This document shows positions 1-64,000 of a DNA stretch of 64,000 nucleotides, piece by piece. Location of the stretch: the NCBI GenBank assembly GCA_013314775.1, contig JABUFB010000001.1, forward strand, positions 186,001 through 250,000, read 5' to 3'. The first letter of the stretch is position 1. Each line of letters opens with the position of its first letter. The position numbers were made by a program, and so were the translations under genes. Under the pieces are notes generated by a model, which saw only the letters and a list, made by a program, of their open reading frames with translations, did no database searches and had not been told where the DNA came from. This stretch comes from Armatimonadota bacterium (GTDB taxonomy: Bacteria > Armatimonadota > Zipacnadia > Zipacnadales > JABUFB01).

Positions 1-3000
1 GATGGACAGGGCTGCGAGCCAGACCTCGGGCGATGGGGAGCTCATCCAGGTACCAAGCGGAAGTTCCCCGTCCGGGTCCTCTTTCAGGTAGTTGACCAGG
101 TTGGGCATGAGGTCGCCGCCGCTGTACTGCGGACCCTTCGCCTGCTGGCGGGCGATCTCATTGACGACTTCCTTGATCCGCTCAGCGTTGGGCTTCCAGC
201 CGTCCGCCATGATCTTCTCCGCCCGGGCCAGCATGTACTCGGACATCGCGGGAGCCGGGAGCGCGGTGTAGACCACCGCGAGATCCAGCACGTACTGCAC
301 CTGCGGCCGGAAGTCCGGGTCGGATTCCTTGTCGATGAAGCGCTGGTATTCGTCATGCGCAGACCGTGCAAGCTGGTCGATGCTGTAGACCTTCTTCAGC
401 TGCATGAGGAAGGGGTCGAAGTCCTCGGGCTGCTTGCCGCTGGTGTAGCGCAGGTCGGCCCAGCGCTTGGGCAGGTCCTCGCGGCCGACGTAGGGCACGT
501 GCACCATCGCGTGGCCCACTCGGCGGCCCATCTGGTTGATGTGCCCGTAGTCGGTCAGCTGGGCGAAGACGTGGCCCTGCGGCGCAACTCCGCGAATGAT
601 CCCGTTCGGAATCGGCGGCCGTTCGTCACCCGCAGGCGCGGCGCCGCCCATGCCACCGGCCATCCCACTCGGCATCCCGGGCATGCCGCCGGGCATTCCA
701 CCGGGCATGCCGCCGGGCATTTCCATGCCTCCGCCCATGCCTGCTCCAGCCGCCGCACCGCCCGCAAGCGGCGCCGCCGGCAACCATCCGGCCGGATCTC
801 CACCAGCGGAGGAGGCGGCTCCCATCCCCGCACCGCCCATGTCGCCGCCAGCCATTCCGGGCATGCCGGGACCCATCATCCCTCCGGGCATGCCGGGACC
901 GATCATCCCTCCGGGCATGCCGGGACCGATCATCCCTCCGGGCATGCCGCCAGGCGGAGCGCCCGCGCCAGCCCGAGTCGCAGGGGCGCCGGCTTCGGGG
1001 TCGCTTCCTTTGCCGCCCTCAACCTGGGGCTCGGCGAAAACGTCGGCACCCATGACAAGAATGGCCGGGAGCTCTTTCAGGAACTGCTCAGGGACATCGT
1101 CAAGCCCCTGCTGCATCTCTTCCAGGCCGGGCTCCACGCGCACATACTTCACCCAGTAGCGGCCCTTCAGGTAGTCGGCGATGTGGGATTGCTCGAGAAT
1201 GCGCTGCACGAAGGCCTTCTGTCGGCTTGGTGCATCCGGGTTCGGGCGCGCATTGGGGTCGCCCGGAGGCGCGTCGATGTCGAAAGACTCATCGCCCTCA
1301 TAGAAGACCACGATCCCCGGGTACGCGGTGAGAAGCACCGGGATCTGGTTGGTGGCTTCTTCGGTCGCGAAATTCTGCAGGATCTCGGAGCGAATCTTGT
1401 GGATGCGCGGCTCGTACCGCTCCAGGCCGCTGCGCATGTTGGAGAACTGGGTCTCGCGGCGGCTCACCTCGTCGGGCTCGGCCCATGCGGAATTGGCCAG
1501 CCGATTCTCGGCGTCATCGATGCGGCTGCGCAACTCGTCGATGAACTTCTCGGCACGCGCCGCGAAGTAGTCGGCCTCGTAATGCTTGCGCAGGTCGCTG
1601 AAGGCCTGGGCCGCGTCCAGGAGCAGCTCGATGTCGTCGTGCTTCGGATCGGCCGCGATGGCGCGGACTGCGTCGTCCGCGAGTTTCGCGCGGTTCAGTT
1701 TCTCCACCATGATCTCCGGCTGAGCGGCGGAAGGCAGGGGGCTGAGCCGCCGGCCGCCCTGGAAGCTCCAGTACTGCATGAGTCGCGCAACCCGCGCGGG
1801 CATGCGGTAGTCGTAACCCGCGAAATTGATGGCTCCAGCAACCTGGGCTTGCGCACCCATGCCGCCTTCAGCGCCCATCATTCCGCCCGCTTCGCCGCCG
1901 GGCATCCCAGGGCCCATCATTCCGGGCATTCCACCCATCATTCCGCCGGGCATTCCCGCGCCCATCATGCCGCCCATTTCGCCGCCCTGAGCTGTCGCCG
2001 TGGGCTTCGCGCCCCGCGGAGTGAGGGCCGCGCCGGGCAGCCAGTCAGTGATCTTCTCCATGCCCTGCTGGGCACCCGCAGCCGCGCCACCCCCGGCGCC
2101 CATCATGCCGCCGGGTGCGCCGGGCATTCCGCCGGGCATCATTCCGGGCATGCCGCCCATTCCGGCTTCAGCGCCCATGCCCATTCCCATGCCCATACTG
2201 CCGGCAGCCTGGCCCGAGACCGTGCCTGCCAGGGCGATGGGGAACTGCTGCTGCTGTTCGTCAACGAAGGGGTCCCGGCCGCAGAGCACGAAGGACGGGA
2301 AGCTCTTGATCTCCGCATCCAGTTCGGGGCTGGTGACCGCCGCGAAGGGCTCAATGTCGGCAGCCCGTTCCGAGTCCGCAACCTGGATAAGTTTGACCCA
2401 GTACCGGTTGCTGCTCACGGCTTCGGAAACCGACTGGGCGTCCAGGAGTTGCTCGAGCTGCATGCGCTGGCGCATGTCCTGGTAGAAGCCCACGAGACCG
2501 GGGAACTCGGTGCAGAGCACGGGCACGAGATCCGACGCGCTCTCGTAGCGGAAGGACGGGATCAGGCGCTCTCGCTCGGTCCGGACCGCCTGCCCGGAAC
2601 TGCCCTGAAGCTCGACGACGCGCGCCAGAAGGTAATCGGCCATATACTGGTTCTGCTGGACCATCCGGGCGCGGCGCGGGTCCACGTTGAGGCCGAGGCT
2701 GGGCAGGAGGGTCCGTCCCTTCTCCAGCGCATCCACATAGGATCGCGCCAGCGCCAGGTTGAGGCCCGCATTGTCCCGGTCGCGCTTGAGAGCCGCCGCC
2801 CGTGGCACGATACCCGCTGCCGGGTCACCCACTGCGGCCACCGCGAAGCTCATGACCGCATCGGGCGCGGTCTCCTGCGGCCCGACGAAGGACCAGTGGA
2901 TCATGAGGCGCGCCAGGCGCGAGGGCATCCGGAAGTCGTAACCGGCAATCGCCATTCCGCCGCTGGGAGCCGCGGCTGCGGTCATGCCCATGCCGCCTTC

Positions 3001-5925
3001 AGCACCCATGCCGCCCGTCATTCCGGGCATGCCGCCCATGTCCATGCCTCCGGCCATGCCCATGCCGACGCCGGTTTGGGTTGTTGCCGGGGCTGCTCCG
3101 GCGGGAGTCAGAGACAGACCGGGCAGCCAGTCCGTGGGCTCTTTCATACCGGCCGCTCCGGCGGCTGCTCCACCCATCGCGCCTCCAGGGCCCATCATTC
3201 CGGGCATCCCGGCACCCATGCCCATACCGCCGGGCATGCCGCCACCCATCATTCCTCCGGGCATACCGCCCATCTCAGCACCCATGCCCATGCCGGCAGC
3301 CGCGCCGCTGACCTGGCTTGCCAGAGCGATGACGTCCTCCTGGAACAGGTCCTGGCCGCACAGGACGATTGCCGGAGCATCCGCAGCGGCGCTTCCGACC
3401 TCTTCCTGGAGCTTCTTCAGCAGTTCCTTGTCGGTGATGACGTCCTCGTTGTTCAGGTCCATCATCTTGACCCAGAAACCGGCCGCGGCCATCGGATCTT
3501 TGACTGACTGGACGTTGAGCTGCTGTTCCACCCGCAGCCGCTGCCCCATGTTGTTGTAGTAGACAAACATGCCCGGGAAATGCGCGGCCAGAAGCGGCAC
3601 GAGGTCGGTGGGGCTCTCGTACCGGAAGGACTGGGCGAGGCTCCTCTGCTGCTCGCGGATCTGCGGCACCAGCGCGCCGCCGCCGGGAAGGGTCTCGGCG
3701 CGGGCAAGTAGGTAGTCGGCCAGGTACTGATTCTGCTGCAAAGCCCGGGCCAGTGTGGGGTCGGCGCTAAGGTTCAGCCCGGACAGCAATGCTCTGCCGC
3801 GCTCCAGGGCGCGGACGAAAGCCTTTGCCGTCTCGAGGGTAAGGTTCGCGTTTTCCTTGTCGGCCTTGAGGCGCTTGGCCATGGCGTTTGTGCCGTTGGC
3901 GCTGTCGCCGACGCTCTCCACAACGGAGAGCAGGACCGCTTCGGACGGGAGTTCACGAGTGCCGAGGAAGGCCCAGTGGATCATGAGATGACCAAGGCGT
4001 TCGGGCATGCGGTAGTCGTAGTCTGACCAGTAGATGTCCCCCATAGTCAGTCCGCCGCCGGCCATACCGCCCATGCCGCCCATCTCGCCACCCATGCCCA
4101 TGCCGGGCATTCCGCCACCCATTCCGGGCATTCCGCCGGCCATTCCCATGTCTCCAGCCATACCCATGCCCGGTCCCATCGCACCGCCGGCGGCCCCCGC
4201 ACCGCCGGAGCCGCCGCTGGGCAGCCAATCCGTCGTCTTCCCGGCCGCCGCGGGTGCTGCTCCCCCGGCAGCTCCACCCATCATGCCCATACCGCCGGGC
4301 ATACCGGCGCCCATCATTCCGCCAAGCATGCCGCCCATCTCGGCGCCCATTCCCATACCCATGCCCGCGCCCATACCACCGGTTGCCCCTGCAGCCAGGA
4401 CGATCGCGTCCTCAACAAACATGTCCTGCCCGACGAAGACTAGCGCCGGAGTCTGCCCCTCGGCCACGCCGGCCTCATCCTTGATCTTGTCAAGCGGGTT
4501 ATCGGGCCCAACCACGTCTTCGTCGGTGACATCGGCCATCTTGAACCAGTACCCGAGAGCCTCCATGCGTGCGCGCACCCGGGGCTGATCCAGGAGTTCG
4601 CTGATCTTGGAGCGTTCAGCGCTATTGGCGAAGTAACCCACGGCTCCCGGAAGGTGCTCGGCGAGCAGCGGGACGTGGGAGGTCACCGGGAATTGGTACC
4701 TGAAGGAGGGCGCGAGGCGGACCTGCTGCGCGCGCACTTCATTGGCCGGGTATCCGAGGCTCTCGGCGCGGGCCAGGAGATAGTCGGCGAGAAGCTGATT
4801 CTGCTGGGCGATACGGGCTCTCTCGGGGTCCTGATCCAGCCCGAGTCCGTCAAGCAGTCCGCGGCCCCTGACCAAGGCCTCGGTGTACGCCTTCCCAAGC
4901 TCGAAAGTGGTCTGGGCGTTTTCCTTATTGAGCTTGAGACGCAGGGCCCAACGGTTCACACCATTCTCGCGGTCACCGATGGAGTCGAGAACCTGCTTGA
5001 GAACGTTCGCGGGGGGCAACTCCTTGCGCCCCACGAAGGACCAATAGACCATGAAGTTGTGGTCCATCTGGGACCACATGCTGGCGGCGGCAGCGCCACC
5101 CATTCCGCCCATGCCGCCCATACCACCCATGCCCATATCCATACCCATTCCGCCGGGCATACCACCCATGCCCATATCCATGCCGCCGGGCATCCCGCCC
5201 ATCATTCCACCACCGGCTGCCCCGCCGGCCTGGGCGCCACCACCGGGCGTCCATTGGCTGAAGAGGTCCTTGCCGAAGATGACGATTGCCGGGCAGGCTT
5301 TCTGTGCCGCGAGGGATGTCTCAACATCGGTGGTCTGCTGGGCGCCCATGCCGCCGCCCATGTCCATCCCGCCGGGCATTCCGGCGCCCATGCCCATCCC
5401 CATGCCGGGCATGCCGCCACCCATCATCCCGCCGCCCATTTCGCCGCCCATCATGCCGCCGGGGGCCGCTCCCCCCGCTGCTTTGGCGGCGCGGAGGTCC
5501 TCATCGAGGATCTCGCGGATGAAACTCGGCGGGGCTGTGTCCACCGTCACGTCGGCGAACTTGATCCAGAAGCGCCCCTCGATGTCATCCTTGACGCTGT
5601 TGATCAACGCGCGCAATTGGGCTTCCTGCTGGGGAGTGGCATAAAGACAGGCAATGCCCGGGTAGGATGAACGTCCCACGGACCAGCACAGAGGCACCAG
5701 CGGGGACACCCACTTCGGGGTAGCGCTGACGCCCATGCCCCCCATGCCGGGCATCCCGCCCATACCCATGCCCATGTCCATTCCGGGCATACCCATGCCG
5801 CCGGGCATGCCCATCCCAGGCATACCCATACCGCCGGGCATTCCAGGCATCATTTGGGCCTGGGTGGAAGCGGCCACGAGGACCATCAGTACGAGGCCTG
5901 CCAACCGAGCGCTGTGACGTACCAT
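1..5925 (-). CDS. Giant secreted modular protein with Met/Gly/Pro-rich linkers (partial, C-terminus outside window)
   Basis: Read on the minus strand from the ATG at 5925, the frame stays open to base 1 (1,975 codons, no stop in view); GGGAG lies 9 bases before the ATG. Residues 1-23 are a signal peptide ending ASTQA. The rest alternates globular modules with low-complexity linkers built from MPGGM, GMGM and GGM units; residues 24-66 contain 16 Met in 43. Modules 2 to 5 are about 357 residues apart, judged by a conserved ADYLLARAE motif near residues 385, 740, 1098 and 1455, with a related site near 1898. Each is followed by a SFRYES..LVPLL segment, a W/F-K-M-x-D strand and an APAIV-x-G-x-D-x-F strand, which together look like a thioredoxin-type fold without a CxxC. 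A TDWLP motif sits inside the linkers near 565, 930 and 1292. I do not recognise the family. A surface, scaffold or metal/redox-buffering role is inference. The longer ORFs on the opposite strand are GC-rich shadows. Confidence 0.85.
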   Translation of the reverse strand, partial: MVRHSARLAGLVLMVLVAASTQAQMMPGMPGGMGMPGMGMPGGMGMPGMDMGMGMGGMPGMGGMGVSATPKWVSPLVPLCWSVGRSSYPGIACLYATPQQEAQLRALINSVKDDIEGRFWIKFADVTVDTAPPSFIREILDEDLRAAKAAGGAAPGGMMGGEMGGGMMGGGMPGMGMGMGAGMPGGMDMGGGMGAQQTTDVETSLAAQKACPAIVIFGKDLFSQWTPGGGAQAGGAAGGGMMGGMPGGMDMGMGGMPGGMGMDMGMGGMGGMGGMGGAAAASMWSQMDHNFMVYWSFVGRKELPPANVLKQVLDSIGDRENGVNRWALRLKLNKENAQTTFELGKAYTEALVRGRGLLDGLGLDQDPERARIAQQNQLLADYLLARAESLGYPANEVRAQQVRLAPSFRYQFPVTSHVPLLAEHLPGAVGYFANSAERSKISELLDQPRVRARMEALGYWFKMADVTDEDVVGPDNPLDKIKDEAGVAEGQTPALVFVGQDMFVEDAIVLAAGATGGMGAGMGMGMGAEMGGMLGGMMGAGMPGGMGMMGGAAGGAAPAAAGKTTDWLPSGGSGGAGAAGGAMGPGMGMAGDMGMAGGMPGMGGGMPGMGMGGEMGGMGGMAGGGLTMGDIYWSDYDYRMPERLGHLMIHWAFLGTRELPSEAVLLSVVESVGDSANGTNAMAKRLKADKENANLTLETAKAFVRALERGRALLSGLNLSADPTLARALQQNQYLADYLLARAETLPGGGALVPQIREQQRSLAQSFRYESPTDLVPLLAAHFPGMFVYYNNMGQRLRVEQQLNVQSVKDPMAAAGFWVKMMDLNNEDVITDKELLKKLQEEVGSAAADAPAIVLCGQDLFQEDVIALASQVSGAAAGMGMGAEMGGMPGGMMGGGMPGGMGMGAGMPGMMGPGGAMGGAAAGAAGMKEPTDWLPGLSLTPAGAAPATTQTGVGMGMAGGMDMGGMPGMTGGMGAEGGMGMTAAAAPSGGMAIAGYDFRMPSRLARLMIHWSFVGPQETAPDAVMSFAVAAVGDPAAGIVPRAAALKRDRDNAGLNLALARSYVDALEKGRTLLPSLGLNVDPRRARMVQQNQYMADYLLARVVELQGSSGQAVRTERERLIPSFRYESASDLVPVLCTEFPGLVGFYQDMRQRMQLEQLLDAQSVSEAVSSNRYWVKLIQVADSERAADIEPFAAVTSPELDAEIKSFPSFVLCGRDPFVDEQQQQFPIALAGTVSGQAAGSMGMGMGMGAEAGMGGMPGMMPGGMPGAPGGMMGAGGGAAAGAQQGMEKITDWLPGAALTPRGAKPTATAQGGEMGGMMGAGMPGGMMGGMPGMMGPGMPGGEAGGMMGAEGGMGAQAQVAGAINFAGYDYRMPARVARLMQYWSFQGGRRLSPLPSAAQPEIMVEKLNRAKLADDAVRAIAADPKHDDIELLLDAAQAFSDLRKHYEADYFAARAEKFIDELRSRIDDAENRLANSAWAEPDEVSRRETQFSNMRSGLERYEPRIHKIRSEILQNFATEEATNQIPVLLTAYPGIVVFYEGDESFDIDAPPGDPNARPNPDAPSRQKAFVQRILEQSHIADYLKGRYWVKYVRVEPGLEEMQQGLDDVPEQFLKELPAILVMGADVFAEPQVEGGKGSDPEAGAPATRAGAGAPPGGMPGGMIGPGMPGGMIGPGMPGGMMGPGMPGMAGGDMGGAGMGAASSAGGDPAGWLPAAPLAGGAAAGAGMGGGMEMPGGMPGGMPGGMPGMPSGMAGGMGGAAPAGDERPPIPNGIIRGVAPQGHVFAQLTDYGHINQMGRRVGHAMVHVPYVGREDLPKRWADLRYTSGKQPEDFDPFLMQLKKVYSIDQLARSAHDEYQRFIDKESDPDFRPQVQYVLDLAVVYTALPAPAMSEYMLARAEKIMADGWKPNAERIKEVVNEIARQQAKGPQYSGGDLMPNLVNYLKEDPDGELPLGTWMSSPSPEVWLAALSI
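867..947. repeat. Three tandem 27-bp units inside the giant gene
   Basis: Three consecutive 27-bp units (867-893, 894-920, 921-947) encode repeated MIGPGMPGG-type linker on the minus strand. Units 2 and 3 are identical and unit 1 differs by one base. In-frame length keeps the reading frame if copy number changes. Confidence 0.85.
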
Positions 5926-6136
5926 CTGTCTGCTCTCCCAGTGCGCGAATAGCTGCTATCGCTTCGCTGTCGGGCACGGTCAAACGGCCCGACCGTACCC
6001 CCACGGGTGCATCGGGCGCGACTGCGACAACTTGAACTGACTGGCGGGATAGCCGCTGATCTTGCGGCCTCCCCTCAGTACGAAACGCTGCGTTACTGAC
6101 TGCCTTGATGGGACAGCAAGAATGTTGCCCCTGCGG

Positions 6137-7396
6137 CTATCCGGCTCCTCCACCCTCCGCCGCACCGGCACCGGGGCGCCTGGGCGTGCGCCGCTGTCGC
6201 CCACCTGATGCCGGGGGCGTCTGACCTGCGGCGCCCGGTGCTACTCCCGGCATTCCGGGGATCTCGCCAGGCGGTCCCGCCTGCACGCCGCCCGGCATTC
6301 CGGGCATCCCGGGCATTCCACCGGGCATCGCGCCCGGCATTCCGGGCATCCCCGGCACCTCACCGGGCATTCCGCCGGGCATCATTCCCGGCATCCCCAT
6401 CCCGGGCATTCCACCGGGCATTCCACCGGGCATTCCTGGCATTCCCATGCCTGCCTCAGGGCCCATCATCCCCGGCATTCCCATTCCCGGCATTCCCATC
6501 CCCGGCATTCCCATCCCCGGCATGCCCATTCCCGGCATGCCCATTCCTGCCTCGGGGCCCATCATCCCCGGCATTCCCATTCCTGGCATTCCCATCCCCG
6601 GCATCCCCATGCCCTGCATCTGGGCCTGCTGGACCTGTTCGCCGACGATGTTCTTGTGAGCGACCACGGCCTTCCCGGGAGCGGCCTCGATCTTGCCGGG
6701 CTCGCCGAGGGTCAAAGGCGTTTCATCATTAGTGTTGCCCATTGTCGGAAAGATGCGCGGCTTGCCACTGGGTGCGACGCGGGAAGACGTGACTGGTTTC
6801 TTCCACTCGAGACCGACCTCTTCCAGCAGGCCTTCCCCGATGTAGGCTCGCACGGGCACCGCGCCTTCCTTGAGCACATAGTGGACCTGGGGGTTTACAT
6901 CAGGACCTGCAAGGTCCTTCTGGGGGATCTCGTAGTAGACCACGCCGACGACGCTCTTGCCCGCCGCGAGTTCGCTGGCCCGCACGAACAGAGAGCGCTT
7001 GCCGGCCCATGCGGTGATGGGGGACGCGGCGAGGCCCTTCTTGTCGTTGGTGGAGAGCATGAGGCGCACTGTTTCGGCATTGACGGGGATCGCGGCATCC
7101 TCGCGATTCGTCAATTTGACCACGTAGGCCCGGGCCTCCACAGTTTCCTCACGGCTCAGCTTCAGGACTTGGTCCAGGAGATTGCCGCCCGCCGGCGATG
7201 CGGACAGCCCGAGGTCGATCATCCGATCCTGCAGGCCAGGGTGGTTGATGTCCAACGGGTCGTTGGCGTCCGCCGGGAAGAACTGGACCCCGACCTTCGG
7301 GGGTTCAGGCTTGTTCTCTTCCTTCTTTTCCGCGTCCTGGCCGGCTGCAATGCCGAGGCAGAAGGCGGTCAACAGAACAAGAAGCACGGACCTCAT
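6137..7396 (-). CDS. Secreted protein with Met/Gly/Pro-rich C-terminal repeat tail
   Basis: 419 residues, with GGGAGG seven bases before the ATG. Residues 1-19 form a signal peptide (cleavage near AAG-QD). Residues about 30-255 are a globular, probably beta-rich domain of no family I recognise. From about residue 258 the protein becomes nearly pure GMGMPGM repeat, including two copies of a block containing [13 protein letters not shown], then MPGGMPGM units, and ends in a basic [13 protein letters not shown] segment. It lies 211 bp upstream of, and co-directional with, the giant protein that carries the same type of repeat, so the two probably belong to one extracytoplasmic assembly (inference). 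The repeats could mediate self-association or bind soft metals; nothing in the sequence decides this. Confidence 0.85.
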
Positions 7397-7527
7397 AGCA
7401 GGGCCTCCCGAAGCAGCCGCTCAGGGGCTGGGTTCGCCAATGAATCATGTTGAAAGAATAGCAGTAATCGCATCAACTGTCCAGCAGCGGCGGAGCTCGG
7501 CACCCATGTTTCCCTTCCCAGATACAG

Positions 7528-8928
7528 TCAGTATGCTCCCCGGCCGCCGAGCACCGCAGGGACCGTTTTCAGCAGAATGGTCAGATCGAGCCAGATCGAC
7601 CAGTTTCGGATGTAGTAGAAGTCGACTTCGATATTATCCCGCAAGGGCACGTCCTTGCGGCCGAGTATTTGCCACAATCCAGTCAGGCCGGGCTTCACAT
7701 CGAGCCGGCGGCGCTGCCAGGGCTCGTATTCCGCGACGATCTGGGGCATTTCGGGCCTGGGGCCGACCAGGCTCATCTCCCCGCGCAGAACGTTGAACAA
7801 CTGCGGCAGTTCATCGATGCTGAACCGCCGCAGCCAGCGTCCCACCGGGCCGACACGGGGGTCATCTGCGCTGTCAGGCGCCTCCGCGTACGGGTCGGCG
7901 TCGCATTTCATAGTGCGCAGCTTGTATATCGTGAACGGTCGCCCCCGGTAGCCCACGCGCTGCTGGCGGAAAATCACGCTGCCGCCTGTCTCCCAGTGCA
8001 CAGCGACAGCCGCCAGCAGCATGACGGGTGAAAGCACAACCAGCAGGATGGCCCCCGCGAACACATCCATTCCGCGCTTGATGGCGCACTGCCAGGCCGG
8101 GAAGCTTGGCTGCGGCAGCTCGATCACCGGCAGGTCCGCCAGGCCGGAGATCTCGGTATGCCGGGTGAGCACATGCAGGGGGCCTGCCACCAGGTGGAAG
8201 ACCACCCGCAGGCCCTCGCAGCTCTGCACCGCGCTCATCAGCAGGCCCGGATCGATATCCGGCCGCGCAACCAACACCTCATCGACATCGTTCTCGCGCA
8301 CGATCCGGGCAAGATCGTCAATGCAGCCCAGGACTGGATAGCCCTCCACCTCCGGCGGTGGATCGGCCACAGCGACGAACCCCACCAGTTCGTATCCCAG
8401 GAGATGGTATTCCCGGATACGTCTTGCCACCAGGGCGCCAAGGTCGCCGCAACCCAACACGATGGCGCGTGCGCGCGTCTCTTCGCGCGAGCCCACGGCT
8501 TCGGCGTAAGCCCGCAGGAGCGCGCGTGACACCAGGTTCAGCGTCAGGCCCACTGTCCAGAAGATCAGCAGCGTAGCCCGCGAGTAGTCCTTGTGGCTCA
8601 GGAATGAGGCCGCCGCCACCAGCAGAACGGCGGTGCTGACGGCCCGGAACACCGCGGTCACCTCGCTGAAAGGCGAGACGAACCGGCGCACCTCGTACAG
8701 TCCGAAGCTGTTGAAGGCAATGAACCACAGGCCGGCGATCACAGGCAATGCCGAAACATACATCCACACGTCGTGCCGGATCGGCGCCAGCACGGACGTG
8801 GGGACGATAGACCTGATCTCGTAGGCCAGTATCACCGAAAGGCAGCACACGAGCACGTCGCTACCCAGGAGCAGCAGGCGAAAGCGATGATCAAAGGCCA
8901 TTCGCGGCGACGGCTGGAAGTCCAACAT
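7528..8928 (-). CDS. Undecaprenyl-phosphate sugar phosphotransferase (exopolysaccharide initiating enzyme)
   Basis: 466 residues, the usual length for polyisoprenyl-phosphate hexose-1-phosphate transferases (WbaP/CpsE type), which move a sugar phosphate from a nucleotide sugar to undecaprenyl phosphate on the inner membrane to start polysaccharide synthesis. Hydrophobic segments in residues 12-115 fit the four-helix N-terminal domain. A Rossmann-like CoA-binding-type region follows (about 150-255). The C-terminal transferase domain starts at KRGMDVFAG, contains the membrane-reentrant helix, YKLRTMKCDAD, the FSIDELPQL motif with the catalytic Asp-Glu, SLVGPRPEMP and KPGLTGLWQ. It stands alone, without nearby glycosyltransferases or a flippase, so the polysaccharide locus must be elsewhere or dispersed. 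Confidence 0.93.
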   Translation of the reverse strand: MLDFQPSPRMAFDHRFRLLLLGSDVLVCCLSVILAYEIRSIVPTSVLAPIRHDVWMYVSALPVIAGLWFIAFNSFGLYEVRRFVSPFSEVTAVFRAVSTAVLLVAAASFLSHKDYSRATLLIFWTVGLTLNLVSRALLRAYAEAVGSREETRARAIVLGCGDLGALVARRIREYHLLGYELVGFVAVADPPPEVEGYPVLGCIDDLARIVRENDVDEVLVARPDIDPGLLMSAVQSCEGLRVVFHLVAGPLHVLTRHTEISGLADLPVIELPQPSFPAWQCAIKRGMDVFAGAILLVVLSPVMLLAAVAVHWETGGSVIFRQQRVGYRGRPFTIYKLRTMKCDADPYAEAPDSADDPRVGPVGRWLRRFSIDELPQLFNVLRGEMSLVGPRPEMPQIVAEYEPWQRRRLDVKPGLTGLWQILGRKDVPLRDNIEVDFYYIRNWSIWLDLTILLKTVPAVLGGRGAY

Positions 8929-8982
8929 GCATCACGCAACCCGGTTGCGCGGCCGCTTGTCGGAAGACATTGCGCTGCCGGA

Positions 8983-9807
8983 TCAGATCTCCGAGAGCAG
9001 CTTGTCGCACGCCTTCTTGACACGGGTCGCGGAAATCTCCGCGGGCAACTGCTTCAGTTCGGCATTGAATATCTCAACACCCAGAAAGTCTCGGTAGCCG
9101 ATCTTTTTCAGGGCGCCCAGGAAACCGTGCAGGTCGATGATCCCCTCGCCAGGCGTGAGGCGCTCCATGTCTTGCTGCTCTTCCAGAGGTCGGTCGGGCG
9201 CGTCATTGAGGTGCACGTGCACCACTTTCTCCACAGGCACAGCCGCCAGTTCGGCTGCGGTCTGGCCGGCGTTGAACCAGTGATAGCTGTCCACCAGCAG
9301 GCCCAGATTGGGTTCGCCGATCTCATCTTCGATCTCGAGCAGTTCGGTCATGCGCCACACAACCGCATTCTTCCCGGCGCGGGTGTGGTACGGCGCAACC
9401 CATTCCAGCCCGAAGCTGTGGCCATGCTCGGCGATGACCTTCGCGATCTCGCCCCAGCGCCGCATCCATGTCTTGCGGGTCTCGTCGGCATCACCGTCGA
9501 CGGCAGGCGGGATCCACGTGCAGGTGCGGGTGCAGTTGATCTCGGCGGCGAATGCGGCCTGATCGGGAAGCGCGGTGAGGTGGCGCTGAAAAGTGTCTTC
9601 GTCCTGGCGCCATTCCACCCCCATCGGCCAGACGCTGAGTTCCACATTGTACTCGTCGCACAGGCCGAGGAACTCCTCCGCGCCCATCTCGCGGGCCAGT
9701 TCGAACCCGGTATCGATGCCCTCATAGCCGAGTTTGGCCGCAAGGCCCAGCATGTCCTCGAAGGACAATGATCCGCCGAGAATGACAGGATGCAGCGACA
9801 GCTTCAT
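8983..9807 (-). CDS. Sugar phosphate isomerase/epimerase (xylose isomerase-like TIM barrel)
   Basis: 274 residues from the ATG at 9805-9807, which has AAGGGAG eight or so bases upstream; the frame extends further upstream but that part looks non-coding. The order LGYEGIDTGFELAREMG, EHGHSFGLEW, LLVDSYHW and VVHVHLND is that of AP-endonuclease-2/xylose isomerase-like barrels, with Glu, Asp, His and Glu metal ligands (the last in FLGVEIFN). These enzymes isomerise or epimerise ketoses or inositols with a divalent metal. The substrate cannot be read from the sequence. The nearby sugar oxidoreductase and glycosidases suggest a role in carbohydrate catabolism. Confidence 0.85.
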   Translation of the reverse strand: MKLSLHPVILGGSLSFEDMLGLAAKLGYEGIDTGFELAREMGAEEFLGLCDEYNVELSVWPMGVEWRQDEDTFQRHLTALPDQAAFAAEINCTRTCTWIPPAVDGDADETRKTWMRRWGEIAKVIAEHGHSFGLEWVAPYHTRAGKNAVVWRMTELLEIEDEIGEPNLGLLVDSYHWFNAGQTAAELAAVPVEKVVHVHLNDAPDRPLEEQQDMERLTPGEGIIDLHGFLGALKKIGYRDFLGVEIFNAELKQLPAEISATRVKKACDKLLSEI

Positions 9808-9845
9808 GGTGGTTTCTCCCTTAGAGAGCGTGTGCCGCGTCGGAG

Positions 9846-10409
9846 TCAGCCCCGAAACTCCGCGGCCTTCTTGCCCAGTTCGTATGCCGCCTGCAATGCG
9901 GACGGTTTGTCGCGCACAGCGCCTTTGGCGAAAACGGACACCGCAACCTCGCCGAGATACGTCCCTTTGAAGTGCCTCACCCACACCTTGACCGGCTCCG
10001 TCACCCACCGGAACTCGTTGGGGTCCGGCGACGCGAAAGGCACGATCACTGCCCAGATCTTGCCGCTCATACCCTTATTGAACCAGTCCTTCGTGTAATG
10101 GCACGAGAACCGATCTACGAAGCATTTCATCTGGGATGTGACGCCCTGCCAGAAGACAGGGCTGCCGAGGACCAGGACGTCGGCGTCCATGACCCGGTTC
10201 AGAACGAGGCGGTGGTCGTCTCCTGCATGGATGTCCACGCGTTCCGAATGCAGGTCGGCCAGCTCCCCGGGCGGGTTTATGTTGTAATCATAAAGGTATA
10301 GCTTCTCACACTGCGCGCCAACTTCTTCGGCACCGCGCAGAAACTCGTCGATAAGAATGTCCGTGTTGCCGCCCTTGCGCGGGCTGCCATTGAGCGCGAT
10401 GACTCGCAT
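9846..10409 (-). CDS. NAD(P)H-dependent FMN reductase / flavodoxin-fold oxidoreductase
   Basis: 187 residues, with GGAGG six bases before the ATG. The N-terminal LNGSPRKGGNTDILIDEF is the FMN phosphate-binding loop of the NADPH-dependent FMN reductase family. DADVLVLGSPVFWQGVTSQMK is the second flavin-contacting loop. There is no Cys cluster of the iron-sulfur flavoprotein type, so the protein is likely a simple flavin or quinone reductase. It is 38 bp upstream of the TIM-barrel gene and 33 bp downstream of the RidA gene, consistent with one transcript. The electron acceptor is unknown. Confidence 0.9.
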   Translation of the reverse strand: MRVIALNGSPRKGGNTDILIDEFLRGAEEVGAQCEKLYLYDYNINPPGELADLHSERVDIHAGDDHRLVLNRVMDADVLVLGSPVFWQGVTSQMKCFVDRFSCHYTKDWFNKGMSGKIWAVIVPFASPDPNEFRWVTEPVKVWVRHFKGTYLGEVAVSVFAKGAVRDKPSALQAAYELGKKAAEFRG

Positions 10410-10442
10410 TTCCGACCTCCAGTCAGCGGCTCTTCCGAGACA

Positions 10443-10829
10443 TCAGTCCAAGGCCGCAATGACTTCGATCTCCACCTGCGCGCCCAGCGGCAATGCGCCT
10501 GCCTGGAAGGTACTGCGCGCCGGCGGATCGTGGGGGAAGTACGTGGCGTAGACCGCGTTCATCTCCGCGAAATCTCCCAGATTCGCCATGAAAACCGTGG
10601 TCTTCACAACGTCTCCGAGGCTTGCGCCACAGTCCTCGAGCAAGAGCTTGATGTTCTCAAGCACGCGCGTGACCTGCTCGCGGATGCCTCCTTCGACCAT
10701 CTTGCCCGTGGCCGGGTCAAGGGGCACGATCCCGGAGCAAAAGAGCAAGTTTCCGGAGCGTACGGCCTGGGAATACGGGCCAACGGCCGCGGGAATGCGC
10801 GGCGATGACATGACCTGGCGACCAGACAC
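10443..10829 (-). CDS. RidA family enamine/imine deaminase
   Basis: 128 residues using the GTG at 10827-10829, chosen because GGAGG lies eight bases upstream and the resulting length matches the family (about 125-130); an in-frame start at 10862 would add an unlikely leader. Family signatures are IPAAVGPYSQAV, LLFCSGIVPLDP, QVTRVLENIKLLLEDCGASLGDVVKTTVF and PPARSTFQAGALPLGAQVEIEVIA, which includes the Arg that binds the substrate carboxylate. RidA proteins hydrolyse reactive 2-aminoacrylate-type enamines in the cytoplasm; close paralogues act in aminomuconate or other catabolic pathways. Confidence 0.93.
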   Translation of the reverse strand: MSGRQVMSSPRIPAAVGPYSQAVRSGNLLFCSGIVPLDPATGKMVEGGIREQVTRVLENIKLLLEDCGASLGDVVKTTVFMANLGDFAEMNAVYATYFPHDPPARSTFQAGALPLGAQVEIEVIAALD

Positions 10830-10926
10830 TTGCGGCACCTCCGTGTTCAGCGACGCACACACAGGGGTCCGACCGTCTCGCGTCGGACCCAGGTGCTTGT
10901 AACGAGATCAACAGCAGCCCCGCGGA

Positions 10927-11913
10927 CTACTCGCCTACTTTCGCCCCGCACTCGGAACAGAACTTCGCGCCGGCAGCCAAAGGCTTGCCGCAGTTGGCGC
11001 AGAACTTCGCGCCTGCGGGTGACACGGGTGCGGCGCCCTGCGGCGGCGGGGTCTGCTCTTGGTTGCCGGACATTGCTCCACGCAGGGCCTCGGCCATTGC
11101 CGCGCCCATGCCCACTCCCGCACCCATCCCCATGCCTGCCGCGGCCATGCTGTCGCCGCCTGCCTTGGGCAGGTCGCCGATGGCCTGGGCGGTGCGGAAC
11201 TGGGTGAAGCGGTTCATATCGCCTACCGCTTCCATACGGGCGCGCTCGTTGATCATCTCCATGACTTCGTCGGGCGGAGTGATTGCGCCGATGACGAAGT
11301 CGATGAGTTCCAGGCCGTAGCGCTCGAAGTCCTCGCCGACCCGGGCCTTCACCGCAACGCCGATCTCATCGTAAAGCTTGGGCAGATCCAGGACGGTGTC
11401 CATGACCTCCCCAAGGGTGTCGGTGAAACGGGATGCGATGAAATTGCGCAGCCACGCCTGGCAGGCGTCTGAGTCGTAGACATGCTCGGTGCCCACGATG
11501 GTGTTGACAAACAACTGGGGCTCGCGGACTCGCATCGTGTATGAGCCGAAGGAGCGCAGGCTCACGGTGTGCAGTTCACTGTCACGGAAGATAATGGGCG
11601 CCGGCGTGCCCCATTTCATGTCGGCGAAAGTCTTCATGTTGACGAAGTAGACTTCGGCCTGGAAAGGGGTCTGCCCGCCGAAGGGCAGGTTGATCAGGGC
11701 GCCCAGGAGCGGGATATTGTTGGTCTCCAGCGTGTGGCGGCCGGGTTGGAAGACATCCAGCGCCTTGCCGTCGCGGAAGAACACGGCCACCTGGCTCTCG
11801 CGGACCGTGAGCTGGGCTCCCCACTTGATAGTGCCGGGACCCGATTCAGGCCAGCGATGCACGATCTCGTCGCCGGTAAAGTCTCGCCATTCGATCACGT
11901 CGAGTAGCGCCAT
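10927..11913 (-). CDS. SPFH-domain protein with C-terminal zinc ribbon (YdjI/virion-core-like)
   Basis: 328 residues, with GGAGG six bases before the ATG. Residues about 20-235 carry an SPFH/band-7-like domain of the type annotated as YdjI or virion core protein (RESQVAVFFRDGKALDVFQPG, TFADMKWGTPAPI). A Gly/Ala/Met-rich linker (about 255-285) leads to a zinc ribbon formed by FCANCGKPLAAGAKFCSECG. There is no transmembrane segment, so it is probably a cytoplasmic or peripheral membrane oligomer. In Bacillus, YdjI-type proteins work with a PspA-like coiled-coil protein and a membrane protein. The coiled-coil gene immediately upstream (37 bp gap) could play the PspA part here, which is inference. 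Confidence 0.88.
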   Translation of the reverse strand: MALLDVIEWRDFTGDEIVHRWPESGPGTIKWGAQLTVRESQVAVFFRDGKALDVFQPGRHTLETNNIPLLGALINLPFGGQTPFQAEVYFVNMKTFADMKWGTPAPIIFRDSELHTVSLRSFGSYTMRVREPQLFVNTIVGTEHVYDSDACQAWLRNFIASRFTDTLGEVMDTVLDLPKLYDEIGVAVKARVGEDFERYGLELIDFVIGAITPPDEVMEMINERARMEAVGDMNRFTQFRTAQAIGDLPKAGGDSMAAAGMGMGAGVGMGAAMAEALRGAMSGNQEQTPPPQGAAPVSPAGAKFCANCGKPLAAGAKFCSECGAKVGE

Positions 11914-11950
11914 TGTTGCCCTCCGTTGTCAGCGCGGGATGCCGCGCCGG

Positions 11951-12481
11951 TCAAGAATCCTGGCGGGGTACCGCCGAAGCCGCAACCCGCTCGCGGGTGT
12001 CCACCATCTCCTGCAGTCTTGCGATGGCCTGTTCGGTCTTGTCCGCCGCCGCCCCCATCTCGTCGCGGGGAGCCCTGGACAAGGCCTCAACCGAGAGCGC
12101 ACACTGCTCGATCTGGTCGCGCAGAGACGCATCATGCTGGTAGATCCGGTCCAGGTCATCTTCGTCGATCTTTACCGCGTCAAAGAACCCCGTATAGCCG
12201 TAGTCCGCGAAGCGGATGTTGTCGCGTACCTTGCCCATGTGGCGTGCGAGACGGTCCAGATCGTTGAGGCCCTCAAGACGCCCTTCCCGGGCGTCGCGTC
12301 GCATGACGGCGTTGATGGCGCCCCGGACCACATCCATCTCCGCCACGAGCTGCTCCCGCAGGAGCTTGTCCGCCGTGCGCCTGATTTCCCGCTCCCGATA
12401 CCCGTCGAAGCCGGGTATATCCTGCATTAGCCGCTGGAGTGCGTTCTCATCACGCCTGATCCGCCCCTCCAGATCTGACAT
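11951..12481 (-). CDS. Hypothetical coiled-coil protein paired with the SPFH protein
   Basis: 176 residues from the ATG at 12479-12481, with GGGAG eight bases upstream; the frame is open further upstream but lacks a ribosome site. It is almost wholly charged amphipathic helix (for example RIRRDENALQRLMQDI and ALSVEALSRAPRDEM), with no signal peptide and no membrane span. Residues about 85-120 (NIRFADYGYTGFFDAVKID) break the helix. No family recognised. The close spacing to the SPFH gene suggests co-transcription and physical partnership. Confidence 0.8.
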   Translation of the reverse strand: MSDLEGRIRRDENALQRLMQDIPGFDGYREREIRRTADKLLREQLVAEMDVVRGAINAVMRRDAREGRLEGLNDLDRLARHMGKVRDNIRFADYGYTGFFDAVKIDEDDLDRIYQHDASLRDQIEQCALSVEALSRAPRDEMGAAADKTEQAIARLQEMVDTRERVAASAVPRQDS

Positions 12482-12587
12482 CTGAACCACTCCCGTTTGG
12501 CGAAATCGGTAACCCATAGGGTTGTTCTGGGGGTACATTCGCGACCCGGGGATGAATTCCTGCACGCTCCGCTACCGAAGTCAAGCG

Positions 12588-15587
12588 CTAGTCCTTGGGT
12601 CCAGCGAGAGCCTCCAGGGCAAGCGCGATCGCGTCGCGCCTCTGCCGGATGACAGTCGCATCGGATGCGAATGATGTGAGGCTCCGCGATATTTCCGGGC
12701 CAACCTCGAGGAGCGCCTCGTAGCGGTCCTTCGAGAGCTGAGGGACCCGTGCCTCGCCCAGTTTCGCCTGCAAGAGCGCGAGGTAGTCGTAATCCTCGAT
12801 CCCGTCTCTGATGACCGCGAGCCGAATGGATGGCACGGGCTCTTTCTCCGCGCCGGGGTACAGGAGATGCCCGTCTCCATTCACTTTGAATACCTTGTGG
12901 CTGGCGGTAACCCACGAGTCCGGGTTCGCGGCCGCATCGCTGCCGCCTTGGGGGATGTTGCCCTCCCACCAGGTCGTCTGCCAGTAGAGCAGGCCAGTGA
13001 CTCCGCGCTGCCAGGTCTGCCAGAAAAGCACCCGGTGGTCCAGGGCTGGCTGGTCAATGAAGAAGTTGGCGTAGGGTGGCCCGGGGCCGCAACAGACATA
13101 CCACCAGATTTCCTCACCCGCCTTTTGCCGGCTGCTGTAGAACTCGGGGTTCCAGCGCGAGGTGATGGGGCACCAGATGTCCACATTGCCCACGAGTTCA
13201 GACGGTTCGTCGTCATAGCAGACGGTCTGCAGAATACGCAGGTCCGGCCTGATCTCTCGGATCAACCGGTGCCCCGCGCGCACACCCTCGTAGCTCGCCT
13301 CGCGGGGCTCGTCCCACGCGCAGACGTACGCGAGGCCCAGGAGGCCCTCGGCATGCAGGGCCTCGGTCATCGCCGCGAGGTCCGCCCGGAATTGCTGCTT
13401 GAATGCATCGTCGTAGTCATTGGCCGTGCCGGGAATGGCGGGCATGATCGCGAGCATCATGCTGGTCAGACCATTGGCGGCGCAGTGCTTCGCATTGTCC
13501 AGCCAGGGCTGAAGCTGGTACTTGCCCTCCGCACCAGGTTGCGGACGGTATTCGGTGCCCAGGTACGGCGAGACCCGGTGGCGCAGGAGTTCGTCGCACC
13601 AGCGCCGATAGACCGCGCCGTCCACCAAGGGCTGCGGATCACGCCGGCCCAGGTAGTAGCGGGAGATCCAGGAAGCGGACATGCCGAAGGAGGTCGCCAG
13701 CGCCGGGCGCTGCGGCAAGGTGAAATCCCGCACCTGCAGCTCCAGGTTCAGCGCAATTGCGTGGGTCTTCTCGGCTTTGAGGGTCAATCTGCCCCTGTAC
13801 AGCCCGGCAACGGCGTCTCGCGGCACGGTCACTGTGATCCAGAGTGGCTGCACAGTCCCCTGCGCCACGTCTGCCGGCGCGAAGGGCAAGAGCGGATCGG
13901 GCCACCACTGCTGATCGGGCGTGCGCGCGTAGGCGGGCTTCTCGGCCTTCACGTAGCCCACTGCGCGCACGTCGAATGCCGCCCCGGGCACGCGCGCGCC
14001 CTTTGGGCCTACCAGGTTGGCCGGCAGGTGCACCGTACAACCGGTGATGTCCGCCGTCAGAGGCCACAGGACGATCTGGAAGGATTCCGCCTCACCCCGT
14101 GCTGCAGAGAGCTTCACCGTGTCCGTGACGCGGCCCCGAAACAGCGCTGGATCCCGGAAGACCTTTTCTGTGCTGTCCGCAATGGCCACAGACCACGTGG
14201 GTTTCCCAGCGAACTTCCGCCCCAGACTGTACAGTTCCAGAGGCAAGGCCTTCGCACGGGCTTGAAGCAGATTCGAATGGGCTTCGGTCAGAGCGCGGCC
14301 CATCTCTCGCCAGCCGGGATCGTCCGCCTCGGCGAGAGTGGAGGCCCTGCGCGATAGTTCCTCGATGGCTGCGCCGCTGTCCTGCAGGACGCGCGCCATC
14401 TCCTCGGCATCACCGTATTCACGAGGCACCTTGGCGGTGGGCAGGTGCTTTGCCCAGTCGCGGTAGCTATCGATAATGGCGTCCAGCCTGGCACGCACTT
14501 CGGCGCCTCGGTGCCGGGCGAGCAACAGTTCCGGCAGTCTGACGCTGGCCGCGACCGTGGCCAATTCGGGCTTTCCCGCGGTGTAGGCAAGCTCGATTGT
14601 GGGCTGCCCGGGAACCTCGGCGAACACGTTGATGCGCCAGTTGTGGCCCGTCTCAAGCCCCGGGCTCACGGCAGCAAGAGGAATCGCGAACTCCGCGGTC
14701 CACAGTCCTCCGCGCACCTGTCCGGCAGCGGACCAGGCGCTTGGGGCGATCGGGGCGTCCCGGGTGCGCGCCGACCGCTCCCCGGTGGCAGCCAGCTGGA
14801 AGAGCAGGATTCGCTGCCCCAGGCCCTCGGGGTCCAGGGCCACGCAGAGCCGGGAATCGGGGGGCAGATCGGCGGGGACAGGCGCTGACAGCAGGAAGTA
14901 GAGCGAGTTGGCGTCGTGGGCAATGCGGAGGCTCGCGTCTTCCACGGGCGCCTGGGTCTCCCCGTTCACCAGGGGGTGGGCAGGGGAGGACCGCCAGAGG
15001 GCTTCGTCGCCTAGACCGTCGATACTGGGAGCTGGATCCGCCGAGACGGCCGCGAAATCGACGGGAACCGGCTCCACCACGAGGTCGTCAAACCATACAG
15101 TGCCGGTGCTCTCGTGCAGATACAGGTAGATCTCCACCCGGCTCTTGTCCCGGGTGTTGAAGGGCACGGTGATCTTCTGCCAATCACAATTGCCGCTCTG
15201 GTCGAGCACCGGGCCGGCGGCATGGTGAGACAGCCCACCCTCATACCCACAATAAAGGCGTGGGCCAAAACCCCGCGCCGTGATACTCTGGCAACGCACC
15301 CAGACGGAAGCCACGAGACGCTGTCCCGGCCAGGCGTTGTCCACGCCCTGGTATACATACGAGTAGCTGGTGGAGCTTTCGTGGCGAATGCGCAGCGAGG
15401 CCTGGCCGGAGTGGGCGACGGTGCGGTCGACGGAGACGGAACCGGTCTCGTCGGCGCGACGGTTCCAGTTGTCCGGCAGGTTGTCGGCGTCGACGTCACT
15501 CTCAAAGTCAGTGTTGGCAAAGGGAATATCCGCCTGGGCGAACCCGGCGGTGGCGCAGATACACACGAGAGCCAAGAGCGAACCCAT
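12588..15587 (-). CDS. Secreted DUF4091 / GH123-like glycoside hydrolase with N-terminal carbohydrate-binding modules
   Basis: 999 residues, with AGGTGG six bases before the ATG and a signal peptide ending near GFAQA. Residues about 20-170 resemble a CBM4/9-type jelly roll (NTDFESDVDADNLPDNW, WFDDLVVEP). Residues about 175-350 look like a DOMON/CBM9-type sandwich. A helical spacer follows, then an immunoglobulin-like domain (about 480-630) and a TIM-barrel DUF4091 domain containing CAWDEPREASYEG, LFWQTWQRGVTGLLYW and RDGIEDYDYL. In GH123 beta-N-acetylgalactosaminidases the paired Asp-Glu lies in the position of WDEP. Likely an exo-acting enzyme on external amino-sugar or plant glycans; substrate unproven. 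Confidence 0.87.
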   Translation of the reverse strand: MGSLLALVCICATAGFAQADIPFANTDFESDVDADNLPDNWNRRADETGSVSVDRTVAHSGQASLRIRHESSTSYSYVYQGVDNAWPGQRLVASVWVRCQSITARGFGPRLYCGYEGGLSHHAAGPVLDQSGNCDWQKITVPFNTRDKSRVEIYLYLHESTGTVWFDDLVVEPVPVDFAAVSADPAPSIDGLGDEALWRSSPAHPLVNGETQAPVEDASLRIAHDANSLYFLLSAPVPADLPPDSRLCVALDPEGLGQRILLFQLAATGERSARTRDAPIAPSAWSAAGQVRGGLWTAEFAIPLAAVSPGLETGHNWRINVFAEVPGQPTIELAYTAGKPELATVAASVRLPELLLARHRGAEVRARLDAIIDSYRDWAKHLPTAKVPREYGDAEEMARVLQDSGAAIEELSRRASTLAEADDPGWREMGRALTEAHSNLLQARAKALPLELYSLGRKFAGKPTWSVAIADSTEKVFRDPALFRGRVTDTVKLSAARGEAESFQIVLWPLTADITGCTVHLPANLVGPKGARVPGAAFDVRAVGYVKAEKPAYARTPDQQWWPDPLLPFAPADVAQGTVQPLWITVTVPRDAVAGLYRGRLTLKAEKTHAIALNLELQVRDFTLPQRPALATSFGMSASWISRYYLGRRDPQPLVDGAVYRRWCDELLRHRVSPYLGTEYRPQPGAEGKYQLQPWLDNAKHCAANGLTSMMLAIMPAIPGTANDYDDAFKQQFRADLAAMTEALHAEGLLGLAYVCAWDEPREASYEGVRAGHRLIREIRPDLRILQTVCYDDEPSELVGNVDIWCPITSRWNPEFYSSRQKAGEEIWWYVCCGPGPPYANFFIDQPALDHRVLFWQTWQRGVTGLLYWQTTWWEGNIPQGGSDAAANPDSWVTASHKVFKVNGDGHLLYPGAEKEPVPSIRLAVIRDGIEDYDYLALLQAKLGEARVPQLSKDRYEALLEVGPEISRSLTSFASDATVIRQRRDAIALALEALAGPKD

Positions 15588-15644
15588 GGGAAACCACCTG
15601 TGGGCAGGGGATCCCGTCGAAGCCGGGCCCCCGGGATGCCGGGG

Positions 15645-15926
15645 CTACTTCTTCTTCTTGCGGCTCTTGCGGAAAGGGTCCTGCTCCTTCTGGGCTTGCA
15701 CCTTGCGGCGCCTGGCCTTGTCAAACTTCTCCAGGATGCGCTGGGCGACCCAACCGCCTCCGCCGAGCCCCAGGGCGAGTAGAGGAACGGCCACTACCAG
15801 AGACAGCGTTGGGCTGTCGGCGATGTCGGGTTTGAGTTCGAAGATCTTGATGAGCGCGAGGGCTGCCAGCGCAAGCCCGACTACAACGCCCAGCATCATC
15901 CACAACATGTTCTTGAGTTCCTTCAT
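15645..15926 (-). CDS. Small two-helix membrane protein with Lys/Arg-rich tail
   Basis: 93 residues. The sequence begins MKELKNMLWMMLGVVVG and has two hydrophobic segments (about 7-28 and 41-62), followed by a strongly basic tail ending KSRKKKK. GGAGG is present but 14 bases from the ATG, so initiation is probably modest. Frame extends upstream as an antisense shadow of the malic enzyme gene; only the last 93 residues look real. No family recognised. It lies 57 bp upstream of the DUF4091 gene and is divergent from the malic enzyme gene. Confidence 0.7.
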   Translation of the reverse strand: MKELKNMLWMMLGVVVGLALAALALIKIFELKPDIADSPTLSLVVAVPLLALGLGGGGWVAQRILEKFDKARRRKVQAQKEQDPFRKSRKKKK

Positions 15927-16241
15927 GCCGGACCGAGAGACCTCCTGTTGCCGCGCGATGCGGTATGGCGTACATCCTTTGGCTGCGAGTTTATCACAGA
16001 ACGCAGCGCTTGTGCAGGATGTATGGCCGCGAGTACACAGTCCGTGGCTCGGGTTGGAGCCCGGGTCCAGGGGACTTCGGCCAATCGTCCTGATGGACGC
16101 GGAGGCCCTGCCGTTTCGCAGGCGCGGGCTTGTACCGCGGTGGCCGATGGCGTTGCCGCTTGGATGGGCCGTGCAAGAAACGAACAGCGAGTGAACACCC
16201 GCCCTACGCGACCCAAGTGGATTACGGGAGGCTGAAGACAA
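15927..16241. other. Divergent intergenic region
   Basis: 315 bp between the divergent small membrane protein and malic enzyme genes. It should hold promoters for both, but I do not see a convincing -35/-10 pair, RNA gene or repeat. GGGAGG at about 16226-16231 is the ribosome site of the malic enzyme gene. Confidence 0.5.
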
Positions 16242-17909
16242 GTGGGCACAACGAACCGGATCAAGGTAACGAAGCGCGGACAGGAACTCCTCCACGACCC
16301 TGCGCTGAACAAGGGCACGGCGTTCACCGAACGGGAGCGCGTTGAACTGGGCCTGGAGGGTCTGCTGCCTCACCATGTCGCCACTCTGGACGAGCAGGTG
16401 CAGAGGGTGCTCACCAATTATCGCGCGAAACCCTCCCCCCTTGAGCGCTACATCTACCTGCGCGCCCTGCAGGACCGCAACGAGACCCTCTTCTACGCCG
16501 CGCTGATCAGGCACCTGAACGAGATGATGCCCGTGGTTTACACGCCCACGGTGGCGGAAGCGGTCGAGGAGTTCTCTCATATCTTCCGGTCTGCCCGAGG
16601 CTTGTATGTGACTCCCGAAGACCTGGGGCGCATGGAGCAGGTGATCCGCAACGCGCCGCACGATGATGTGGCGATGATTGTCTGCACGGATAACGAGGGC
16701 ATCCTGGGCATTGGCGACCAGGGAACCGGTGGAATGGCGATTCCCATCGGGAAACTCGCCCTGTACGTGGCGGCGGCGGGATTCAGGCCATCCCAGTGCC
16801 TGCCTGTGTGCCTGGATGTGGGCACTGAGAACCAGGAGCTGCTCGACGACCCACTGTACCTGGGTGTGAAGGAACACCGCCTGCGGGGAGACGCGTACCA
16901 CGAGTTCATCGGCGCATTCGTCGAGGGCGTGCGCGCGTGCATGCCGGGAGCCGTGCTGCAGTGGGAGGATTTCAGCCGCGCCAACGCCTTCGACAACCTC
17001 GCGATGTACCGCGACCGCCTGCCCTCCTTCAATGATGACATTCAGGGTACGGCGCAGGTGACAGTCGCAGCGCTCATGGGAGCTGCGAAGCTGGCGGAAC
17101 GAAACTTCGAGGACGAAGTCATCTGCATTATCGGCGCCGGCGGAGCGGGGGTGGGCGTGGCGCAGGGGATCATGGCCGCTCTCCAGGCCGAGGGAGTGCC
17201 CGAAGACCAGGCCAGACAGCGGGTCTTCGTGGTAGACAGCCGCGGGCTGCTGGTGGATGACCGCGCGGATCTTGCGGACTACAAGCGCCCGGTTGCTGTC
17301 TCGGCCAACCTGGTACGGGACTGGCCCGGGCGATCCGTGTACGACGTCATCGAGAACGCCCGCCCCACGGCTTTGGTGGGCCTTTCGGGTCAGCCGGGGG
17401 CCATCGACCAGAAGGCGGCGGAGATGATGACGCGGGTCACCAGACGGCCCGCGATCTTTCCCATGAGTAACCCAACCAGCAAGGCGGAAGCGCGTCCGGC
17501 AGATCTCATCGCCTGGACCGACGGACAGGCGATCGTGGCGACAGGCAGCCCCTTCGATCCGGTGGAGTACAAAAGTCGCACGTACCACTTCAGCCAGGCG
17601 AATAACGTGTACATTTTCCCCGGCGTGGGGCTCGGCGCGTACGCTTCGGGCGCCCGCATGATCAGCGACGCCATGCTCGCCGCTGCTTCCGGAAGAGTTC
17701 ATGCACTGGTGGAGACTGAAGACTACGAGAAAGGGCTGGTGCTGCCGCCCATCACCGACCTGCGCATGATCGCCGCCGAGATTGCGGCGGCTGTCGTGGC
17801 CCAGGCGGTGCGCGAGGGCCACGCGCGGCCGGGAGCTTCGTCGCTGGATGCGTCGAAGCTTTCGGAGGGCATGTACGTGCCGGAGTACGCAGAGTACGAA
17901 CCGGCGTAA
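16242..17909 (+). CDS. NAD(P)-dependent malic enzyme (oxaloacetate-decarboxylating)
   Basis: 555 residues from a GTG start with GGGAGG about ten bases upstream. This length matches the large, eukaryote/E. coli MaeA-type malic enzymes that convert malate to pyruvate, CO2 and NAD(P)H. Visible signatures are VVYTPTVAEA (catalytic Tyr), LGIGDQGTGGM, the metal-binding stretch QWEDFSRANAFD and FNDDIQGTAQV, the dinucleotide loop GAGGAGVGVAQ, and PMSNPTSKAEA followed by ATGSPFDPV. The residue after the second Rossmann strand is Asp-Ser in VFVVDSRGLL, typical of NAD preference, although this is not decisive. Likely a stand-alone gene connecting the C4 acid pool to pyruvate. Confidence 0.96.
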   Translation: MGTTNRIKVTKRGQELLHDPALNKGTAFTERERVELGLEGLLPHHVATLDEQVQRVLTNYRAKPSPLERYIYLRALQDRNETLFYAALIRHLNEMMPVVYTPTVAEAVEEFSHIFRSARGLYVTPEDLGRMEQVIRNAPHDDVAMIVCTDNEGILGIGDQGTGGMAIPIGKLALYVAAAGFRPSQCLPVCLDVGTENQELLDDPLYLGVKEHRLRGDAYHEFIGAFVEGVRACMPGAVLQWEDFSRANAFDNLAMYRDRLPSFNDDIQGTAQVTVAALMGAAKLAERNFEDEVICIIGAGGAGVGVAQGIMAALQAEGVPEDQARQRVFVVDSRGLLVDDRADLADYKRPVAVSANLVRDWPGRSVYDVIENARPTALVGLSGQPGAIDQKAAEMMTRVTRRPAIFPMSNPTSKAEARPADLIAWTDGQAIVATGSPFDPVEYKSRTYHFSQANNVYIFPGVGLGAYASGARMISDAMLAAASGRVHALVETEDYEKGLVLPPITDLRMIAAEIAAAVVAQAVREGHARPGASSLDASKLSEGMYVPEYAEYEPA

Positions 17910-17928
17910 GGCGCATGTGCGCCAAACC

Positions 17929-17958
17929 TTGCCGCGTTCGCATTCCCGCGGGTACAAT
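17929..17958 (+). promoter_or_regulatory. Candidate sigma70-type promoter of the M48 protease gene
   Basis: TTGCCG (17929-17934) and TACAAT (17953-17958) are separated by 18 bp, about 50 bp before the start codon at 18010. A GGCGCATGTGCGCC palindrome just upstream (17909-17922) may help end the malic enzyme transcript but has no T-run. Confidence 0.55.
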
Positions 17959-18009
17959 AGGAAACAAGGGTGTTGTCGCCGGAAATCGCGTCGCCCCGGA
18001 GTGATGCAC

Positions 18010-19974
18010 ATGATGAGAAGGTCGGCGGTTGGCGCCATCCTGGTCCCATGGGCCTGCCTTTGCATTGCCCTGGCGCTGATTTCGGGTTGTGACGACAAGG
18101 TCGAGAAGCAGATCGGAAGCCTCACGGCTTCCTCTGTGGAGAAACAGTACGCGGTAGTGGGCGATCCGCTGCTGTCCGACTGGCTCGAGACCGCAGGGCA
18201 GACCATGGTGGGCCATTCCATGCGCCAGTCGATCCCTTACAGGTTCAAGGTGATCGACACCGACATGGTCAATGCCTTCGCTGCGCCGTACGGGTACATC
18301 TACGTGACCACGGGCCTGCTGGATTTCGCGGATACCGAAGACGAAATCTGGGGCGTGGTGGGGCACGAAATCGGCCACGTGGTCCATCGGCACGGCATAA
18401 GCCAGGCGAAGAAGAGCTTCCTGTATAACATCGGGCTGGCGATCCTGGGAAACTCCAACCAGACCCTGGCCGACATCGCCGGGATGGGCCTGGGGCTGCT
18501 TTCCCTGCGCTACAGTCGTGAGAATGAATATGAAGCCGACGATATGGGCCGCAAGCTCTCTTTCAGCGCGGGTTATGACCCGGCAGGGAACACAGCGTTT
18601 TTCGCCAAACTCATGGACAAGTACGAGAAGCGCCGGCCCTCGAGCATCGAGGTCATGTTCCGCACCCACCCGCCCACTGAACGCCGGATCGCCCGGCAGA
18701 ATGCTATGCCGGAGTTGTCCGGAAGCAACGCGGAATCCCTGCTCCTGATCGGTCGCGGGTACGCCCGGCGCCACCAGGTGCGCAGGGCCGAGGGCCTCCT
18801 CGCCAGGGCCGCCGAGCTGAGCCCGAATGACCCCACGAGCCTCCTGGCACTGGCCGAAGTCCAGTATGCCCGGGGCAAGTACGATCAGGCCGCACAGACT
18901 TACGCCGCCGCCGGCAGCCTGCGACCAACCCAGTTCGCACAACACGGGCTGCAGCTTGCTCAGGCAGGTGGCCCTCCCGCGCTGGCGATGGCTTCCGCAT
19001 CGGCGCAGGCTCAGGCCGCCGCACTGGTGCCCGTGGCGACCGGCTCATCAAGCCAGGCCGGGATTGTGGTCACCCGCACCGCACAGCGCGACGACACCAT
19101 CGCCACCAGTCTCGCGCCAACAGTCACCGGCACCCACTCCATCATCGACAGCCTGTTCGGGTTGGCCGAGACCTCCCCCGACCTGCCCGATCTCGCTCAG
19201 AAGGCGGTCACGTACGCCAATGCCGCGGTGAATCAGGCCATCGAGCCGGTGTACTCCCTGGAACGCCAACGGGAGAAGTTGCGGCAGAGTGCCCAGGATG
19301 CCCGTGACTGTTCCGCTCAGCTCGTGGCTAAGCTCAACCTAGCGAAAGCGGGACGGATTCCGGCGGAGGATATCCCGGTGCTGGAGCGCACGCTGAACGA
19401 GAACAACCGGTTGCTCGCGGACATATCTACGGCGCTGGACCAGTTGGAAGCCGCGAGACCGGCGGTGATTGAAGCGGAGAAATCGGCCCGTGAGACTACA
19501 GGGTTGATTGAGCGCGTGATGCGGGGCGACACCAGTACCGCCCTTACGCAGGCGGTGGAGACGTCTGCGCAGGTGTCTCAGAGCAAAGCCCTCACGGCGT
19601 TGGCTGCCACCAGCAAGGCAAAGCACACATCGGAACAAGCGGCACTCCGAGCGCTGGTGGCGCGGATCAACACCGCGGCAGTGGGTGCCCCGGCGAATGT
19701 GCGCGAGAACCTGGACGGGCTCGTCGCGCACCTGATGCTGGGTGAGCCCCGTGCGGTGCGGCAGATGCGGGTTCAGGGCCTGGGATACGGTGACGTGGCC
19801 TTGCTGGTCGCGGCATCCCGCAAGCTGTCCAGGGAACCTGTTTCCCTTGCCTCCTCCGCGGTTCGAGCGAATAGCATCGTGGACCACGTCAACAACATCG
19901 GCGCGCGCTCCGACGGCGCACTGTACCTGATGAAGTACATGGCAAACGTGCTGGAATATGAGACCGAAGAGTAG
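18010..19974 (+). CDS. M48 family metalloprotease lipoprotein with TPR-like C-terminal region
   Basis: 654 residues; start ATG at 18010 has GGAG eight bases upstream and yields a lipoprotein signal ending ALISGC (Cys about residue 25). The zinc protease motif HEIGH is at residues 119-123, and the third ligand is in ENEYEADDMG (about 171-180). IYVTTGLLDF and TEDEIWGVVGHEIGHVVHRHG are typical of BepA/YfgC-like peptidases. After FRTHPPTERR the chain continues as TPR-like helices (about 240-310: LIGRGYARRHQVRRAEGLL, LAEVQYARGKYDQAAQTYAA), then a long Ala-rich helical region of unknown family up to 654. BepA proteases with TPRs tend outer-membrane protein assembly. A similar envelope quality-control role is inferred, but the extra 340-residue helical tail is unusual. 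Confidence 0.92.
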   Translation: MMRRSAVGAILVPWACLCIALALISGCDDKVEKQIGSLTASSVEKQYAVVGDPLLSDWLETAGQTMVGHSMRQSIPYRFKVIDTDMVNAFAAPYGYIYVTTGLLDFADTEDEIWGVVGHEIGHVVHRHGISQAKKSFLYNIGLAILGNSNQTLADIAGMGLGLLSLRYSRENEYEADDMGRKLSFSAGYDPAGNTAFFAKLMDKYEKRRPSSIEVMFRTHPPTERRIARQNAMPELSGSNAESLLLIGRGYARRHQVRRAEGLLARAAELSPNDPTSLLALAEVQYARGKYDQAAQTYAAAGSLRPTQFAQHGLQLAQAGGPPALAMASASAQAQAAALVPVATGSSSQAGIVVTRTAQRDDTIATSLAPTVTGTHSIIDSLFGLAETSPDLPDLAQKAVTYANAAVNQAIEPVYSLERQREKLRQSAQDARDCSAQLVAKLNLAKAGRIPAEDIPVLERTLNENNRLLADISTALDQLEAARPAVIEAEKSARETTGLIERVMRGDTSTALTQAVETSAQVSQSKALTALAATSKAKHTSEQAALRALVARINTAAVGAPANVRENLDGLVAHLMLGEPRAVRQMRVQGLGYGDVALLVAASRKLSREPVSLASSAVRANSIVDHVNNIGARSDGALYLMKYMANVLEYETEE

Positions 19975-20236
19975 CTGATGCTGTCGAGCGAGAGGCTCGA
20001 CCCACGCGGCTGGGGATGACACGGGCAGGAGGCATCCCTTCGCGCAGGCCGACCATTCCGGTCGGCAGGTTGGCAGGCCAACCACCCGCGTGCCGCTGCT
20101 TGCTGCCAAAGGCGGGTGCCACCGCTTCCGGCGAAGCCGAAGCAATGCTCTTGCAACAAAGCACACCGCGCGGGGCGTGTTGTAGCACCCAATGGTGCGG
20201 CACCCACGACCATGAAAGACGGATTCGGAGAAGAGA
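19975..20236. other. Palindrome-rich intergenic region
   Basis: 262 bp. It contains a 7-bp stem (GTCGAGC/GCTCGAC, 19983-20001) just after the protease stop, which may be its terminator although no T-run follows, then a GGTTGGC/GCCAACC inverted repeat near 20069-20084, and dispersed repeat B at 20112-20150. No ORF in it looks real. Confidence 0.5.
20112..20150 (+). repeat. Dispersed repeat B, copy 1
   Basis: 39 bp that match, with six mismatches, the complement of 25214-25252. The core is an imperfect hairpin (CACCGCTT...AAGCAATG here, perfect CACTGCTT/AAGCAGTG arms in copy 2). Both copies lie in intergenic DNA. Confidence 0.6.
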
Positions 20237-20929
20237 ATGGCACGCGACGTCTACTATGACTTCCACATGCACACCATCCTGAGCGACGGCGTCTTGAGCG
20301 CGGTGGAGCTGATCCGTCGGTGCTCGGTCAAAGGCTGCGCGGGAATGGTCATTGCCGACCACAGCGGTCCGGGCACACTGGACCGGTTTATCCGGGAGAA
20401 CGGCGCGGACTGTGCCGTGGCCCGGGAGTTCTGGGATATCGAGGCCTTCGCCGGCGTTGAACTGACCCACGTTCCTGCCGCATCCATTGCGACCCTCGCC
20501 AGGCGCGCCAAGGAACTCGGGGCCGCGCTGGTTGTGGTGCACGGGGAATCGCCGGTAGAGCCCGTAGAGCCGGGGACCAACCTCGCGGCGGCACGCTGCC
20601 CGGACGTGGATATTCTCGCCCATCCCGGCCTGCTCACGGCTGAAGAGGCGCAGGCGGCCCGGGATAATGGCGTCTTTATCGAGATCAGCGCCCGCAAAGG
20701 GCACGACATGGCAAACGGTCACGTGGTGCGCGTTGCTCTGGAGAGCGGGGCGCGGCTTGTGGTGGACAGCGACGGGCATACCCCCGACAACATCCTCACC
20801 CCCGCGTGGGCCGAGCACGTGGCCCGCTGCGCCGGCGTGCCTGAAGGCCTGATGGAAGCGGTGCTCGTGGAGGGCCCGCTGGAGCTCCTGGAACGCGCGC
20901 GGACGAACTCTCGGGGTGACTCATGGTGA
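20237..20929 (+). CDS. PHP-domain phosphoesterase (histidinol-phosphatase-like)
   Basis: 230 residues, with GGAG six bases before the ATG. The PHP metal-binding motifs appear in order: DFHMHTILSDG (residues 8-18), IADHSGPG, FAGVELTHV, VVVHGES, DILAHPGL and DSDGHTPDN, giving the expected His, Asp, Glu and Cys/His set for a trinuclear site. The family hydrolyses phosphomonoesters or phosphodiesters. The length fits small YcdX/HisK-like enzymes. The lipoprotein gene that follows overlaps its end by seven bases, so the two are co-translated. Confidence 0.88.
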   Translation: MARDVYYDFHMHTILSDGVLSAVELIRRCSVKGCAGMVIADHSGPGTLDRFIRENGADCAVAREFWDIEAFAGVELTHVPAASIATLARRAKELGAALVVVHGESPVEPVEPGTNLAAARCPDVDILAHPGLLTAEEAQAARDNGVFIEISARKGHDMANGHVVRVALESGARLVVDSDGHTPDNILTPAWAEHVARCAGVPEGLMEAVLVEGPLELLERARTNSRGDSW

Positions 20930-22197
20930 GCACCCGCTGCGCTTCGGCCTGCGCATTGATCCTCCTCGCGGCAGGTCTCGCGATTTTGGGCGGTTGCGCC
21001 CGTGGCGAGGAGAACGCCGCAGGGAATATCCCCAACGCGGTGCTTGATGTCTCCGTGCGGTTCGCAGGGCCCGTCGATGACAGCGCGTACTACTTCATCG
21101 CCCTCGATGTGGACGGGGACTTCGGCGACGACTACCCGGTCCCCATCGCAAACGGCCCCTTCTGGGGCAATGGCTGGGGCACGGGGTCGATCACCCACTT
21201 TCTCGAATACCACCTGGGGCGCTACGAGCTGTACCGGGCCAACCTGGCCCCGGTTCTGCGCGAGACCGCGGGGAGCATCACCGCTGTTTCCGGCACCCCC
21301 GTCGGCGGCGATGCAGGCCGGTACGAAGTGACCATCGGCGCGCTGACCATCGGCTCCGTGAGCGTGAGCGGGACCGGCATGGTGACCTCCGCCACCAATG
21401 CAAGTGGGCAGAATGCGGGGACTATCGCCCTGTCCACCAACGCCGCCGGAGAGACAGTGGCCGGCAGCGTGTCTTTCACGCCTGCCACGAACGGTGGGAA
21501 AGCGCCCACCGCTGCCCAGCAGTCCCAGATTGACGCGCTCAACGCCGGAGGCGTCGCGCTGCAGCCCGGATCGTTGTCGGCTTTCGGGCTCACGCTGACC
21601 CTTGGTGCAGCAGCGGCGGGAACACAATCGCTGGTGATCGCCCCCACAGTTGCCGCGGTCTCGGCACAGTTCGTCCCTGCCTCTGCCGGAGTGGCCTTCA
21701 CGCGCGCCGCGACGATCACCGCCAACTCCAGCATTCCCACCGCAAACCCACCTATACCCGGAGCGATCATCAGCACAGGCGAGCTCACCACCGGGCATCT
21801 TGCGAGGATCGACGTGGAGATCTCTCAGCAACCCGTCCTGATCGGGCCGCCTTTCTCGTACACGGTCCCCAGTGGCGGGAACACCCTTCGGGCCCAGATC
21901 GATTTGGCGGACCTGGGGACGAACCTGACGGACATCAGCCTGAACGTCATTTCCACCACCGAACTGATCTTTGATCCGAATGTGACCGACCCAGACCTGC
22001 ACTGCTTCGACGGTTTCGGGCGCCTGGGCAATGACGCGATCACCTTCAATGCCCGCGAGTACCGCGTCTACAGCAATGCGACGGCGTTCATGCCCGAAGG
22101 CGCCGATGACACCACGCTGCGCAGTCCGGCCACGCCCGACCAGCGACGCGCGGTGGATATAACAGACTGGCAGGTGGAGGTGAAGCGCTTGCGCTGA
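20923..22197 (+). CDS. Predicted lipoprotein of unknown function
   Basis: 424 residues. The signal peptide ends LAILGGC (Cys about residue 25), giving a lipidated, envelope-anchored protein. The mature chain is Thr/Ala/Gly/Ser-rich and beta-prone, with YYFIALDVDGDFGDDYP near the start, reminiscent of domains that describe periplasmic beta-sandwiches, and no catalytic motif I can identify. The start overlaps the PHP gene's stop. No family recognised. Confidence 0.8.
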   Translation: MVSTRCASACALILLAAGLAILGGCARGEENAAGNIPNAVLDVSVRFAGPVDDSAYYFIALDVDGDFGDDYPVPIANGPFWGNGWGTGSITHFLEYHLGRYELYRANLAPVLRETAGSITAVSGTPVGGDAGRYEVTIGALTIGSVSVSGTGMVTSATNASGQNAGTIALSTNAAGETVAGSVSFTPATNGGKAPTAAQQSQIDALNAGGVALQPGSLSAFGLTLTLGAAAAGTQSLVIAPTVAAVSAQFVPASAGVAFTRAATITANSSIPTANPPIPGAIISTGELTTGHLARIDVEISQQPVLIGPPFSYTVPSGGNTLRAQIDLADLGTNLTDISLNVISTTELIFDPNVTDPDLHCFDGFGRLGNDAITFNAREYRVYSNATAFMPEGADDTTLRSPATPDQRRAVDITDWQVEVKRLR

Positions 22198-22220
22198 TTC
22201 CCCGCGCAGGCCATGCATCC

Positions 22221-22784
22221 ATGCCGAGTCAGGGACCCAATCCGGCGTTGTCCGGGGGAACGCTGGTGATCCGCCACGCCCTGCTCCCCGATCTGCCCGA
22301 CATCGTCCGCATCGAAAACGCGAGTTTCACCTCGCCCTGGCCCGAATGGAGCCTGCGCGAGGAGATGATGCGGGACGACTCTGTGTTCCTCGTGGCGCAG
22401 ATTGATGGGGAAACCGTGGGGTACGCAGGAATGTGGCTGTACGTGGATGAGGCCCACGTGGGGACCATCGCCGTGGATGCCCGGTCGCGTCGCAGAGGCA
22501 TCGGCATGGCGCTGATGCTGGCTCTCCTGGACATCGCGCGGCGCGAGAAAGCAGCTCTTGTTCTGCTGGAGTACCGCGTGAGCAACCTCGCGGCCGCTAA
22601 TCTCTATGGGCAATTGGGTTTTCGTCATAACAGGATCCGCTGGGGCTATTACCAGGATACCGGCGAGGATGCGGTCGAGGCGATCCTGGAGGACCTGCAG
22701 GGCTGCGAATGTGCGGCGCGACTGGCTGGACTGCGCGAGAAATGGGAGCAACGCTACGGTGCCTGCATTGTTGAGTGCGACTGA
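22221..22784 (+). CDS. rimI: Ribosomal protein S18-alanine N-acetyltransferase-like GNAT enzyme
   Basis: 187 residues. GNAT motifs: IRIENASFTSPWPEWSLREE near the N-terminus (the RimI-type substrate loop with SPW), VGYAGMWLYVDEAHVGTIAVDARSRRRGIGMALM (acetyl-CoA pyrophosphate loop RRRGIG), and LEYRVSNLAAANLYGQLGFR (the VR-x-SN-x-A-x-x-LY-x-x-GF motif). The gene is followed, with overlap, by tsaD, the classic rimI-tsaD neighbourhood, which supports the name. RimI acetylates the N-terminal Ala of S18. Start codon chosen as the ATG at 22221; its ribosome site is weak. Confidence 0.87.
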   Translation: MPSQGPNPALSGGTLVIRHALLPDLPDIVRIENASFTSPWPEWSLREEMMRDDSVFLVAQIDGETVGYAGMWLYVDEAHVGTIAVDARSRRRGIGMALMLALLDIARREKAALVLLEYRVSNLAAANLYGQLGFRHNRIRWGYYQDTGEDAVEAILEDLQGCECAARLAGLREKWEQRYGACIVECD

Positions 22785-23832
22785 CCTGATTCTCGGGATC
22801 GAGACCTCCTGCGACGAGACAGCCGCCGCGGTGCTTCGTGGTGGGCGCGAAATCCTGTCCAGCGTGGTGGCCTCCCAGGATGAACTTCACGCGCAGTTCG
22901 GCGGAGTGGTCCCGGAAGTGGCCTCGCGCCGGCACTCGGAGATCATCACCGCAGTGGTGGCCGAGGCTTTGGAGCGCGCCGGAGTCACCTGGGGCGACCT
23001 CGTGGGGATAGCCGTCACCAACTGCCCGGGCCTCATTGGCTCGCTGCTGGTCGGGGTGTCCGCCGCGAAAGGCTACTGTCTCGCCACCGGCTTGCCGCTG
23101 GTGGGCGTCAACCACATCGAGGCTCACCTGTTTGCCAACTTCGTCCACGAGCCCGAGGCGCCGTCCGTGGGAGATTTGAGCCTGATGCCCACCATCTGCC
23201 TGGTGGCTTCGGGAGGACACAGCGACATTGTCTTCGTCCAGGAGCCGGGCCGGTACACGATCCTCGGGCGCACCCGGGATGATGCGGCCGGAGAAGCTCT
23301 GGACAAGGCAGCGCGGGTGCTGAATCTCGGCTACCCTGGCGGGCCGGCCATCGACCGGGCAGCGAAACAGGGGGATCCCAACGCAGTCCCGTTCCCGCGC
23401 CCGAACATCCCCGGCAGCCTGGACTTCAGTTTCAGCGGCCTGAAAACCGCGATGGTGCGAGAAGTCGGCGCGCTCAACGGGCCCGCGGCAGACCTCCACG
23501 AGAAGCGCGTGGCCGATCTCGCGGCGAGCTTTCAGGAGGCCGTGGCGGATACCCTGGTGCGCAATGTGACAATGGCGGCGCTGCAGACGGGTGCGCGGCA
23601 GGTCTTGCTGGCAGGCGGCGTGGCTGCGAACTCTCGTTTGCGCGAAAAGATCGCGGCATGGTCGGGCGAGTCCGGCATCCCTGTGGCCTATCCGCCCCTG
23701 CGGCTCTGCACCGACAATGCTGTCATGGTGGCCGCCGCCGGCTTCTTCCAGGCGTCCCGCAACGGCTGGGATGGGCTCGACATCGACGTATACTCCTCCA
23801 TGCCGCTGGACCAGCCATCGACGGCCTCCTGA
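22759..23832 (+). CDS. tsaD: tRNA threonylcarbamoyladenosine transferase TsaD
   Basis: About 357 residues if the GTG at 22759 is used (GGGAG ten bases upstream); TTG codons at 22768 or 22771 are alternatives. The protein begins DLILGIETSCDETAAAV and contains the NHIEAHLFANF metal-binding HxExH motif, SGGHSDIVFV, DDAAGEALDKAARVL and LAGGVAANSRLRE, all diagnostic of TsaD/Gcp. With TsaB and TsaE it transfers threonylcarbamoyl to A37 of ANN-reading tRNAs. It overlaps the rimI end by 26 bases. TsaB is not adjacent. Confidence 0.97.
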   Translation: MPALLSATDLILGIETSCDETAAAVLRGGREILSSVVASQDELHAQFGGVVPEVASRRHSEIITAVVAEALERAGVTWGDLVGIAVTNCPGLIGSLLVGVSAAKGYCLATGLPLVGVNHIEAHLFANFVHEPEAPSVGDLSLMPTICLVASGGHSDIVFVQEPGRYTILGRTRDDAAGEALDKAARVLNLGYPGGPAIDRAAKQGDPNAVPFPRPNIPGSLDFSFSGLKTAMVREVGALNGPAADLHEKRVADLAASFQEAVADTLVRNVTMAALQTGARQVLLAGGVAANSRLREKIAAWSGESGIPVAYPPLRLCTDNAVMVAAAGFFQASRNGWDGLDIDVYSSMPLDQPSTAS

Positions 23833-23913
23833 TGCGTTTCCAGCCCAGAGTGTTCACAAATTTCAGGTCGACTACAGGTTCTCCCAGCGCGAAGCGTGCT
23901 AACATGGTGGGGT

Positions 23914-23974
23914 GTGGGAAATGTGGAAAACCAGGTGGGAAACCCATTCCTGCGGCATCGAAACGGTGGAAAAG
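23914..23974 (+). repeat. Cluster of four GTGGRAAA motifs (possible MraZ-type or DNA-binding boxes)
   Basis: GTGGGAAAT (23914), GTGGAAAAC (23923), GTGGGAAAC (23935) and GTGGAAAAG (23966) lie on one strand in the 271-bp space between the convergent ends of tsaD and the DUF362 gene; GCGGGGGAAG follows. Repeated TGGGA-type boxes are what MraZ proteins bind. No gene clearly starts downstream. A GCTTAA/TTAAGC inverted repeat follows near 23983-24001. Confidence 0.45.
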
Positions 23975-24103
23975 CGGGGGAAGCTTAAGGCAAGATTAAG
24001 CTATCATGAGGGAGAACGGTGTTACTGAGGCCCCCCAAATGCCCTCGGCACCGGGACCTGATGCCCAATATCTCATAATTTGGACACAATTGGTTCACTG
24101 CCC

Positions 24104-25129
24104 TCAGACACGGACGATAGGCAGACTCTCGATGTCCATCCGGCCCACGCCAAGTTCCTGGGCCATGGCAAGATGGGGCACATCTGCCGGCTTGAACCCC
24201 AGCATTTCCGTTCCCAGAGCATCCGCCGCCACCATGTCGTGACTGACGATCACTGCTCCGGTCTCCTCCAGGTCCCCGGGACCTTTGGGGCCATTACTCT
24301 TGAGGGCCACGGTGGCATCGATGACCACCAGCGTGGGCCTGAGCACCCCCGCAAGATCGGCGATGTTCCGGTGCAGGTTCTCGCTGCCGCCTGCCCCGGC
24401 GCCCTTGCTGTGGTAGCTCTGGCGGTCCCAATTGGCGCCCATCTGGTTCTTCAGGGACAGAGATACGATGGTCGCCCCGTGGTGCTTCAGACAAGGAAGA
24501 TTGATGTAGACATCGGACTCCAGGATCTCCCGTGCCAGCAGGTCCCGCGAGATATTGGCGCCGCCGACCTCACACTCCACGTACATGGCCGGGTTGTCCA
24601 GGCCGATGAGCGCTACCCCGAGCTCGTCGCAGACCCGCTGCGCGCCGCTCATCTCAAAGGTGATGGTGCTCTTGTCACAGGAGTGCTCCACCACCGTGAC
24701 TTTCCTCGCGCCTGCATCCATGACCAGCTTGATCACAGCCGCCAGGATTGCGGGAGTGGTGTTCGCGCCCACATCGGGCGTCCGACCCCAGGCGAGATTG
24801 GGCTTGATCACCACGCGGTCACCGGGGTTGATGATGGCCTCAATGCCGCCGAAAGCATCCACGGCGGCCTTCACCCGTTCGGCGGGTTCGCCCTTCGTGG
24901 CGATGGCGGCGTGAACATCCGCCGGCGGGGCCTCGAGGACCCGGTGCTTGCCTGCCCTGGCGGGCCTGTCAGGTGTCGCGGCATGGACGGCGGACTCGGT
25001 CGGCGGATCGGTCGCGGGAACGGCAGCGCCTGCCCGGGCGCCCTGACTCCGGCCGCATCCGGCGACAGCCACCGCGCCCATTGCCCCGGCGGCGAGTGTT
25101 CCGGAAGTGATGAACATTCGGCGGTCCAT
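24104..25129 (-). CDS. DUF362-domain Tat/lipoprotein
   Basis: 341 residues from the ATG at 25127-25129 (GGGAG ten bases upstream). The N-terminus MDRRMFITSG has a twin-arginine-like pair and is followed by a hydrophobic stretch ending AVAVAGC, a lipobox, so it is likely exported and anchored. Then a Pro/Ala-rich linker and a DUF362 domain: VVIKPNLAWG, PAILAAVIKLVMDAGARKVTVVEHS, YINLPCLKHHGATIVSLSLKN and MVAADALGTEMLG. DUF362 proteins are often fused with ferredoxins; this one lacks Cys clusters in that part. Molecular function unknown. Confidence 0.87.
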   Translation of the reverse strand: MDRRMFITSGTLAAGAMGAVAVAGCGRSQGARAGAAVPATDPPTESAVHAATPDRPARAGKHRVLEAPPADVHAAIATKGEPAERVKAAVDAFGGIEAIINPGDRVVIKPNLAWGRTPDVGANTTPAILAAVIKLVMDAGARKVTVVEHSCDKSTITFEMSGAQRVCDELGVALIGLDNPAMYVECEVGGANISRDLLAREILESDVYINLPCLKHHGATIVSLSLKNQMGANWDRQSYHSKGAGAGGSENLHRNIADLAGVLRPTLVVIDATVALKSNGPKGPGDLEETGAVIVSHDMVAADALGTEMLGFKPADVPHLAMAQELGVGRMDIESLPIVRV

Positions 25130-25213
25130 ATCGATCACGCTCCCGCGCGTAAAGCTGCAGCAAGGCTAATCACGTCGGGCGAACGACGCACAACGTCCGG
25201 CATGGTGTGCCGT

Positions 25214-25252
25214 GAGCACTGCTTCGGCTTCGTCGAAAGCAGTGACACCCGC
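25214..25252 (-). repeat. Dispersed repeat B, copy 2
   Basis: Read on the minus strand it matches 20112-20150. The arms CACTGCTT and AAGCAGTG form a perfect 8-bp stem. It lies in the short space between the DUF362 gene and the methyltransferase stop. Confidence 0.6.
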
Positions 25253-25258
25253 TCCCGG

Positions 25259-25765
25259 CTACTCTCCTTCGCGAGGCCTTCTCGGCATCCTCCAGTGACC
25301 CGGCGGGGCCTGGGGCTCGCTACCGTCCACCGCACACACGAAATCGTTCAGCCCTACATTGCGAATCACCATGACACGCGGCTGGAACATCTGGCGGTAC
25401 ATGCCCGCCAGTTTCAGCGCGAGCCAGGCCCAGCTTGAGCCGCCGATGTCGATGAACACGAGGTCCGCACGCCCTGTGTGGGACTGCACGTCGCCCAGGT
25501 CGAAGGCGTCCGCATGGACCCAGGTGATATTCCCGTGACGGGCGCAGCGCTCTCTTGCGATGTCCAGGCAGGCCGCGCTCTTCTCGACGGCTATCACCCG
25601 GCCGGCTCTGCGGGCCAGGCAGTGGGTGGTGTGCCCCTCCGCGGACCCGATCTCGATCACCGTATCACCGGGTTCGGGAAGCTCCCGGGCCAACTGCCGA
25701 TAGGTCGCGACGCGGGCGCAGGTTCGGATACTCAGGCTGCCGGGTACCGGGCGAATCGCGCTCAC
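25259..25765 (-). CDS. Class I SAM-dependent methyltransferase-like protein
   Basis: 168 residues. VIEIGSAEGHTTHCLA is the glycine-rich SAM motif I, GRVIAVEKSAACLDIAR is motif II with its acidic residue, ITWVHADAFDL is motif III and ADLVFIDIGG motif IV. Substrate cannot be inferred. The GTG start overlaps the TGA of the upstream glycosidase gene (GTGA), implying translational coupling, although a functional link between a methyltransferase and an exported glycosidase is not obvious. Confidence 0.82.
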   Translation of the reverse strand: MSAIRPVPGSLSIRTCARVATYRQLARELPEPGDTVIEIGSAEGHTTHCLARRAGRVIAVEKSAACLDIARERCARHGNITWVHADAFDLGDVQSHTGRADLVFIDIGGSSWAWLALKLAGMYRQMFQPRVMVIRNVGLNDFVCAVDGSEPQAPPGHWRMPRRPREGE

Positions 25766-28422
25766 AACAGGCCCTCGTCCTTCAGCGCCTGCTCGATGGA
25801 GGCGAAGACTGCGTCCTGGTTGTCATCCGCCGAGACGGCGTAGACCGGCGCCTCGCTGAGGGTTACCGGTCCGTCAGAAATGAGCCGGCCGCAGGTGTCG
25901 TAATAGCGCAGACCGGGCAGCCGCTGCAACGGTGCGGAATCGTAGCCCGTCCAGCAGACGGTCACTGTTCCGCCGCCAAGACGCTCGGGCGCGGCGAAGG
26001 TGTACGCGAAGGCCTCGGCGTCCGGCCAGGTGCGCTTGCCGAGGAACCGCGGTTCGGCCCCCAGCATGGCGAGCATAGCTGCCTGGGTCACGGCGATCTT
26101 CCGCGGCGCCCCGGCGTATTCGAAGAAGATGCGGCTGCCGATATCCTGGTTCATCCGCGTGGGCCAGATATGGTAGAAGACCTTGCGCACCCCGTTGCCC
26201 AGCATGATCACGCAAGCCCGAGTATTGTAGCAGGCCTGAATCCACTCACTCTCCAGCCGGCGCGGCCAGGCGGCGGAGGAGGTCACGTCGCAGTCATCGT
26301 CGGCGTAGTAGGCGAACTCGGTCATCCACATGTCCTTGCGGGTGCCGGCGTCGTCCATCATGCGGTTGAGGCGCTCCAGGTCGCCTTCCATGCTTTCCGG
26401 CGGACCGCCGGGATAGGTGTGGATGCTCACCAGGTCGCAGGCCTCAAGCCCGCCCTGTTCGAACATGGGGCCGTAAAGTTCCACGCGATCCGGCGGAGCG
26501 CTGTAACCGCCCATCACCTGGCAGTTGGGGTCCGCGCGCTTGCAGGCGGCGTAAGCGGACTTCAGCAGGGGCACATAGTCCTCCGGCTTGTAGCCATGGT
26601 CCTTCGGCAGCGAATAATTGGTGAAGATCGACTCGTTGAACACTTCCCAGACACGAATGCGATCCTTATATCGGTCTACGCACGCCTCCATGTACCGCTC
26701 CAGGTCGGCGTTGTCGGCGGGCGCGAATGCCTGTCGGATGCGGTTCCCCGGGTAACCCGTCTTGCGAAGCTCCTCGGGCGCGGTGGAAGACCATTCCGCC
26801 GAGGGGAAGGGGAACATACACAGGACCTTCATCCCCAGAGCAAGCGGCCGGTTGATCTGGAAGTCGGTCTCGCCGAAGCTGAACTCTCCCTTCCGGGTTT
26901 CCACATGCTCCCACTTGAGGGACCAGTCGCGCACCCACTGGATCCCGATCTCCCGCGCGAGTCTGACGAAGCCATTGTATGCATAAGCGTGGTTGATCCC
27001 GAAGGCGGTGTCGTCGGCCGGTTCGAAGGCCGGATACAGCGCCCAGCGTGCGGACGTGTCAACGTCCTGCGTTCCCGCTTTGGCCTTTGCATTGATGCGG
27101 TAGAAGCCGGGACCGGGCAGGTTCAGGGCCAGGTCCACGGTGTTCGCGCCCTGCTTCAGGGAGACGGCGCGCGTCTCCGTTGCCACGGTCGTGTCGCTGA
27201 AGTCCGTTGCCGCCAGGGAGAGCTCCGCTTCTCCCGCTTCCTGCGCGAAGAGATGTACGGTAACAGGCCAGTTCCGGTGACCGTCCGTCACTGCCGTTTC
27301 ACAGCGATGTGGCAGGAAGATGTCCAGTGCCCGGGGCTCGAAATCGGAGGGTTCCGTCGCCTTCTCGGCTTGCACATTGTCGATGTACACGATGCAGTGG
27401 TTGAAGCGCTCCCGGTCGGTCTCCTCGAATGCCGGACCGACCTGCACGAGAGTGGTCTGCCCGGTAGCTTTCGCGGTGACGGTTACCCGCTGCCACTCGG
27501 TGCTCAGGCTGATCGTCTTCTCCGCGCGGGCACCGGGGCCCACGAAACCGAGCATCGCGGGGGCGCCCTCGAAGCCCGGGTCCACCCGCATCGAAGCCGA
27601 CAGACTGTAGGTCTCACCCGGCTCCAGTTTCAGTTGTCCCAGGGCCTGGAGCCACGGACGGGTCAGCGGCCTGCGCACCATCTCGAAGTAGTCGAAGTAG
27701 TAGCCGAGTTCGGGATCATCCGGCTCCCAGGCCACTGCCGCGCAGTTGGTCCCGCCGATTCCCTTGCCCTCGGCGACCTGCCAATTGTACGTCCAGGCAT
27801 TCTGCATGCCCCACCCACCGGGGATCTCGAAGCCGCCGTTGGGCAGGAGATTGCGGCTGCCGCTGGTCGGGATGATGTTTCCTGGGACAGGCGGTTCGGA
27901 CGGTTCGAGAGAGACATTGGCAAGCCACAGGGTGCCGGGACGCGTGAACCAGATCTGGAAACGGCTGGTCTCGTGCCCGTCCCGCGAGGCCTGGAAGCGC
28001 AAGGAGTAATCCTTCCACTGTCGCGTGAGGGTGATGGATGTCCACAGGCCGAGCTGCTGCCAGCCATTGGTATCGTGCAAGCCGATGTTCACCGACCGCA
28101 GGTCCTGGCCGCGAGCCCGCAGGCGCACCTCGTACCAGCGCCCGGCCTTGACGCTCACGGTCCCCACCTGGCAGAGCATCGCGTGGCCACCCTCGTAGCG
28201 GGTGCACGACATGCGCTGAGCCATAGTGCCGTCGGGAAGTTGCTCGAGGCCGAAAGTCACGTCCAGCTTGTCATTGGAGGCTCCTGCCGAATAGCTCCAG
28301 CCGTCGGCGATGCCGTTGCCGTCCGCATCGCCCACGAAGGCCCCGTTCACCAGCCCCGGGGCATCCTGTGAGAAGACAAGGGAGACAGGCAGGGCACACA
28401 GGAGGAGCAGCAATGCATTCAT
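25762..28422 (-). CDS. Secreted clan GH-A-like glycoside hydrolase with two N-terminal carbohydrate-binding domains
   Basis: 886 residues from the ATG at 28420-28422; a GTG twelve bases upstream is an alternative. Signal peptide MNALLLLLCALPVSLVFSQ. Two CBM4/9-like jelly rolls follow (about 20-160, with VNGAFVGDADGNGIADGW, and 165-360, with LLPNGGFEIPGGWG). After an Ig-like spacer comes a TIM barrel: FGINHAYAY, IGIQWVRDWSLKWEHVE, RIRVWEVFNES (Asn-Glu as acid/base at the end of strand 4) and DMWMTEFAYY (Glu nucleophile). This pattern fits GH39/GH5-like beta-glycosidases. A family member such as beta-xylosidase is plausible, but the substrate is unproven. Confidence 0.86.
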   Translation of the reverse strand: MNALLLLLCALPVSLVFSQDAPGLVNGAFVGDADGNGIADGWSYSAGASNDKLDVTFGLEQLPDGTMAQRMSCTRYEGGHAMLCQVGTVSVKAGRWYEVRLRARGQDLRSVNIGLHDTNGWQQLGLWTSITLTRQWKDYSLRFQASRDGHETSRFQIWFTRPGTLWLANVSLEPSEPPVPGNIIPTSGSRNLLPNGGFEIPGGWGMQNAWTYNWQVAEGKGIGGTNCAAVAWEPDDPELGYYFDYFEMVRRPLTRPWLQALGQLKLEPGETYSLSASMRVDPGFEGAPAMLGFVGPGARAEKTISLSTEWQRVTVTAKATGQTTLVQVGPAFEETDRERFNHCIVYIDNVQAEKATEPSDFEPRALDIFLPHRCETAVTDGHRNWPVTVHLFAQEAGEAELSLAATDFSDTTVATETRAVSLKQGANTVDLALNLPGPGFYRINAKAKAGTQDVDTSARWALYPAFEPADDTAFGINHAYAYNGFVRLAREIGIQWVRDWSLKWEHVETRKGEFSFGETDFQINRPLALGMKVLCMFPFPSAEWSSTAPEELRKTGYPGNRIRQAFAPADNADLERYMEACVDRYKDRIRVWEVFNESIFTNYSLPKDHGYKPEDYVPLLKSAYAACKRADPNCQVMGGYSAPPDRVELYGPMFEQGGLEACDLVSIHTYPGGPPESMEGDLERLNRMMDDAGTRKDMWMTEFAYYADDDCDVTSSAAWPRRLESEWIQACYNTRACVIMLGNGVRKVFYHIWPTRMNQDIGSRIFFEYAGAPRKIAVTQAAMLAMLGAEPRFLGKRTWPDAEAFAYTFAAPERLGGGTVTVCWTGYDSAPLQRLPGLRYYDTCGRLISDGPVTLSEAPVYAVSADDNQDAVFASIEQALKDEGLL

Positions 28423-28505
28423 GGCGCACCTCACAGCACGGCGAGTAGGAACCCTTCGGGGTTATATTACGCCGCAGAGCAGCGGCTTCCTGCCGGCCCG
28501 TGAGG

Positions 28506-28745
28506 TCAGTCTTCCTCCTTGAGCCACCGCGCGATCTGTTCCGGGGCAACCACTTTCCCCGCGGATTTCACCACACCATCAATCGCCAGGCCGGGGGTAA
28601 GAAGCACCCCGAAGCTCTCGATGTCCTCCATCGCGGTGACCTTGATCACTTCGGCGTCCACACCCGCCATTGCCACCGCCTTCTTCGCGTTCTCCGCAAG
28701 CGTATTGCATTTGGCGCAGCCGGGGCCCAGCACCTGGATTTTCAT
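28506..28745 (-). CDS. Small thioredoxin-like redox protein (CxxC)
   Basis: 79 residues from the ATG at 28743-28745; the frame upstream of this is antisense shadow. KIQVLGPGCAKCNTLAENAKKA carries the CAKC active site right after strand 1, then VIKVTAMEDIESFGVLLTPGLAIDG with the cis-Pro typical of thioredoxin folds, and ends VVAPEQIARWL. This is the redox-active disulfide protein 2 (MTH895-type) family of mini-thioredoxins. Reductase partner unknown. Confidence 0.88.
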   Translation of the reverse strand: MKIQVLGPGCAKCNTLAENAKKAVAMAGVDAEVIKVTAMEDIESFGVLLTPGLAIDGVVKSAGKVVAPEQIARWLKEED

Positions 28746-28946
28746 CCGTATCACCGTCCTGTACGTTGATCGCGCGAAATACCTTGTTGCGGGTAACGCA
28801 CCTCGCACGGGCAGGATTCCCGCCGCAGACTGAAGGTCCCTCCTGGGCATCCGGCAAAATATGGTGTAGCGCGCCAGCCCTTGGGATGGTGCGTGCTGCG
28901 GCGATTGCCACGCGTGAGGCATGATCCGGAAAGGGTGAATGCTGGC

Positions 28947-31289
28947 ATGATGGCGAGAATGGCGCTGGTGGTGACGGCATTGCTGGTATCCACGATTGTC
29001 TCGGCGGCCCCCAGGGTCGCGGTGGTTTACTCCGCTTGGCCCAATGGCGGGTACTCCTTCAAGTCCGAAATGGACGAGCACCTGCAGCATCTGGGCTGGG
29101 AGTTCGAGGCCTTCGAGAATACCGCCATAGCCACGCTGATTCCGCGCTTGGGCGAGTTTGATATCGTTATCTCCAACGGCGTGGGCAACTACGAGAACCC
29201 GGTGGACATGGCGCAATATGCAGACGAATGGCTTGCGTTCCTGGAAGGCGGCGGGGGGCTTTGGATCACCGACGCGAGCTACGGTTCGGTGCTGGACCTG
29301 TGGGTGAACCGGCTCGGGCCGGATTTCGCGCTGACCACCACCACCTGCGCCTCGCACCGCCGAGACATCCCCGACCCCGACCGCCGGGAGTTCAACGCCA
29401 CCGACCCCTTCCTCAGGGTGCCCGTGGATCTCGTGCCCCTGCTGGCTGCGAAGACCAATATCTGGGCGCACCTGGATTCCTGGGGCCCGGAATGGCGCAA
29501 TCTGGTCACCTGTGCCGATGGCAAGAGCCTCTTCCTGGTGCGCGACACAGGCAAGGGCTGTGTGGTGGTGACCAGCTACTTCTCCTTTCGCGGGAAGGTG
29601 AACACACCCCTGGTTGCTGGTATTCTGACCAACCTGTGGACCCACGTGCAGGGATTGCGGGCGGGGATCGCGCTCACGGAACTCAGCCTGGGCGACGCGC
29701 TGCCGGGGAAACACCGGGCGAGCCTGGGGGTCTCCAACGCCACCGCGACACCGGTTACATGCGACGTGCGCCTTGACCTGAGCGGCGAGGCGGCCGGAGG
29801 TGAGTCGTCGCAGGAGGCCTCCGTGACCATCCCCGCCGGAGCCGAAGCCGTGGTGCGCCTGCCGTACACCCTGCCGGCACGGGGAGAAGCCGTGTTCGAT
29901 ATCGTCTTTGCGCCCCGGGGCGGCGAGACGCTGTCGCTGCGGAACAGGCAGGATATCCCACCGTTGCTTTCCGTGAAGGTCCCGAACCGGCACGTGTATC
30001 CGTGGCATCAGGAGGTGGCCCTCAACCTGGCTTTCGCGCCGGAGAACTCGGTCAAACTCGCGGACTGCTCGGCCAGCATTCTCGTGAATGACCGGCTTGC
30101 GGTGGAGCTGGCAGCGATTGACAGACGAATGACGGTCAACGCCCCCTGCGCCGATCTGGAGCCCGGGCAGCATCGGGTTGTGCTTGCCCTCAAGTGTGGG
30201 GAAGAGGTGCTGGGTACCGCGCAGGCAGCATTTACCAAGCATGGTATGCCGCGCGTCTACACGCGCTACGAGGATGGCACGGCGATGGTGGAAGGGCAGC
30301 CCTTCTTCCCCTTCGGCTGGTATCACGTGTCATGGGCTTTCCCCGCCGAAGATCGCCTGCAGTTCTTGCGCGAGGTGGCTGAAGCGGGGTTCAACACCGT
30401 CCATGCCAGCCTGAAGCAGATGGACGAGTGGGACGAGTTCCTGGCCGAGGCGGAGCGGCTGAACATGAAAGTTATCACCGAGTTCGGCGTCCCCAGGGAG
30501 CAGGCCATCGCGCGCTACCGAGATCGCAAGGCGGTGCTCGCCTGGAACCCCGGAGACGAGCCGGACGGCGGCGGCGTGGACCCGGCGGAGATGTCGGAGC
30601 GCCACAACCTGATGAAGGATCAGGACGCCCAGGTGCCCACCTTTATGACCCTCTGCGTGCCTCCGCTGTTCTCGCGATATGTGCATGCGGCGGATGTGAT
30701 CGCGCCCGATCCGTACCCGATCCGGCGCGGACCGTGCTCCACCGCTCCGGTCTTCCAGACCGTGGCAAGCGCCCAGAAAGAGGCGTGGAAGTATCGACAC
30801 CCGATCTGGGCGATCATCCAGGCCTTCGGTTACGAACAAGAAACTGGGTGGCGCGTCCCGACATGGCCCGAAGAGCGGAATATGACCTACCTCGCGCTGA
30901 TGGCCGGGGCCAAAGGGATCATCTACTACACCTACCGCGACAACGGCTTCAACATGCGCGAGCACCCGGACTTGTGGGCTAACTTCAAGACTCTCCCCCC
31001 CGAGATCAAAGCGATGGAGCCTTACCTGCTGGAGGGCACACGGACAGTTCTCGCAGAAGGCGAAGATGACATCTACGCCACCTCCTGGGTCCGCGGGGGG
31101 CGCCACCTGATCTGCGTTGCCAGCACGGCGAACTCGGAATCGCGCAAGGTGAGTATAAGCCTGCCCGAGGGTGTGAAAGGTCGGCTGCGCAACCTGTTCC
31201 CCGAACGACCGGGCGGGATGACCCTGGAAAACGGGAAGCTGTCGGGAACCATTGGCCCGCTGGACGTGCATGTGTACGAGGTGAGGTAG
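28947..31289 (+). CDS. Secreted glycosidase-like protein: ThuA-like N-terminal domain plus TIM barrel
   Basis: 780 residues from the ATG at 28947 (AAAGGGTGA eight to nine bases upstream), signal peptide ending IVSAA. Residues about 20-220 resemble a ThuA/class I glutamine-amidotransferase-like fold (VAVVYSAWPNGG, FDIVISNGVGNY, EGGGGLWITD). Residues about 225-450 form beta-sandwiches. The C-terminal part is a TIM barrel: FFPFGWYHVSWAF, EAGFNTVHASLKQM, VLAWNPGDEPDGG (DEP as candidate acid/base), DVIAPDPYPI, HPIWAIIQAFG and GAKGIIYYTYRD. No exact glycoside hydrolase family can be assigned. Confidence 0.84.
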   Translation: MMARMALVVTALLVSTIVSAAPRVAVVYSAWPNGGYSFKSEMDEHLQHLGWEFEAFENTAIATLIPRLGEFDIVISNGVGNYENPVDMAQYADEWLAFLEGGGGLWITDASYGSVLDLWVNRLGPDFALTTTTCASHRRDIPDPDRREFNATDPFLRVPVDLVPLLAAKTNIWAHLDSWGPEWRNLVTCADGKSLFLVRDTGKGCVVVTSYFSFRGKVNTPLVAGILTNLWTHVQGLRAGIALTELSLGDALPGKHRASLGVSNATATPVTCDVRLDLSGEAAGGESSQEASVTIPAGAEAVVRLPYTLPARGEAVFDIVFAPRGGETLSLRNRQDIPPLLSVKVPNRHVYPWHQEVALNLAFAPENSVKLADCSASILVNDRLAVELAAIDRRMTVNAPCADLEPGQHRVVLALKCGEEVLGTAQAAFTKHGMPRVYTRYEDGTAMVEGQPFFPFGWYHVSWAFPAEDRLQFLREVAEAGFNTVHASLKQMDEWDEFLAEAERLNMKVITEFGVPREQAIARYRDRKAVLAWNPGDEPDGGGVDPAEMSERHNLMKDQDAQVPTFMTLCVPPLFSRYVHAADVIAPDPYPIRRGPCSTAPVFQTVASAQKEAWKYRHPIWAIIQAFGYEQETGWRVPTWPEERNMTYLALMAGAKGIIYYTYRDNGFNMREHPDLWANFKTLPPEIKAMEPYLLEGTRTVLAEGEDDIYATSWVRGGRHLICVASTANSESRKVSISLPEGVKGRLRNLFPERPGGMTLENGKLSGTIGPLDVHVYEVR

Positions 31290-31584
31290 GGGAGGAGAGG
31301 ACGGGCCGTTCCCACCAGCTCACGCTGGTGGCAAAGAGCTATCGCCCCTCCGGGGCTCAACGGAAGACGGCGGCGTCCTGTCGCGTGGGTCGGGCGTCTC
31401 GCCCGGCAGGACGTTTGCCGCTGTCCGTTCGCAAGGACGGCCGGGCCGGATGGGGCCCCCGGGCCGAAGGCGGCGTCGAGACGCCTGCCCTGCGCGGACT
31501 GTACGTCCGTTCGACAACCGGAGCAAAGCGCAACGGCGCCCCATCATCGGGACGCCGTTGGGATGGCCGACCGTGTAAGCACGC
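31290..31584. other. Intergenic region with dispersed repeat A and inverted repeats
   Basis: 295 bp between convergent genes. It opens with repeat A, then a GC-rich stretch with several inverted repeats (for example GTCCGTTCGCAAGGAC near 31424-31439). No convincing ORF or RNA gene. Confidence 0.5.
31312..31356 (+). repeat. Dispersed two-hairpin repeat A, copy 1
   Basis: CCACCAGC-TCAC-GCTGGTGG (31312-31331) is a perfect 8-bp stem with a 4-base loop, followed by CAAAGAGC and a second hairpin GCCCC/GGGGC (31344-31356). A near-identical element lies in inverse orientation at 58762-58808. Confidence 0.75.
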
Positions 31585-33531
31585 TCAGTACATTCTGCGG
31601 GCGCCACTGTAGCGTGATGCGTAGTAGGAAGAGTCCAGGGCGCTGATTCGCACGCCGGTGCGGCTGTTGGCAGCGTGGATGAAGTTCCCGTTCCCGATAT
31701 AGATCCCCACGTGGGAAATGCCGGCCTTGTATGTATTGCTGAATACCACCACGTCGCCGGGGCGCAGGCTGTCGCGGTCCACCGGGGTGCCTTGACGGTA
31801 CTGGCCGCCGGCGGTGCGCTTGAGCGGGATCCCGAATTGCGAGTGTACGTACTGAGTGAACCCGGAGCAGTCAAATGATCCGGGGCCTTCGGCGCCCCGC
31901 ACGTAAGGACGCCCGAGATAGCGCATCGCTACCTGCGCGATCTTGTTGCCTATGTCAGACCCGCCGGGCTCCCCCCAATCCGATCCGCCGTTCTCGGCAA
32001 GCTGCCTCTCCTCGCGGCTCTCGATGAGATCCTCGGCGATCCAGCCCACCGTGCCGTTGCTGAGAAGCACCTTGAGCCAGCCCTCCTCGCGAGCGACGAT
32101 CACGACCTCTTCGCCCTGTTTCGCCGTGCCGACGATGGCGGAATCGGTGCCCTTGCCGGCGCGTACGTTGACCACGTCCCCGTCGACCCAGCCGGCCTTG
32201 ACCTCGATCCTGCGGCCGTCCACGACCTTCGCAGCCTCCGGGCGACCGGGCGGCTGGAAGTCCAGCACCCAACCGGCGGCCCAGCCCACTGATCCGCTCT
32301 CCGTGGTGATCTTGCACCACTGGCCCTCGCAGTCTGACACCTGCACCCGCTGATGCTTGTTGAGCTGGAACTTGATGGGATGCTCGGTGCCGGGGCCCGA
32401 GCGGACGTTCGTGTTGTCTTCTGCGATCCAGGCGGAGAATGGCTGCAGCTTGCCCTCTTCCGGCTCCCTATTTGGCGAGGGGAAATCGTCCGCAGGGGGC
32501 TTCGGAGTATTCGCGCCCGGTTCGGGAGCCACCGGGCTTTTCGCGCCATGTCGCCGCACGTACCAGCCCGCAATCCAACCGGAATCGCCGCCTTCCACCT
32601 CGACCTCGCACCAGTTGTCCTCTTCGTCCTCGATCCAGAGCGTTGTGCCCTGGCTGAGGCGCTCCAGTTCCTTGTACTCAGTGCCCGGGCCAGTGCGAAG
32701 CGCAACGTTATTGCCGATGCAGTACGCCTTGTCCCGGTCCTTGCCCCCGGTCTCGGAAGCCAGGGAGCGACCCTTGTTGAGATTGGTTTCCAGCAGGTCG
32801 GTGTGCATCCAGCCCTTGCCGCCGGGGCCGCTGACGTTTGCCCAGTCACCCCGCTGCTCGATGATATAAACCTTTGTTCCTCGCGTGAACTGGCCGGTTC
32901 GGGTGTAGCCCAGAGACGGCCCCTTGCGCACATTCGCAACATTTGCGGTGACCCACGCGGGCTTTGGACCAGCCTTCGGCGCGGGCTTGGGAGCCGATGC
33001 CGGCGAACTGCCCGCGAGTTTACGGCCCGCATCCAGGTTGTACTCCAGCAGGTCCGAGCGCACCCAGCCGTACTGGCCTGAAGAGCGTTTCACCTTGCGC
33101 CACTCACCACGCGTCTCGACGATGTAGACCTTTTCGCCGCGGGATGCCTGGCAGACAACCTTCGCGCCGATGTCCGGGCCGCCTCGCATGTTGATGACGG
33201 GTTCCTTCACCCACGCGGGAAGGGCCATCGGGGTCTTGCCCGCGGACTTCGCCAGCTCCCGGCCCTTGTCGGCCGAGAACATCAGATACTCTTCCTTGAC
33301 CCAGCCAGAGCGGCCGTTGGGCAGGAGCGCCCTGCACCAGCGATCCTCGCGGAATGCAGTGACGATCACCTGATCGCCACGCTGGACCGTCCCCACCTTC
33401 GCGGAGTCCGTGCCGGGCTTCTCGCGCACGTTGAGCACGTCCGGAATCACCCACGCCGGCCTGCCTGCGAAGGCGGCCGTGGCGCAGGTGATCGCCAGAA
33501 GAATGGTCAGTGAAGTCAGGCGGCGATGCAC
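31585..33531 (-). CDS. Secreted NlpC/P60 cell-wall hydrolase with six SH3b domains
   Basis: 648 residues from a GTG start (AGAGGT ten bases upstream); signal peptide ending ATAAFA. Six bacterial SH3 repeats are visible, each with a VxNVRxGPG-like core: about 25-85, 105-165, 190-250, 265-330, 365-430 and 445-510, separated by Pro/Ala-rich linkers. The C-terminal NlpC/P60 domain (about 525-648) has catalytic Cys in GSFDCSGFTQYV, His in ISHVGIYIGN and a second His in NFIHA. Such enzymes cut gamma-D-Glu-diamino acid bonds in peptidoglycan stem peptides; the SH3b repeats bind cell wall. Six repeats is at the high end. Confidence 0.96.
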   Translation of the reverse strand: MHRRLTSLTILLAITCATAAFAGRPAWVIPDVLNVREKPGTDSAKVGTVQRGDQVIVTAFREDRWCRALLPNGRSGWVKEEYLMFSADKGRELAKSAGKTPMALPAWVKEPVINMRGGPDIGAKVVCQASRGEKVYIVETRGEWRKVKRSSGQYGWVRSDLLEYNLDAGRKLAGSSPASAPKPAPKAGPKPAWVTANVANVRKGPSLGYTRTGQFTRGTKVYIIEQRGDWANVSGPGGKGWMHTDLLETNLNKGRSLASETGGKDRDKAYCIGNNVALRTGPGTEYKELERLSQGTTLWIEDEEDNWCEVEVEGGDSGWIAGWYVRRHGAKSPVAPEPGANTPKPPADDFPSPNREPEEGKLQPFSAWIAEDNTNVRSGPGTEHPIKFQLNKHQRVQVSDCEGQWCKITTESGSVGWAAGWVLDFQPPGRPEAAKVVDGRRIEVKAGWVDGDVVNVRAGKGTDSAIVGTAKQGEEVVIVAREEGWLKVLLSNGTVGWIAEDLIESREERQLAENGGSDWGEPGGSDIGNKIAQVAMRYLGRPYVRGAEGPGSFDCSGFTQYVHSQFGIPLKRTAGGQYRQGTPVDRDSLRPGDVVVFSNTYKAGISHVGIYIGNGNFIHAANSRTGVRISALDSSYYASRYSGARRMY

Positions 33532-33786
33532 GCTGCAGTTACCTCTCGTACACTGGTCGCGTATTCATGCGCGGGGATTATAAAGGGGCGATTCCGGCTG
33601 GGTCAATAGACCTCGCTCTTGTTCTGTCGAACGAATGATCTTCCACTCGCCCCCGACAGGCAGGTCAACGGGCCTGTGGACGTTCGCTGATCCCCTCGGG
33701 TTCACTGGGAAGAAACGGTGAAGGTCTCCCGGGAAAGGTGTGGAAGTGTAAGCCCTGGCGTACTACTTCGCGAGGGGGCTGAAAGG

Positions 33787-34836
33787 ATGCCGGACGTGCT
33801 ACGCTTTGGTCTGATCGGTTGTGGATCGCAGGGGCGGTATCTGTCAGAAGCATTGAGGATGACTGGCCGGGCGCAGTTGATGGCCTGCGCGGATGTGCGT
33901 GCGGACGCTGCCGAGAATGCTCGCATGCGGTGCGGCTATGAGAAAGCTTATAGCGACTACCTGGAGATGCTATCGATCGCGCCGCTGGATGCGGTGATCG
34001 TCGCCACCACCCATGACCAGCTGTTTCCGTGCGCCATGGCCGCGGCAAAGTCCGGCAAGCATGTGTTCGTAGAGAAGCCCATGGCGCTCAACGCGGAGGA
34101 CGGGATGACGCTGGTGAATACCGCGCAGGATGCCCGGGTGAAGCTCATGGTGGGCTACACGCTGCGGTTCATGCCCGACCGTGTCCTGATGAAGCGCCTG
34201 CTGGATGAAGGCGCCATCGGCACCGTCGCCCATCTCGGCGGCGGGCAACTCATCGGGGGCATGGGCGGCTGGCTGGGCGAGAAGGCCCACGGCGGAGGGC
34301 CGCTGTACTACATTGGCGCGCATATCATCGACACCGTGCTTTGGCTTGCGGGTTGCGGGCCGGAGCGCGTCTATGCCGAGATCGACTGGAAAGAGGGCAG
34401 CGATGTGGAGGCGGGAGTGCAGATGGTCCTGCGTTTCCCGGGCGGGGTGATGGGGCAGGTCTGCACCTCGCAGAAGCTGGGTGGCCGGTATGGCTGGGTA
34501 GACGTCATGGGTTCTGCGGGACGCATGCGAGCGGAATGGGAGCGCCATGATCTCACAATCCAGAGCACCGTGCGTCCGGAGTACCGCCACCTGACCACCC
34601 TGCACCTGACCCAACTGGACTACATGCCGCCCGTGCCGCCCGATGCCGAAGCGAGGGTCAGCGGATTCGCCTACGTGCGCTTCTGGATGAATGAGTTCGC
34701 GCAGTTCATCGACGCCATCGAAAACAACACGGAGCCCCCGGTCACCGGTGCCGATGGGGTGCGCGTTCTGCAGGTCATCGACGCGGCCTTCGAGTCTGCC
34801 CGAACCGGCAAGCCGGTAGACGTGGAACCATACTGA
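33787..34836 (+). CDS. Gfo/Idh/MocA family oxidoreductase
   Basis: 349 residues from the ATG at 33787; purine-rich GAGGGGGCTGAAAGG precedes it, and the frame upstream is not coding-like. LRFGLIGCGSQGRYLSEAL is the Rossmann NAD(P) loop, ACADVRADAAENA ends strand 2, and KHVFVEKPMALNAEDG carries the EKP motif with catalytic Lys. GGGPLYYIGAHIIDTVLWLAG is the C-terminal substrate-domain motif with His. Members oxidise sugars or inositols. It starts a run of sugar-related genes on the same strand. Confidence 0.94.
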   Translation: MPDVLRFGLIGCGSQGRYLSEALRMTGRAQLMACADVRADAAENARMRCGYEKAYSDYLEMLSIAPLDAVIVATTHDQLFPCAMAAAKSGKHVFVEKPMALNAEDGMTLVNTAQDARVKLMVGYTLRFMPDRVLMKRLLDEGAIGTVAHLGGGQLIGGMGGWLGEKAHGGGPLYYIGAHIIDTVLWLAGCGPERVYAEIDWKEGSDVEAGVQMVLRFPGGVMGQVCTSQKLGGRYGWVDVMGSAGRMRAEWERHDLTIQSTVRPEYRHLTTLHLTQLDYMPPVPPDAEARVSGFAYVRFWMNEFAQFIDAIENNTEPPVTGADGVRVLQVIDAAFESARTGKPVDVEPY

Positions 34837-34865
34837 AGCGCAGTCTTCGTCGGGGGAATAGCCAA

Positions 34866-35813
34866 GTGCGAGCCAACACCGACTGGTTCAGAGACAGAAA
34901 ATGGGGCGTCTTCTGTCATTATCTCGCTGCCCCGGCCAGCAGCGCCGGCGGCGCGGAGATCACTGCCGAAATGTGGAACGCGCAGGTGGACGCCTTTGAT
35001 GCCCAGGGCCTGGCGGAACAACTCGCTGCGATCAGGGCGCCCTACCTGTTCATCACCCTGGGGCAGAACTCGGGGCATTACTGCGCGCCCAACGCCACCT
35101 ATGACGCCATCGCCCAGATCAGCCCCAGCAAGTGCTCGCGGCGGGACCTCGTGGAGGACCTCTACGCGGAACTCGCGCCCCGGGACATCAAGCTTCTGGT
35201 CTATCTGCCCGCGGGAGCCCCGGCGGCCGACCCCGTGGCGGTGGAGCGATTCGGCTGGGAATGGGGTTTCGAAGGCGGCTGGCCGGGAGGCTGGCAGGTG
35301 CGCACCGGCAAGCGCCTCGCGGAGTTTCAGGAGAAATGGGAAGCCGTGATCCGAGAGTGGTCCCTGCGCTGGGGCAGCAAAGTTGCGGGCTGGTGGATCG
35401 ACGGCTGCTACTTCGCGGATGAGATGTACCGTCACCCGGAACCGCCCAACTTCGAGAGCTTCGCCGGCGCGCTGAAAGCCGGCAACCCGGACAGCCTCGT
35501 GGCCTTCAATCCCGGCGTGAAAGTGCCGGTAATCTGCCACACGGAACATGAGGACTACACCGCCGGCGAGATCGCCGAGGCCTTCCCGACGACCCCGGGA
35601 AGGTTCCTGGACGGCGCGCAGTATCACATCCTAAGCTATCTGGGGAAAACCTGGGGCCAAGGCGACCCGCGGTTTCCGGATGAGTTCGTGTACGGCTACA
35701 CCAAGTACGTCACCGGCCGCGAAGGGGTCGTGTCCTGGGACGTGCCGATCCAGAAGAACGGACTGATCCCCGGGGCGTTCCTGGATCAGTTGTCGGTGTT
35801 GTCGGAGCTATGA
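34866..35813 (+). CDS. Alpha-L-fucosidase-like TIM-barrel protein
   Basis: 315 residues from a GTG start with GGGGGAATA upstream. WFRDRKWGVFCHYL near the N-terminus resembles the WWxxxKFGIFIHW start of GH29 fucosidases. Later LFITLGQNSGHYCAPN, RDIKLLVYLP, EWSLRWGSKVAGWWIDGCY (Asp in the position of the GH29 nucleophile) and SLVAFNPGVKV follow the GH29 order. No signal peptide, so it would act in the cytoplasm. It lacks the C-terminal beta domain, and may be a shortened or divergent relative. Confidence 0.72.
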   Translation: MRANTDWFRDRKWGVFCHYLAAPASSAGGAEITAEMWNAQVDAFDAQGLAEQLAAIRAPYLFITLGQNSGHYCAPNATYDAIAQISPSKCSRRDLVEDLYAELAPRDIKLLVYLPAGAPAADPVAVERFGWEWGFEGGWPGGWQVRTGKRLAEFQEKWEAVIREWSLRWGSKVAGWWIDGCYFADEMYRHPEPPNFESFAGALKAGNPDSLVAFNPGVKVPVICHTEHEDYTAGEIAEAFPTTPGRFLDGAQYHILSYLGKTWGQGDPRFPDEFVYGYTKYVTGREGVVSWDVPIQKNGLIPGAFLDQLSVLSEL

Positions 35814-35852
35814 TGTGAGCCCGGCCCAATCTTCAGAGAGCGAGAACCGACC

Positions 35853-37733
35853 GTGTCCGAAACCACACCCCGCAGGCTGATGGAGCCCGTGTCCTTCGAC
35901 AAAGTCACCGTGCGCGATCCCTTCTGGGCGCCGCGCATGGAGATCAACCGCACCACTACCCTTGCCCTGGAATACCGGCAAATGAAAGACACCGGGCGCA
36001 TTGATGTCTTCCGTCTGGACTGGACCGAGGGCAAGGAGCCACGGCCCCACCAGTTCTGGGATTCGGATGTTGCCAAGTGGGTCGAAGCCGCCTCGTATTC
36101 CCTGGCCACCCACCCCGACCCGGAACTCGAGCGGCTCCTGGACGAGACCATTGAACTCATCGCCGGCGCACAGCAGCCGGACGGGTACCTCAATACTTAC
36201 TTCACTCTCGTGGAGCCCGAGAACCGCTGGAAGAATCTGCGGGACATGCACGAGTTATACTGTGCCGGGCATCTGATGGAAGCGGCCGTGGCGCACTTCC
36301 GGGCCACCGGCAAGCGCACTCTGCTGGATGTGATGATCCGGTATGCGGATTATATCGACTCGGTGTTTGGTGAGGGCCCCGGCAAGCGTTACGGCGCCCC
36401 CGGACATGAGGAGATCGAGCTTGCACTGGTCAAGCTCTACCACGTGACCGGGCAGGAGCGCTACCTGAGGCTGGCCGAGTTCTTCCTGAATCAGCGGGGT
36501 CTGAAGCCTTCGGTGTTCCAGATGGAGAGGCCCGGCGAGGAGTACCGGCCGGAGCTTGGCTATCACCAGGACCATCTGCCCGTGCGCGAGCAGACCACTG
36601 CCGAAGGCCATGCTGTGCGCGCAATGTATCTGTACTCGGCCATGGCCGACGTGGCAGCGGAAACCGGGGATGCCGGGCTGCTCAAGGCCTGCGAGACCCT
36701 CTGGCAGAACGTGACCTCGCGGCGCATGTACGTCACCGGCGGCGTGGGCTCCAGCGCTCACGGCGAACGGTTCACCGATGACTACGACCTTCCCAACGAG
36801 ACCGCGTACGCGGAAACCTGCGCGGCAATCGGGCTGGTTTTCTGGGCCCACAGGATGCTCCAGCTCAGCGGAGACAGCCGCTATGCGGACGTCATGGAGC
36901 GCGCCCTTTACAACGGAACTGTGAGCGGGTTGTCGTTGGATGGCACGAAGTTCTTCTACGTGAATCCCCTGGAAAGCGCAGGCGGGCATCATCGCCAGGA
37001 CTGGTTCGGCTGCGCCTGCTGTCCGCCGAACATCGCGCGTATGGTGGCCTCCCTGGGCGGCTATGTGTACAGCATTTCCGGAAATGCGCTTTGGGTGCAC
37101 CTGTATGTCGCGGGCTCAGGCCAGATGGAGATCGGCGGCCACGCTGTGACCGTGGAGCAAGAGAGCGACTACCCCTGGGACGGAAAGATCACCCTCCGCG
37201 TCAAGCCCGATAGCCCCGCGCTCTTCGCCTTGCATCTGCGCATCCCGGACTGGTGCGAGGGCGCGGCCACTCTCCATGTGGACGGAGCGCCGGTGGTTCT
37301 CGGCGACTGCATGAACAAAGGCTACGCCTGCATCGAGCGGGAATGGACGGGCAATGAGACGGTGACGCTCATGCTGCCCATGCCGGTCCTGCGCCTGCGC
37401 GCCAACCCGGCAGTGCGCCACGATGCGGGGCTGGTGGCCTTGCAGCGCGGGCCGGTTCTCTTCTGCGTTGAGCGCGCGGACAACCCGGCGGAGGTACACC
37501 GGCTGAGCCTGCCGGATGATGCGCAGTTCGAGGTGGAGTTCGTCGAGGACCTGCTGGGTGGGGTGGTCGTGCTGCGCGCGGTGGGTCTGCTGGATGAAGA
37601 CGCCGGCTGGCAGGACGTTCTCTATGCCCCCGTCCCGGTGTCCACGAAGCCGCTGACCATCACCGCCATCCCGTACTGCGTCTGGGACAATCGCGAGCCC
37701 GGCCCGATGCGAGTCTGGCTGCGGCGTTGTTGA
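35853..37733 (+). CDS. GH127 beta-L-arabinofuranosidase-like (DUF1680)
   Basis: 626 residues, typical for the family. The N-terminal FDKVTVRDPFWAPRMEINR and DVAKWVEAASYSLATHPDPEL are DUF1680 signatures; the alpha/alpha barrel includes DMHELYCAGHLMEAAVAHF and SSAHGERFTDDYDLPNETAYAETCAAIG. The catalytic zinc site is visible: Glu in NETAYAETC and paired Cys in WFGCACCPPNIARM. In HypBA1 the equivalent Cys is the nucleophile. The enzyme removes beta-L-arabinofuranose from hydroxyproline-linked or pectic glycans. No signal peptide, implying intracellular trimming of imported oligosaccharides. Confidence 0.93.
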   Translation: MSETTPRRLMEPVSFDKVTVRDPFWAPRMEINRTTTLALEYRQMKDTGRIDVFRLDWTEGKEPRPHQFWDSDVAKWVEAASYSLATHPDPELERLLDETIELIAGAQQPDGYLNTYFTLVEPENRWKNLRDMHELYCAGHLMEAAVAHFRATGKRTLLDVMIRYADYIDSVFGEGPGKRYGAPGHEEIELALVKLYHVTGQERYLRLAEFFLNQRGLKPSVFQMERPGEEYRPELGYHQDHLPVREQTTAEGHAVRAMYLYSAMADVAAETGDAGLLKACETLWQNVTSRRMYVTGGVGSSAHGERFTDDYDLPNETAYAETCAAIGLVFWAHRMLQLSGDSRYADVMERALYNGTVSGLSLDGTKFFYVNPLESAGGHHRQDWFGCACCPPNIARMVASLGGYVYSISGNALWVHLYVAGSGQMEIGGHAVTVEQESDYPWDGKITLRVKPDSPALFALHLRIPDWCEGAATLHVDGAPVVLGDCMNKGYACIEREWTGNETVTLMLPMPVLRLRANPAVRHDAGLVALQRGPVLFCVERADNPAEVHRLSLPDDAQFEVEFVEDLLGGVVVLRAVGLLDEDAGWQDVLYAPVPVSTKPLTITAIPYCVWDNREPGPMRVWLRRC

Positions 37734-37780
37734 ACTGAGTTCGGTTCCACAGACGCACCAATGAAAGAGAGGCGAGATCT

Positions 37781-38764
37781 GTGCTGACTTCCGAGATGGT
37801 GAAGGCGTTCGCACTCGATGCCGGGGCCGACCTGGTGGGGATTTCCTCCATGGATCGCTGGGAGGGCGCGCCGCTGCAGTGTGATGCACGGCAGATCGCC
37901 CCGGACGCCAAGAGCATGATCGTCCTGGGCTTCCGAATCCCGCGCGGCACCCTGCGGGGCATTGAGGAGGGCACCTTCTACGTCTCCTACGCCTCCATGG
38001 GCTATGCCGCGATCAACCACGTCCTGCAGCCCATGGTCATCTGGCGCATCACGGCCATGCTGGAGGACGAAGGCTTCGAGGCTGTGCCGATCGCCAACAA
38101 CTTCCCGTGGACCAACTCGGACAGCAGCGGGCAGAATCCCGAAAAGACCGGGCAGCTCAACCCCGCCCGCAGCCTGCCCGTCGCCCAGGGCCGGCCTGCG
38201 CCGGACGTGTTCATCCACCTGCGCCTGGCAGCATTCATGGCCGGCATGGGCGAGATCGGCTGGTCGAAGATGTTCATTTCGCCGAAGTTCGGACCCCGGC
38301 AGAGGCTTGCGGTGATCCTCACCGACGCCGAATTGGAACCAGACCCGCTGTACGACGGCCCGCCGCTCTGTGACCGCTGTATGGCCTGTGCGCGGGAGTG
38401 CACTGGCGGGTGCATCCCAACGGACCCGGAGAAGTCGGTGAAAGTGACTATCGCTGGCAGGGAAGTGGAGTGGGCGGACATCGACTACACCGTCTGCAGC
38501 CGGTACTTCTGCGGGGCATCCGAGGAGTACAACCCTTTCATGGTCACCGAGGCTGATCGGGAGGGCTTCCAGAAACCCGTCGGTCAGTCACAGCAGTACA
38601 AAGTTGGACCGACCTATGACTACGGCCGGGCGCTGGAGGGTGCGAAGGGCTGCATCCGGGCGTGCATGATCCATCTCGAGGAGCAGGGAAAGCTGTCGAA
38701 CAAGTTCGAGAAGCCCTTCCGCCAGCGCAAGCCCTGGCGTATGGATTGGCCGCGAGAAGGGTAG
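37781..38764 (+). CDS. Epoxyqueuosine-reductase-like iron-sulfur protein
   Basis: 327 residues from a GTG start after GAGAGG. The N-terminal MVKAFALDAGADLVGISSMDRW and KSMIVLGFRIPRG resemble the QueG/reductive-dehalogenase cobamide-binding fold, and AAFMAGMGEIGWSKMFISPKFGPRQRLAVILTDAEL is the QueG-type GxxGxxG...LL stretch. Only one ferredoxin cluster is clear, CDRCMACARECTGGCIPTDP; two more Cys follow in CSRYFCG. QueG normally has two full clusters and lies with tRNA-modification genes. Here it sits among glycosidases, so it is more likely one of the uncharacterised QueG-like family members. Confidence 0.8.
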   Translation: MLTSEMVKAFALDAGADLVGISSMDRWEGAPLQCDARQIAPDAKSMIVLGFRIPRGTLRGIEEGTFYVSYASMGYAAINHVLQPMVIWRITAMLEDEGFEAVPIANNFPWTNSDSSGQNPEKTGQLNPARSLPVAQGRPAPDVFIHLRLAAFMAGMGEIGWSKMFISPKFGPRQRLAVILTDAELEPDPLYDGPPLCDRCMACARECTGGCIPTDPEKSVKVTIAGREVEWADIDYTVCSRYFCGASEEYNPFMVTEADREGFQKPVGQSQQYKVGPTYDYGRALEGAKGCIRACMIHLEEQGKLSNKFEKPFRQRKPWRMDWPREG

Positions 38765-38780
38765 CGGCTTTCGCGCCATT

Positions 38781-38872
38781 GCTTATTGACGCTCAGCAGT
38801 CGATATAATAACATGCGGTTTGGGACGACTCCGCTGGGAACTGTCGGCGGCGGGCCCTCGGTGGCCGCCGCC
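38781..38872 (+). promoter_or_regulatory. Candidate promoter and GC-rich leader hairpin upstream of the aldolase gene
   Basis: TATAAT at 38804-38809 is the best -10 in the interval; the -35 is unclear (TTGCTT with a 19-bp gap). Transcripts from it would carry a stable hairpin, GGCGGCGGGCC (38846-38856) paired with GGCCGCCGCC (38863-38872), ending about 50 bases before the start codon. No T-run follows directly, so it is a leader structure rather than an obvious terminator. Confidence 0.45.
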
Positions 38873-38923
38873 GGTTTGTCGTCGGTGCGAACGTAACGAT
38901 ACTGAGCAAGGAGTGTGTCGGGT

Positions 38924-39907
38924 ATGCCTCTCGCAACAGGGTTCGATCTCCTGGAGCCCGCCCTCGAGGGCGGTTATGCCGTTGGGGCGTTCAACGCCAA
39001 CAATCTGGAGTCTGTCAAAGCCGTCATCGAGGCCTGCGCGGACAAAGAAGCCCCGGTGTTCCTGCAGGTCAGCCAGGGCGCGATCAAGTACGCCGGTCTT
39101 GAGGAGGCCACGGCTCTCGTCAGCGCCGCCGCCGCCAAGGTCAATATCCCCGTGGCTCTTCACCTCGACCACGGCACCAGCTATGAACAGAACGTGCAGT
39201 GCCTGCGCGCCGGTTTCACCAGTCTCATGTACGACGGCTCGAAAGAGCCCTTTGAGGAGAACATTCGGGTCTCCGAAGAGATCTGCCGCATGGCGCATGC
39301 CTGCGGTCTGCCGGTCGAGTGCGAGCTTGGCCTGATCCCCAAGATCGAGGACTACCTGACCGAAGAGCAGATGGCCCCCTGCCGCAGTGGCGAGGTTGAA
39401 TGCGTCTTGGACCTGCTGAGCGAGGAAGAGGTCAAGAAGCTGTACGAGCATAGCACTGACCCCGACATGGCTCTTGAGTTCAAGGAGCGCACCGGCTGCG
39501 ATTCCATGGCAGTCGCCATCGGCGCGATCCACGGCATGACCGGCCGCGGCTCCCGCCTCGACTTCGACCTGCTCCAGCGCCTCATGGACAAGGTCGGCCT
39601 GCCCTTCGTCCTGCACGCGGCATCCGGCATTCCACTGGACCAGATGAAGAAGGCCTGCCAGATGGGCGTCTGCAAAGTCAACGTCGCCACCCGCCTGAGC
39701 ATGGCGCTGATCGAGGGGACCGCTGAGCGTCTGGCCGAAGACCCCAACCAGAAGGACTTCCGCAAGGTCTTCGACCGCGGCATGGAGAAGATCAAGGAAG
39801 TCGTGTACGAGTACATCGACCTGTTCGGCTGCGCGGGAAAGGCCGGCTCGGGCTGGACCCTCGGTCCGGACCGCACCCCGAAGATCACCAAGGAGTCGCC
39901 CGAGTAG
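38924..39907 (+). CDS. Class II fructose-bisphosphate aldolase family protein
   Basis: 327 residues from the ATG at 38924 (AAGGAG 11 bases upstream; a GTG at 38915 is too close to it). GGYAVGAFNANNLESVKAVIEA, ALHLDHGTSYE (zinc His and catalytic Asp), VECELGLI (zinc Glu), AVAIGAIHGMTGRG (zinc His) and FVLHAASGIP (zinc His) are the class II aldolase motifs. It differs from the usual enzyme by LHAASG in place of LHGGSG/LHGASG, and by an extra segment of roughly 25 residues after the zinc Glu (EDYLTEEQMAPCRSG region). Glycolytic or tagatose/ketose-bisphosphate aldolase are both possible. Confidence 0.9.
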   Translation: MPLATGFDLLEPALEGGYAVGAFNANNLESVKAVIEACADKEAPVFLQVSQGAIKYAGLEEATALVSAAAAKVNIPVALHLDHGTSYEQNVQCLRAGFTSLMYDGSKEPFEENIRVSEEICRMAHACGLPVECELGLIPKIEDYLTEEQMAPCRSGEVECVLDLLSEEEVKKLYEHSTDPDMALEFKERTGCDSMAVAIGAIHGMTGRGSRLDFDLLQRLMDKVGLPFVLHAASGIPLDQMKKACQMGVCKVNVATRLSMALIEGTAERLAEDPNQKDFRKVFDRGMEKIKEVVYEYIDLFGCAGKAGSGWTLGPDRTPKITKESPE

Positions 39908-39935
39908 GCGACCCCTCGAACCACCGGACACACCA

Positions 39936-39963
39936 CGGGCAGGGAGCGATCCCTGCCCGTTTT
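39936..39963 (+). terminator. Rho-independent terminator after the aldolase gene
   Basis: CGGGCAGGGA (39936-39945), loop GCGA, TCCCTGCCCG (39950-39959), then TTTT. A perfect 10-bp stem 29 bp after the stop codon. Confidence 0.93.
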
Positions 39964-40053
39964 ACTTGTGCAGGTCCGACGAATTGCGGGGGCGAACTTG
40001 AGGGGACGCAGACAGTCACCCGTGCGATGCAACTCGATGCGAGGAGGACCTCA

Positions 40054-42810
40054 ATGGCCCCTTACATGGTAACCCTGCTGCTCGCGATGACCCTCAGCGT
40101 CCTGGCGGCCGAACTGCACGTGGCGGTGGATGGCGATGACGCCAACCCCGGCACCGAGGCAAGGCCCTTCGCAAGTCTTGAGCGTGCCCGGGATACAATT
40201 CGCGAACTCAAAGCCGACGGCGTCTTGCCCGAGCCGGTCACCGTATGGGTGCATGGCGGCGTCTACCCGCGCGAGACCACCTTCGCCCTCACCGCCGAGG
40301 ACTCGGGCAGCGCGGAGACGCCCATCGTATATCGCGCGGTGGAGGGGGAGACCGTGCGGATCATCGGCGGTGTGGCCATACCGCCCGAGGCCATCCGCGA
40401 GGTGACCGACGCGGAGATTCTCGACCGCATGGACGAGGGCGCTCGGGGCAAAGTGGTGCAGGTCAGTCTCACCGAACTCGGTGCGAAGGGCGCAGACAAA
40501 GAGTGGCCGGTCACTTTCCGCGGCTATGCGGGATGGCCGGAGTTGTTCTTCGACGGGCGGCCGCTGGAGATCGCCCGATGGCCCAACGAGGGCTTCGCGC
40601 GAATGGGGAAGGTGCTGGACCAGGGCTCCCGGCCGCGCTGGAACGAGAAACCCGATCGTCCCGGGAGCTTCCAGTATGAGGGCGACCGACCCGAGCGCTG
40701 GCTGAAGGCGGACGAGGTCTATCTCAACGGCTACTGGTGCTTCAAGTGGTACAACGAAGTGATCCGGGTGGCGAAGATCGACCCTGAGAACAAGAGCATT
40801 ACTTTCGCCGCGCCCCACGTCTACGGAATCGGAGGCGCATCCGGCGGCGACTTCTTCGCCCTGAACCTGTTGGAGGAGCTTGACCGCCCGGGTGAATACT
40901 ACCTGGACCGCAAGGCGGGTCTGCTCTACTTCTGGCCACCCGCGCCGGTGGAGGGCAAGGAGATCGGCCTGTCCATCATGGACAGGCCGCTGGTCACCAT
41001 GGCCGATGTCTCCAACGTGACGCTTCGCGGGTTCGTGTTCGAGTTCACCTGCGGCCAGGCGGTGACCATCAGCGGCGGCGCGAACAATCTCGTGGCCGGA
41101 TGCACCATCCGCAATCTCGCCACCGACGCGGGACGCATCGACGGCGGCACCAACAACGGCTTTCAGTCCTGCGACCTGTACAACCTGGGCGGCGCGGGCT
41201 TATCCCTCAATGGCGGCGACCGGGCCACCCTCACTCCCTGCGGGAACTTCGCCGAGAACAACCATATCCACCACTTCGGTCGGCTGTTCCGCACCCACAA
41301 GGACGCCGTGGCGCTCAATGGCGTAGGTTGCAAGGCCAGGCACAATCTGATCCACGACGCCCCGCACCATGCCATCGATTTCGGCGGCAACTACCAGCTC
41401 GTGGAGTTCAACGATATCCACGATGTCTGCACCGAAACGGACGATGCGGGAGCCATCTACACCGGCCGTGACTGGACCACATACGGCAACATGATCCGGT
41501 ACAACTTCTGGCACAACGTGGGCGGGAGCCTGCATGTAGGGAACCAGGCAATCTACCTGGATGACACCGCTTGCGGTGTGACCTCGTATGGGAACGTGAT
41601 CTACCGGGTTTACCGCGCTTTCCTCATTGGCGGCGGGCGAGACAACGTGGCGGACAACAACCTCATCATCGACTGCAAGATCCCGATGCACATCGACAAC
41701 CGCGGGCTGAGCTGGTCGGGACCGTCATCCGAGAACGGGGCCACGCTCATGAACCGACTCAACTCGGTCCCTTATAAGGAGGGTATCTGGGCGGCCCGGT
41801 TCCCCACCCTCGCCAACATTCTCGAAGACGAGCCGGGCATGCCCAAGCGCAACCGGGTGACGCGTAATGTCATGGTGCGCTGCGGGGCGATGAACATCGC
41901 CGCGGAGGCCCGGCAGCACGGGACCATCGAAAACAACATGCAGGTCGATCATGATCCCGGCTTCGTGGACGAAGGCCGGATGAACTTCGCGCTGAAGCAG
42001 GATTCCGAGGTTTTCCAACAAGTGCCCGGGTTTGAGCCGATCCCCTTCGACAAGATCGGCCTGTACCTCGATGAGTACCGCACTGTCCTGCCAATGCGCA
42101 CGCCGGTGATCCAGCCTCAGGGCCAGGCTTTCGTGGGCGAGACCCAGGTTACCATTCTCAGTCAGGACGAGAACCCGGTGATCCGCTACACTCTGGACGG
42201 CAGCCTTCCCGGGCCGGGTTCGCTCATCTACACCGAGCCGATACGGCTGACCGAAACCACGACCGTCACCGCCGTGGCTTACCCGGCGAACGGTTCCGAA
42301 CAGGGGCGGTCCGGAGTGGTGCGCGAGACCTTCACCGTGCAGCATCTCGGGCCGCAGGCCGGTGTCTATTTGAGCGACCTGCCAGGCCGTGACATCCTGG
42401 CCCACGCCGGCCTGAAGCGCGACGTCAATTACGCCGGCAACGGGCCCGTCACCCTCGCGGGCAAAGAGTTTGAGAAGTCGATCATGCTCTGCCCGGAGAG
42501 CGCAGAAGGAGGCAATCGCGGCCACGTTACCTACGATCTGACCGGCGGCCTGGCGAAAGCCACCACCTTCCGGGCGATGATCGGCATCGACGCGGCCATG
42601 GGCTCAAGGGGATCGGCGACCTTCAAAGTTGAGGTGTACCGCAAAGGAGAGTGGGAGACGCTCTTCGAAAGCGGGGTGCTCAAAGGCGGGCAGCAGGAGG
42701 CGGTGGAGGTTGACATCACGGGAGCGACCATGCTGCGGCTCTCCACAACCGACGCGGGGGACGACATACACGCTGATCACGCAGTTTTCGCGGGGGCAGT
42801 GCTGCAATAG
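40054..42810 (+). CDS. Secreted right-handed beta-helix protein, GH141-like, with CHB_HEX_C and NPCBM-like domains
   Basis: 918 residues from the ATG at 40054, which has GAGGAGG six bases upstream; signal peptide ends SVLAA. The mature start HVAVDGDDANPGTEARPFASLERARDTIR and TPIVYRAVEGETVRIIGG are typical of the beta-helix proteins that include GH141 fucosidase/xylanases. Parallel beta-helix repeats occupy about 300-620 (NNLVAGCTIRNL, NHIHHFGR, HNLIHDAPHHAIDFGGNY). Residues about 695-765 look like a chitobiase C-terminal domain (VIRYTLDGSLPGPGSLIY), and the last 150 residues resemble NPCBM (GGNRGHVTYDLTGGLAKATTFRAMIG). An exported glycan-active enzyme; exact activity unproven. Confidence 0.88.
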   Translation: MAPYMVTLLLAMTLSVLAAELHVAVDGDDANPGTEARPFASLERARDTIRELKADGVLPEPVTVWVHGGVYPRETTFALTAEDSGSAETPIVYRAVEGETVRIIGGVAIPPEAIREVTDAEILDRMDEGARGKVVQVSLTELGAKGADKEWPVTFRGYAGWPELFFDGRPLEIARWPNEGFARMGKVLDQGSRPRWNEKPDRPGSFQYEGDRPERWLKADEVYLNGYWCFKWYNEVIRVAKIDPENKSITFAAPHVYGIGGASGGDFFALNLLEELDRPGEYYLDRKAGLLYFWPPAPVEGKEIGLSIMDRPLVTMADVSNVTLRGFVFEFTCGQAVTISGGANNLVAGCTIRNLATDAGRIDGGTNNGFQSCDLYNLGGAGLSLNGGDRATLTPCGNFAENNHIHHFGRLFRTHKDAVALNGVGCKARHNLIHDAPHHAIDFGGNYQLVEFNDIHDVCTETDDAGAIYTGRDWTTYGNMIRYNFWHNVGGSLHVGNQAIYLDDTACGVTSYGNVIYRVYRAFLIGGGRDNVADNNLIIDCKIPMHIDNRGLSWSGPSSENGATLMNRLNSVPYKEGIWAARFPTLANILEDEPGMPKRNRVTRNVMVRCGAMNIAAEARQHGTIENNMQVDHDPGFVDEGRMNFALKQDSEVFQQVPGFEPIPFDKIGLYLDEYRTVLPMRTPVIQPQGQAFVGETQVTILSQDENPVIRYTLDGSLPGPGSLIYTEPIRLTETTTVTAVAYPANGSEQGRSGVVRETFTVQHLGPQAGVYLSDLPGRDILAHAGLKRDVNYAGNGPVTLAGKEFEKSIMLCPESAEGGNRGHVTYDLTGGLAKATTFRAMIGIDAAMGSRGSATFKVEVYRKGEWETLFESGVLKGGQQEAVEVDITGATMLRLSTTDAGDDIHADHAVFAGAVLQ

Positions 42811-42900
42811 AACCGAGCGGTCAAGCTGTACCCGTGGGTGTGCGCACCCTTCCGCGCACAGTGTCCCACGCAGGTCCGCGGCGCCTCTACCGACAGCAAG

Positions 42901-42932
42901 AGCGGGGCACGACCCGATGGCCGTGCCCCGCT
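42901..42932. terminator. Hairpin between convergent genes
   Basis: AGCGGGGCACG (42901-42911) and CGTGCCCCGCT (42922-42932) form a perfect 11-bp stem between the ends of the beta-helix and alkaline phosphatase genes. There is no T-run on either strand. Confidence 0.55.
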
Positions 42933-42954
42933 GTGTCTCAGACTGGGCTCGCCC

Positions 42955-44394
42955 CTACTCACGAGCCTTCCAGAGCTCCAGGATTACCTGCGCGGGCACC
43001 GTATTGTCGATGTACCGTCCGCGCACCGGGTCCTCCTGATTGGCCTTCATCAGGAGAAGATCGCTGGCCGGGCCCTTCGCAAAAAAGGGCACCAATGAGT
43101 TGGTGTGACTCGTCGAAAGCCACGTCATGGCGGGCTGCACGCCCTTCCCCGCAGACGCCAGAGGACGAGGAGTGCCATCCTCCGACGGCCCGGACAGGAA
43201 TCCGGTCTCATGGTCAGCCGTCACGATGACCAGCGTCTCATCCCAACTGCTGTTCGCTTCCACCCACTCGACAACGGCTTCAACCGCGCGATTGAAGTCC
43301 GCCACCTCCTCCAACAGCCGCCCTGACTGATTGCCATGGCCGCACCAGTCGATTGCCCCACCCTCGATCATCAGGAACAAGCCATCCCCATCGTTGTCCA
43401 GCACGTTCAGTGCTGCCCGGGTCATCTCTGCGAGAGTGGGCACAGTCTCGGTGAGGGGAACCTCGTACGGGCCGGCCTTGCTGTCCCCCGCACGTCCTTG
43501 CTGAAGCGTTGATGCAACAGTCGCCAAGCCGAAAACCCGCGGCGGCGTGTCGCCTTTCGCCAGGTCCTGAAAGCTCTGACGCGTCTGGATGAGCGCCCAC
43601 GGGTCAGGGTCGCCATCCCCATCGGCGTCCCCGCCGGCCTTACCTGCCTCAAGCGCCAGCCAGTTCTCTTCGCCGATGTATGCGAAGCGCTTGGCGCGCT
43701 GCTGCGCGTCGAAGGGCAGGTCCACGAACCGCCCGTTACCGTCAAACCAGGGGTGCCCCGCACCCATGACAACGTCCGCCGCGCTGTCGTGAATCATCTG
43801 GCGCGCGATCTCCACATAGCTGCCGCGCGAGCCCTCATGGACGAGAAACCCGGCCGGCGTGGCGTGGCTGAACGGCACCGAGGTGATGACGCCCGAGGAC
43901 TTGCCCAGCTTTTCAGCCCGTTCGGACATGTGCTCCACGGGAACGGGTCCGTCTTCACCGGGGATCACTCCTATCGCCCCATTGGCGGCCTTTCTTCCCG
44001 TGGACATCGCCGTTGCAGCGGCGGCAGAATCGGTCGCGCCCTTGGCCACGTACTTCGGATCAGCGGCTGCGGCGGCCGGAGCGTACTCACCGGCGATCGA
44101 ATAGGTGCTCATCGCAATGTTGACCGGGAACCGATGGTAGACCTGGGCACCGTCGACCCCGTGCTCGTAGTACGATCCTGCCAGGAACTGGTTGAATCCG
44201 CAGCCGTCCGCAACCATGAAGATCACGTTCTTGGGTGCTGTGACAACACTCGACGGCGCTGTCGTCGCCCCGGTGCCAGGCGCGGGTTCGGTTGCTACGG
44301 GCGCCGGCTGGGCACTGACCCAGACCGCGGTCAATACCATGGATGCCGCGAGGCAACCGACAACCCATTGGCGAAGTCGCAAAGTGTTTTTCAC
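42955..44394 (-). CDS. Secreted alkaline phosphatase
   Basis: 479 residues from the GTG at 44392-44394 (GGAGGAG four bases upstream); an in-frame TTG at 44415 is a poorer start. Signal peptide ending VWVSAQ. KNVIFMVADGCGFNQF supplies the first metal-binding Asp, GATDSAAAATAMSTG has the nucleophilic Ser in the TDSA motif, ITSVPFSHATPAGF, FLMIEGGAIDWCGHGN (metal Glu, Asp and His) and IVTADHETG (metal Asp-His) complete the site. It cleaves phosphomonoesters outside the cytoplasm. A DADGDGDPDP stretch looks like a calcium-binding insert. Confidence 0.95.
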   Translation of the reverse strand: MKNTLRLRQWVVGCLAASMVLTAVWVSAQPAPVATEPAPGTGATTAPSSVVTAPKNVIFMVADGCGFNQFLAGSYYEHGVDGAQVYHRFPVNIAMSTYSIAGEYAPAAAAADPKYVAKGATDSAAAATAMSTGRKAANGAIGVIPGEDGPVPVEHMSERAEKLGKSSGVITSVPFSHATPAGFLVHEGSRGSYVEIARQMIHDSAADVVMGAGHPWFDGNGRFVDLPFDAQQRAKRFAYIGEENWLALEAGKAGGDADGDGDPDPWALIQTRQSFQDLAKGDTPPRVFGLATVASTLQQGRAGDSKAGPYEVPLTETVPTLAEMTRAALNVLDNDGDGLFLMIEGGAIDWCGHGNQSGRLLEEVADFNRAVEAVVEWVEANSSWDETLVIVTADHETGFLSGPSEDGTPRPLASAGKGVQPAMTWLSTSHTNSLVPFFAKGPASDLLLMKANQEDPVRGRYIDNTVPAQVILELWKARE

Positions 44395-44496
44395 TGTTCT
44401 CCTCCGATTCTGCAATGATTCAGCAGCAGAAGCATAACATGGCCAGATTACCTTGGAGTTAACACTCCGTGATATTCGTGCGTTCCTGGAGACAAC

Positions 44497-45009
44497 TCAG
44501 GGCTTGCGGCGGAGAGCATGCGGGCGGCCATGCCGGTCCCAGTCTCGAGTATCCACCACCAGCGGCAGTTGCTCGCGCAGGAGATGGGCATCAAGAGCGC
44601 GAAGTTCCTCCTTAGCTAGATCGAGCCGTTGTGCCAGACGTCGGGGCTCCCAGATCTGCGCGGCATCACCCACCGCGAGGACGAGAACGCTCCCGCCCCG
44701 TTCAAGCCCGGCCCAGTGCAGATGGATGTCTGGAATAACAAGGCGCCCTCGGCTGTCCACTGCGACAGTGACCGCGCTGACCGAATGAAAGCGGAAAAGC
44801 TCAAGAGCGTGGCGGTTACGCGCGCTCAGCTTCTGCAAGTCCGCCAGCACCCGTTCCCAGATGCCGGGTGGGGTGAGCACAACGCACCCGGCCAAATCCG
44901 CAGCCAGCGTGGCCTCCCCCGCATAAGCATCGCGGCAGGCCCGTGGAATTGTGAGCCGTGAACCGTCGAGCCGTCTAACTTGCAGCGGGCGACAGGCGCT
45001 GTCACCCAT
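44497..45009 (-). CDS. MraZ-like transcription factor (two AbrB-type domains), orphan
   Basis: 170 residues from the ATG at 45007-45009, with GGGAGGG nine bases upstream; an upstream start at 45126 has no such support. The first half RRLDGSRLTIPRACRDA and LAGCVVLTPPGIWERVLADLQKL, and the second half HSVSAVTVAVDSRGRLVIPD followed by GSVLVLAVGDAAQIWEPRRLAQRL, match the duplicated MraZ architecture (DxxGRxxIP repeats and a final IWxxxxW-like segment). MraZ normally heads the division/cell-wall operon with rsmH; here it stands alone, divergent from rpmH. Second DxxGR is intact, the first is LDGSR, so DNA binding may be altered. A C-terminal extension of about 35 residues is unusual. Confidence 0.75.
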   Translation of the reverse strand: MGDSACRPLQVRRLDGSRLTIPRACRDAYAGEATLAADLAGCVVLTPPGIWERVLADLQKLSARNRHALELFRFHSVSAVTVAVDSRGRLVIPDIHLHWAGLERGGSVLVLAVGDAAQIWEPRRLAQRLDLAKEELRALDAHLLREQLPLVVDTRDWDRHGRPHALRRKP

Positions 45010-45170
45010 GTAGGCGAACCCTCCCGTCGTCCGGGGAGCGGTTACTTGCGGGGCGCCACCGTCCCCGGGATCGGTCCGCGCCGGCGACACCTGCAAGTTC
45101 GCCGGGGCGACCCCAATGCCCTCCACCGCGAGGCCTGGCGGTCTTCCCCGAAAAAACGGCCGGCGGTTTC

Positions 45171-45199
45171 TTGCACGAGGTAGGCCTGTGTGGTATCAT
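45171..45199 (+). promoter_or_regulatory. Promoter of the rpmH operon
   Basis: TTGCAC (45171-45176), 17-bp spacer, TATCAT (45194-45199), about 63 bp before the rpmH start. It is the best sigma70-type match in the window, as expected for a ribosomal protein operon. Confidence 0.8.
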
Positions 45200-45261
45200 C
45201 ACGTCTTCACCATTCCCGCTGCTAGAAACGCAGTGGGCGGAAACACCTGAGGTAGGGGACA

Positions 45262-45396
45262 ATGAAACGGACTTACCAGCCGAAGAAGCGAAAGAGGGCG
45301 CGGACCCACGGCTTCCGCAGCCGCATGGCCACCAAAGCTGGACGCCGGGTTATCAAGGCGCGCAGGCGCAAGGGACGCGTCCGTCTGTCTGTCTGA
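45262..45396 (+). CDS. rpmH: 50S ribosomal protein L34
   Basis: 44 residues, starting [19 protein letters not shown], continuing [19 protein letters not shown] and ending in LSV. This is the textbook L34 sequence and length. AGGTAGGGG precedes the ATG. First gene of the rpmH-rnpA-yidD-yidC-jag cluster, commonly located near the replication origin, though neither dnaA nor an origin is seen here. Confidence 0.98.
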
Positions 45397-45407
45397 AGCG
45401 GGGCCGG

Positions 45408-45767
45408 ATGGAACCTTCGGGGCATCTCGAGACACTAAGGAAGCAGCGGGAGATCAGCGAGGTTTTCCAACGGGGCAAGCGACGACGAGGACGGTATATG
45501 GACGTCGTGGTGCTCCCACGAGACCACGGCGTTTTGCGCTACCTGTTCGTTACCAGTAGGCGCGTGGGCAACGCCGTTGTCCGCAACCGCGTCCGCAGAC
45601 GCCTCCGTGAGGCGGTCCGGGCTCTGCGTAACGAGATCAGACCGGGGCACGACATCGCGTTGGTCAGCTTCCCCACGGCCGCTTTGGCCGATTACCGCGA
45701 GCTTTCCAGCGAACTGCGGCGTCTCATGGAGCGCGCGGGACTGCTTGGCGTGGGGCCGAGTGCATGA
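45408..45767 (+). CDS. rnpA: Ribonuclease P protein component
   Basis: 119 residues from the ATG at 45408, 11 bp after rpm[46 protein letters not shown] (the RNR motif) and [16 protein letters not shown] are the RnpA signatures. With the RNase P RNA it removes tRNA 5' leaders. The stop overlaps the yidD start by four bases (ATGA). Confidence 0.96.
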
Positions 45768-46051
45768 GGTTCTGGGATAGCCTCCGGCGCTTGCCGGCAA
45801 GCACCATTGTGGCTCTCGTCAAAATCTACCGGCGGACCCTTTCCCGTGTCCTGCCCCCAACCTGCCGCTTCGAACCATCTTGTTCGACGTACATGATCAC
45901 CGCGGTCCAGAGGCACGGCGCACTCCGCGGCCTGCTTCTGGGCCTGTGGCGCATTGCCCGCTGCAATCCATTCAACCCGGGCGGGTACGACCCCGTTCCG
46001 GAAGCGCGGGATGAAAACAAACCGCCTACGAGCCCGACTGAGCGGGACTGA
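45764..46051 (+). CDS. yidD: Membrane protein insertion efficiency factor YidD
   Basis: 95 residues. [41 protein letters not shown] and [17 protein letters not shown] are characteristic, including the CRFxPSCS and CxPFxxGGxDPVP motifs. It assists YidC-dependent insertion of membrane proteins. It overlaps rnpA and lies 16 bp before yidC. Confidence 0.97.
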
Positions 46052-46067
46052 ATACCAAGGGGCCCTG

Positions 46068-47777
46068 ATGGACAACGCCCGACCCAAGACAATCGCGCGC
46101 GGGATCACATTGGTCGGCCTCGTGCCGATCCTTCTCGCCTTCGCCCTGCCCGCACTCGCAGCGCCGGTACTCTTTCAGGCCGGCCTGCCGGAAGTACTGG
46201 TCATCGGCCCCGGCACTGACGAGAAGGACGTGCCCGCCGTCACGGACCTGAAGGCCGAGGCCGAACGCCTTGCATCAATGGCCGCCTGGGCCGGCGAGAA
46301 CCGACCATCCTCCGGTTTCATCAAGAAGCTCATGGGCTCCTCCGATGACCCGCAACCGGTGTCCCTGGACCTTCTCAACGCCAATCTTGAGGCCTTGCGT
46401 GGCAAACTCGTCGCCGTCGAAGGTCTCTACGTGCCTATTCACAAGGACGAAGGCGTACTCAAAGGTGCCGAAACCGCCTGCAAGGTCACTCTGCCCGAAG
46501 GGACGCCCGTAGAAGGATTCGGCGGAGAAGAGACTGACAGGGTGCCCGCGCGCGTCGTGGGAATGGTGGAAGCAAAGGGCAAGCAGCCGGTCATTCGCGC
46601 CACCCTTGTTACGCCCTCCGAAGGGATCAGCTGGCTCCGCGCCGCCCGGGCTTACGACCTCGCCGGCGAATATGATGACGCGCTGGAGGCCTACCAAAAA
46701 GCGGAATCCGCACTCCGCAGCGTCCCCGGGGACCTCGCTGCCTTCTGCCGCGTGCGATCGGGCCAGATTGCCTACGATCACCTGCGCAATAAGAAGCTTG
46801 CGAGCAAGCACTTCAACACCGCCTGGACCACCTACATCACCAACATCCCGCCGGGGACTGCCCCTCTCAATGTCTGGTCGCCCGAACCTGCGCAGAAGAT
46901 CTGGACCCGCTCTACAGTCCACGACGCCATCGGACAGACCCTGAGCAAGCTCAATTCTGAAAGCTTCTGGTATCATTTCGTCGCATTCTTTGTCATGATC
47001 TGCGGTGGCAATGCAGCCCTTGGCATCCTCCTGCTGGCCTTGGTGGTGCGCCTGATCATCTGGCCCCTCACCCGCAAGCAGCTGGAGTCTGCCGCCGCCA
47101 TGCAGAAACTGCAGCCCCAGATCAAAGAACTCCAGGCCCGATATGCAGACGACAAGCAGAAGTTCCAGACCGAGTTCTGGGCTCTCTGCCAGGCCAACGG
47201 CGTCAACCCCCTGGGGGGCTGCCTGCCTCTGCTGGTGCAGATGCCAATCCTCATCCTCATCTACCAGGGCATCCGCCTTTACATCGTCGAGTTCGACAAG
47301 GCCTCCTTCCTGTGGGTCGACAACCTCGCCGGACCGGATATGATCCTGCTGGTCGCCTACACGATCAGCATGATCCTGTTCCAGAAGATGACCCAGAAGA
47401 CCAACCCGCAGGCCGTCATGGACCCACAGCAGCAACAGCAGCAGAAGATGATGATGTACATGATGCCGCTTATGTTCTTCTTCATGTTCAGGACATTCCC
47501 AGCGGCATTCATCCTCTACTGGCTTGGCACAAACATCGTCTATTTCGCCCAGCAGTGGAACTACATGCGCAAGATCGATCACAACGCCCCCATCCAGGGC
47601 AAGCGCAGCGGCGTCGTCGACGCCATGGCCCGAATGCTCTCCGGCGAACCCCAGGAGGATGCCGCTGCACCCCAGGACAAGCCCGCCGATGACGTGGATC
47701 GCCGCAGCCTCGAAGAGCGCCGCAGAGACGAAAAGCAGGCCGGGAAGCGCAAAAGACGCACCCCGGGACGACGCTGA
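46068..47777 (+). CDS. yidC: Membrane protein insertase YidC with TPR-like periplasmic domain
   Basis: 569 residues from the ATG at 46068 with AAGGGG upstream. Residues about 12-32 form the first membrane span/signal anchor. Residues about 33-290 would face outside; within them, about 188-254 (LRAARAYDLAGEYDDALEAYQKA, FCRVRSGQIAYDHLRNKKLASKHF) read as TPR repeats rather than the usual P1 beta-sandwich. The conserved insertase core follows: ALGILLLALVVRLIIWPLTRKQ with the conserved Arg, QMPILILIYQGIR, PQQQQQQKMMMYMMPLMFFFM and AFILYWLGTNIVYFAQQW. The tail is basic (KRKRRTPGRR). It inserts proteins into the cytoplasmic membrane, alone or with SecYEG. Confidence 0.96.
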   Translation: MDNARPKTIARGITLVGLVPILLAFALPALAAPVLFQAGLPEVLVIGPGTDEKDVPAVTDLKAEAERLASMAAWAGENRPSSGFIKKLMGSSDDPQPVSLDLLNANLEALRGKLVAVEGLYVPIHKDEGVLKGAETACKVTLPEGTPVEGFGGEETDRVPARVVGMVEAKGKQPVIRATLVTPSEGISWLRAARAYDLAGEYDDALEAYQKAESALRSVPGDLAAFCRVRSGQIAYDHLRNKKLASKHFNTAWTTYITNIPPGTAPLNVWSPEPAQKIWTRSTVHDAIGQTLSKLNSESFWYHFVAFFVMICGGNAALGILLLALVVRLIIWPLTRKQLESAAAMQKLQPQIKELQARYADDKQKFQTEFWALCQANGVNPLGGCLPLLVQMPILILIYQGIRLYIVEFDKASFLWVDNLAGPDMILLVAYTISMILFQKMTQKTNPQAVMDPQQQQQQKMMMYMMPLMFFFMFRTFPAAFILYWLGTNIVYFAQQWNYMRKIDHNAPIQGKRSGVVDAMARMLSGEPQEDAAAPQDKPADDVDRRSLEERRRDEKQAGKRKRRTPGRR

Positions 47778-47826
47778 AAACCAGCCCGACAGGGCTGGGT
47801 TCCTTCCAGAAGGGAGACGACACGGG

Positions 47827-48543
47827 ATGAGGTCTGTGGAGGTTTCCGGAAAGACCCTTGAAGAAGCCAGGAGCCTCGCTGCACAGCAATTGGGGGTCAG
47901 CGACGAAGAGATTTCAGTGGAGATCCTCGAGGAGCCCCGCAAGCTCTTCGGCATCCTCGGCCCGGCCGAGTACCGCATCCGCGCAACCGCCGCCGAAGCC
48001 GAGGAAACAGCAGTCGCCCAGGAGAGCCCAATGGAACACAGCCAAGACACCACTGCCCATTACCACGAGGACGAACCTGACGGCGACGCCCAGGCAGTCG
48101 GCGAGGCCGCGCTCGAGACCATCGCGACGATTATCTCCCTCATGCAGCTCGAGGCCACGCCGAGTCTGCGCAGCGCGTCTCTCGAAGAAGTCGTCATCGA
48201 CATCGAGGGCCCTGATGCCGGCAGGCTCATTGGCAGACATGGCGCTGGGCTCGATGCTCTGCAGCTTGTGACAGCCGTGATCGCCAATCGCAAGGCATCC
48301 GCGGGAGCACGCGTCCTGCTCGACGCCGAAGGCTACCGCGAACGCCGGGAGAAGATGCTTATCGAGATGGCGCTCTCGCACGCCGAAAAGGCAAAGGCCG
48401 CCGGAAAGGAGATCGTCATCCGCGACCTAAAGCCTTACGAGCGCCGTATCATCCACCTTGCTCTCAAGGAGGACCCGGACGTGGAGACTTACTCGGAGGG
48501 TCAGGGCGAAGACCGCCAGCTCGTCATCTCACCCCGCGTCTGA
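47827..48543 (+). CDS. jag: Jag/KhpB RNA-binding protein (Jag-N, KH, R3H)
   Basis: 238 residues from the ATG at 47827, 49 bp after yidC. Residues 1-50 are the Jag-N domain (VEVSGKTLEEARSLAAQQLG, ILEEPRKLFGILG). An acidic linker follows. The KH domain has GPDAGRLIGRHGAGLDALQ near 129-147, and R3H lies in the last 65 residues (REKMLIEMALSHAEKAK, LKPYERRIIHLALKEDPDV with the R-x-x-x-H core). KhpB pairs with KhpA as a global RNA chaperone linked to cell division in Gram-positives. Confidence 0.95.
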   Translation: MRSVEVSGKTLEEARSLAAQQLGVSDEEISVEILEEPRKLFGILGPAEYRIRATAAEAEETAVAQESPMEHSQDTTAHYHEDEPDGDAQAVGEAALETIATIISLMQLEATPSLRSASLEEVVIDIEGPDAGRLIGRHGAGLDALQLVTAVIANRKASAGARVLLDAEGYRERREKMLIEMALSHAEKAKAAGKEIVIRDLKPYERRIIHLALKEDPDVETYSEGQGEDRQLVISPRV

Positions 48544-48570
48544 GCAATCGTACGCCGGATCTGCATGAAG

Positions 48571-48604
48571 AAGGGCCCCAGCACGTGTCGCCGGGGCCCT
48601 TTTC
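48571..48604. terminator. Terminator of the rpmH-jag operon, probably bidirectional
   Basis: AGGGCCCC-AGC...GC-CGGGGCCCT forms a strong stem ending in TTTT on the plus strand, and TTCTTC on the minus strand. It sits between jag and the end of the phage late genes, three bases from the holin stop. Confidence 0.92.
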
Positions 48605-48606
48605 CC

Positions 48607-48897
48607 TCACCCTTGTTTTCCCGTCGCCAGGTCGTAGACCGCAGCCTCAACGCTGTTCCTGTCCACCCGCACACCACGCCGCGTCGCCTGCTCCTGGACG
48701 TACCGCATCTTTACCTCGCCATTGCCGGACCCGTAGATCTGCTCAGCCGCTTTCACAAGCTCCAGCAGCAAGGCGCGCAGCCGTTCATCGTTGATCTTCT
48801 CCACATACTTCCTGCTTACCCGAAAGGCCAGCCCGAGAAGCAGCGCGCCCAATCCCGGCACTGCAAGCACCCGCACATACTCCAGCACATTCTCCAC
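48607..48897 (-). CDS. Phage holin, LLH family
   Basis: 96 residues from a GTG start with GGAGAGG upstream. One N-terminal membrane span (about 8-27) then LLLELVKAAEQIYGSGNGEVKMRYV and VRVDRNSVEAAVYDLA, the signature of the LL-H type holins. It would permeabilise the membrane late in infection to release a lysin; no lysin gene is in the window. Confidence 0.85.
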   Translation of the reverse strand: MENVLEYVRVLAVPGLGALLLGLAFRVSRKYVEKINDERLRALLLELVKAAEQIYGSGNGEVKMRYVQEQATRRGVRVDRNSVEAAVYDLATGKQG

Positions 48898-48919
48898 TCC
48901 ACATCACCTCTCCAGTTTC

Positions 48920-49216
48920 TCAGCAACCCGCGGATCGTCCGGCCTTCTCACGCGCCAGCCGAATCAGAACCGCAAGATGGTACGCCGCATACAGGAACGC
49001 ATACCCGAAGAACACGCCCCATAGATAATCCCAACACGGCCTTTCGTACCCCATTGTCACCACCACCGACACCCGCCACGCCGTCAACAGAACCAGGCAA
49101 AACCGGCACGGGCCATTCACCCGCATCCGGGCCAGCAGAAACCCCACCGATATGATCCCACCTAACAGCAGCAGCTCAAGCAGCGCCACCGCCGGCAGGC
49201 ACGGGTTAGTGATCAT
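48920..49216 (-). CDS. Small phage membrane protein
   Basis: 98 residues with about three hydrophobic segments (8-30, 38-57 and 66-88). Cys-containing (NGPCRFCLVLLTAW). The start overlaps the preceding gene by 11 bases. Located next to the holin, it may be an accessory holin or spanin-like protein; no family recognised. Confidence 0.7.
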   Translation of the reverse strand: MITNPCLPAVALLELLLLGGIISVGFLLARMRVNGPCRFCLVLLTAWRVSVVVTMGYERPCWDYLWGVFFGYAFLYAAYHLAVLIRLAREKAGRSAGC

Positions 49217-49499
49217 CGTCCAGTTCCTCCATGGCCTGGCTGAAACTCGTCTCCAGCCGGCGCTTCACCTGGCGCAGCAGGGCCGTGCCGCATAGCGACG
49301 CGAAGAACGCCGTCTGGAAATCATGGTCCACCGCGTGCGCCACGCCCACGCAAATCACAAGTTGCCCCACGAACCCCATGTGCAGCCGGTGCCCACGCAA
49401 GTGGGGCATCACGATGACCCGTGTCCCCAGGGCCGCGTTGGTCAGCGCCCCAAGTATTCCGCCACCGGTCAGTGCAACCCAGGACGGGATTTCGTGCAT
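49206..49499 (-). CDS. Small phage membrane protein
   Basis: 97 residues from the ATG at 49497-49499, with GGGGAG seven bases upstream. Hydrophobic segments at about 8-27 and 40-75, then a charged helix (LRQVKRRLETSFSQAMEEL) and an acidic end. The layout resembles holin-like phage membrane proteins. Function unknown. Confidence 0.7.
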   Translation of the reverse strand: MHEIPSWVALTGGGILGALTNAALGTRVIVMPHLRGHRLHMGFVGQLVICVGVAHAVDHDFQTAFFASLCGTALLRQVKRRLETSFSQAMEELDDDH

Positions 49500-49541
49500 C
49501 ACATGGCTCCCCTCGACACGCGATCCCAGGTACCGGCTCTC

Positions 49542-50249
49542 CTACCTGAGAAGTCCCTCGCGCTCCCAGTCATACTCAAAGTCTGCGCTCTCCATCCCGT
49601 CGTTCGTGGCCGCGATCACGAAGCCGTCTCCCCTGTGATGCGCCAACACGACCCACGTGAATCCCGGGCTGTCCGACGTGACCCTCAGATCACCCGGCAC
49701 CCGGAATTCGCCCGACGCCCTGTGGTCCACCACAATTTCCACGGTCTCATTCGCGCCCACGTCCTCCTCGACGCCCGACCCGCTTACATGCCCGAACACC
49801 AGGCCGTGCCGGTCGCGTTGAGCCCCCTCGCAGGCGTTGTCCACCGCCACCACGGACCCGTCCGTGGCCAGTTCGATCGTCCCCAACAGAACGCTCCTCC
49901 CAGGACCCGGAGGCGCAAGTTGGGCGACGAAGGTCACGCTCCCATCCGGAGCAGACCCCTCCCCCGCCACCGCATACACGTAATTGACCGCGCCGTTCGT
50001 GAGCCCAGCGATCCCCGCGGATGTCCCGGTTCCACACCAGCACCCGCCGATGAGTCCCGTGCCCTCCGTGACCGTCCTGGTCTCCTCAATCATCCACCCT
50101 GCATGCACCCCGTCCCCCAGCAGGTGTCGCACCATCTCGCCAAGCGCCCGGTCAAGCGTATCCGCCAGGCGGTTGTGATGCCACGGTTCCACAAGGTCGT
50201 CCGTCTGCACATCCGTCGCCAGTCCGTAATTGGGCGTCGTTCCCGCCAT
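49542..50249 (-). CDS. Phage tail/receptor-binding-like structural protein
   Basis: 235 residues with GGAGG upstream of the ATG. Residues 10-50 resemble a short helical tail attachment segment (VEPWHHNRLADTLDRALGEMVRHLL), followed by a beta-rich, Gly/Thr/Val-rich body (GTGTSAGIAGLTNGAVNYVYAV, VNDYV-like strands). This is the composition of distal tail or fibre proteins. No domain recognised. Confidence 0.7.
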   Translation of the reverse strand: MAGTTPNYGLATDVQTDDLVEPWHHNRLADTLDRALGEMVRHLLGDGVHAGWMIEETRTVTEGTGLIGGCWCGTGTSAGIAGLTNGAVNYVYAVAGEGSAPDGSVTFVAQLAPPGPGRSVLLGTIELATDGSVVAVDNACEGAQRDRHGLVFGHVSGSGVEEDVGANETVEIVVDHRASGEFRVPGDLRVTSDSPGFTWVVLAHHRGDGFVIAATNDGMESADFEYDWEREGLLR

Positions 50250-50285
50250 ACTCTTCCGCCTCCATCGCCTGCCGGAATCGGCTTC

Positions 50286-50513
50286 TCATCTCGCCGCGTA
50301 GCTGGTCGCCGAATACCGCCCGCGCCCGTACAACGCGGCGCGGTGTACCTCGCCCGTCCCATCAGCACGAACCAGAAAACTCCCATTCCCGGAACCCGTC
50401 ACCTCGCGCCGCACATCTCGGTTCACCGCGACACTCGCCCCTCGTTGTCCGGGTCGCACAAGCCGCTCGATCTCCTGTCTCAAGAGCTTGATCGCCCACA
50501 TGCTATGCCCCAT
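50286..50513 (-). CDS. Small hypothetical phage protein
   Basis: 75 residues; its ATG overlaps the end of the hub-like gene (stop TAG of that gene lies inside the first codons), with a second ATG twelve bases later. Amphipathic helix first (WAIKLLRQEIERLV), then a basic, Gly-rich part. No family recognised. Confidence 0.6.
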   Translation of the reverse strand: MGHSMWAIKLLRQEIERLVRPGQRGASVAVNRDVRREVTGSGNGSFLVRADGTGEVHRAALYGRGRYSATSYAAR

Positions 50514-52779
50514 CCCCCAGCCAGCGCGCTTTCACCTGCGTCGTCGCAACCTTGCCCGAGTCCTTCCGCACCCGGTGAGTCACTTGCTCCACCCGATACT
50601 TCTGGTCAACCGCGCCCACCGTCTCCGCACCTTTGACCCGGATCACCTGCCCAACTCGGACCCCCGGCTCCAGCGGCATCGTCACCACAACATGTTCCGG
50701 CCGGGCTGACCGCTCCCGGAACAGTTCCTGGGCCAGCCGGTTCACCTCGGCTTGTGTGGTATACGTCTCCAACGCCGCGACCTCCATCTTCCGCCAGCCG
50801 ACATACACCTGCGCCTGCGCGTCAAACAGCGACGCCGGCTCGTAGATCACCGACCGCACCGGCCGGCCGTCCGGCCCAACTCCCAGCACCGCCACGTAGT
50901 TCGCAAAGTCCCCCTGGAACAGGCTTTCCCGCGGCCGCTCGATCGACAGCACGGCGCCGGGAGCATCAGGCTCGGGTGCCAGCTCGGCCCGGGTGTACAG
51001 CTCCCACCGCACTTCACTCCCGCAGGCGCCGGTCAGCGAACCGTCATGTTCCGTCAGGTTCTCCGCTGTCCGCGCATTGCGGCAGTGACGACACGCCTTC
51101 ATCAGCACGCCGTCCTCCCGGAAGAACACCGCGGCCCGGTAGTCGAACGCAGCCACTTCATCCAGGAACTCCGCCCACGTGCGCCCCGGTTCGGCCTGCC
51201 AAAGGGGCCGCTCAAAGCTCCCCGTGCTCAGCACCGTCCCCGTGTCTTCGAGCTCTCGCATCGCCTCGGGAATCCCGCACCGATCAAGCACCCACGCGAA
51301 CACGTCCTTTACCGCCCAGCCGTCGAACACCGGTGCCCGGCCGTCGCACTTCTCGTCCCGCAGTCGTACCATCGGATCGATGATCGCCGCCAGCATCCGG
51401 CTCTTCGGTCCCGCAAGCACCGCGGGCTCCGGCTCAACCAGGTACCCGTCCGCCACTGCCTCATACTCAGCCGTCCCGTCAGCCATCAGCCAGCCCAGTT
51501 CCAGCGACGCCCGCCGGTACTCCCCCGCATTCGCATGCTGCCCTAGCGAGTTATCCAGCTCAAGCGTGAACGCCGTCGCCCGGCCGTCATTACCTGACTC
51601 GCCCCACACCCTCTCGACATCCGCGCTGATGTCCGTCCATGCCGCCGCCCCGCTGTCAATGACCTCCGGGAATTGCCCGATCTGCACGCTGTACAGCTCC
51701 GGCGATACCGCCGTCTCGAACGCAGGCTCCGCAACCTGGTGCACATGCGGCGACATCGTGCATCGCCAGGCCCGTTCCGTTGCCCTTAGGTCCCCCCTCA
51801 GCGCCGTACTGTCCACTGCGGTCACTCCGGCCGAAACATTCCCATACCCATCTCGCACGGGCTGTGACCGGGCGTTCAGGATCAACTCCCCCGCACACGC
51901 CTCAGTGTCATACCCTGCCTCGATCGGCTCGCTGTCGATCTGAACCGCCGCCATTTTTATCGGGAGCACCGAGAACGCCCACTGTCCTGCGTTGTGCCAC
52001 AGCCCCAGGTGCCCCGCGCCCACCGAAACTTGCTCTGGCCCGGTCGGACAAACCCACAGGTCTTCGCTGAACCCATCCGTGGAAACAACCAGCCTCCCTC
52101 TCCACACCCCAATCCAGATCAGCAGCCGACCATCCGGTCCGTACCCCTCCAGCCGGCCAAACCGCGCTCCTCTGCCGGCGTTCGCTACACGTTCCCACAC
52201 TCCGCCCTGGCGCCGCTTCACAATCGGGCTCCCGCCGTACGGTAGCACCACCGACAACTCATGCGCGGACCCCAGCCCAAGTTCGATCGTGGTGCCTGGC
52301 GGATCGCCTCCCCAGTCGTGGTCAGGCCGCGGGGCCGTCCGGTACAGCGACACGCACACCACGGGGTTCGGCGGCAGCGTGAAACGGCTCACCGCACCCG
52401 TGCGCTCTCCCTGCCTGCCGTCGTACTGGTACAGCCGCACCTCCTCGCCCATCCCCAGACCAGTGAGCGGTAACCAGCTCCCTCCCCTGAGGTCGAAATG
52501 CTCCGTCCCCAACGCCTGGGTGGTATCCAGGAACGGGCGACAGATCACGCAGTTCAGGTCGGGGTGCTCCAGCACCATCGCCGTCGGCACAGGCGAAGCG
52601 TCACCCAACCCAGCCCCAATACCCAGTTCCGCCGGGCTAATCCGGCTGCAGACCACCGCCCCAACTCGCCACAGATCCGCGACCACATCGTACCGCCCGA
52701 ACCCGTCGTACCGCTGAATGAAGCGCTGGCCCGGCTCATAAAGCCGCGCGCGCGCTATCGGATGCTTGCGCTCAGACAT
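50503..52779 (-). CDS. Phage baseplate hub / tail-tip-like protein
   Basis: 758 residues from the ATG at 52777-52779 (GGAGAG about seven bases upstream); an ATG at 52818 is also in frame. The N-terminal half is a beta-rich laminin-like or lectin-like domain (LLIWIGVWRGRLVVSTDGF, GAGHLGLWHNAGQW). The second half has the layout of late-control/gp27-like hubs: TAFTLELDNSLGQ, VKDVFAWVLDRCGIP, TWAEFLDEVAAFDYRAAVFFREDGVLM, and EPGVRVGQVIRVKG near the end. It also has a HCRN...CxH-like Cys pair. Assignment rests on position and fold-like pattern. Confidence 0.7.
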   Translation of the reverse strand: MSERKHPIARARLYEPGQRFIQRYDGFGRYDVVADLWRVGAVVCSRISPAELGIGAGLGDASPVPTAMVLEHPDLNCVICRPFLDTTQALGTEHFDLRGGSWLPLTGLGMGEEVRLYQYDGRQGERTGAVSRFTLPPNPVVCVSLYRTAPRPDHDWGGDPPGTTIELGLGSAHELSVVLPYGGSPIVKRRQGGVWERVANAGRGARFGRLEGYGPDGRLLIWIGVWRGRLVVSTDGFSEDLWVCPTGPEQVSVGAGHLGLWHNAGQWAFSVLPIKMAAVQIDSEPIEAGYDTEACAGELILNARSQPVRDGYGNVSAGVTAVDSTALRGDLRATERAWRCTMSPHVHQVAEPAFETAVSPELYSVQIGQFPEVIDSGAAAWTDISADVERVWGESGNDGRATAFTLELDNSLGQHANAGEYRRASLELGWLMADGTAEYEAVADGYLVEPEPAVLAGPKSRMLAAIIDPMVRLRDEKCDGRAPVFDGWAVKDVFAWVLDRCGIPEAMRELEDTGTVLSTGSFERPLWQAEPGRTWAEFLDEVAAFDYRAAVFFREDGVLMKACRHCRNARTAENLTEHDGSLTGACGSEVRWELYTRAELAPEPDAPGAVLSIERPRESLFQGDFANYVAVLGVGPDGRPVRSVIYEPASLFDAQAQVYVGWRKMEVAALETYTTQAEVNRLAQELFRERSARPEHVVVTMPLEPGVRVGQVIRVKGAETVGAVDQKYRVEQVTHRVRKDSGKVATTQVKARWLGDGA

Positions 52780-52824
52780 GCCCACTCTCCCGCGCCCATT
52801 CTCGCTGTGCCGGCGCATCGTCCC

Positions 52825-53130
52825 TCAGATGGCGCTTTCTTCCGTCCACGTTTCGCCGTCGTCACAAGAGCAGTAAAACACTACGTGCGGCCATCGCGGG
52901 ATACCCACGAGCAGCGGCGACCCTTGTCCCACCAGTTTCACCAACGCCGCCCTCTGGTCGCACGCAACAGGCGCGACGCTCTTCTCCTCCGAGCCGTCCC
53001 CGTACTCCAGCCAGGTCTCATTCGCCAGGTTCAGCCGTCGGATCACGTACTCCCCGCCTCGGATTCCCACCACGTACACAATCCCGTTGTGCTCAACCGC
53101 GCTCGGGTGCGCAAGCAGCGCCTCCGCCAT
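52825..53130 (-). CDS. Small phage protein with BNR-like motif
   Basis: 101 residues. The sequence ends VVFYCSCDDGETWTEESA, which looks like a BNR/Asp-box (S-x-D-x-G-x-x-W), and VEHNGIVYVVGIRGGEYVIRRL resembles one sheet of a beta-propeller. Possibly the detached end of the larger protein upstream, which carries a similar BNR-like stretch in its last 120 residues. Confidence 0.65.
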   Translation of the reverse strand: MAEALLAHPSAVEHNGIVYVVGIRGGEYVIRRLNLANETWLEYGDGSEEKSVAPVACDQRAALVKLVGQGSPLLVGIPRWPHVVFYCSCDDGETWTEESAI

Positions 53131-53133
53131 CTC

Positions 53134-55971
53134 TCAAGCCTCCCCGGAACGCCAGTCATCCCTCGACACACTCACACGGATCTGGGAGTCGCCCCTCTGC
53201 ATCGCAAGCACCAGCCCCCCAGCGCCGTCCTTGGCCAGTGCGGGCTCGTCGCAGATCCCCTCCTTGGTCACCTGCGTTCCGCCGTCCCAGTTCCCGGCCA
53301 TCCCCATCCTGCGGTGTACTCGGATATTGCCCTCGTCGCAGTAGGCCGCGAAGATCTGGCCAAATCGGTCCTGCGCAAGACACGGGTTCCCCCACAGCCG
53401 ATCAGCCTGCACCGCAGTCGGGACCGATCGCCTCGGACCCACATCAAGCCCCGCCGCATCCGCCAGGAAAGGCACATCGGCAACCAGCGTGAACCTGCAC
53501 CCAGGCGCGCTCGCTGGCGAGACCAGCCGGACGTCCCGCACTCCCGTATACAGTCCCACGCCGCGATACGGCGCCGCAGCCGTCTCCGCCTTCAGCTTCG
53601 GCACGAGACTCACCCGCACCGCATCGCCCAACGGCACTTCCTCACACGGTCCGCGGCTTCCCGCCGGGATCGTCACCCGCCGCGTCTCCCAGGTACCGTC
53701 ACCAAGCTCGCAGTCCACATCCACGGTGAACGTCAACGGTGCCACGTATCCGGGCTCAAACACCGCCTTCAGTTGCGCCAGCCCAAGTTCCCGGCCGATC
53801 TCGGGCAGCCCCTCGAAATAGCCCATCCCGTGCCCCGCCGTGAACATCGGCGTTCCGTCACCGTCGAACCTCCCGAAACCTTTACCGTCCCCAAACCGGT
53901 CCACGTGTCGAGCTATCCACCGGGGAGCATTCGTCGGCTGAGCGGGTCCCCTCTGCCAGAGAAAGTCATCGGTTTCGTCGTAGATATCGGGCCGCCAGTG
54001 GTACCGCACCATTCTCGCTGACACCAGGTCCCTGGCCGGCACCAACACCCGTAGCATTCGCCGCCCGGTCCCACCCACCGTTGGCGTCCGAAAGAACGTC
54101 CGGCAGTCCATCGCCCTTGCATCGCCGAATACAGCGGCGCACTGTTCGCAGTACCCCTGTTCAGCCACTCCTGTTCCCGGATCACGGTGCGCAGGTCCGC
54201 CGCAATACGGGCACAGAAGGCCCGTTACGCTGGTCACATCGCACTGCCCGTCCCTGGGCCCGCACCGGGTCTCCCCAAACACCATCGGCTCCCCGAATTC
54301 CAGCCCCATCCGCGCCGCCTCCGGGTGCTCCTCGTCAATCGCCGCATCCCCGTGGGCAACCACATTCCCGTGGACCTTGCCGCCCAGGAGCATCTTGGCT
54401 TCCGGGTAATAACCCGTCGCCCGATACAGCCCTGGCGCCGTTTCCCAATTCTCGAACGGTTGTGTCCCCAGCACCAACCCCGTCGCGATGATCCCCTCTG
54501 GCTCTACCAGCGCATACTCCCGCACCACCGGTCCGCCGTACACAAGTTCCTCCAGGTTCTCCACATACCGGAACTTCGGCAGCGTTCCCTCGGTCTCCCA
54601 GCCCCCGTAACTCGCCTCCACTGTCCCGAATCGTTCCTGCGTCTCCGGGTCCTCGACCCAGATGCTCCCCGGCACCCAGGGGAAGTTCTTGTGCCCGAAA
54701 TCTCCCTTACGCCATGCCTCGGGCCGGTACTCCTCGAGCCACGACGAGTACATGCGCGCACCCAGCACCACGTCCGAATAAGGAGCGCCCAGCACCGGCA
54801 CGCTGCCCCAGGTTTCATCGTGGATAACCAACTCGCCGCCAAATCCACTCGGTGGCAACTCCGCCCACCAGAAACCGCCCTCATCCGTGGTCGCCACAGT
54901 CCCCACGATCGTGCACGTCTCCAGATCCAGCACCTTGATAGCCATTCCCACCGCCGGGACCCCCGGCCTCAGGTACACTCGCCCCGCGTAGACGAGGTCC
55001 TCGAGCGGGTACTCCTCAAGCGTCCCCATCACAACCGTGCTCGTAAGCCCCGGTTCAAGCGTCACGACCTTCCGCGCACACCCAAACGTGCTGTCCCACG
55101 TGCCCCAATCGGTCCGCCGGAACTGAACCACCGAATGCTCGCATGCCGGCAGCCCGCTGATAGTCACCTCGCCGGATGGAGGGATTTCATACGCCTGCCC
55201 CGCATCATCCATCGTCCCCACCAGCACCCACGCCCCCGGAGTGCCCACGATCCGCAGGCTCGAACTCAGCAGGTCAATCACTGCCCACCGGCCTTCGCTC
55301 GCAACCGCCTTCACACCCCGATGTACCGCGTACGTCACCTGCGCAGTCCGCTCCGGCGCCGTGTATACTGTCTCGGGGCAGTCGTCACGCCGGTCACCCT
55401 GTCGCTGGTAGATCGCTCCGTGCCCTTTCGGTGCGATGAACTCCCACTCGCCGTTCTCGTCCGTCTCGATAGGCGTCCGCACCACCGGCCCCTCAACCCA
55501 TGTCTCGAGTTCCTCGGAGTAGACCAGCTCGTTGTACTCCTGGCTGTCCCAGAACAGGACGCGTCCGTCACTCTCCGTTGCCAGTTCGGTCTCTAGGCTC
55601 ACCTGGGCCCCCTGAATCGGAGCCCCGTTCTCCAGGACGCGTCCCTGCAGCCGGTAGCCCATCACGAACGTCTCCGCGAAGGGTGCCGCGCGAAACTCGG
55701 TCCCCTGCACTCGCACGCCCCAGTACCCGTCATCCACCAGCACCGCATACCGCTCAACCGGCAGGCCGCGCCACATCTCTTGCACCAGCCATACCCGCAC
55801 TCCGGCCAGCGCCACGTCGGGCCCTCGCGCCTTGAACACCTGACCGCTGATGGTCCCGTCCGTAACTTCAAACGCGAACGAGCCATCCTCGTCCGCCTGC
55901 GTCCCTGCCACCACTGTCCCACTCGCCGCTCCCAGCCCCACCGCGTCCTGTAGCTTGAATCGACAGATCAT
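53134..55971 (-). CDS. Large beta-rich phage tail protein with carboxypeptidase-regulatory-like domains and zinc ribbon
   Basis: 945 residues with GGAGG seven bases before the ATG. Repeated beta-sandwich segments have the look of carboxypeptidase-regulatory domains (ADEDGSFAFEV, LQGRVLENGAPIQGAQVSLETELATESDGRV, YAGRVYLRPGVPAVGMAIKVLDLETCTIVGTVATTDEGGFWWAELP). A zinc ribbon follows near 610-650 (CPYCGGPAHRD...YCEQCAAVFG). The last 110 residues carry BNR-like strands (CLAQDRFGQIFAAYCDEGNIRV, EPALAKDGAGGLVLAMQ). Likely a long tail fibre or tip protein that contacts host surface polymers; that role is inferred. Confidence 0.75.
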   Translation of the reverse strand: MICRFKLQDAVGLGAASGTVVAGTQADEDGSFAFEVTDGTISGQVFKARGPDVALAGVRVWLVQEMWRGLPVERYAVLVDDGYWGVRVQGTEFRAAPFAETFVMGYRLQGRVLENGAPIQGAQVSLETELATESDGRVLFWDSQEYNELVYSEELETWVEGPVVRTPIETDENGEWEFIAPKGHGAIYQRQGDRRDDCPETVYTAPERTAQVTYAVHRGVKAVASEGRWAVIDLLSSSLRIVGTPGAWVLVGTMDDAGQAYEIPPSGEVTISGLPACEHSVVQFRRTDWGTWDSTFGCARKVVTLEPGLTSTVVMGTLEEYPLEDLVYAGRVYLRPGVPAVGMAIKVLDLETCTIVGTVATTDEGGFWWAELPPSGFGGELVIHDETWGSVPVLGAPYSDVVLGARMYSSWLEEYRPEAWRKGDFGHKNFPWVPGSIWVEDPETQERFGTVEASYGGWETEGTLPKFRYVENLEELVYGGPVVREYALVEPEGIIATGLVLGTQPFENWETAPGLYRATGYYPEAKMLLGGKVHGNVVAHGDAAIDEEHPEAARMGLEFGEPMVFGETRCGPRDGQCDVTSVTGLLCPYCGGPAHRDPGTGVAEQGYCEQCAAVFGDARAMDCRTFFRTPTVGGTGRRMLRVLVPARDLVSARMVRYHWRPDIYDETDDFLWQRGPAQPTNAPRWIARHVDRFGDGKGFGRFDGDGTPMFTAGHGMGYFEGLPEIGRELGLAQLKAVFEPGYVAPLTFTVDVDCELGDGTWETRRVTIPAGSRGPCEEVPLGDAVRVSLVPKLKAETAAAPYRGVGLYTGVRDVRLVSPASAPGCRFTLVADVPFLADAAGLDVGPRRSVPTAVQADRLWGNPCLAQDRFGQIFAAYCDEGNIRVHRRMGMAGNWDGGTQVTKEGICDEPALAKDGAGGLVLAMQRGDSQIRVSVSRDDWRSGEA

Positions 55972-56008
55972 CCGCCCACCTCCAGGTGCCGGCGGTGCAG
56001 CCGCTCAT

Positions 56009-56701
56009 CTACCGCGCCAGTTCCAGCCGCATCTCGCGCACTTGGTCCCTGCTAACACCGAACTCCACCGCATCCACTGCCTCCATGCACTCCTCGGCAC
56101 AGTGCCCGACGGGCCTCTTGCGCACACTCAACGCGCCCTCGCTCTCATCGAGCAGCGCTCCCTCGGCATGCGCATCTGCCCCCGTCCGTCCAACTCGCCT
56201 GCCCGGCACAATTTCATCGCCACGCCTCAACCGGTCTCGTGCCTTCGGTGCCGTCTCCGCCGTGTCCCGTCGCCACATCCACCCATACCCGGGCCGGCCC
56301 GGATGCGCGATGCCCCCGGGACGACCAGTCACCGCGCGCCCAGTCTCCGGTCCTGGTTCCCCCCGCGGTCCAGCCCATTCTCCAGCTTGCCCGGCCTCCT
56401 GTGCTCGGGCCTCGGACAGAACGCCCCCCCGCTCTGTCACTTCCTCATCGCTCTGTGCCCACTTCGGCCTGCAAGCCCTCCCCTCGCCGTGCCTCACCCG
56501 GGCCGGCCGACCCAATCTCCGCGCTTGTCGCAGCACGCTCCTGTGGCTCCGCAATCCCCGCATTGCTATCTCGATGCCGTCTCTTCCGCGCCACCCCGGC
56601 CACACAGTCGCTTCCGCGTCATCTCGCTCTCGAGCGACATGCCCCACCGTGCCCTCGCCCGCGCAGAACAAAGCCCCGTGCAAGGGTCCCTCCCACCGCA
56701 C
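56009..56701 (-). CDS. Short protein at the tape-measure position (function unknown)
   Basis: 230 residues if read from the GTG at 56701; the frame opens at 56788, inside the T reading frame. Arg/Gly/Glu-rich with PKWAQSDEEVTERGGVLSEARA, GYGWMWRRDTAETAPKARDRLRRGDEIV and a better-conserved-looking end (GHCAEECMEAVDAVEFGVSRDQVREM). In tailed phages the gene after G/T is the tape measure, normally far longer and rich in long helices and hydrophobic segments; this one is neither. Coding status is supported by the open frame and position only. Confidence 0.5.
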   Translation of the reverse strand: MRWEGPLHGALFCAGEGTVGHVARERDDAEATVWPGWRGRDGIEIAMRGLRSHRSVLRQARRLGRPARVRHGEGRACRPKWAQSDEEVTERGGVLSEARAQEAGQAGEWAGPRGEPGPETGRAVTGRPGGIAHPGRPGYGWMWRRDTAETAPKARDRLRRGDEIVPGRRVGRTGADAHAEGALLDESEGALSVRKRPVGHCAEECMEAVDAVEFGVSRDQVREMRLELAR

Positions 56702-56727
56702 GGGGCATCTCTCTACTCTGCCCTGCC

Positions 56728-57048
56728 TCACGTCAGCCCTTTGCCATCCCCGCTCGCCGGCCATAGCTCCACCCGCCACCACGGCCACATCTCCAGAGCC
56801 TCGATTCCCGGTCTCATCCCCGCCGCGTCCACCAACCGCTGGTCACAACGCCCCAACGCAACCAGCCTTACTGCGAGGCACGAAAGCGCCCGAACCGCCC
56901 TCGGCCCCAGCACCCGTTCCAGTGCCGCCTGACTTGCGAAATCCGTCCCCTCGCGCACCCGGGGCACATCCGCTGGCCCATCGTCAGCACTCACCAGCCC
57001 AACTGGGCTTATCCCCGCGGTCCCACGCAGGTTCGCCAGCGCCCTCAC
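56728..57048 (-). CDS. Tail assembly chaperone, T part (expressed by -1 frameshift from G)
   Basis: 106-codon frame that begins exactly where a -1 slip on the heptamer at 57048-57054 would place the ribosome (first codon GTG at 57048). It has no ribosome site of its own. Sequence: VRALANLRGTAG near the start, ALERVLGPRAVRALSCLAVRLVALGRCDQRLVDAAGM, and WPWWRVELWPA near the end. As in lambda gpGT, the fused product (about 265 residues) would be made at low frequency beside G. Confidence 0.75.
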   Translation of the reverse strand: MRALANLRGTAGISPVGLVSADDGPADVPRVREGTDFASQAALERVLGPRAVRALSCLAVRLVALGRCDQRLVDAAGMRPGIEALEMWPWWRVELWPASGDGKGLT

Positions 57049-57524
57049 TTTTTTTTCGCGTCATCCAGTGCTTGCCTTCCCGCGCGATCACGCAGGTTCA
57101 CTTTCGCCAGGCATTCCTCGATCCACTCACCAATTTCAGGGCTCAGCTCGGACAGGAACACCTCTCTCTCGCACGGCTCAAGCGTCCCCGCCTCCCGGAC
57201 TCTCACCCGGCCGTCCTCACCGCGCTCCGGCAGTGCGAAATCCACCAGGCACCGCTCTAGCTCATAGAGTCGCATCGCCCACAGATCATACTGTCTCCGA
57301 ACGCTCAGCACCCGCGCGTGGTCGTCCAGTTCATACTCCTCAACCGTCCCCACGCTCTCGCGCTCCAGGCTCTCCCGGTACGTCAACGGGCGCACCACGA
57401 CCCACGCCTCGCAGTCATCCCCGGGGTATTCGAAGCGCACCGCTTTGCCGGGCTGGGCGACGTGTGTCACCCATTGGCATCGCTCAGCTTCGCCCGCGAT
57501 AACGCCGCCGTCCCCCTCACTCAC
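57045..57524 (-). CDS. Tail assembly chaperone, G part
   Basis: 159 residues from the GTG at 57522-57524, which overlaps the tail tube stop (GTGA). Motifs: FEYPGDDCEAWVVVRPLTYRESL, YELDDHARVLSVRRQYDLWAMRLYELERCLVDF, EREVFLSELSPEIGEWIEECL and the lysine run AKKK just before the stop. This is the position and length of lambda gpG-like chaperones. The lysine codons AAA AAA AAG form the slippery site. Confidence 0.8.
   Translation of the reverse strand: MSEGDGGVIAGEAERCQWVTHVAQPGKAVRFEYPGDDCEAWVVVRPLTYRESLERESVGTVEEYELDDHARVLSVRRQYDLWAMRLYELERCLVDFALPERGEDGRVRVREAGTLEPCEREVFLSELSPEIGEWIEECLAKVNLRDRAGRQALDDAKKK
57048..57054 (-). promoter_or_regulatory. Programmed -1 frameshift site A AAA AAG
   Basis: The minus strand reads GCG AAA AAA AAG TGA in the G frame, with eight consecutive A. 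The heptamer A AAA AAG is the most efficient bacterial -1 slippery sequence. A slip of one base moves the ribosome to GTG AGG GCG of the T frame, which stays open for 106 codons. Downstream structure was not evaluated by folding. Confidence 0.8.
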
Positions 57525-58426
57525 GCAAGCACCACCGGGGGCGTCACCCCATCTGCGCTTCCCAGCGCTACGAAACTCACTTCCTCCACGATCCTCCGTG
57601 CATGGGATCCCGGCAGCCCCAGGTCCGATCCCGAATACAGAACCCGTGGCAGATGGATCGTCGCCACAGTCACGTCGCGCTCCAGCGTGAGCACCAGCGC
57701 GGCCTCCTGCCCCGACACGAAGTCCCCATACACCCCGGCATCCACGAAGTCCCGCGACAGGCTCCCGGTGCACCGCAACCCCGCCAGGTTATATAGTTGC
57801 GTCGGGTTGCCGGTCTCTCCCAGCCGCAAGCCCTCCGCCGGATCCTCCAGCATCGTGTTGATCTCGATCCGGATAGCCTCGCAGTTCACATCCTCGGCCA
57901 CCGCCTGGCCGCCCACCGAAAGCTCAACCTTTGCTTCTCGGAACAGGTACGGTGCGGACAGAGGCATCACCGGATTGGCCGTTCCACCCCTCTCCATCTT
58001 CAGGCCCGCGACTTCCAGTGTGCACGTCACCGGCTCGCCTTTCACCAGGTCGAATACCGCCTTGGCCACCTTCAGATCCGTCAGCTTCTTGACCTCATGT
58101 ACGCAGTCGATCAGCGCCGACGCCCACTTGCCCTGGTTGTCCGCGTCTCGGTCCTGGATCCAGGCGAACAGTTGGCTCACGCTGCCCGGGATCACTGGAA
58201 AACGCAGCCTGCCCTCAGCCCACTCTCCTGCCGAATAGTAGCTGGTCTGGTAGTCCTTCCCGTCGGCCGTGTCCAGCATCACATAGTTCTTCTTCCACTC
58301 AACCGTGTCCACCGGGGTATCGCTGTCCCCCATCAGCGGCAGCCAGGTGCTCGGAGCCTGGTACACACCTTTCTGCGCTTGCAGTCCGAAACCGAATGCC
58401 CCGTCCATCGAAAGGGCCACCGACAT
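57521..58426 (-). CDS. Phage major tail tube protein
   Basis: 301 residues from the ATG at 58424-58426 with GAGGGTG upstream; an ATG at 58525 is in frame but unsupported. AFGFGLQAQKGVYQAPSTWLPL is typical of the start of tail tube proteins, and LRFPVIPGSVSQLFAWIQDRD, GEPVTCTLEVAGLKM, RIEINTMLEDPAEGL and RDVTVATIHLPRVLY read as the beta-strands of a tube fold. Position just before the G/T cassette supports the call. Confidence 0.8.
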   Translation of the reverse strand: MSVALSMDGAFGFGLQAQKGVYQAPSTWLPLMGDSDTPVDTVEWKKNYVMLDTADGKDYQTSYYSAGEWAEGRLRFPVIPGSVSQLFAWIQDRDADNQGKWASALIDCVHEVKKLTDLKVAKAVFDLVKGEPVTCTLEVAGLKMERGGTANPVMPLSAPYLFREAKVELSVGGQAVAEDVNCEAIRIEINTMLEDPAEGLRLGETGNPTQLYNLAGLRCTGSLSRDFVDAGVYGDFVSGQEAALVLTLERDVTVATIHLPRVLYSGSDLGLPGSHARRIVEEVSFVALGSADGVTPPVVLA

Positions 58427-58899
58427 TCGCACACCCTCTTTCTTGCGATCCAGGCATAACCGCCTGACATTCTCGTGCTCACTCTGCGACCTACGCCCGG
58501 CCTTCCCCCAATGGGAGACTGGCACTCGAACTCAAGCCCCGTCCCAGTTCGATGCCTGCACCCGATGCGCCGTCGCCCGCGGTCGTCTATGAACCCCGCA
58601 CAGGCATCCATCCTGCGACCGCACGCAGTTGCTTCGGGGTGCCGGTCCCCGGTGTCTGCCTTCATCGTCCCTCATCGTCGTCCGTCGTCGGCCCTTGCCC
58701 TCTGTGGTGCGCGGGCCCGTGCCGGGTGATCGCTATCAGTCACCCACCCGTCCTTGCCGTTCAGCCCCGCAGGGGCGCTGGCTCTTTGCCACCAGCGTGA
58801 GCTGGTGGCCCGTGCGGTCCGCAGTTGCCTTTCCCCCTCGTCCTGAGCAGCCTCACCGCGAAGGAGAGGGGGGCAGGGGGGAGAGGCAGCCTCTTCCAC
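58427..58899. other. Non-coding gap with repeat A inside the late operon
   Basis: 473 bp between tail completion and tail tube genes, unusual for a phage late operon. It contains repeat A (58762-58808) and a purine/pyrimidine-rich run near 58830-58895. Short ORFs here look like shadows. Parts of 58670-58730 resemble 59660-59700 (CGTCGTC-GTCGT...GCGGGC). Confidence 0.5.
58762..58808 (-). repeat. Dispersed two-hairpin repeat A, copy 2
   Basis: Minus-strand reading is CCACCAGC-TCAC-GCTGGTGG, CAAAGAGC, then GCCCC/GGGGC, the same order and spacing as 31312-31356. About 45 bases with only a few differences. Confidence 0.75.
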
Positions 58900-59595
58900 T
58901 CACCCCGCCGCATCTGCCGCCGGCTCCTGCGCCCGCAGCCCCACCATATCCAGCCGCACCACCCGCAGCCCCGATAACCGCTCGTCCACTGCCGCTTGCT
59001 CTCGCGGGGCGTAGTCAACCCCAACCACCTGCGAGTACCAGCAGGTACCCGCCAGGTAGGGGTCGCGCATCAGCAGGCTAAACAGCCGCCCGACTTCCTC
59101 GAGCAGCCGTAATTCCGCTTCCTCACCCTCGCGCTCTTGTCTGACGTAGTACACGCTGCTGTGGTACTCCTGGCTGTACGAGCGGTTTGTGCCCCCCATC
59201 ACTGGCTGCTCAAGTCGCGTCGGGGCAACGACAACACACGGGAACCCTACCGTGCCGGGCTGTGGGGCCAGTTCGGGCTTCCCGCGACCCACCCACGCCA
59301 ATTCAGGCACAATATCGCTGAGCAGAACCACCCGAGCGCCGGCATCCACCGCATAGTCCCCGGTTACGCTGCTGTCCAGCATCACCTGCGTCCGCCCGCC
59401 TAAGCCGGCGACGGTGCGAATCTCTCCGGCCTGCCGGTCATCCTCCACCCGCACACTGTCGCCCACTCGCAGGATCTTGTTGCTCCCTACTTCGAGCACA
59501 TTGCCACCGCTCACATCCGCACTCAACCTCACCGCACCTCGGCAAAGGTCGCAGATGGCCCCGAGTATCTCTGCATGATGGTGCATGCCCGGCAT
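58900..59595 (-). CDS. Phage tail-completion / head-tail joining-like protein
   Basis: 231 residues. N-terminal GMHHHAEILGAICDLCRGAVRL, a beta-rich middle (KILRVGDSVRVEDD, VMLDSSVTGDY), then GFPCVVVAPTRLE and YHSSVYYVRQEREGEEAELRLLEEVGRLFSLLM, which resembles tail terminator/completion proteins (gpU- or gp17-like). Position between head closure and tail tube agrees. The start may lie at the ATG of MHHHAEI, three codons in. Confidence 0.65.
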   Translation of the reverse strand: MPGMHHHAEILGAICDLCRGAVRLSADVSGGNVLEVGSNKILRVGDSVRVEDDRQAGEIRTVAGLGGRTQVMLDSSVTGDYAVDAGARVVLLSDIVPELAWVGRGKPELAPQPGTVGFPCVVVAPTRLEQPVMGGTNRSYSQEYHSSVYYVRQEREGEEAELRLLEEVGRLFSLLMRDPYLAGTCWYSQVVGVDYAPREQAAVDERLSGLRVVRLDMVGLRAQEPAADAAG

Positions 59596-59759
59596 CGCTC
59601 ACTTGCCTCCCCGCTCTGTCCACACGCTATTCATATCCGCCATCCATCCCTGCATCTGCCGATCGTCGTCTGTCGTACGCGGGCTCGTGCCGACCAACCC
59701 GCTTGCGGTCACGTTGCCGACCGTCCGCGGTTGCTCCCGGCTCCGGTGCCGGCCCTCTG

Positions 59760-59779
59760 CCGTCAGCGTGAGCTGGCGG
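59760..59779 (-). repeat. Degenerate copy of repeat A hairpin, copy 3
   Basis: CCGTCAGC-GTGA-GCTGGCGG on the plus strand keeps the loop and most of the stem of repeat A but lacks the second hairpin. It lies in the 189-bp gap after the head-closure-like gene. Confidence 0.45.
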
Positions 59780-59784
59780 TGTTG

Positions 59785-60330
59785 CTACCCCTCTCGCGCC
59801 CTCAGATCCAGCCTCACATGATGTCCTTTGCCCGCTTCGTCTCGCACCCCACACACCTCGTACACGCTCACCACGTACACCGGCTCGCCTGCCGTGTGCC
59901 CGGTCGTCATCGGCCCATCCACCGCAGCTTCATCCCCATCGCAACTCACCACCAGGCGCAGCTCCGAGTCCACACCCGCTCCCAACTCCACACGCAACCC
60001 CGCAACGAGACCCGCTTCATCGGACACCCGGAACACCCTCGAACCCGCCGCAACATCCTCTGCCAATTCAAGCCGCACCACCCGCTCCACCAGCAGGTCA
60101 CCCGCGCGCACATCCGCAGGCTCCAGGTACGCCACATGCGTCGCCTTCTCAGCCTGACCGATCACCGTCTCGCCGTACTCCGAACTCACGGGCTGTAGCG
60201 TGCACGGAACGTCCTCAGTCACCAGCACATACCGGGGTCTGCGTGGGCTGCCAAGCGTCGACACATCCACCTGCGGCCGACGTACGCTCACCACATCGCG
60301 CAGCAGTGTCAGGAAGCTACCGTCTCCCAT
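59785..60330 (-). CDS. Phage head-closure-like protein
   Basis: 181 residues. Starts with FLTLLRDVVSVRRPQ, has a VTEDVPCTLQPVSSEYGETVIGQAEKATHVAYLEP strand set similar to head-tail joining/head-closure proteins (Phage_H_T_join-like), and a long beta-rich insertion. Position right after the connector supports it; the assignment is moderate. Confidence 0.65.
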   Translation of the reverse strand: MGDGSFLTLLRDVVSVRRPQVDVSTLGSPRRPRYVLVTEDVPCTLQPVSSEYGETVIGQAEKATHVAYLEPADVRAGDLLVERVVRLELAEDVAAGSRVFRVSDEAGLVAGLRVELGAGVDSELRLVVSCDGDEAAVDGPMTTGHTAGEPVYVVSVYEVCGVRDEAGKGHHVRLDLRAREG

Positions 60331-60356
60331 TCTGTGGGCCTGCCTTTCCGGACTCG

Positions 60357-60401
60357 CGAAAAGGGGCTCTCAACCCGCGTCCGCGAGCCCAAGAGCCCCT
60401 T
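60357..60401 (-). terminator. Rho-independent terminator inside the phage late region
   Basis: Minus strand: AGGGGCTCT, a 21-base loop, AGAGCCCCT, then TTTT-type run at 60357-60361. It lies between the connector gene and the head-closure-like gene. Confidence 0.75.
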
Positions 60402-60439
60402 GGTCCGTGTCTGACTTCTCGTCTGTCTTCCAGCCGTCC

Positions 60440-61081
60440 TCAGATCGCCGCCAGCCGCAACTTCCGGTAAGAGCGCGCTGCGCTCCGGGCATCCGTCACC
60501 CAGCGCTCGATCACCCCGGCATGTTCCCCACCCGATCCGTAGTCCACTGCATAGTCCCCGATCTGCAGCCGCTCAACAGACCCCCGGTCACCCGCGCACT
60601 CGCTCAGGATTTGCGCCGCAACCAGCCGCGCCTGGGCCATCCGGATCTCCTGCGGGGCCCCGTTGTAGCCCCAGTCCGCGGTGACCTCAACATTCGCCAG
60701 ACCCTCCGGGAACTCGCCCGACCTCAGCCGGATCACCGCCTCCGGGTAGTACACAACGTACTCTTCGGTGCTCAGCTTGCGCCCGCCCACCACCACCGAA
60801 TGAACCGCCAGCAGGGGCGAGACACCCAGCGGTCCCAGCATGAGCCGACCCTCGCCCTGGCCGTCACACATGACCACTTCGTCCGAATGAAGCAGAAAAT
60901 CCCTGCCGGCCTCCGCATCGATCGCCGCCATGCTCACAGGCATCAGCCCGCGGACCCTCAACTCCAGCGCGTCACTGTCACCAATTGCCGATACGTCATG
61001 CCCCGCCAGCAATCGAAACACATCATCCACCGTGCAGTACCACTCGAACAGCCCGGTCACGAACACTCCCTCTGCACTCAT
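60440..61081 (-). CDS. Phage head-tail connector protein
   Basis: 213 residues from the ATG at 61079-61081, overlapping the preceding stop (ATGA). FEWYCTVDDVFRLLAGHDVS at the N-terminus, GRDFLLHSDEVVM, YYPEAVIRL, NVEVTADWGYNGAPQEIRMAQARLVAAQIL and VERLQIGDYAVDYGSG are the usual gp6/gp15-type connector features. It bridges portal to tail completion proteins. Confidence 0.78.
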   Translation of the reverse strand: MSAEGVFVTGLFEWYCTVDDVFRLLAGHDVSAIGDSDALELRVRGLMPVSMAAIDAEAGRDFLLHSDEVVMCDGQGEGRLMLGPLGVSPLLAVHSVVVGGRKLSTEEYVVYYPEAVIRLRSGEFPEGLANVEVTADWGYNGAPQEIRMAQARLVAAQILSECAGDRGSVERLQIGDYAVDYGSGGEHAGVIERWVTDARSAARSYRKLRLAAI

Positions 61082-63942
61082 CCTGCCGACCACACCCCCT
61101 GGCTGTTGCGAGCCTGCACCCGCCAGAAATACACCTTGTTGCTCGCCAGTTCCACTGCCGACAGCGTCACCCGCGTCGCATCGGACTCCACCACGCCGCT
61201 GTCCCACACATCCGCAAGGCCCGCCGCCAGCTTATCCCGGCTCGTCGCCACCAGCACCCGGTATGCCGTCTGCGGATACCCACTCGGGTCCGCATACTCC
61301 CAGGACAGCTCCGGCGCCGGGTCCAGCACCGCAATCGGGTTTGTCTCTCCCTCGACTTTCAGACTGCCAACCACAGGCGGCGGAATCGCCGTTGCACGGC
61401 GCACTCTCCACGCATACACGCGCGGCGTCTCGGCCCCCGCGTCATGCCGGCTCAACACGAACCGCAGCCGTATCGCGTCCATCGTCAGGCTGGACAGCAG
61501 CACCCCGCCCCACCTCACCTGCGCATTCACGCTGTCCCCCAGCGCATCACAATCCGCCGCCGAGAACCCCGGCAGGACCTCCTCCGTCTCCGCATCCACC
61601 ACCTCGACCCGCACCGATCCCGCCCCCTGGGTCGAGTTCAGCCGCAGCGTCCCCCAGCCACCCACGGGCCGTTCCAGGATTGGCGTCTCGAAGAAACCAC
61701 TCGTCGCCGTTGCCTGAAGCTCGTACCATGCCTCTCCATCCAGCCGCACCCATCCGAAGTTCACGAAGTCCCCGGCCCCGTAGTAGTACACGCGCCGGTC
61801 GCCAAGCTGGAAGGGCCGACCGGGCCCTAGTCGTGTCGGTTCTCCCGGCAACTGACCTTGCGGGAGCCACTCACTGTGCGAAGCGAAGGTTTGGAAATGA
61901 ATCCCGTCCTCGCTCACATAGCAGTACACACCCGACGTCGCCGCGGTCGCGGTGTCGCTGTAAAGACCGATGCAGTCCGACTGCCCCAACACCGCCACAT
62001 CGCACGAATGAACCAGCGGAGCCGGCAACGGCGACACCATGTTCCCGTGCGGAAGCGGCCTCATGCTCCGCAGGTCGCCGCCCTGGATGCCGATCAAAGG
62101 GCGCATATCCAGCGCGTAGTTGTACGATCGGTGGTTGATCGACTTCCCCCGAGCATACCCCACGAATCGCCGGCTCTCATCGGTCGCGTACGGGTTGTCA
62201 GTGATCCGCCACCCGGCATCGCGGTTGGCCCATGCGCTCGAAGCGTTCCCGTCCGGCAGAACCGGCTCGGCTCCCCCGATGATCGGAGAAATCGGATTCC
62301 CCCGCCAGAAATGCTCCTCGCGGGAAAAGCTCCAGCGGTCCTCGGCCCCGGTCAGCAGGTACGCCATGAAATGATCCGGGTGCGATGTCTGCCCGATGTA
62401 CACCAGTGACCACAGCCCGTCGCCACCCTGCAGCACCGCCGTTGGATACGAAGAGGACACCGGCCCGTCCCCCTCCGGAGCCGGACGCAGGTCATCCTGA
62501 GCCATGAACGGATTGGACTTACCCGCGGGCGGGACCTCGTCCACCCACTTGATCCGCCCCGTCACCGCATCCCAACTGCCCACAACGTACCCCAGACGCG
62601 CCACTCCATCCGGACCCGTGCCCGTCAACAGCGCGGTGATCTCCTGCCTGGACTCGTCGTAGCATACGGGGATCGGCCACGAGCCCACCGTCTCACGCCA
62701 CGTCCCCGCCTTGCACAAGTCAGCCTTCGCCGCCGCAGGGGCCTGGCACTTCGTCGGCCGCGTCTTCTGCCGCGCGACGCCGCTGCTGCGCCACACCTTC
62801 GTGCTCTGCCCGTTGCCCGCAACCACCATGAAGTTGTCCGCGAAATCCGGTCCATCCCCGGCCGGACCCCTCCGCAGCCGCTGGTAAGTGGTCGGCCCAT
62901 CCAGCTCAACACGCTCCAGAAGCACACGGCAGGACAGCGTATTGTCCTCATGCACCGACGGCTTCCCGTAGCACGCGCCCCAGTCCAGCGTGGAGTGATT
63001 CGCCCCATCCATGTACACCGTCCGCCCACGGTCATACCGCAGCATGTTCGGAACCAGGTTCTCAGCGCTGTTGGCTCCCACGAATTGCCACTCAAGCTCC
63101 GTGAAGAGCCGCGAGTCACCGTGGAACTCCCACAGCCACGCATCCGTGCTCATGTCTTCCATCCGCGTCCCGTACGACGTGGACCCGTATGACCGGCACC
63201 CCTGGATCCTGGCCCGGAAATCCACCACCGCAATACTGCCGGCTGCGGGAACCGCTGGCAGCGCGCTCTCTAGCGTGATCACCCGCGTCGTCGCGTCATA
63301 CGAGGCCACCTTGAGCCGCCGTCCGCCGCAGTTGGAGCCCAGGAACGTGATCATCGCACCGGCCCAGTAATTCGTCCCATACTCAGCCCCGAGATCCGTC
63401 TTGAACTGGGTCGTCGTGTTCCCCGCGTCAGCCACCACCGTGAGCCGTCGCCCACTGCCCCACTGGTCGAACACATTGTCTGCACCGGTCGGGTAGTGAA
63501 CATAGTCGACAGGTCCGATACGCACCACCCGACCCATCGGTGTGTCGGCCATCGGAATGTGCAGTCGCTGCCGGTACGTGCACGGAGGGTTCATCACCCG
63601 TGCGTCGAACACCGGCGTTCCAGCAAAATACGCACCCACCCGCCGGCTCTGGGTGTATCCCGCCAACACCCGCAGATCAGCGTATGTCGCCTCGTTGATG
63701 TCCTGCAGGTAAGCCGCCCTGCCCGCATCCACGTTTAGCGGCCAAGGGACGCTCAGCGGCACGCGGTCATCCTCGCTCAGATCGTGCCGCGGCATCCCCA
63801 GCAGGAAACTCAGCCGTCCCTGGTGCCTGGCCCCGTCGTCCACAAGACAGTATCTGTCCTGCGCCCCGGGCGCATAGAACGTCCCGTCTCCCGCCGCAAT
63901 CTGGGCGTCATACTGCCCGTCGAAATGCGCATACAGGGTCAT
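61078..63942 (-). CDS. Very large phage structural protein with lectin-like and fibronectin-like regions
   Basis: About 954 residues from the ATG at 63940-63942; an ATG at 63987 is in frame and the frame is open to the window edge, so the true start could lie outside. The N-terminus TLYAHFDGQYDAQIAAGDGT resembles LamG-like concanavalin folds. The middle has YWAGAMITFLGSNCGGRRL and several propeller-like Trp-rich strands (WSLVYIGQTSHPDHFMAYLLTG). The last 110 residues (PELSWEYADPSGYPQTAYRVLVAT, KVYFWRVQARNSQGVWS) match fibronectin-III-like domains. It lies where capsid or decoration genes are expected, so a capsid fibre is one reading. Confidence 0.7.
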   Translation of the reverse strand: MTLYAHFDGQYDAQIAAGDGTFYAPGAQDRYCLVDDGARHQGRLSFLLGMPRHDLSEDDRVPLSVPWPLNVDAGRAAYLQDINEATYADLRVLAGYTQSRRVGAYFAGTPVFDARVMNPPCTYRQRLHIPMADTPMGRVVRIGPVDYVHYPTGADNVFDQWGSGRRLTVVADAGNTTTQFKTDLGAEYGTNYWAGAMITFLGSNCGGRRLKVASYDATTRVITLESALPAVPAAGSIAVVDFRARIQGCRSYGSTSYGTRMEDMSTDAWLWEFHGDSRLFTELEWQFVGANSAENLVPNMLRYDRGRTVYMDGANHSTLDWGACYGKPSVHEDNTLSCRVLLERVELDGPTTYQRLRRGPAGDGPDFADNFMVVAGNGQSTKVWRSSGVARQKTRPTKCQAPAAAKADLCKAGTWRETVGSWPIPVCYDESRQEITALLTGTGPDGVARLGYVVGSWDAVTGRIKWVDEVPPAGKSNPFMAQDDLRPAPEGDGPVSSSYPTAVLQGGDGLWSLVYIGQTSHPDHFMAYLLTGAEDRWSFSREEHFWRGNPISPIIGGAEPVLPDGNASSAWANRDAGWRITDNPYATDESRRFVGYARGKSINHRSYNYALDMRPLIGIQGGDLRSMRPLPHGNMVSPLPAPLVHSCDVAVLGQSDCIGLYSDTATAATSGVYCYVSEDGIHFQTFASHSEWLPQGQLPGEPTRLGPGRPFQLGDRRVYYYGAGDFVNFGWVRLDGEAWYELQATATSGFFETPILERPVGGWGTLRLNSTQGAGSVRVEVVDAETEEVLPGFSAADCDALGDSVNAQVRWGGVLLSSLTMDAIRLRFVLSRHDAGAETPRVYAWRVRRATAIPPPVVGSLKVEGETNPIAVLDPAPELSWEYADPSGYPQTAYRVLVATSRDKLAAGLADVWDSGVVESDATRVTLSAVELASNKVYFWRVQARNSQGVWSAG

Positions 63943-64000
63943 TGTTCCCGGCCCGTCCTCCGGCCGGATCCGTCCTCGTGCACCCATCGCATACAGAGCA

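Follow-up and report, generated by a model that had tools for sequence, protein, structure and literature searches.

A short gene, here called X, lies directly behind the putative tail chaperone genes of a phage-type cluster in Candidatus Zipacnadia (WS1, Armatimonadota), in the position that a tape-measure gene would take, and comparison with relatives shows what is, to judge from its conserved position and conserved end, a real gene. Our favoured reading, to which we give moderate confidence, places X in the tape-measure slot of a particle that is passed on vertically and resembles a gene transfer agent (GTA); the tail would be very short, and X its minimal ruler or plug. Beyond what an earlier note on this DNA had guessed, X is predicted to be disordered, is conserved mainly at its C-terminal end and varies in length across a class-wide GTA-like system. 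The stretch analysed, referred to below as the window, comprises 64,000 nucleotides (G000:C1:186001-250000) of a draft genome of 6.1 Mb, and coordinates are those of the window.

The cluster occupies about 21 kb of the minus strand, from 48607 to beyond the window end (contig position 255702, equivalent to window position 69702), with rnpA-yidC-jag on one side and an M16 peptidase gene on the other. Its genes are ordered as terminase, portal, a weak protease match, capsid, a 1170-aa protein, head-tail adaptor, two unassigned proteins, tail tube, G, T, X, a 945-aa protein, a 101-aa protein, a hub-like protein, a 235-aa protein, two 98-aa proteins and a holin-like protein (Table 1). Capsid, protease, portal and terminase lie outside the window, beyond the 1170-aa gene; the terminase was recognised by a match to phrog_2 (2e-17), the portal to phrog_12 (1.4e-65) and the capsid to phrog_1623 (8e-84). 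The 1170-aa protein, encoded between capsid and adaptor, has a Rha78A-type Ig domain and may decorate the head or bind a receptor. Over the cluster (48001-64000) the GC skew is strongly negative (-0.17 to -0.31 per 2 kb); elsewhere in the window it lies between -0.14 and +0.06.

Table 1. Features of the phage-type cluster that fall inside the window, from the holin-like end towards the head genes.
Feature	Position	Strand	Match or remark
Holin-like protein	48607..48897	-	phrog_6918 2.1e-06
Second 98-aa protein	48920..49216	-	
Conserved protein, 98 aa	49206..49502	-	
Conserved protein, 235 aa	49542..50249	-	
Hub-like tail protein, 758 aa	50503..52779	-	phrog_52 1.2e-06
Conserved protein, 101 aa	52825..53130	-	
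945-aa protein with CarboxypepD_reg domains	53134..55971	-	directly after X
Protein X, 240 aa, tape-measure position	56009..56731	-	GTG start overlapping T stop
Conserved C-terminal end of X	56009..56035	-	REMRLELAR then stop
T-like frame	56728..57048	-	presumed -1 shift from G
G-like tail chaperone frame	57045..57524	-	GTG start overlapping tube stop
A8 slippery run	57049..57056	-	ahead of G stop
Tail tube protein	57521..58426	-	PF18906 1.5e-10; phrog_290 8.3e-08
Conserved protein, 231 aa	58900..59595	-	
Conserved protein, 181 aa	59785..60330	-	
Head-tail adaptor	60440..61207	-	phrog_442 6.9e-15
1170-aa protein with Ig_Rha78A_N domain	61078..64000	-	part inside window

The earlier note had seen a frame of about 230 residues (56009-56701), charged and rich in Gly and Arg, in the slot where a long tape measure would be expected after frames of the G and T type, and this description holds: the tube gene (PF18906) is followed by a G-like frame and, behind the A8 run at its end, by a T-like frame in the -1 frame. 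The mechanical open reading frame in the slot runs from 56009 to 56788 on the minus strand (259 aa; R 16%, G 17% and pI 9.3 for the whole open frame). Its best start is a GTG at 56731, the last two bases of which overlap the TGA of the preceding frame, so the best bounds are 56009-56731 and the protein has 240 aa. Base composition by codon position, a check that the note had proposed, is almost flat in X (0.75/0.60/0.72) and by itself does not mark X as a gene; the case for a gene therefore rests on the relatives.

The G-like and T-like frames had no family match in the profile searches; we named them for their position and frameshift, taking their roles to be those generally ascribed to lambda G and GT. 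The passage from G to T would be a -1 frameshift at the A run, and since a run of at least six A is kept in 17 of 20 slots (it is missing in L042, L043 and L047) a GT chaperone has probably been kept as well. X thus stands directly after a putative chaperone pair with its frameshift site, as tape measures do. In two slots (L043 of G013 and L042 of G010) the A run is missing and T-like sequence and X share one open frame, and in L042 the X frame also contains a T-like motif, which suggests a fusion or an assembly error.

Twenty slots were compared, that of the window and those of 19 relatives, of which L040 and L051 are near-identical. The X frames were picked by eye; in 19 slots, all except L052, no longer open frame follows G/T. 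Starts were chosen in 18, leaving out L042 and L043. The gene order of the cluster, tube-G-T-X included, recurs in the relatives' loci and an open frame of differing sequence occupies the X position in all 20, with lengths from 140 to 364 aa in the 18 with a chosen start. By tblastn, the X of the window had no match in the relatives' loci at 1e-3. The end of the protein is conserved: [LIV][ED]xxR precedes the stop in 16/20 X, encoded by differing codons (in L030 with one extra residue, W), and L040, L044, L045 and L051 end outside this motif. The end motif was scored by leaving each X out in turn, having dropped L051 (a duplicate) and L045 (an outlier with an unfitting end) and shifted L030 by one residue. 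For each of the 18 ends, between 0 and 5 of the 509 other ORF ends scored as high, counts that are upper limits because some true X ends are left among the controls; the lowest scores belonged to L028, L044 and L039. A W-basic motif near the N-terminus, for which the regular expression was chosen after looking, was found in 14 of 18 X and in 150 of 439 overlapping control windows.

Selection on X could be followed among three congeners, which gave dN/dS values of 0.61 (L034/L050), 0.34 (L034/L032) and 0.45 (L032/L050), and in one distant pair (0.51). In the two pairs tested, the codons that differ involve no stop in the X frame and two to three in each other frame. Some 63 codons in the middle of the L034 gene are missing from L032, in frame. 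Other cluster genes of the family-f3 genus gave values of 0.05-0.38 (from two f3 pairs, hub and g101 being compared in one of them only and T only in the second), and no gene tested in the module was under weaker constraint than X. In the class-level outlier L045 (G041) the slot is 3.1 kb long and also contains a 318-codon open frame, which judging from a motif may encode a ClpP/SDH-type protease.

Followed to where it stops beyond the window, the cluster showed no recognisable long tape-measure gene, in line with the earlier note: there was none among the 20 cluster proteins scanned against PHROGs, X included, the large ones being terminase, portal, capsid, the 1170-aa Ig-domain protein, the 945-aa CarboxypepD_reg protein and the 758-aa hub-like protein. 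The suggestion that a divergent long protein elsewhere plays the role found no support, either in the cluster or in genome-wide searches with two tape-measure families (PF10145 and PF20155), which matched nowhere in the 6.1 Mb and had control matches in 7 and 6 of 14 genomes. Profile searches with X itself returned no match in Pfam, PHROGs or NCBIfam, and 10 of the X proteins gave no tape-measure match in PHROGs. We also looked for phages related to the cluster that might have a long tape measure: of 50,697 phage records, none matched tube or hub at 0.01; the capsid matches 241 records, with 36% identity the best among the matches listed.

Another candidate was H126, a 132-aa gene flanked by X and the 945-aa gene where it occurs, in 13 of the 20 slots (e.g. 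L028:14081-14476). We rejected it as the tape measure: it is predicted to form a compact helical bundle (pLDDT 86) and is absent in 7/20 slots, including three of the window's family. It had no solved-fold match at E up to 0.001 and was not found in the window's own genome, by a search without a positive control.

The predicted shape of X is unusual for the position. AlphaFold2 (AF2), run on the single sequence from the window, gave a mean pLDDT of 41, scored 210 of the 240 residues below 50 and folded roughly the last 30 into a helical hairpin; with one sequence as input, such low confidence is weak proof of disorder. Proline and glycine make up 16 to 25% of the 18 X proteins vs 10% of lambda gpH, and the longest run free of both is 15 residues in the X of the window and 10-34 across the 18, compared with 92 in gpH. 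By both measures X lacks the long alpha-helical body that is looked for in tape measures. X is therefore predicted to be disordered apart from the C-terminal hairpin, and would not be a classical helical tape measure.

These properties are what would be expected if X were a genuine tail-module protein that measures nothing, whether a disordered tether, an assembly factor or a basic DNA-contacting protein, with the length of the tail set otherwise or the tail reduced to a connector and a few rings without a ruler. We give this explanation a substantial minority chance of being right: the predicted disorder, the basic charge and the richness in proline and glycine agree with it, as do the weak constraint and lengths down to 140 aa, but it does not account for the position directly after G/T, for a slippery run whose conservation implies a kept GT chaperone, or for a conserved C-terminal end combined with an in-frame indel in the middle, as in tape measures. 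The absence of a long helix and of a profile match, the weak constraint and the shortest X, which would leave almost no tail, all speak against a ruler. It also counts against our favoured reading that the window's family is without the endolysin gene and the H126 gene, which other families carry next to the cluster or in it. X is not to be filed in a classical tape-measure family, yet most likely works in that role.

Were X a ruler or plug, tail assembly could proceed as follows. G and the frameshifted GT chaperone would bind X; the C-terminal hairpin would dock at a tail-tip initiator, formed by the hub-like and/or the 945-aa protein, and start tube assembly; tube rings, only a few of them, would stack round the flexible basic middle up to the N-terminal end; and X would leave the tube ahead of the DNA.

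The length of such a tail may be estimated from the tape measure of TP901-1, for which published work gives a zero tail at 127 aa and 118 nm for ~810 aa, and describes both ends as essential and the middle as removable with a matching loss of tail length (PMC5099701). On this line 240 aa would correspond to ~16 nm, roughly four discs at the pitch of RcGTA, and not to the ~35 nm of the earlier note, which assumes that all residues measure; both estimates assume a helix, and X does not seem to form one. At 140 aa, the shortest X would come to ~2 nm, almost no tail, a warning that X may not measure or that the helical rule is inapplicable. Because its versions in relatives span 140 to 364 residues, X is relevant to the question of whether tail rulers have to be helical at all.

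The closest parallel in size is RcGTA, where the tape measure g11 has ~216 aa (a 113-residue helix followed by 83 and 20 residues) and the tail tube five discs (PMC7296036). The two systems share genes for a head-tail particle in the host chromosome and a short protein in the tape-measure position. They differ in that g11 begins with a long helix and assembles into a rod-shaped trimer, whereas X is predicted to be disordered except for the C-terminal hairpin. RcGTA also comes from another phylum. With the siphophages the cluster shares gene order (tube-G-T-X corresponds to lambda V-G-T-H, where T and H overlap too), a putative A-run frameshift site between G and T, and perhaps a middle that tolerates changes in length next to a conserved C-terminal end, the comparison being with lambda gpH and the TP901-1 tape measure. 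Unlike gpH, which has 853 aa, X has 240 aa and neither a long helix nor a profile match.

A search with the tail tube protein gave matches in 27 of 46 genomes of the class and 27 of 61 of the relatives set (the window's own genome being counted in both); the 15 genomes from elsewhere in the phylum had none. Distances between tube proteins followed those of the host markers yidC (Spearman 0.70) and rpsB (a moderate 0.48), in both cases over the 21 genomes with retrieved loci and with none of 2000 permutations as high, and in a tube tree of 26 genomes families f1, f3 and f6 each hold together. Family f4 does not, on account of G025, which stands apart in yidC as well, though not in rpsB. One bin may be mixed, since G035 carries rpsB twice and its tube hardly differs from that of G026. 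The chromosomal neighbourhood of the cluster is the same within f1, f3 and f6 and across f1/f6: its neighbour is yidC-jag in two f1 genomes (G000, G003) and two of f6 (G031, G026, with opposite gene orientation), and three f3 genomes have several flanking orthologues in common on the hub side. In G001, which belongs to the window's genus as its nearest relative and has a broken assembly without the tube, the hub-side end of the cluster lies on the contig that carries yidC, which breaks off within the 235-aa gene, and in G017 and G023 a cluster-type amidase is found 1 to 1.5 kb from yidC. Such an amidase (endolysin match, 2.9e-22) is located just beyond the cluster in f3 and f6 members as well as G041; in the window's genome the sole amidase match is a distant one, located elsewhere. 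In G041 there is also a second copy of the tail tube (L046, contig C53; 35-39% identity), with no other cluster gene detected by tblastn within its 20 kb locus.

If the cluster were a family of ordinary temperate phages, or what is left of them, and X a shortened or decaying tape measure, this would explain the complete set of head and tail genes, the holin-like gene, the patchy presence (none in three f2, two f5, two f9 and one f10 genomes) and the listing of cluster pieces as viral contigs in IMG/VR. We find this explanation improbable: tube distances track host markers, the neighbourhood is common to the families named above, no integrase or replication gene was found among the 20 cluster proteins and 10 flanking genes scanned in the window's genome (the ten being housekeeping or host enzymes), and dN/dS is low in the other cluster genes of the f3 pairs. 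Four of the five IMG/VR loci (L077-L080) moreover agree letter for letter with metagenome-assembled genome (MAG) contigs carrying the cluster (L061, L068, L071 and L072), one sequence lying within the other, so viral catalogues may be counting such loci as virus.

The comparative data show a cluster that is fixed in the chromosome, inherited with the host (congruence of the tube with yidC and rpsB, shared flanks) and under selection where this could be tested, among f3 congeners. It is a single ~21 kb chromosomal locus, as in the full endogenisation required of GTAs. Taken together, these genomic features correspond to the genomic part of the published GTA criteria, as set out in a paper in which three recognised GTA groups are evaluated (PMC9662315). 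The cluster has in common with Bartogtaviriformidae and Brachygtaviriformidae a gene set derived from tailed phages and inherited with the host, and differs from them in that their hosts are in other bacterial groups (PMC9662315). The cluster thus resembles a GTA and not a decaying prophage, and its particle may transfer DNA. Among the alternatives offered by the earlier note, "very short tail" and "domesticated" are favoured together, and the purifying selection seen in those cluster genes that could be tested, in f3 congeners, speaks against "tail-defective".

More speculatively, and as a fairly unlikely proposal in its full form, this class of uncultured Armatimonadota may have an independently domesticated GTA whose tail is set by a disordered ruler of 140-364 residues, held at its ends and otherwise drifting, a flexible tether and not a helical rod, of which the species provide a natural length series. 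Few GTA groups are recognised so far; if the vertically kept cluster is a GTA, it adds an independent domestication in an uncultured group and suggests that particle-borne DNA exchange has been selected in these bacteria. The literature searched on Armatimonadota, Zipacnadia and candidate division WS1 yielded no account of a GTA from this class, and in the available text of one paper on Zipacnadia (PMC10290634) the terms "phage", "virus", "viral", "prophage" and "gene transfer agent" are absent.

That X is no gene, simply a G+C-rich intergenic stretch open by chance, is very improbable: the flat codon-position composition and the lack of a tblastn match in any relative would agree with it, but not an open frame at the same place in 20/20 slots, ends conserved with different codons, the synonymous bias among congeners or a start coupled to the T stop. 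A structured RNA in the slot was dropped after folding of 771 nt gave a z of -2.1, with 1 of 20 shuffles as good; Rfam, searched over 48000-64000 at E up to 1, returned a single sub-threshold sRNA hit (48555-48609). A 9-bp hairpin just inside X, considered as a terminator, was dropped likewise: the window copy is alone in having it among 18 X (it falls outside the range of the terminator scan, which covers loops of 3-8). Unrelated inverted repeats occur in L037 and L045, and 15 copies are without any of at least 8 bp. Upstream of the tube gene, the intervals 58748-58891 and 58519-58576 have 16 short matches elsewhere in G001 (15 to the first and one to the second, 79-92% identity), and with this many matching places they look like a dispersed repeat.

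Follow-up and report, generated by a model that had tools for sequence, protein, structure and literature searches.

Gene content of the locus

The window, the whole stretch of 64,000 nucleotides that was analysed, comes from a member of the Zipacnadia, the name proposed for class UBA5377 of Armatimonadota (PMC10290634). It contains most of a cluster of phage-type head and tail genes that runs from 48607 to about 69702 (window-plus-L028 coordinates), or some 21 kb. In order, its genes encode terminase, portal, protease, capsid, a large Ig/fn3 protein, adaptors and the tail tube; after the tube come a gene pair that we call G-T, a short ORF, ORF945, ORF101, a hub, ORF235, small ORFs and a holin-like gene (Table 1). 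All 14 genomes in which it was mapped share this order over the length of the available contigs; several contigs of other genomes contain just a part of the cluster. Neither of the two genes between adaptor and tube matches a known family. No integrase or replication gene was seen in the window's own cluster; the flanks of the clusters in other genomes were scanned in part.

Table 1. Features of the cluster in the window and of related clusters
Feature	Position	Strand	Basis or remark
Large Ig/fn3-domain protein ORF1133	61078..64000	minus	Continues past window
Head-tail adaptor	60440..61093	minus	phrog_442, E 6.9e-15
Conserved 181-aa gene between head-tail adaptor and tube, presumed connector	59785..60330	minus	Same place in relatives
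Conserved 231-aa gene between adaptor and tube, presumed connector or tail terminator	58900..59595	minus	Same place in relatives
Tail tube protein	57521..58420	minus	PF18906 Phage_tube_2, E 1.8e-10; start approximate
Gene G, predicted tail-assembly chaperone, 159 aa	57045..57524	minus	Follows tube gene; homologues; fold
Eight-A run	57056-57049	minus	
Slippery heptamer A_AAA_AAG	57054-57048	minus	Sequence; in-phase counterpart in 23 other genomes
Zero-frame TGA stop	57047-57045	minus	Directly 3' of heptamer
T domain, 106 aa, -1 frame, proposed G-T fusion	56728..57048	minus	Conserved REGxDF and PAWR motifs
Short Arg-rich ORF, tape-measure slot, up to 259 aa	56009..56788	minus	Start uncertain
ORF945, conserved tail-region protein	53134..55971	minus	CarboxypepD_reg domain
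ORF101, conserved small tail-region protein	52825..53130	minus	
Tail hub-like protein	50503..52785	minus	phrog_52 tail protein, E 1.2e-6
ORF235, conserved tail-region protein	49542..50249	minus	
Holin-like protein, 3' end of cluster	48607..48897	minus	phrog_6918 holin, E 2.1e-6
yidC/jag side of cluster	window:46068-48543; L030:23004-25379; L036:6936-9386		
Glycosyltransferase genes, family f6	L032:2105-3169; L032:5405-6478; L033:3058-4113; also L037, L041, L043		
Extra ORF, family f4	L035:12472-12768; L045:5931-6224; L046:8179-8454		

The surroundings of the cluster and some of its inserts vary among relatives. It adjoins yidC and jag in the window's genome (G000), in G002 and in G019, with a different relative orientation in G019. 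In family f6, genes matching Glycos_transf_1 and Glyco_transf_9 (Pfam) are interspersed among the phage genes, so that f6 clusters are longer. Family f4 has an additional ORF of 91-98 aa between tube and G; one of these was scanned and had no Pfam match. In G036 a tyrosine recombinase gene (Phage_integrase; L034:9740-10666) precedes the terminase gene at a distance of about 3.4 kb.

Neither G nor T matches a family in Pfam, PHROG or NCBIfam at useful E-values, and scans of genome and viral contigs with the single G protein gave no relative; relatives were found by scanning with a tube alignment. The structural model of G has a mean pLDDT of 86. The best viral matches in a fold search with it were tape-measure and tail-assembly chaperones, several at probabilities of 0.99-1.00 and with modest E-values, one of them below 0.001; against solved structures (PDB) G had no match by sequence or by fold. 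The T model is small and helical (pLDDT 71), and a fold search with it found no match.

The original prediction took the T frame to mark the position of the tape-measure gene as well. An ORF does follow T where lambda has its tape measure, but it is short and Arg-rich and matches no tape-measure family (Pfam and PHROG searched). Among relatives this ORF is length-variable (about 140-330 codons) and fast-evolving (in a single pair of relatives, dN 0.088 and dS 0.234, a ratio of about 0.37), and in many homologues it ends in a RLELAR-like C-terminus. Its position suggests that it may be the tape measure.

A slippery heptamer at the end of G

On the minus strand, the sequence of bases 57080-57020 is ...GATGACGCGAAAAAAAAGTGAGGGCGCTG..., and the G frame ends GAT GAC GCG AAA AAA AAG TGA. 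The heptamer A_AAA_AAG is phased as tandem -1 slippage requires. The site lies at the coordinates originally predicted for it; the strand, which that prediction did not give, is minus. Also as predicted, a one-base back-slip leads to the first codon of a 106-codon frame (VRALANLR...): the codon after the slip is GTG (57048-57046). Within the 51 kb examined around the site, the eight-A run is the sole A/T run of at least 7, and its AAA-AAA lysine pair is the only one among the genes called there, in which 21% of Lys codons are AAA.

Ribosomes translating G would meet the A run three codons before the stop. Most would read on to the TGA and release G, the predicted tail-assembly chaperone; in a minority the two lysyl-tRNAs would re-pair on A_AAA_AAG after slipping back one base, and T would then be translated to give G-T. 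By analogy with lambda, G would form a coat on the tape protein, and T would serve to recruit tube subunits. What comparison shows is the site, its phase, the open -1 frame, their conservation and the chaperone-like fold of G; that slippage takes place, how efficient it is and what G and G-T do are inferred.

Conservation of the site across the Zipacnadia

Homologues of G were found in 25 of the 46 class genomes, one in each, G000 included. Of these 25 loci, all except that of G020 (L027) carry a heptamer at the end of G, which makes 23 genomes besides G000; one of the 23 is G032, an incomplete MAG. When the -1 frame was required to stay open for at least 70 codons, the site was again present in 24 genomes including G000, with G005 gained and G032 dropped. 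In this stricter set the -1 frame measures 89-133 codons from the heptamer, being cut by the contig end in G023 and G027, and in most homologues the zero-frame stop lies no more than four codons from the heptamer. Most homologues keep both an A run and the -1 frame, the two features that the original prediction had singled out for checking. An assembly error in the run, which the original prediction had named as a way for it to fail, is not borne out since the run is common to independent assemblies.

The heptamers are mostly A_AAA_AAA, A_AAA_AAG or A_AAA_AAC. Turnover is seen within one genus, in which G025 and G027 have G_GGA_AAA and G026 retains A_AAA_AAA; in G003, G016 and G018 both A_AAA_AAA and A_AAA_AAC are in phase. 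As a check on chance, in-phase heptamers were counted in 318 genes (104,576 codons) of 15 genomes, where AAA makes up 2-38% of Lys codons in these GC-rich genes. There were 22; each genome has exactly one at the end of G, which accounts for 15 of them. The slip-site run is the sole A/T run of at least 7 in the stretch examined in 12 of the 15; G036 and G038 have further such runs, and the GGGAAAA site of G025 leaves that genome with none. The heptamer occurs at the end of G more often than expected by chance.

No conserved RNA structure was found around or after the slip site. A Shine-Dalgarno-like stimulator lies upstream of it in only 7 of 23 homologues, mildly above the background frequency. 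Both results count against the frameshift reading.

Three genomes of the class break the pattern. In G032 the -1 frame closes 62 bases past the G stop. In G045 no G is recognisable after the tube, and only a T-like LREGRDF stretch is left (L096). In G020 there is no slip site, and G, T and the next short ORF form one continuous frame (L093).

Fusion of G and T or a separate start for T

Does T begin as a gene of its own or as an extension of G? Under translational coupling, T would start at GTG 57048 by termination-reinitiation and no G-T fusion would be made. This GTG overlaps the TGA of G, so that GTGA doubles as a stop/start overlap, and the tube-G junction (57524-57521) carries an identical GTGA by which G itself may start; with such an overlap, which the original prediction did not mention, at both junctions, coupling is a serious competitor when only this genome is considered. 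It fares less well across the class. In 17 of the 23 aligned homologues the -1 frame has no ATG, GTG or TTG in the first six or so codons past the site, so that T is not, in most homologues, the stand-alone gene with its own start that the original prediction would have counted against itself. In several homologues of family f6 the first possible start comes only at codon 16-18, yet T is conserved from the site up to codon 18, with substitutions there numbering 94, 68 and 143 at positions 1, 2 and 3 of the -1-frame codons (G034, G035, G037, G036, G038 and G039). As had been noted for the T frame, GTG 57048 has no Shine-Dalgarno sequence ahead of it; moreover coupling has no need of a conserved slippery heptamer. 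The one continuous frame of G020, a natural fusion that differs from G019 by a net two bases and rests on a single MAG, also tells against it. We therefore consider coupling without fusion very improbable.

Transcriptional slippage, a known alternative to ribosomal frameshifting (PMC5009743), could join T to the zero frame of G in part of the mRNA if the polymerase added an A within the run. Eight-A runs like that of the window are found in many homologues, which speaks for such a process. However, only seven A are present in G019, G021, G022, G023, G026, G042 and G005, and the GGGAAAA of G025 and G027 offers no long run; these sites make polymerase slippage less likely. Nor would the polymerase need the heptamer phase, which is kept throughout. 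We rate this explanation as being just as doubtful as coupling.

A -1 frameshift of the lambda G/GT type is strongly supported by sequence comparison together with the chaperone-like fold predicted for G. The lambda design named in the original prediction is upheld by the conserved phase, the open -1 frame, the turnover of the heptamer, the conservation of T ahead of its first possible start, the natural fusion and that predicted fold. We accordingly hold it highly probable that this is a minus-strand -1 frameshift producing G and G-T, most likely in a vertically inherited locus for a gene-transfer-agent-like particle of the Zipacnadia.

Distribution and inheritance of the cluster

The tube gene was found in 27 of the 46 class genomes, and portal matches add G015, G040 and G043 as carriers. 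Nearly all carriers have a single copy. Searches of 245 other Armatimonadota genomes and of 50,697 phage records gave no tube match. The search also found no tube gene in 19 of the 46 genomes, some of them nearly complete, so that repeated loss of the element, or repeated failure to detect it, has to be assumed.

Families f1, f4 and f6 are recovered in the tube tree, where f7 also groups with f8; the RecA tree shows the same f7-f8 pair, recovers f1, f3 and f4, and places two f6 rows (G042 and G045) loosely. Tube and RecA distances are correlated (Mantel r 0.756, p 0.0001), the tube being only about 1.27 times as divergent as RecA. Between G035 and G037, dN/dS values of 0.06-0.31 indicate purifying selection in all genes compared. 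The parallel between the trees and the dN/dS values support vertical inheritance and selection, as judged from a single gene each of element and host and a single pair of relatives, and the cluster looks vertically inherited.

G021 and G022, which belong to different genera, have identical tube proteins (L079 and L080) and RecA proteins that differ; this points to recent transfer or mis-binning.

Gene transfer agent or prophage

Head and tail genes, the lack of any integrase or replication gene seen in the window's own cluster and the apparently vertical inheritance make the cluster resemble a gene transfer agent (GTA), and a GTA-like setting is probable on these comparisons. Features of a GTA that were found are a head/tail cluster in the host chromosome, inheritance with the host and purifying selection, the last two within the scope just given. 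In place of the phage setting implied by the original prediction, the cluster has the look of a vertically inherited, GTA-like element and not of an ordinary phage genome.

An ordinary prophage or a decaying remnant would account for the fact that genes with known-family matches are mostly phage head and tail genes, for the absence of the cluster from many class genomes and for the recombinase upstream in G036. It would sit less easily with the single copy seen in nearly every carrier, the constant gene order of the 14 mapped genomes, a tube tree that runs parallel to RecA at little more divergence, and purifying selection in every gene compared. It also has to contend with the empty searches of phage records and of other Armatimonadota genomes, and two of the four IMG/VR matches agree with class MAG contigs in length or match position. 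We regard a prophage or remnant as unlikely, though less so than either alternative to frameshifting. The fuller reading, that this is an independently domesticated GTA-like element, ancestral to most Zipacnadia, which has kept lambda-type frameshifting and whose tape measure has shrunk to a short Arg-rich protein of variable length, has in our estimate an even chance of being right. The literature covered, which was partial, contained no description of a phage-like or GTA element from Zipacnadia.

Comparison with known systems

As in lambda G/GT, a design widely conserved among long-tailed phages (PMC5009743), the predicted chaperone gene follows the tail tube gene, a -1 slip would occur near its 3' end, and a second frame would be appended as a C-terminal domain. 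Unlike in lambda, the genes here have no sequence similarity that we could find to known families, the heptamer is A_AAA_AAG and the gene after T is not a recognisable tape measure. The window's heptamer is also that of E. coli dnaX, and was the most shift-prone of the heptamers compared in E. coli (PMC5009743). In dnaX, stimulatory signals, among them a Shine-Dalgarno sequence upstream, also contribute to frameshifting (PMC5600365), whereas no such signal is conserved at the Zipacnadia site.

The GTA of Rhodobacter capsulatus (RcGTA) is likewise encoded by a head-and-tail gene cluster resident in bacterial chromosomes. RcGTA has a short tail (49 nm) and a short tape measure protein, and the account of its structure does not mention a chaperone or a frameshift (PMC7296036). 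The Zipacnadia cluster differs in its tube family, Phage_tube_2, and in its host, Armatimonadota.

Frameshifting of this kind is familiar from phages. The setting is what makes the case noteworthy: the slip site persists across a class of uncultured bacteria and lies in a cluster whose inheritance appears to be that of a host gene. Should the cluster prove to be a GTA, Armatimonadota would join the groups that have one, and, with the conserved G/G-T pair beside a short tape ORF of variable length, the relation of chaperone ratio to tail length could be tested.
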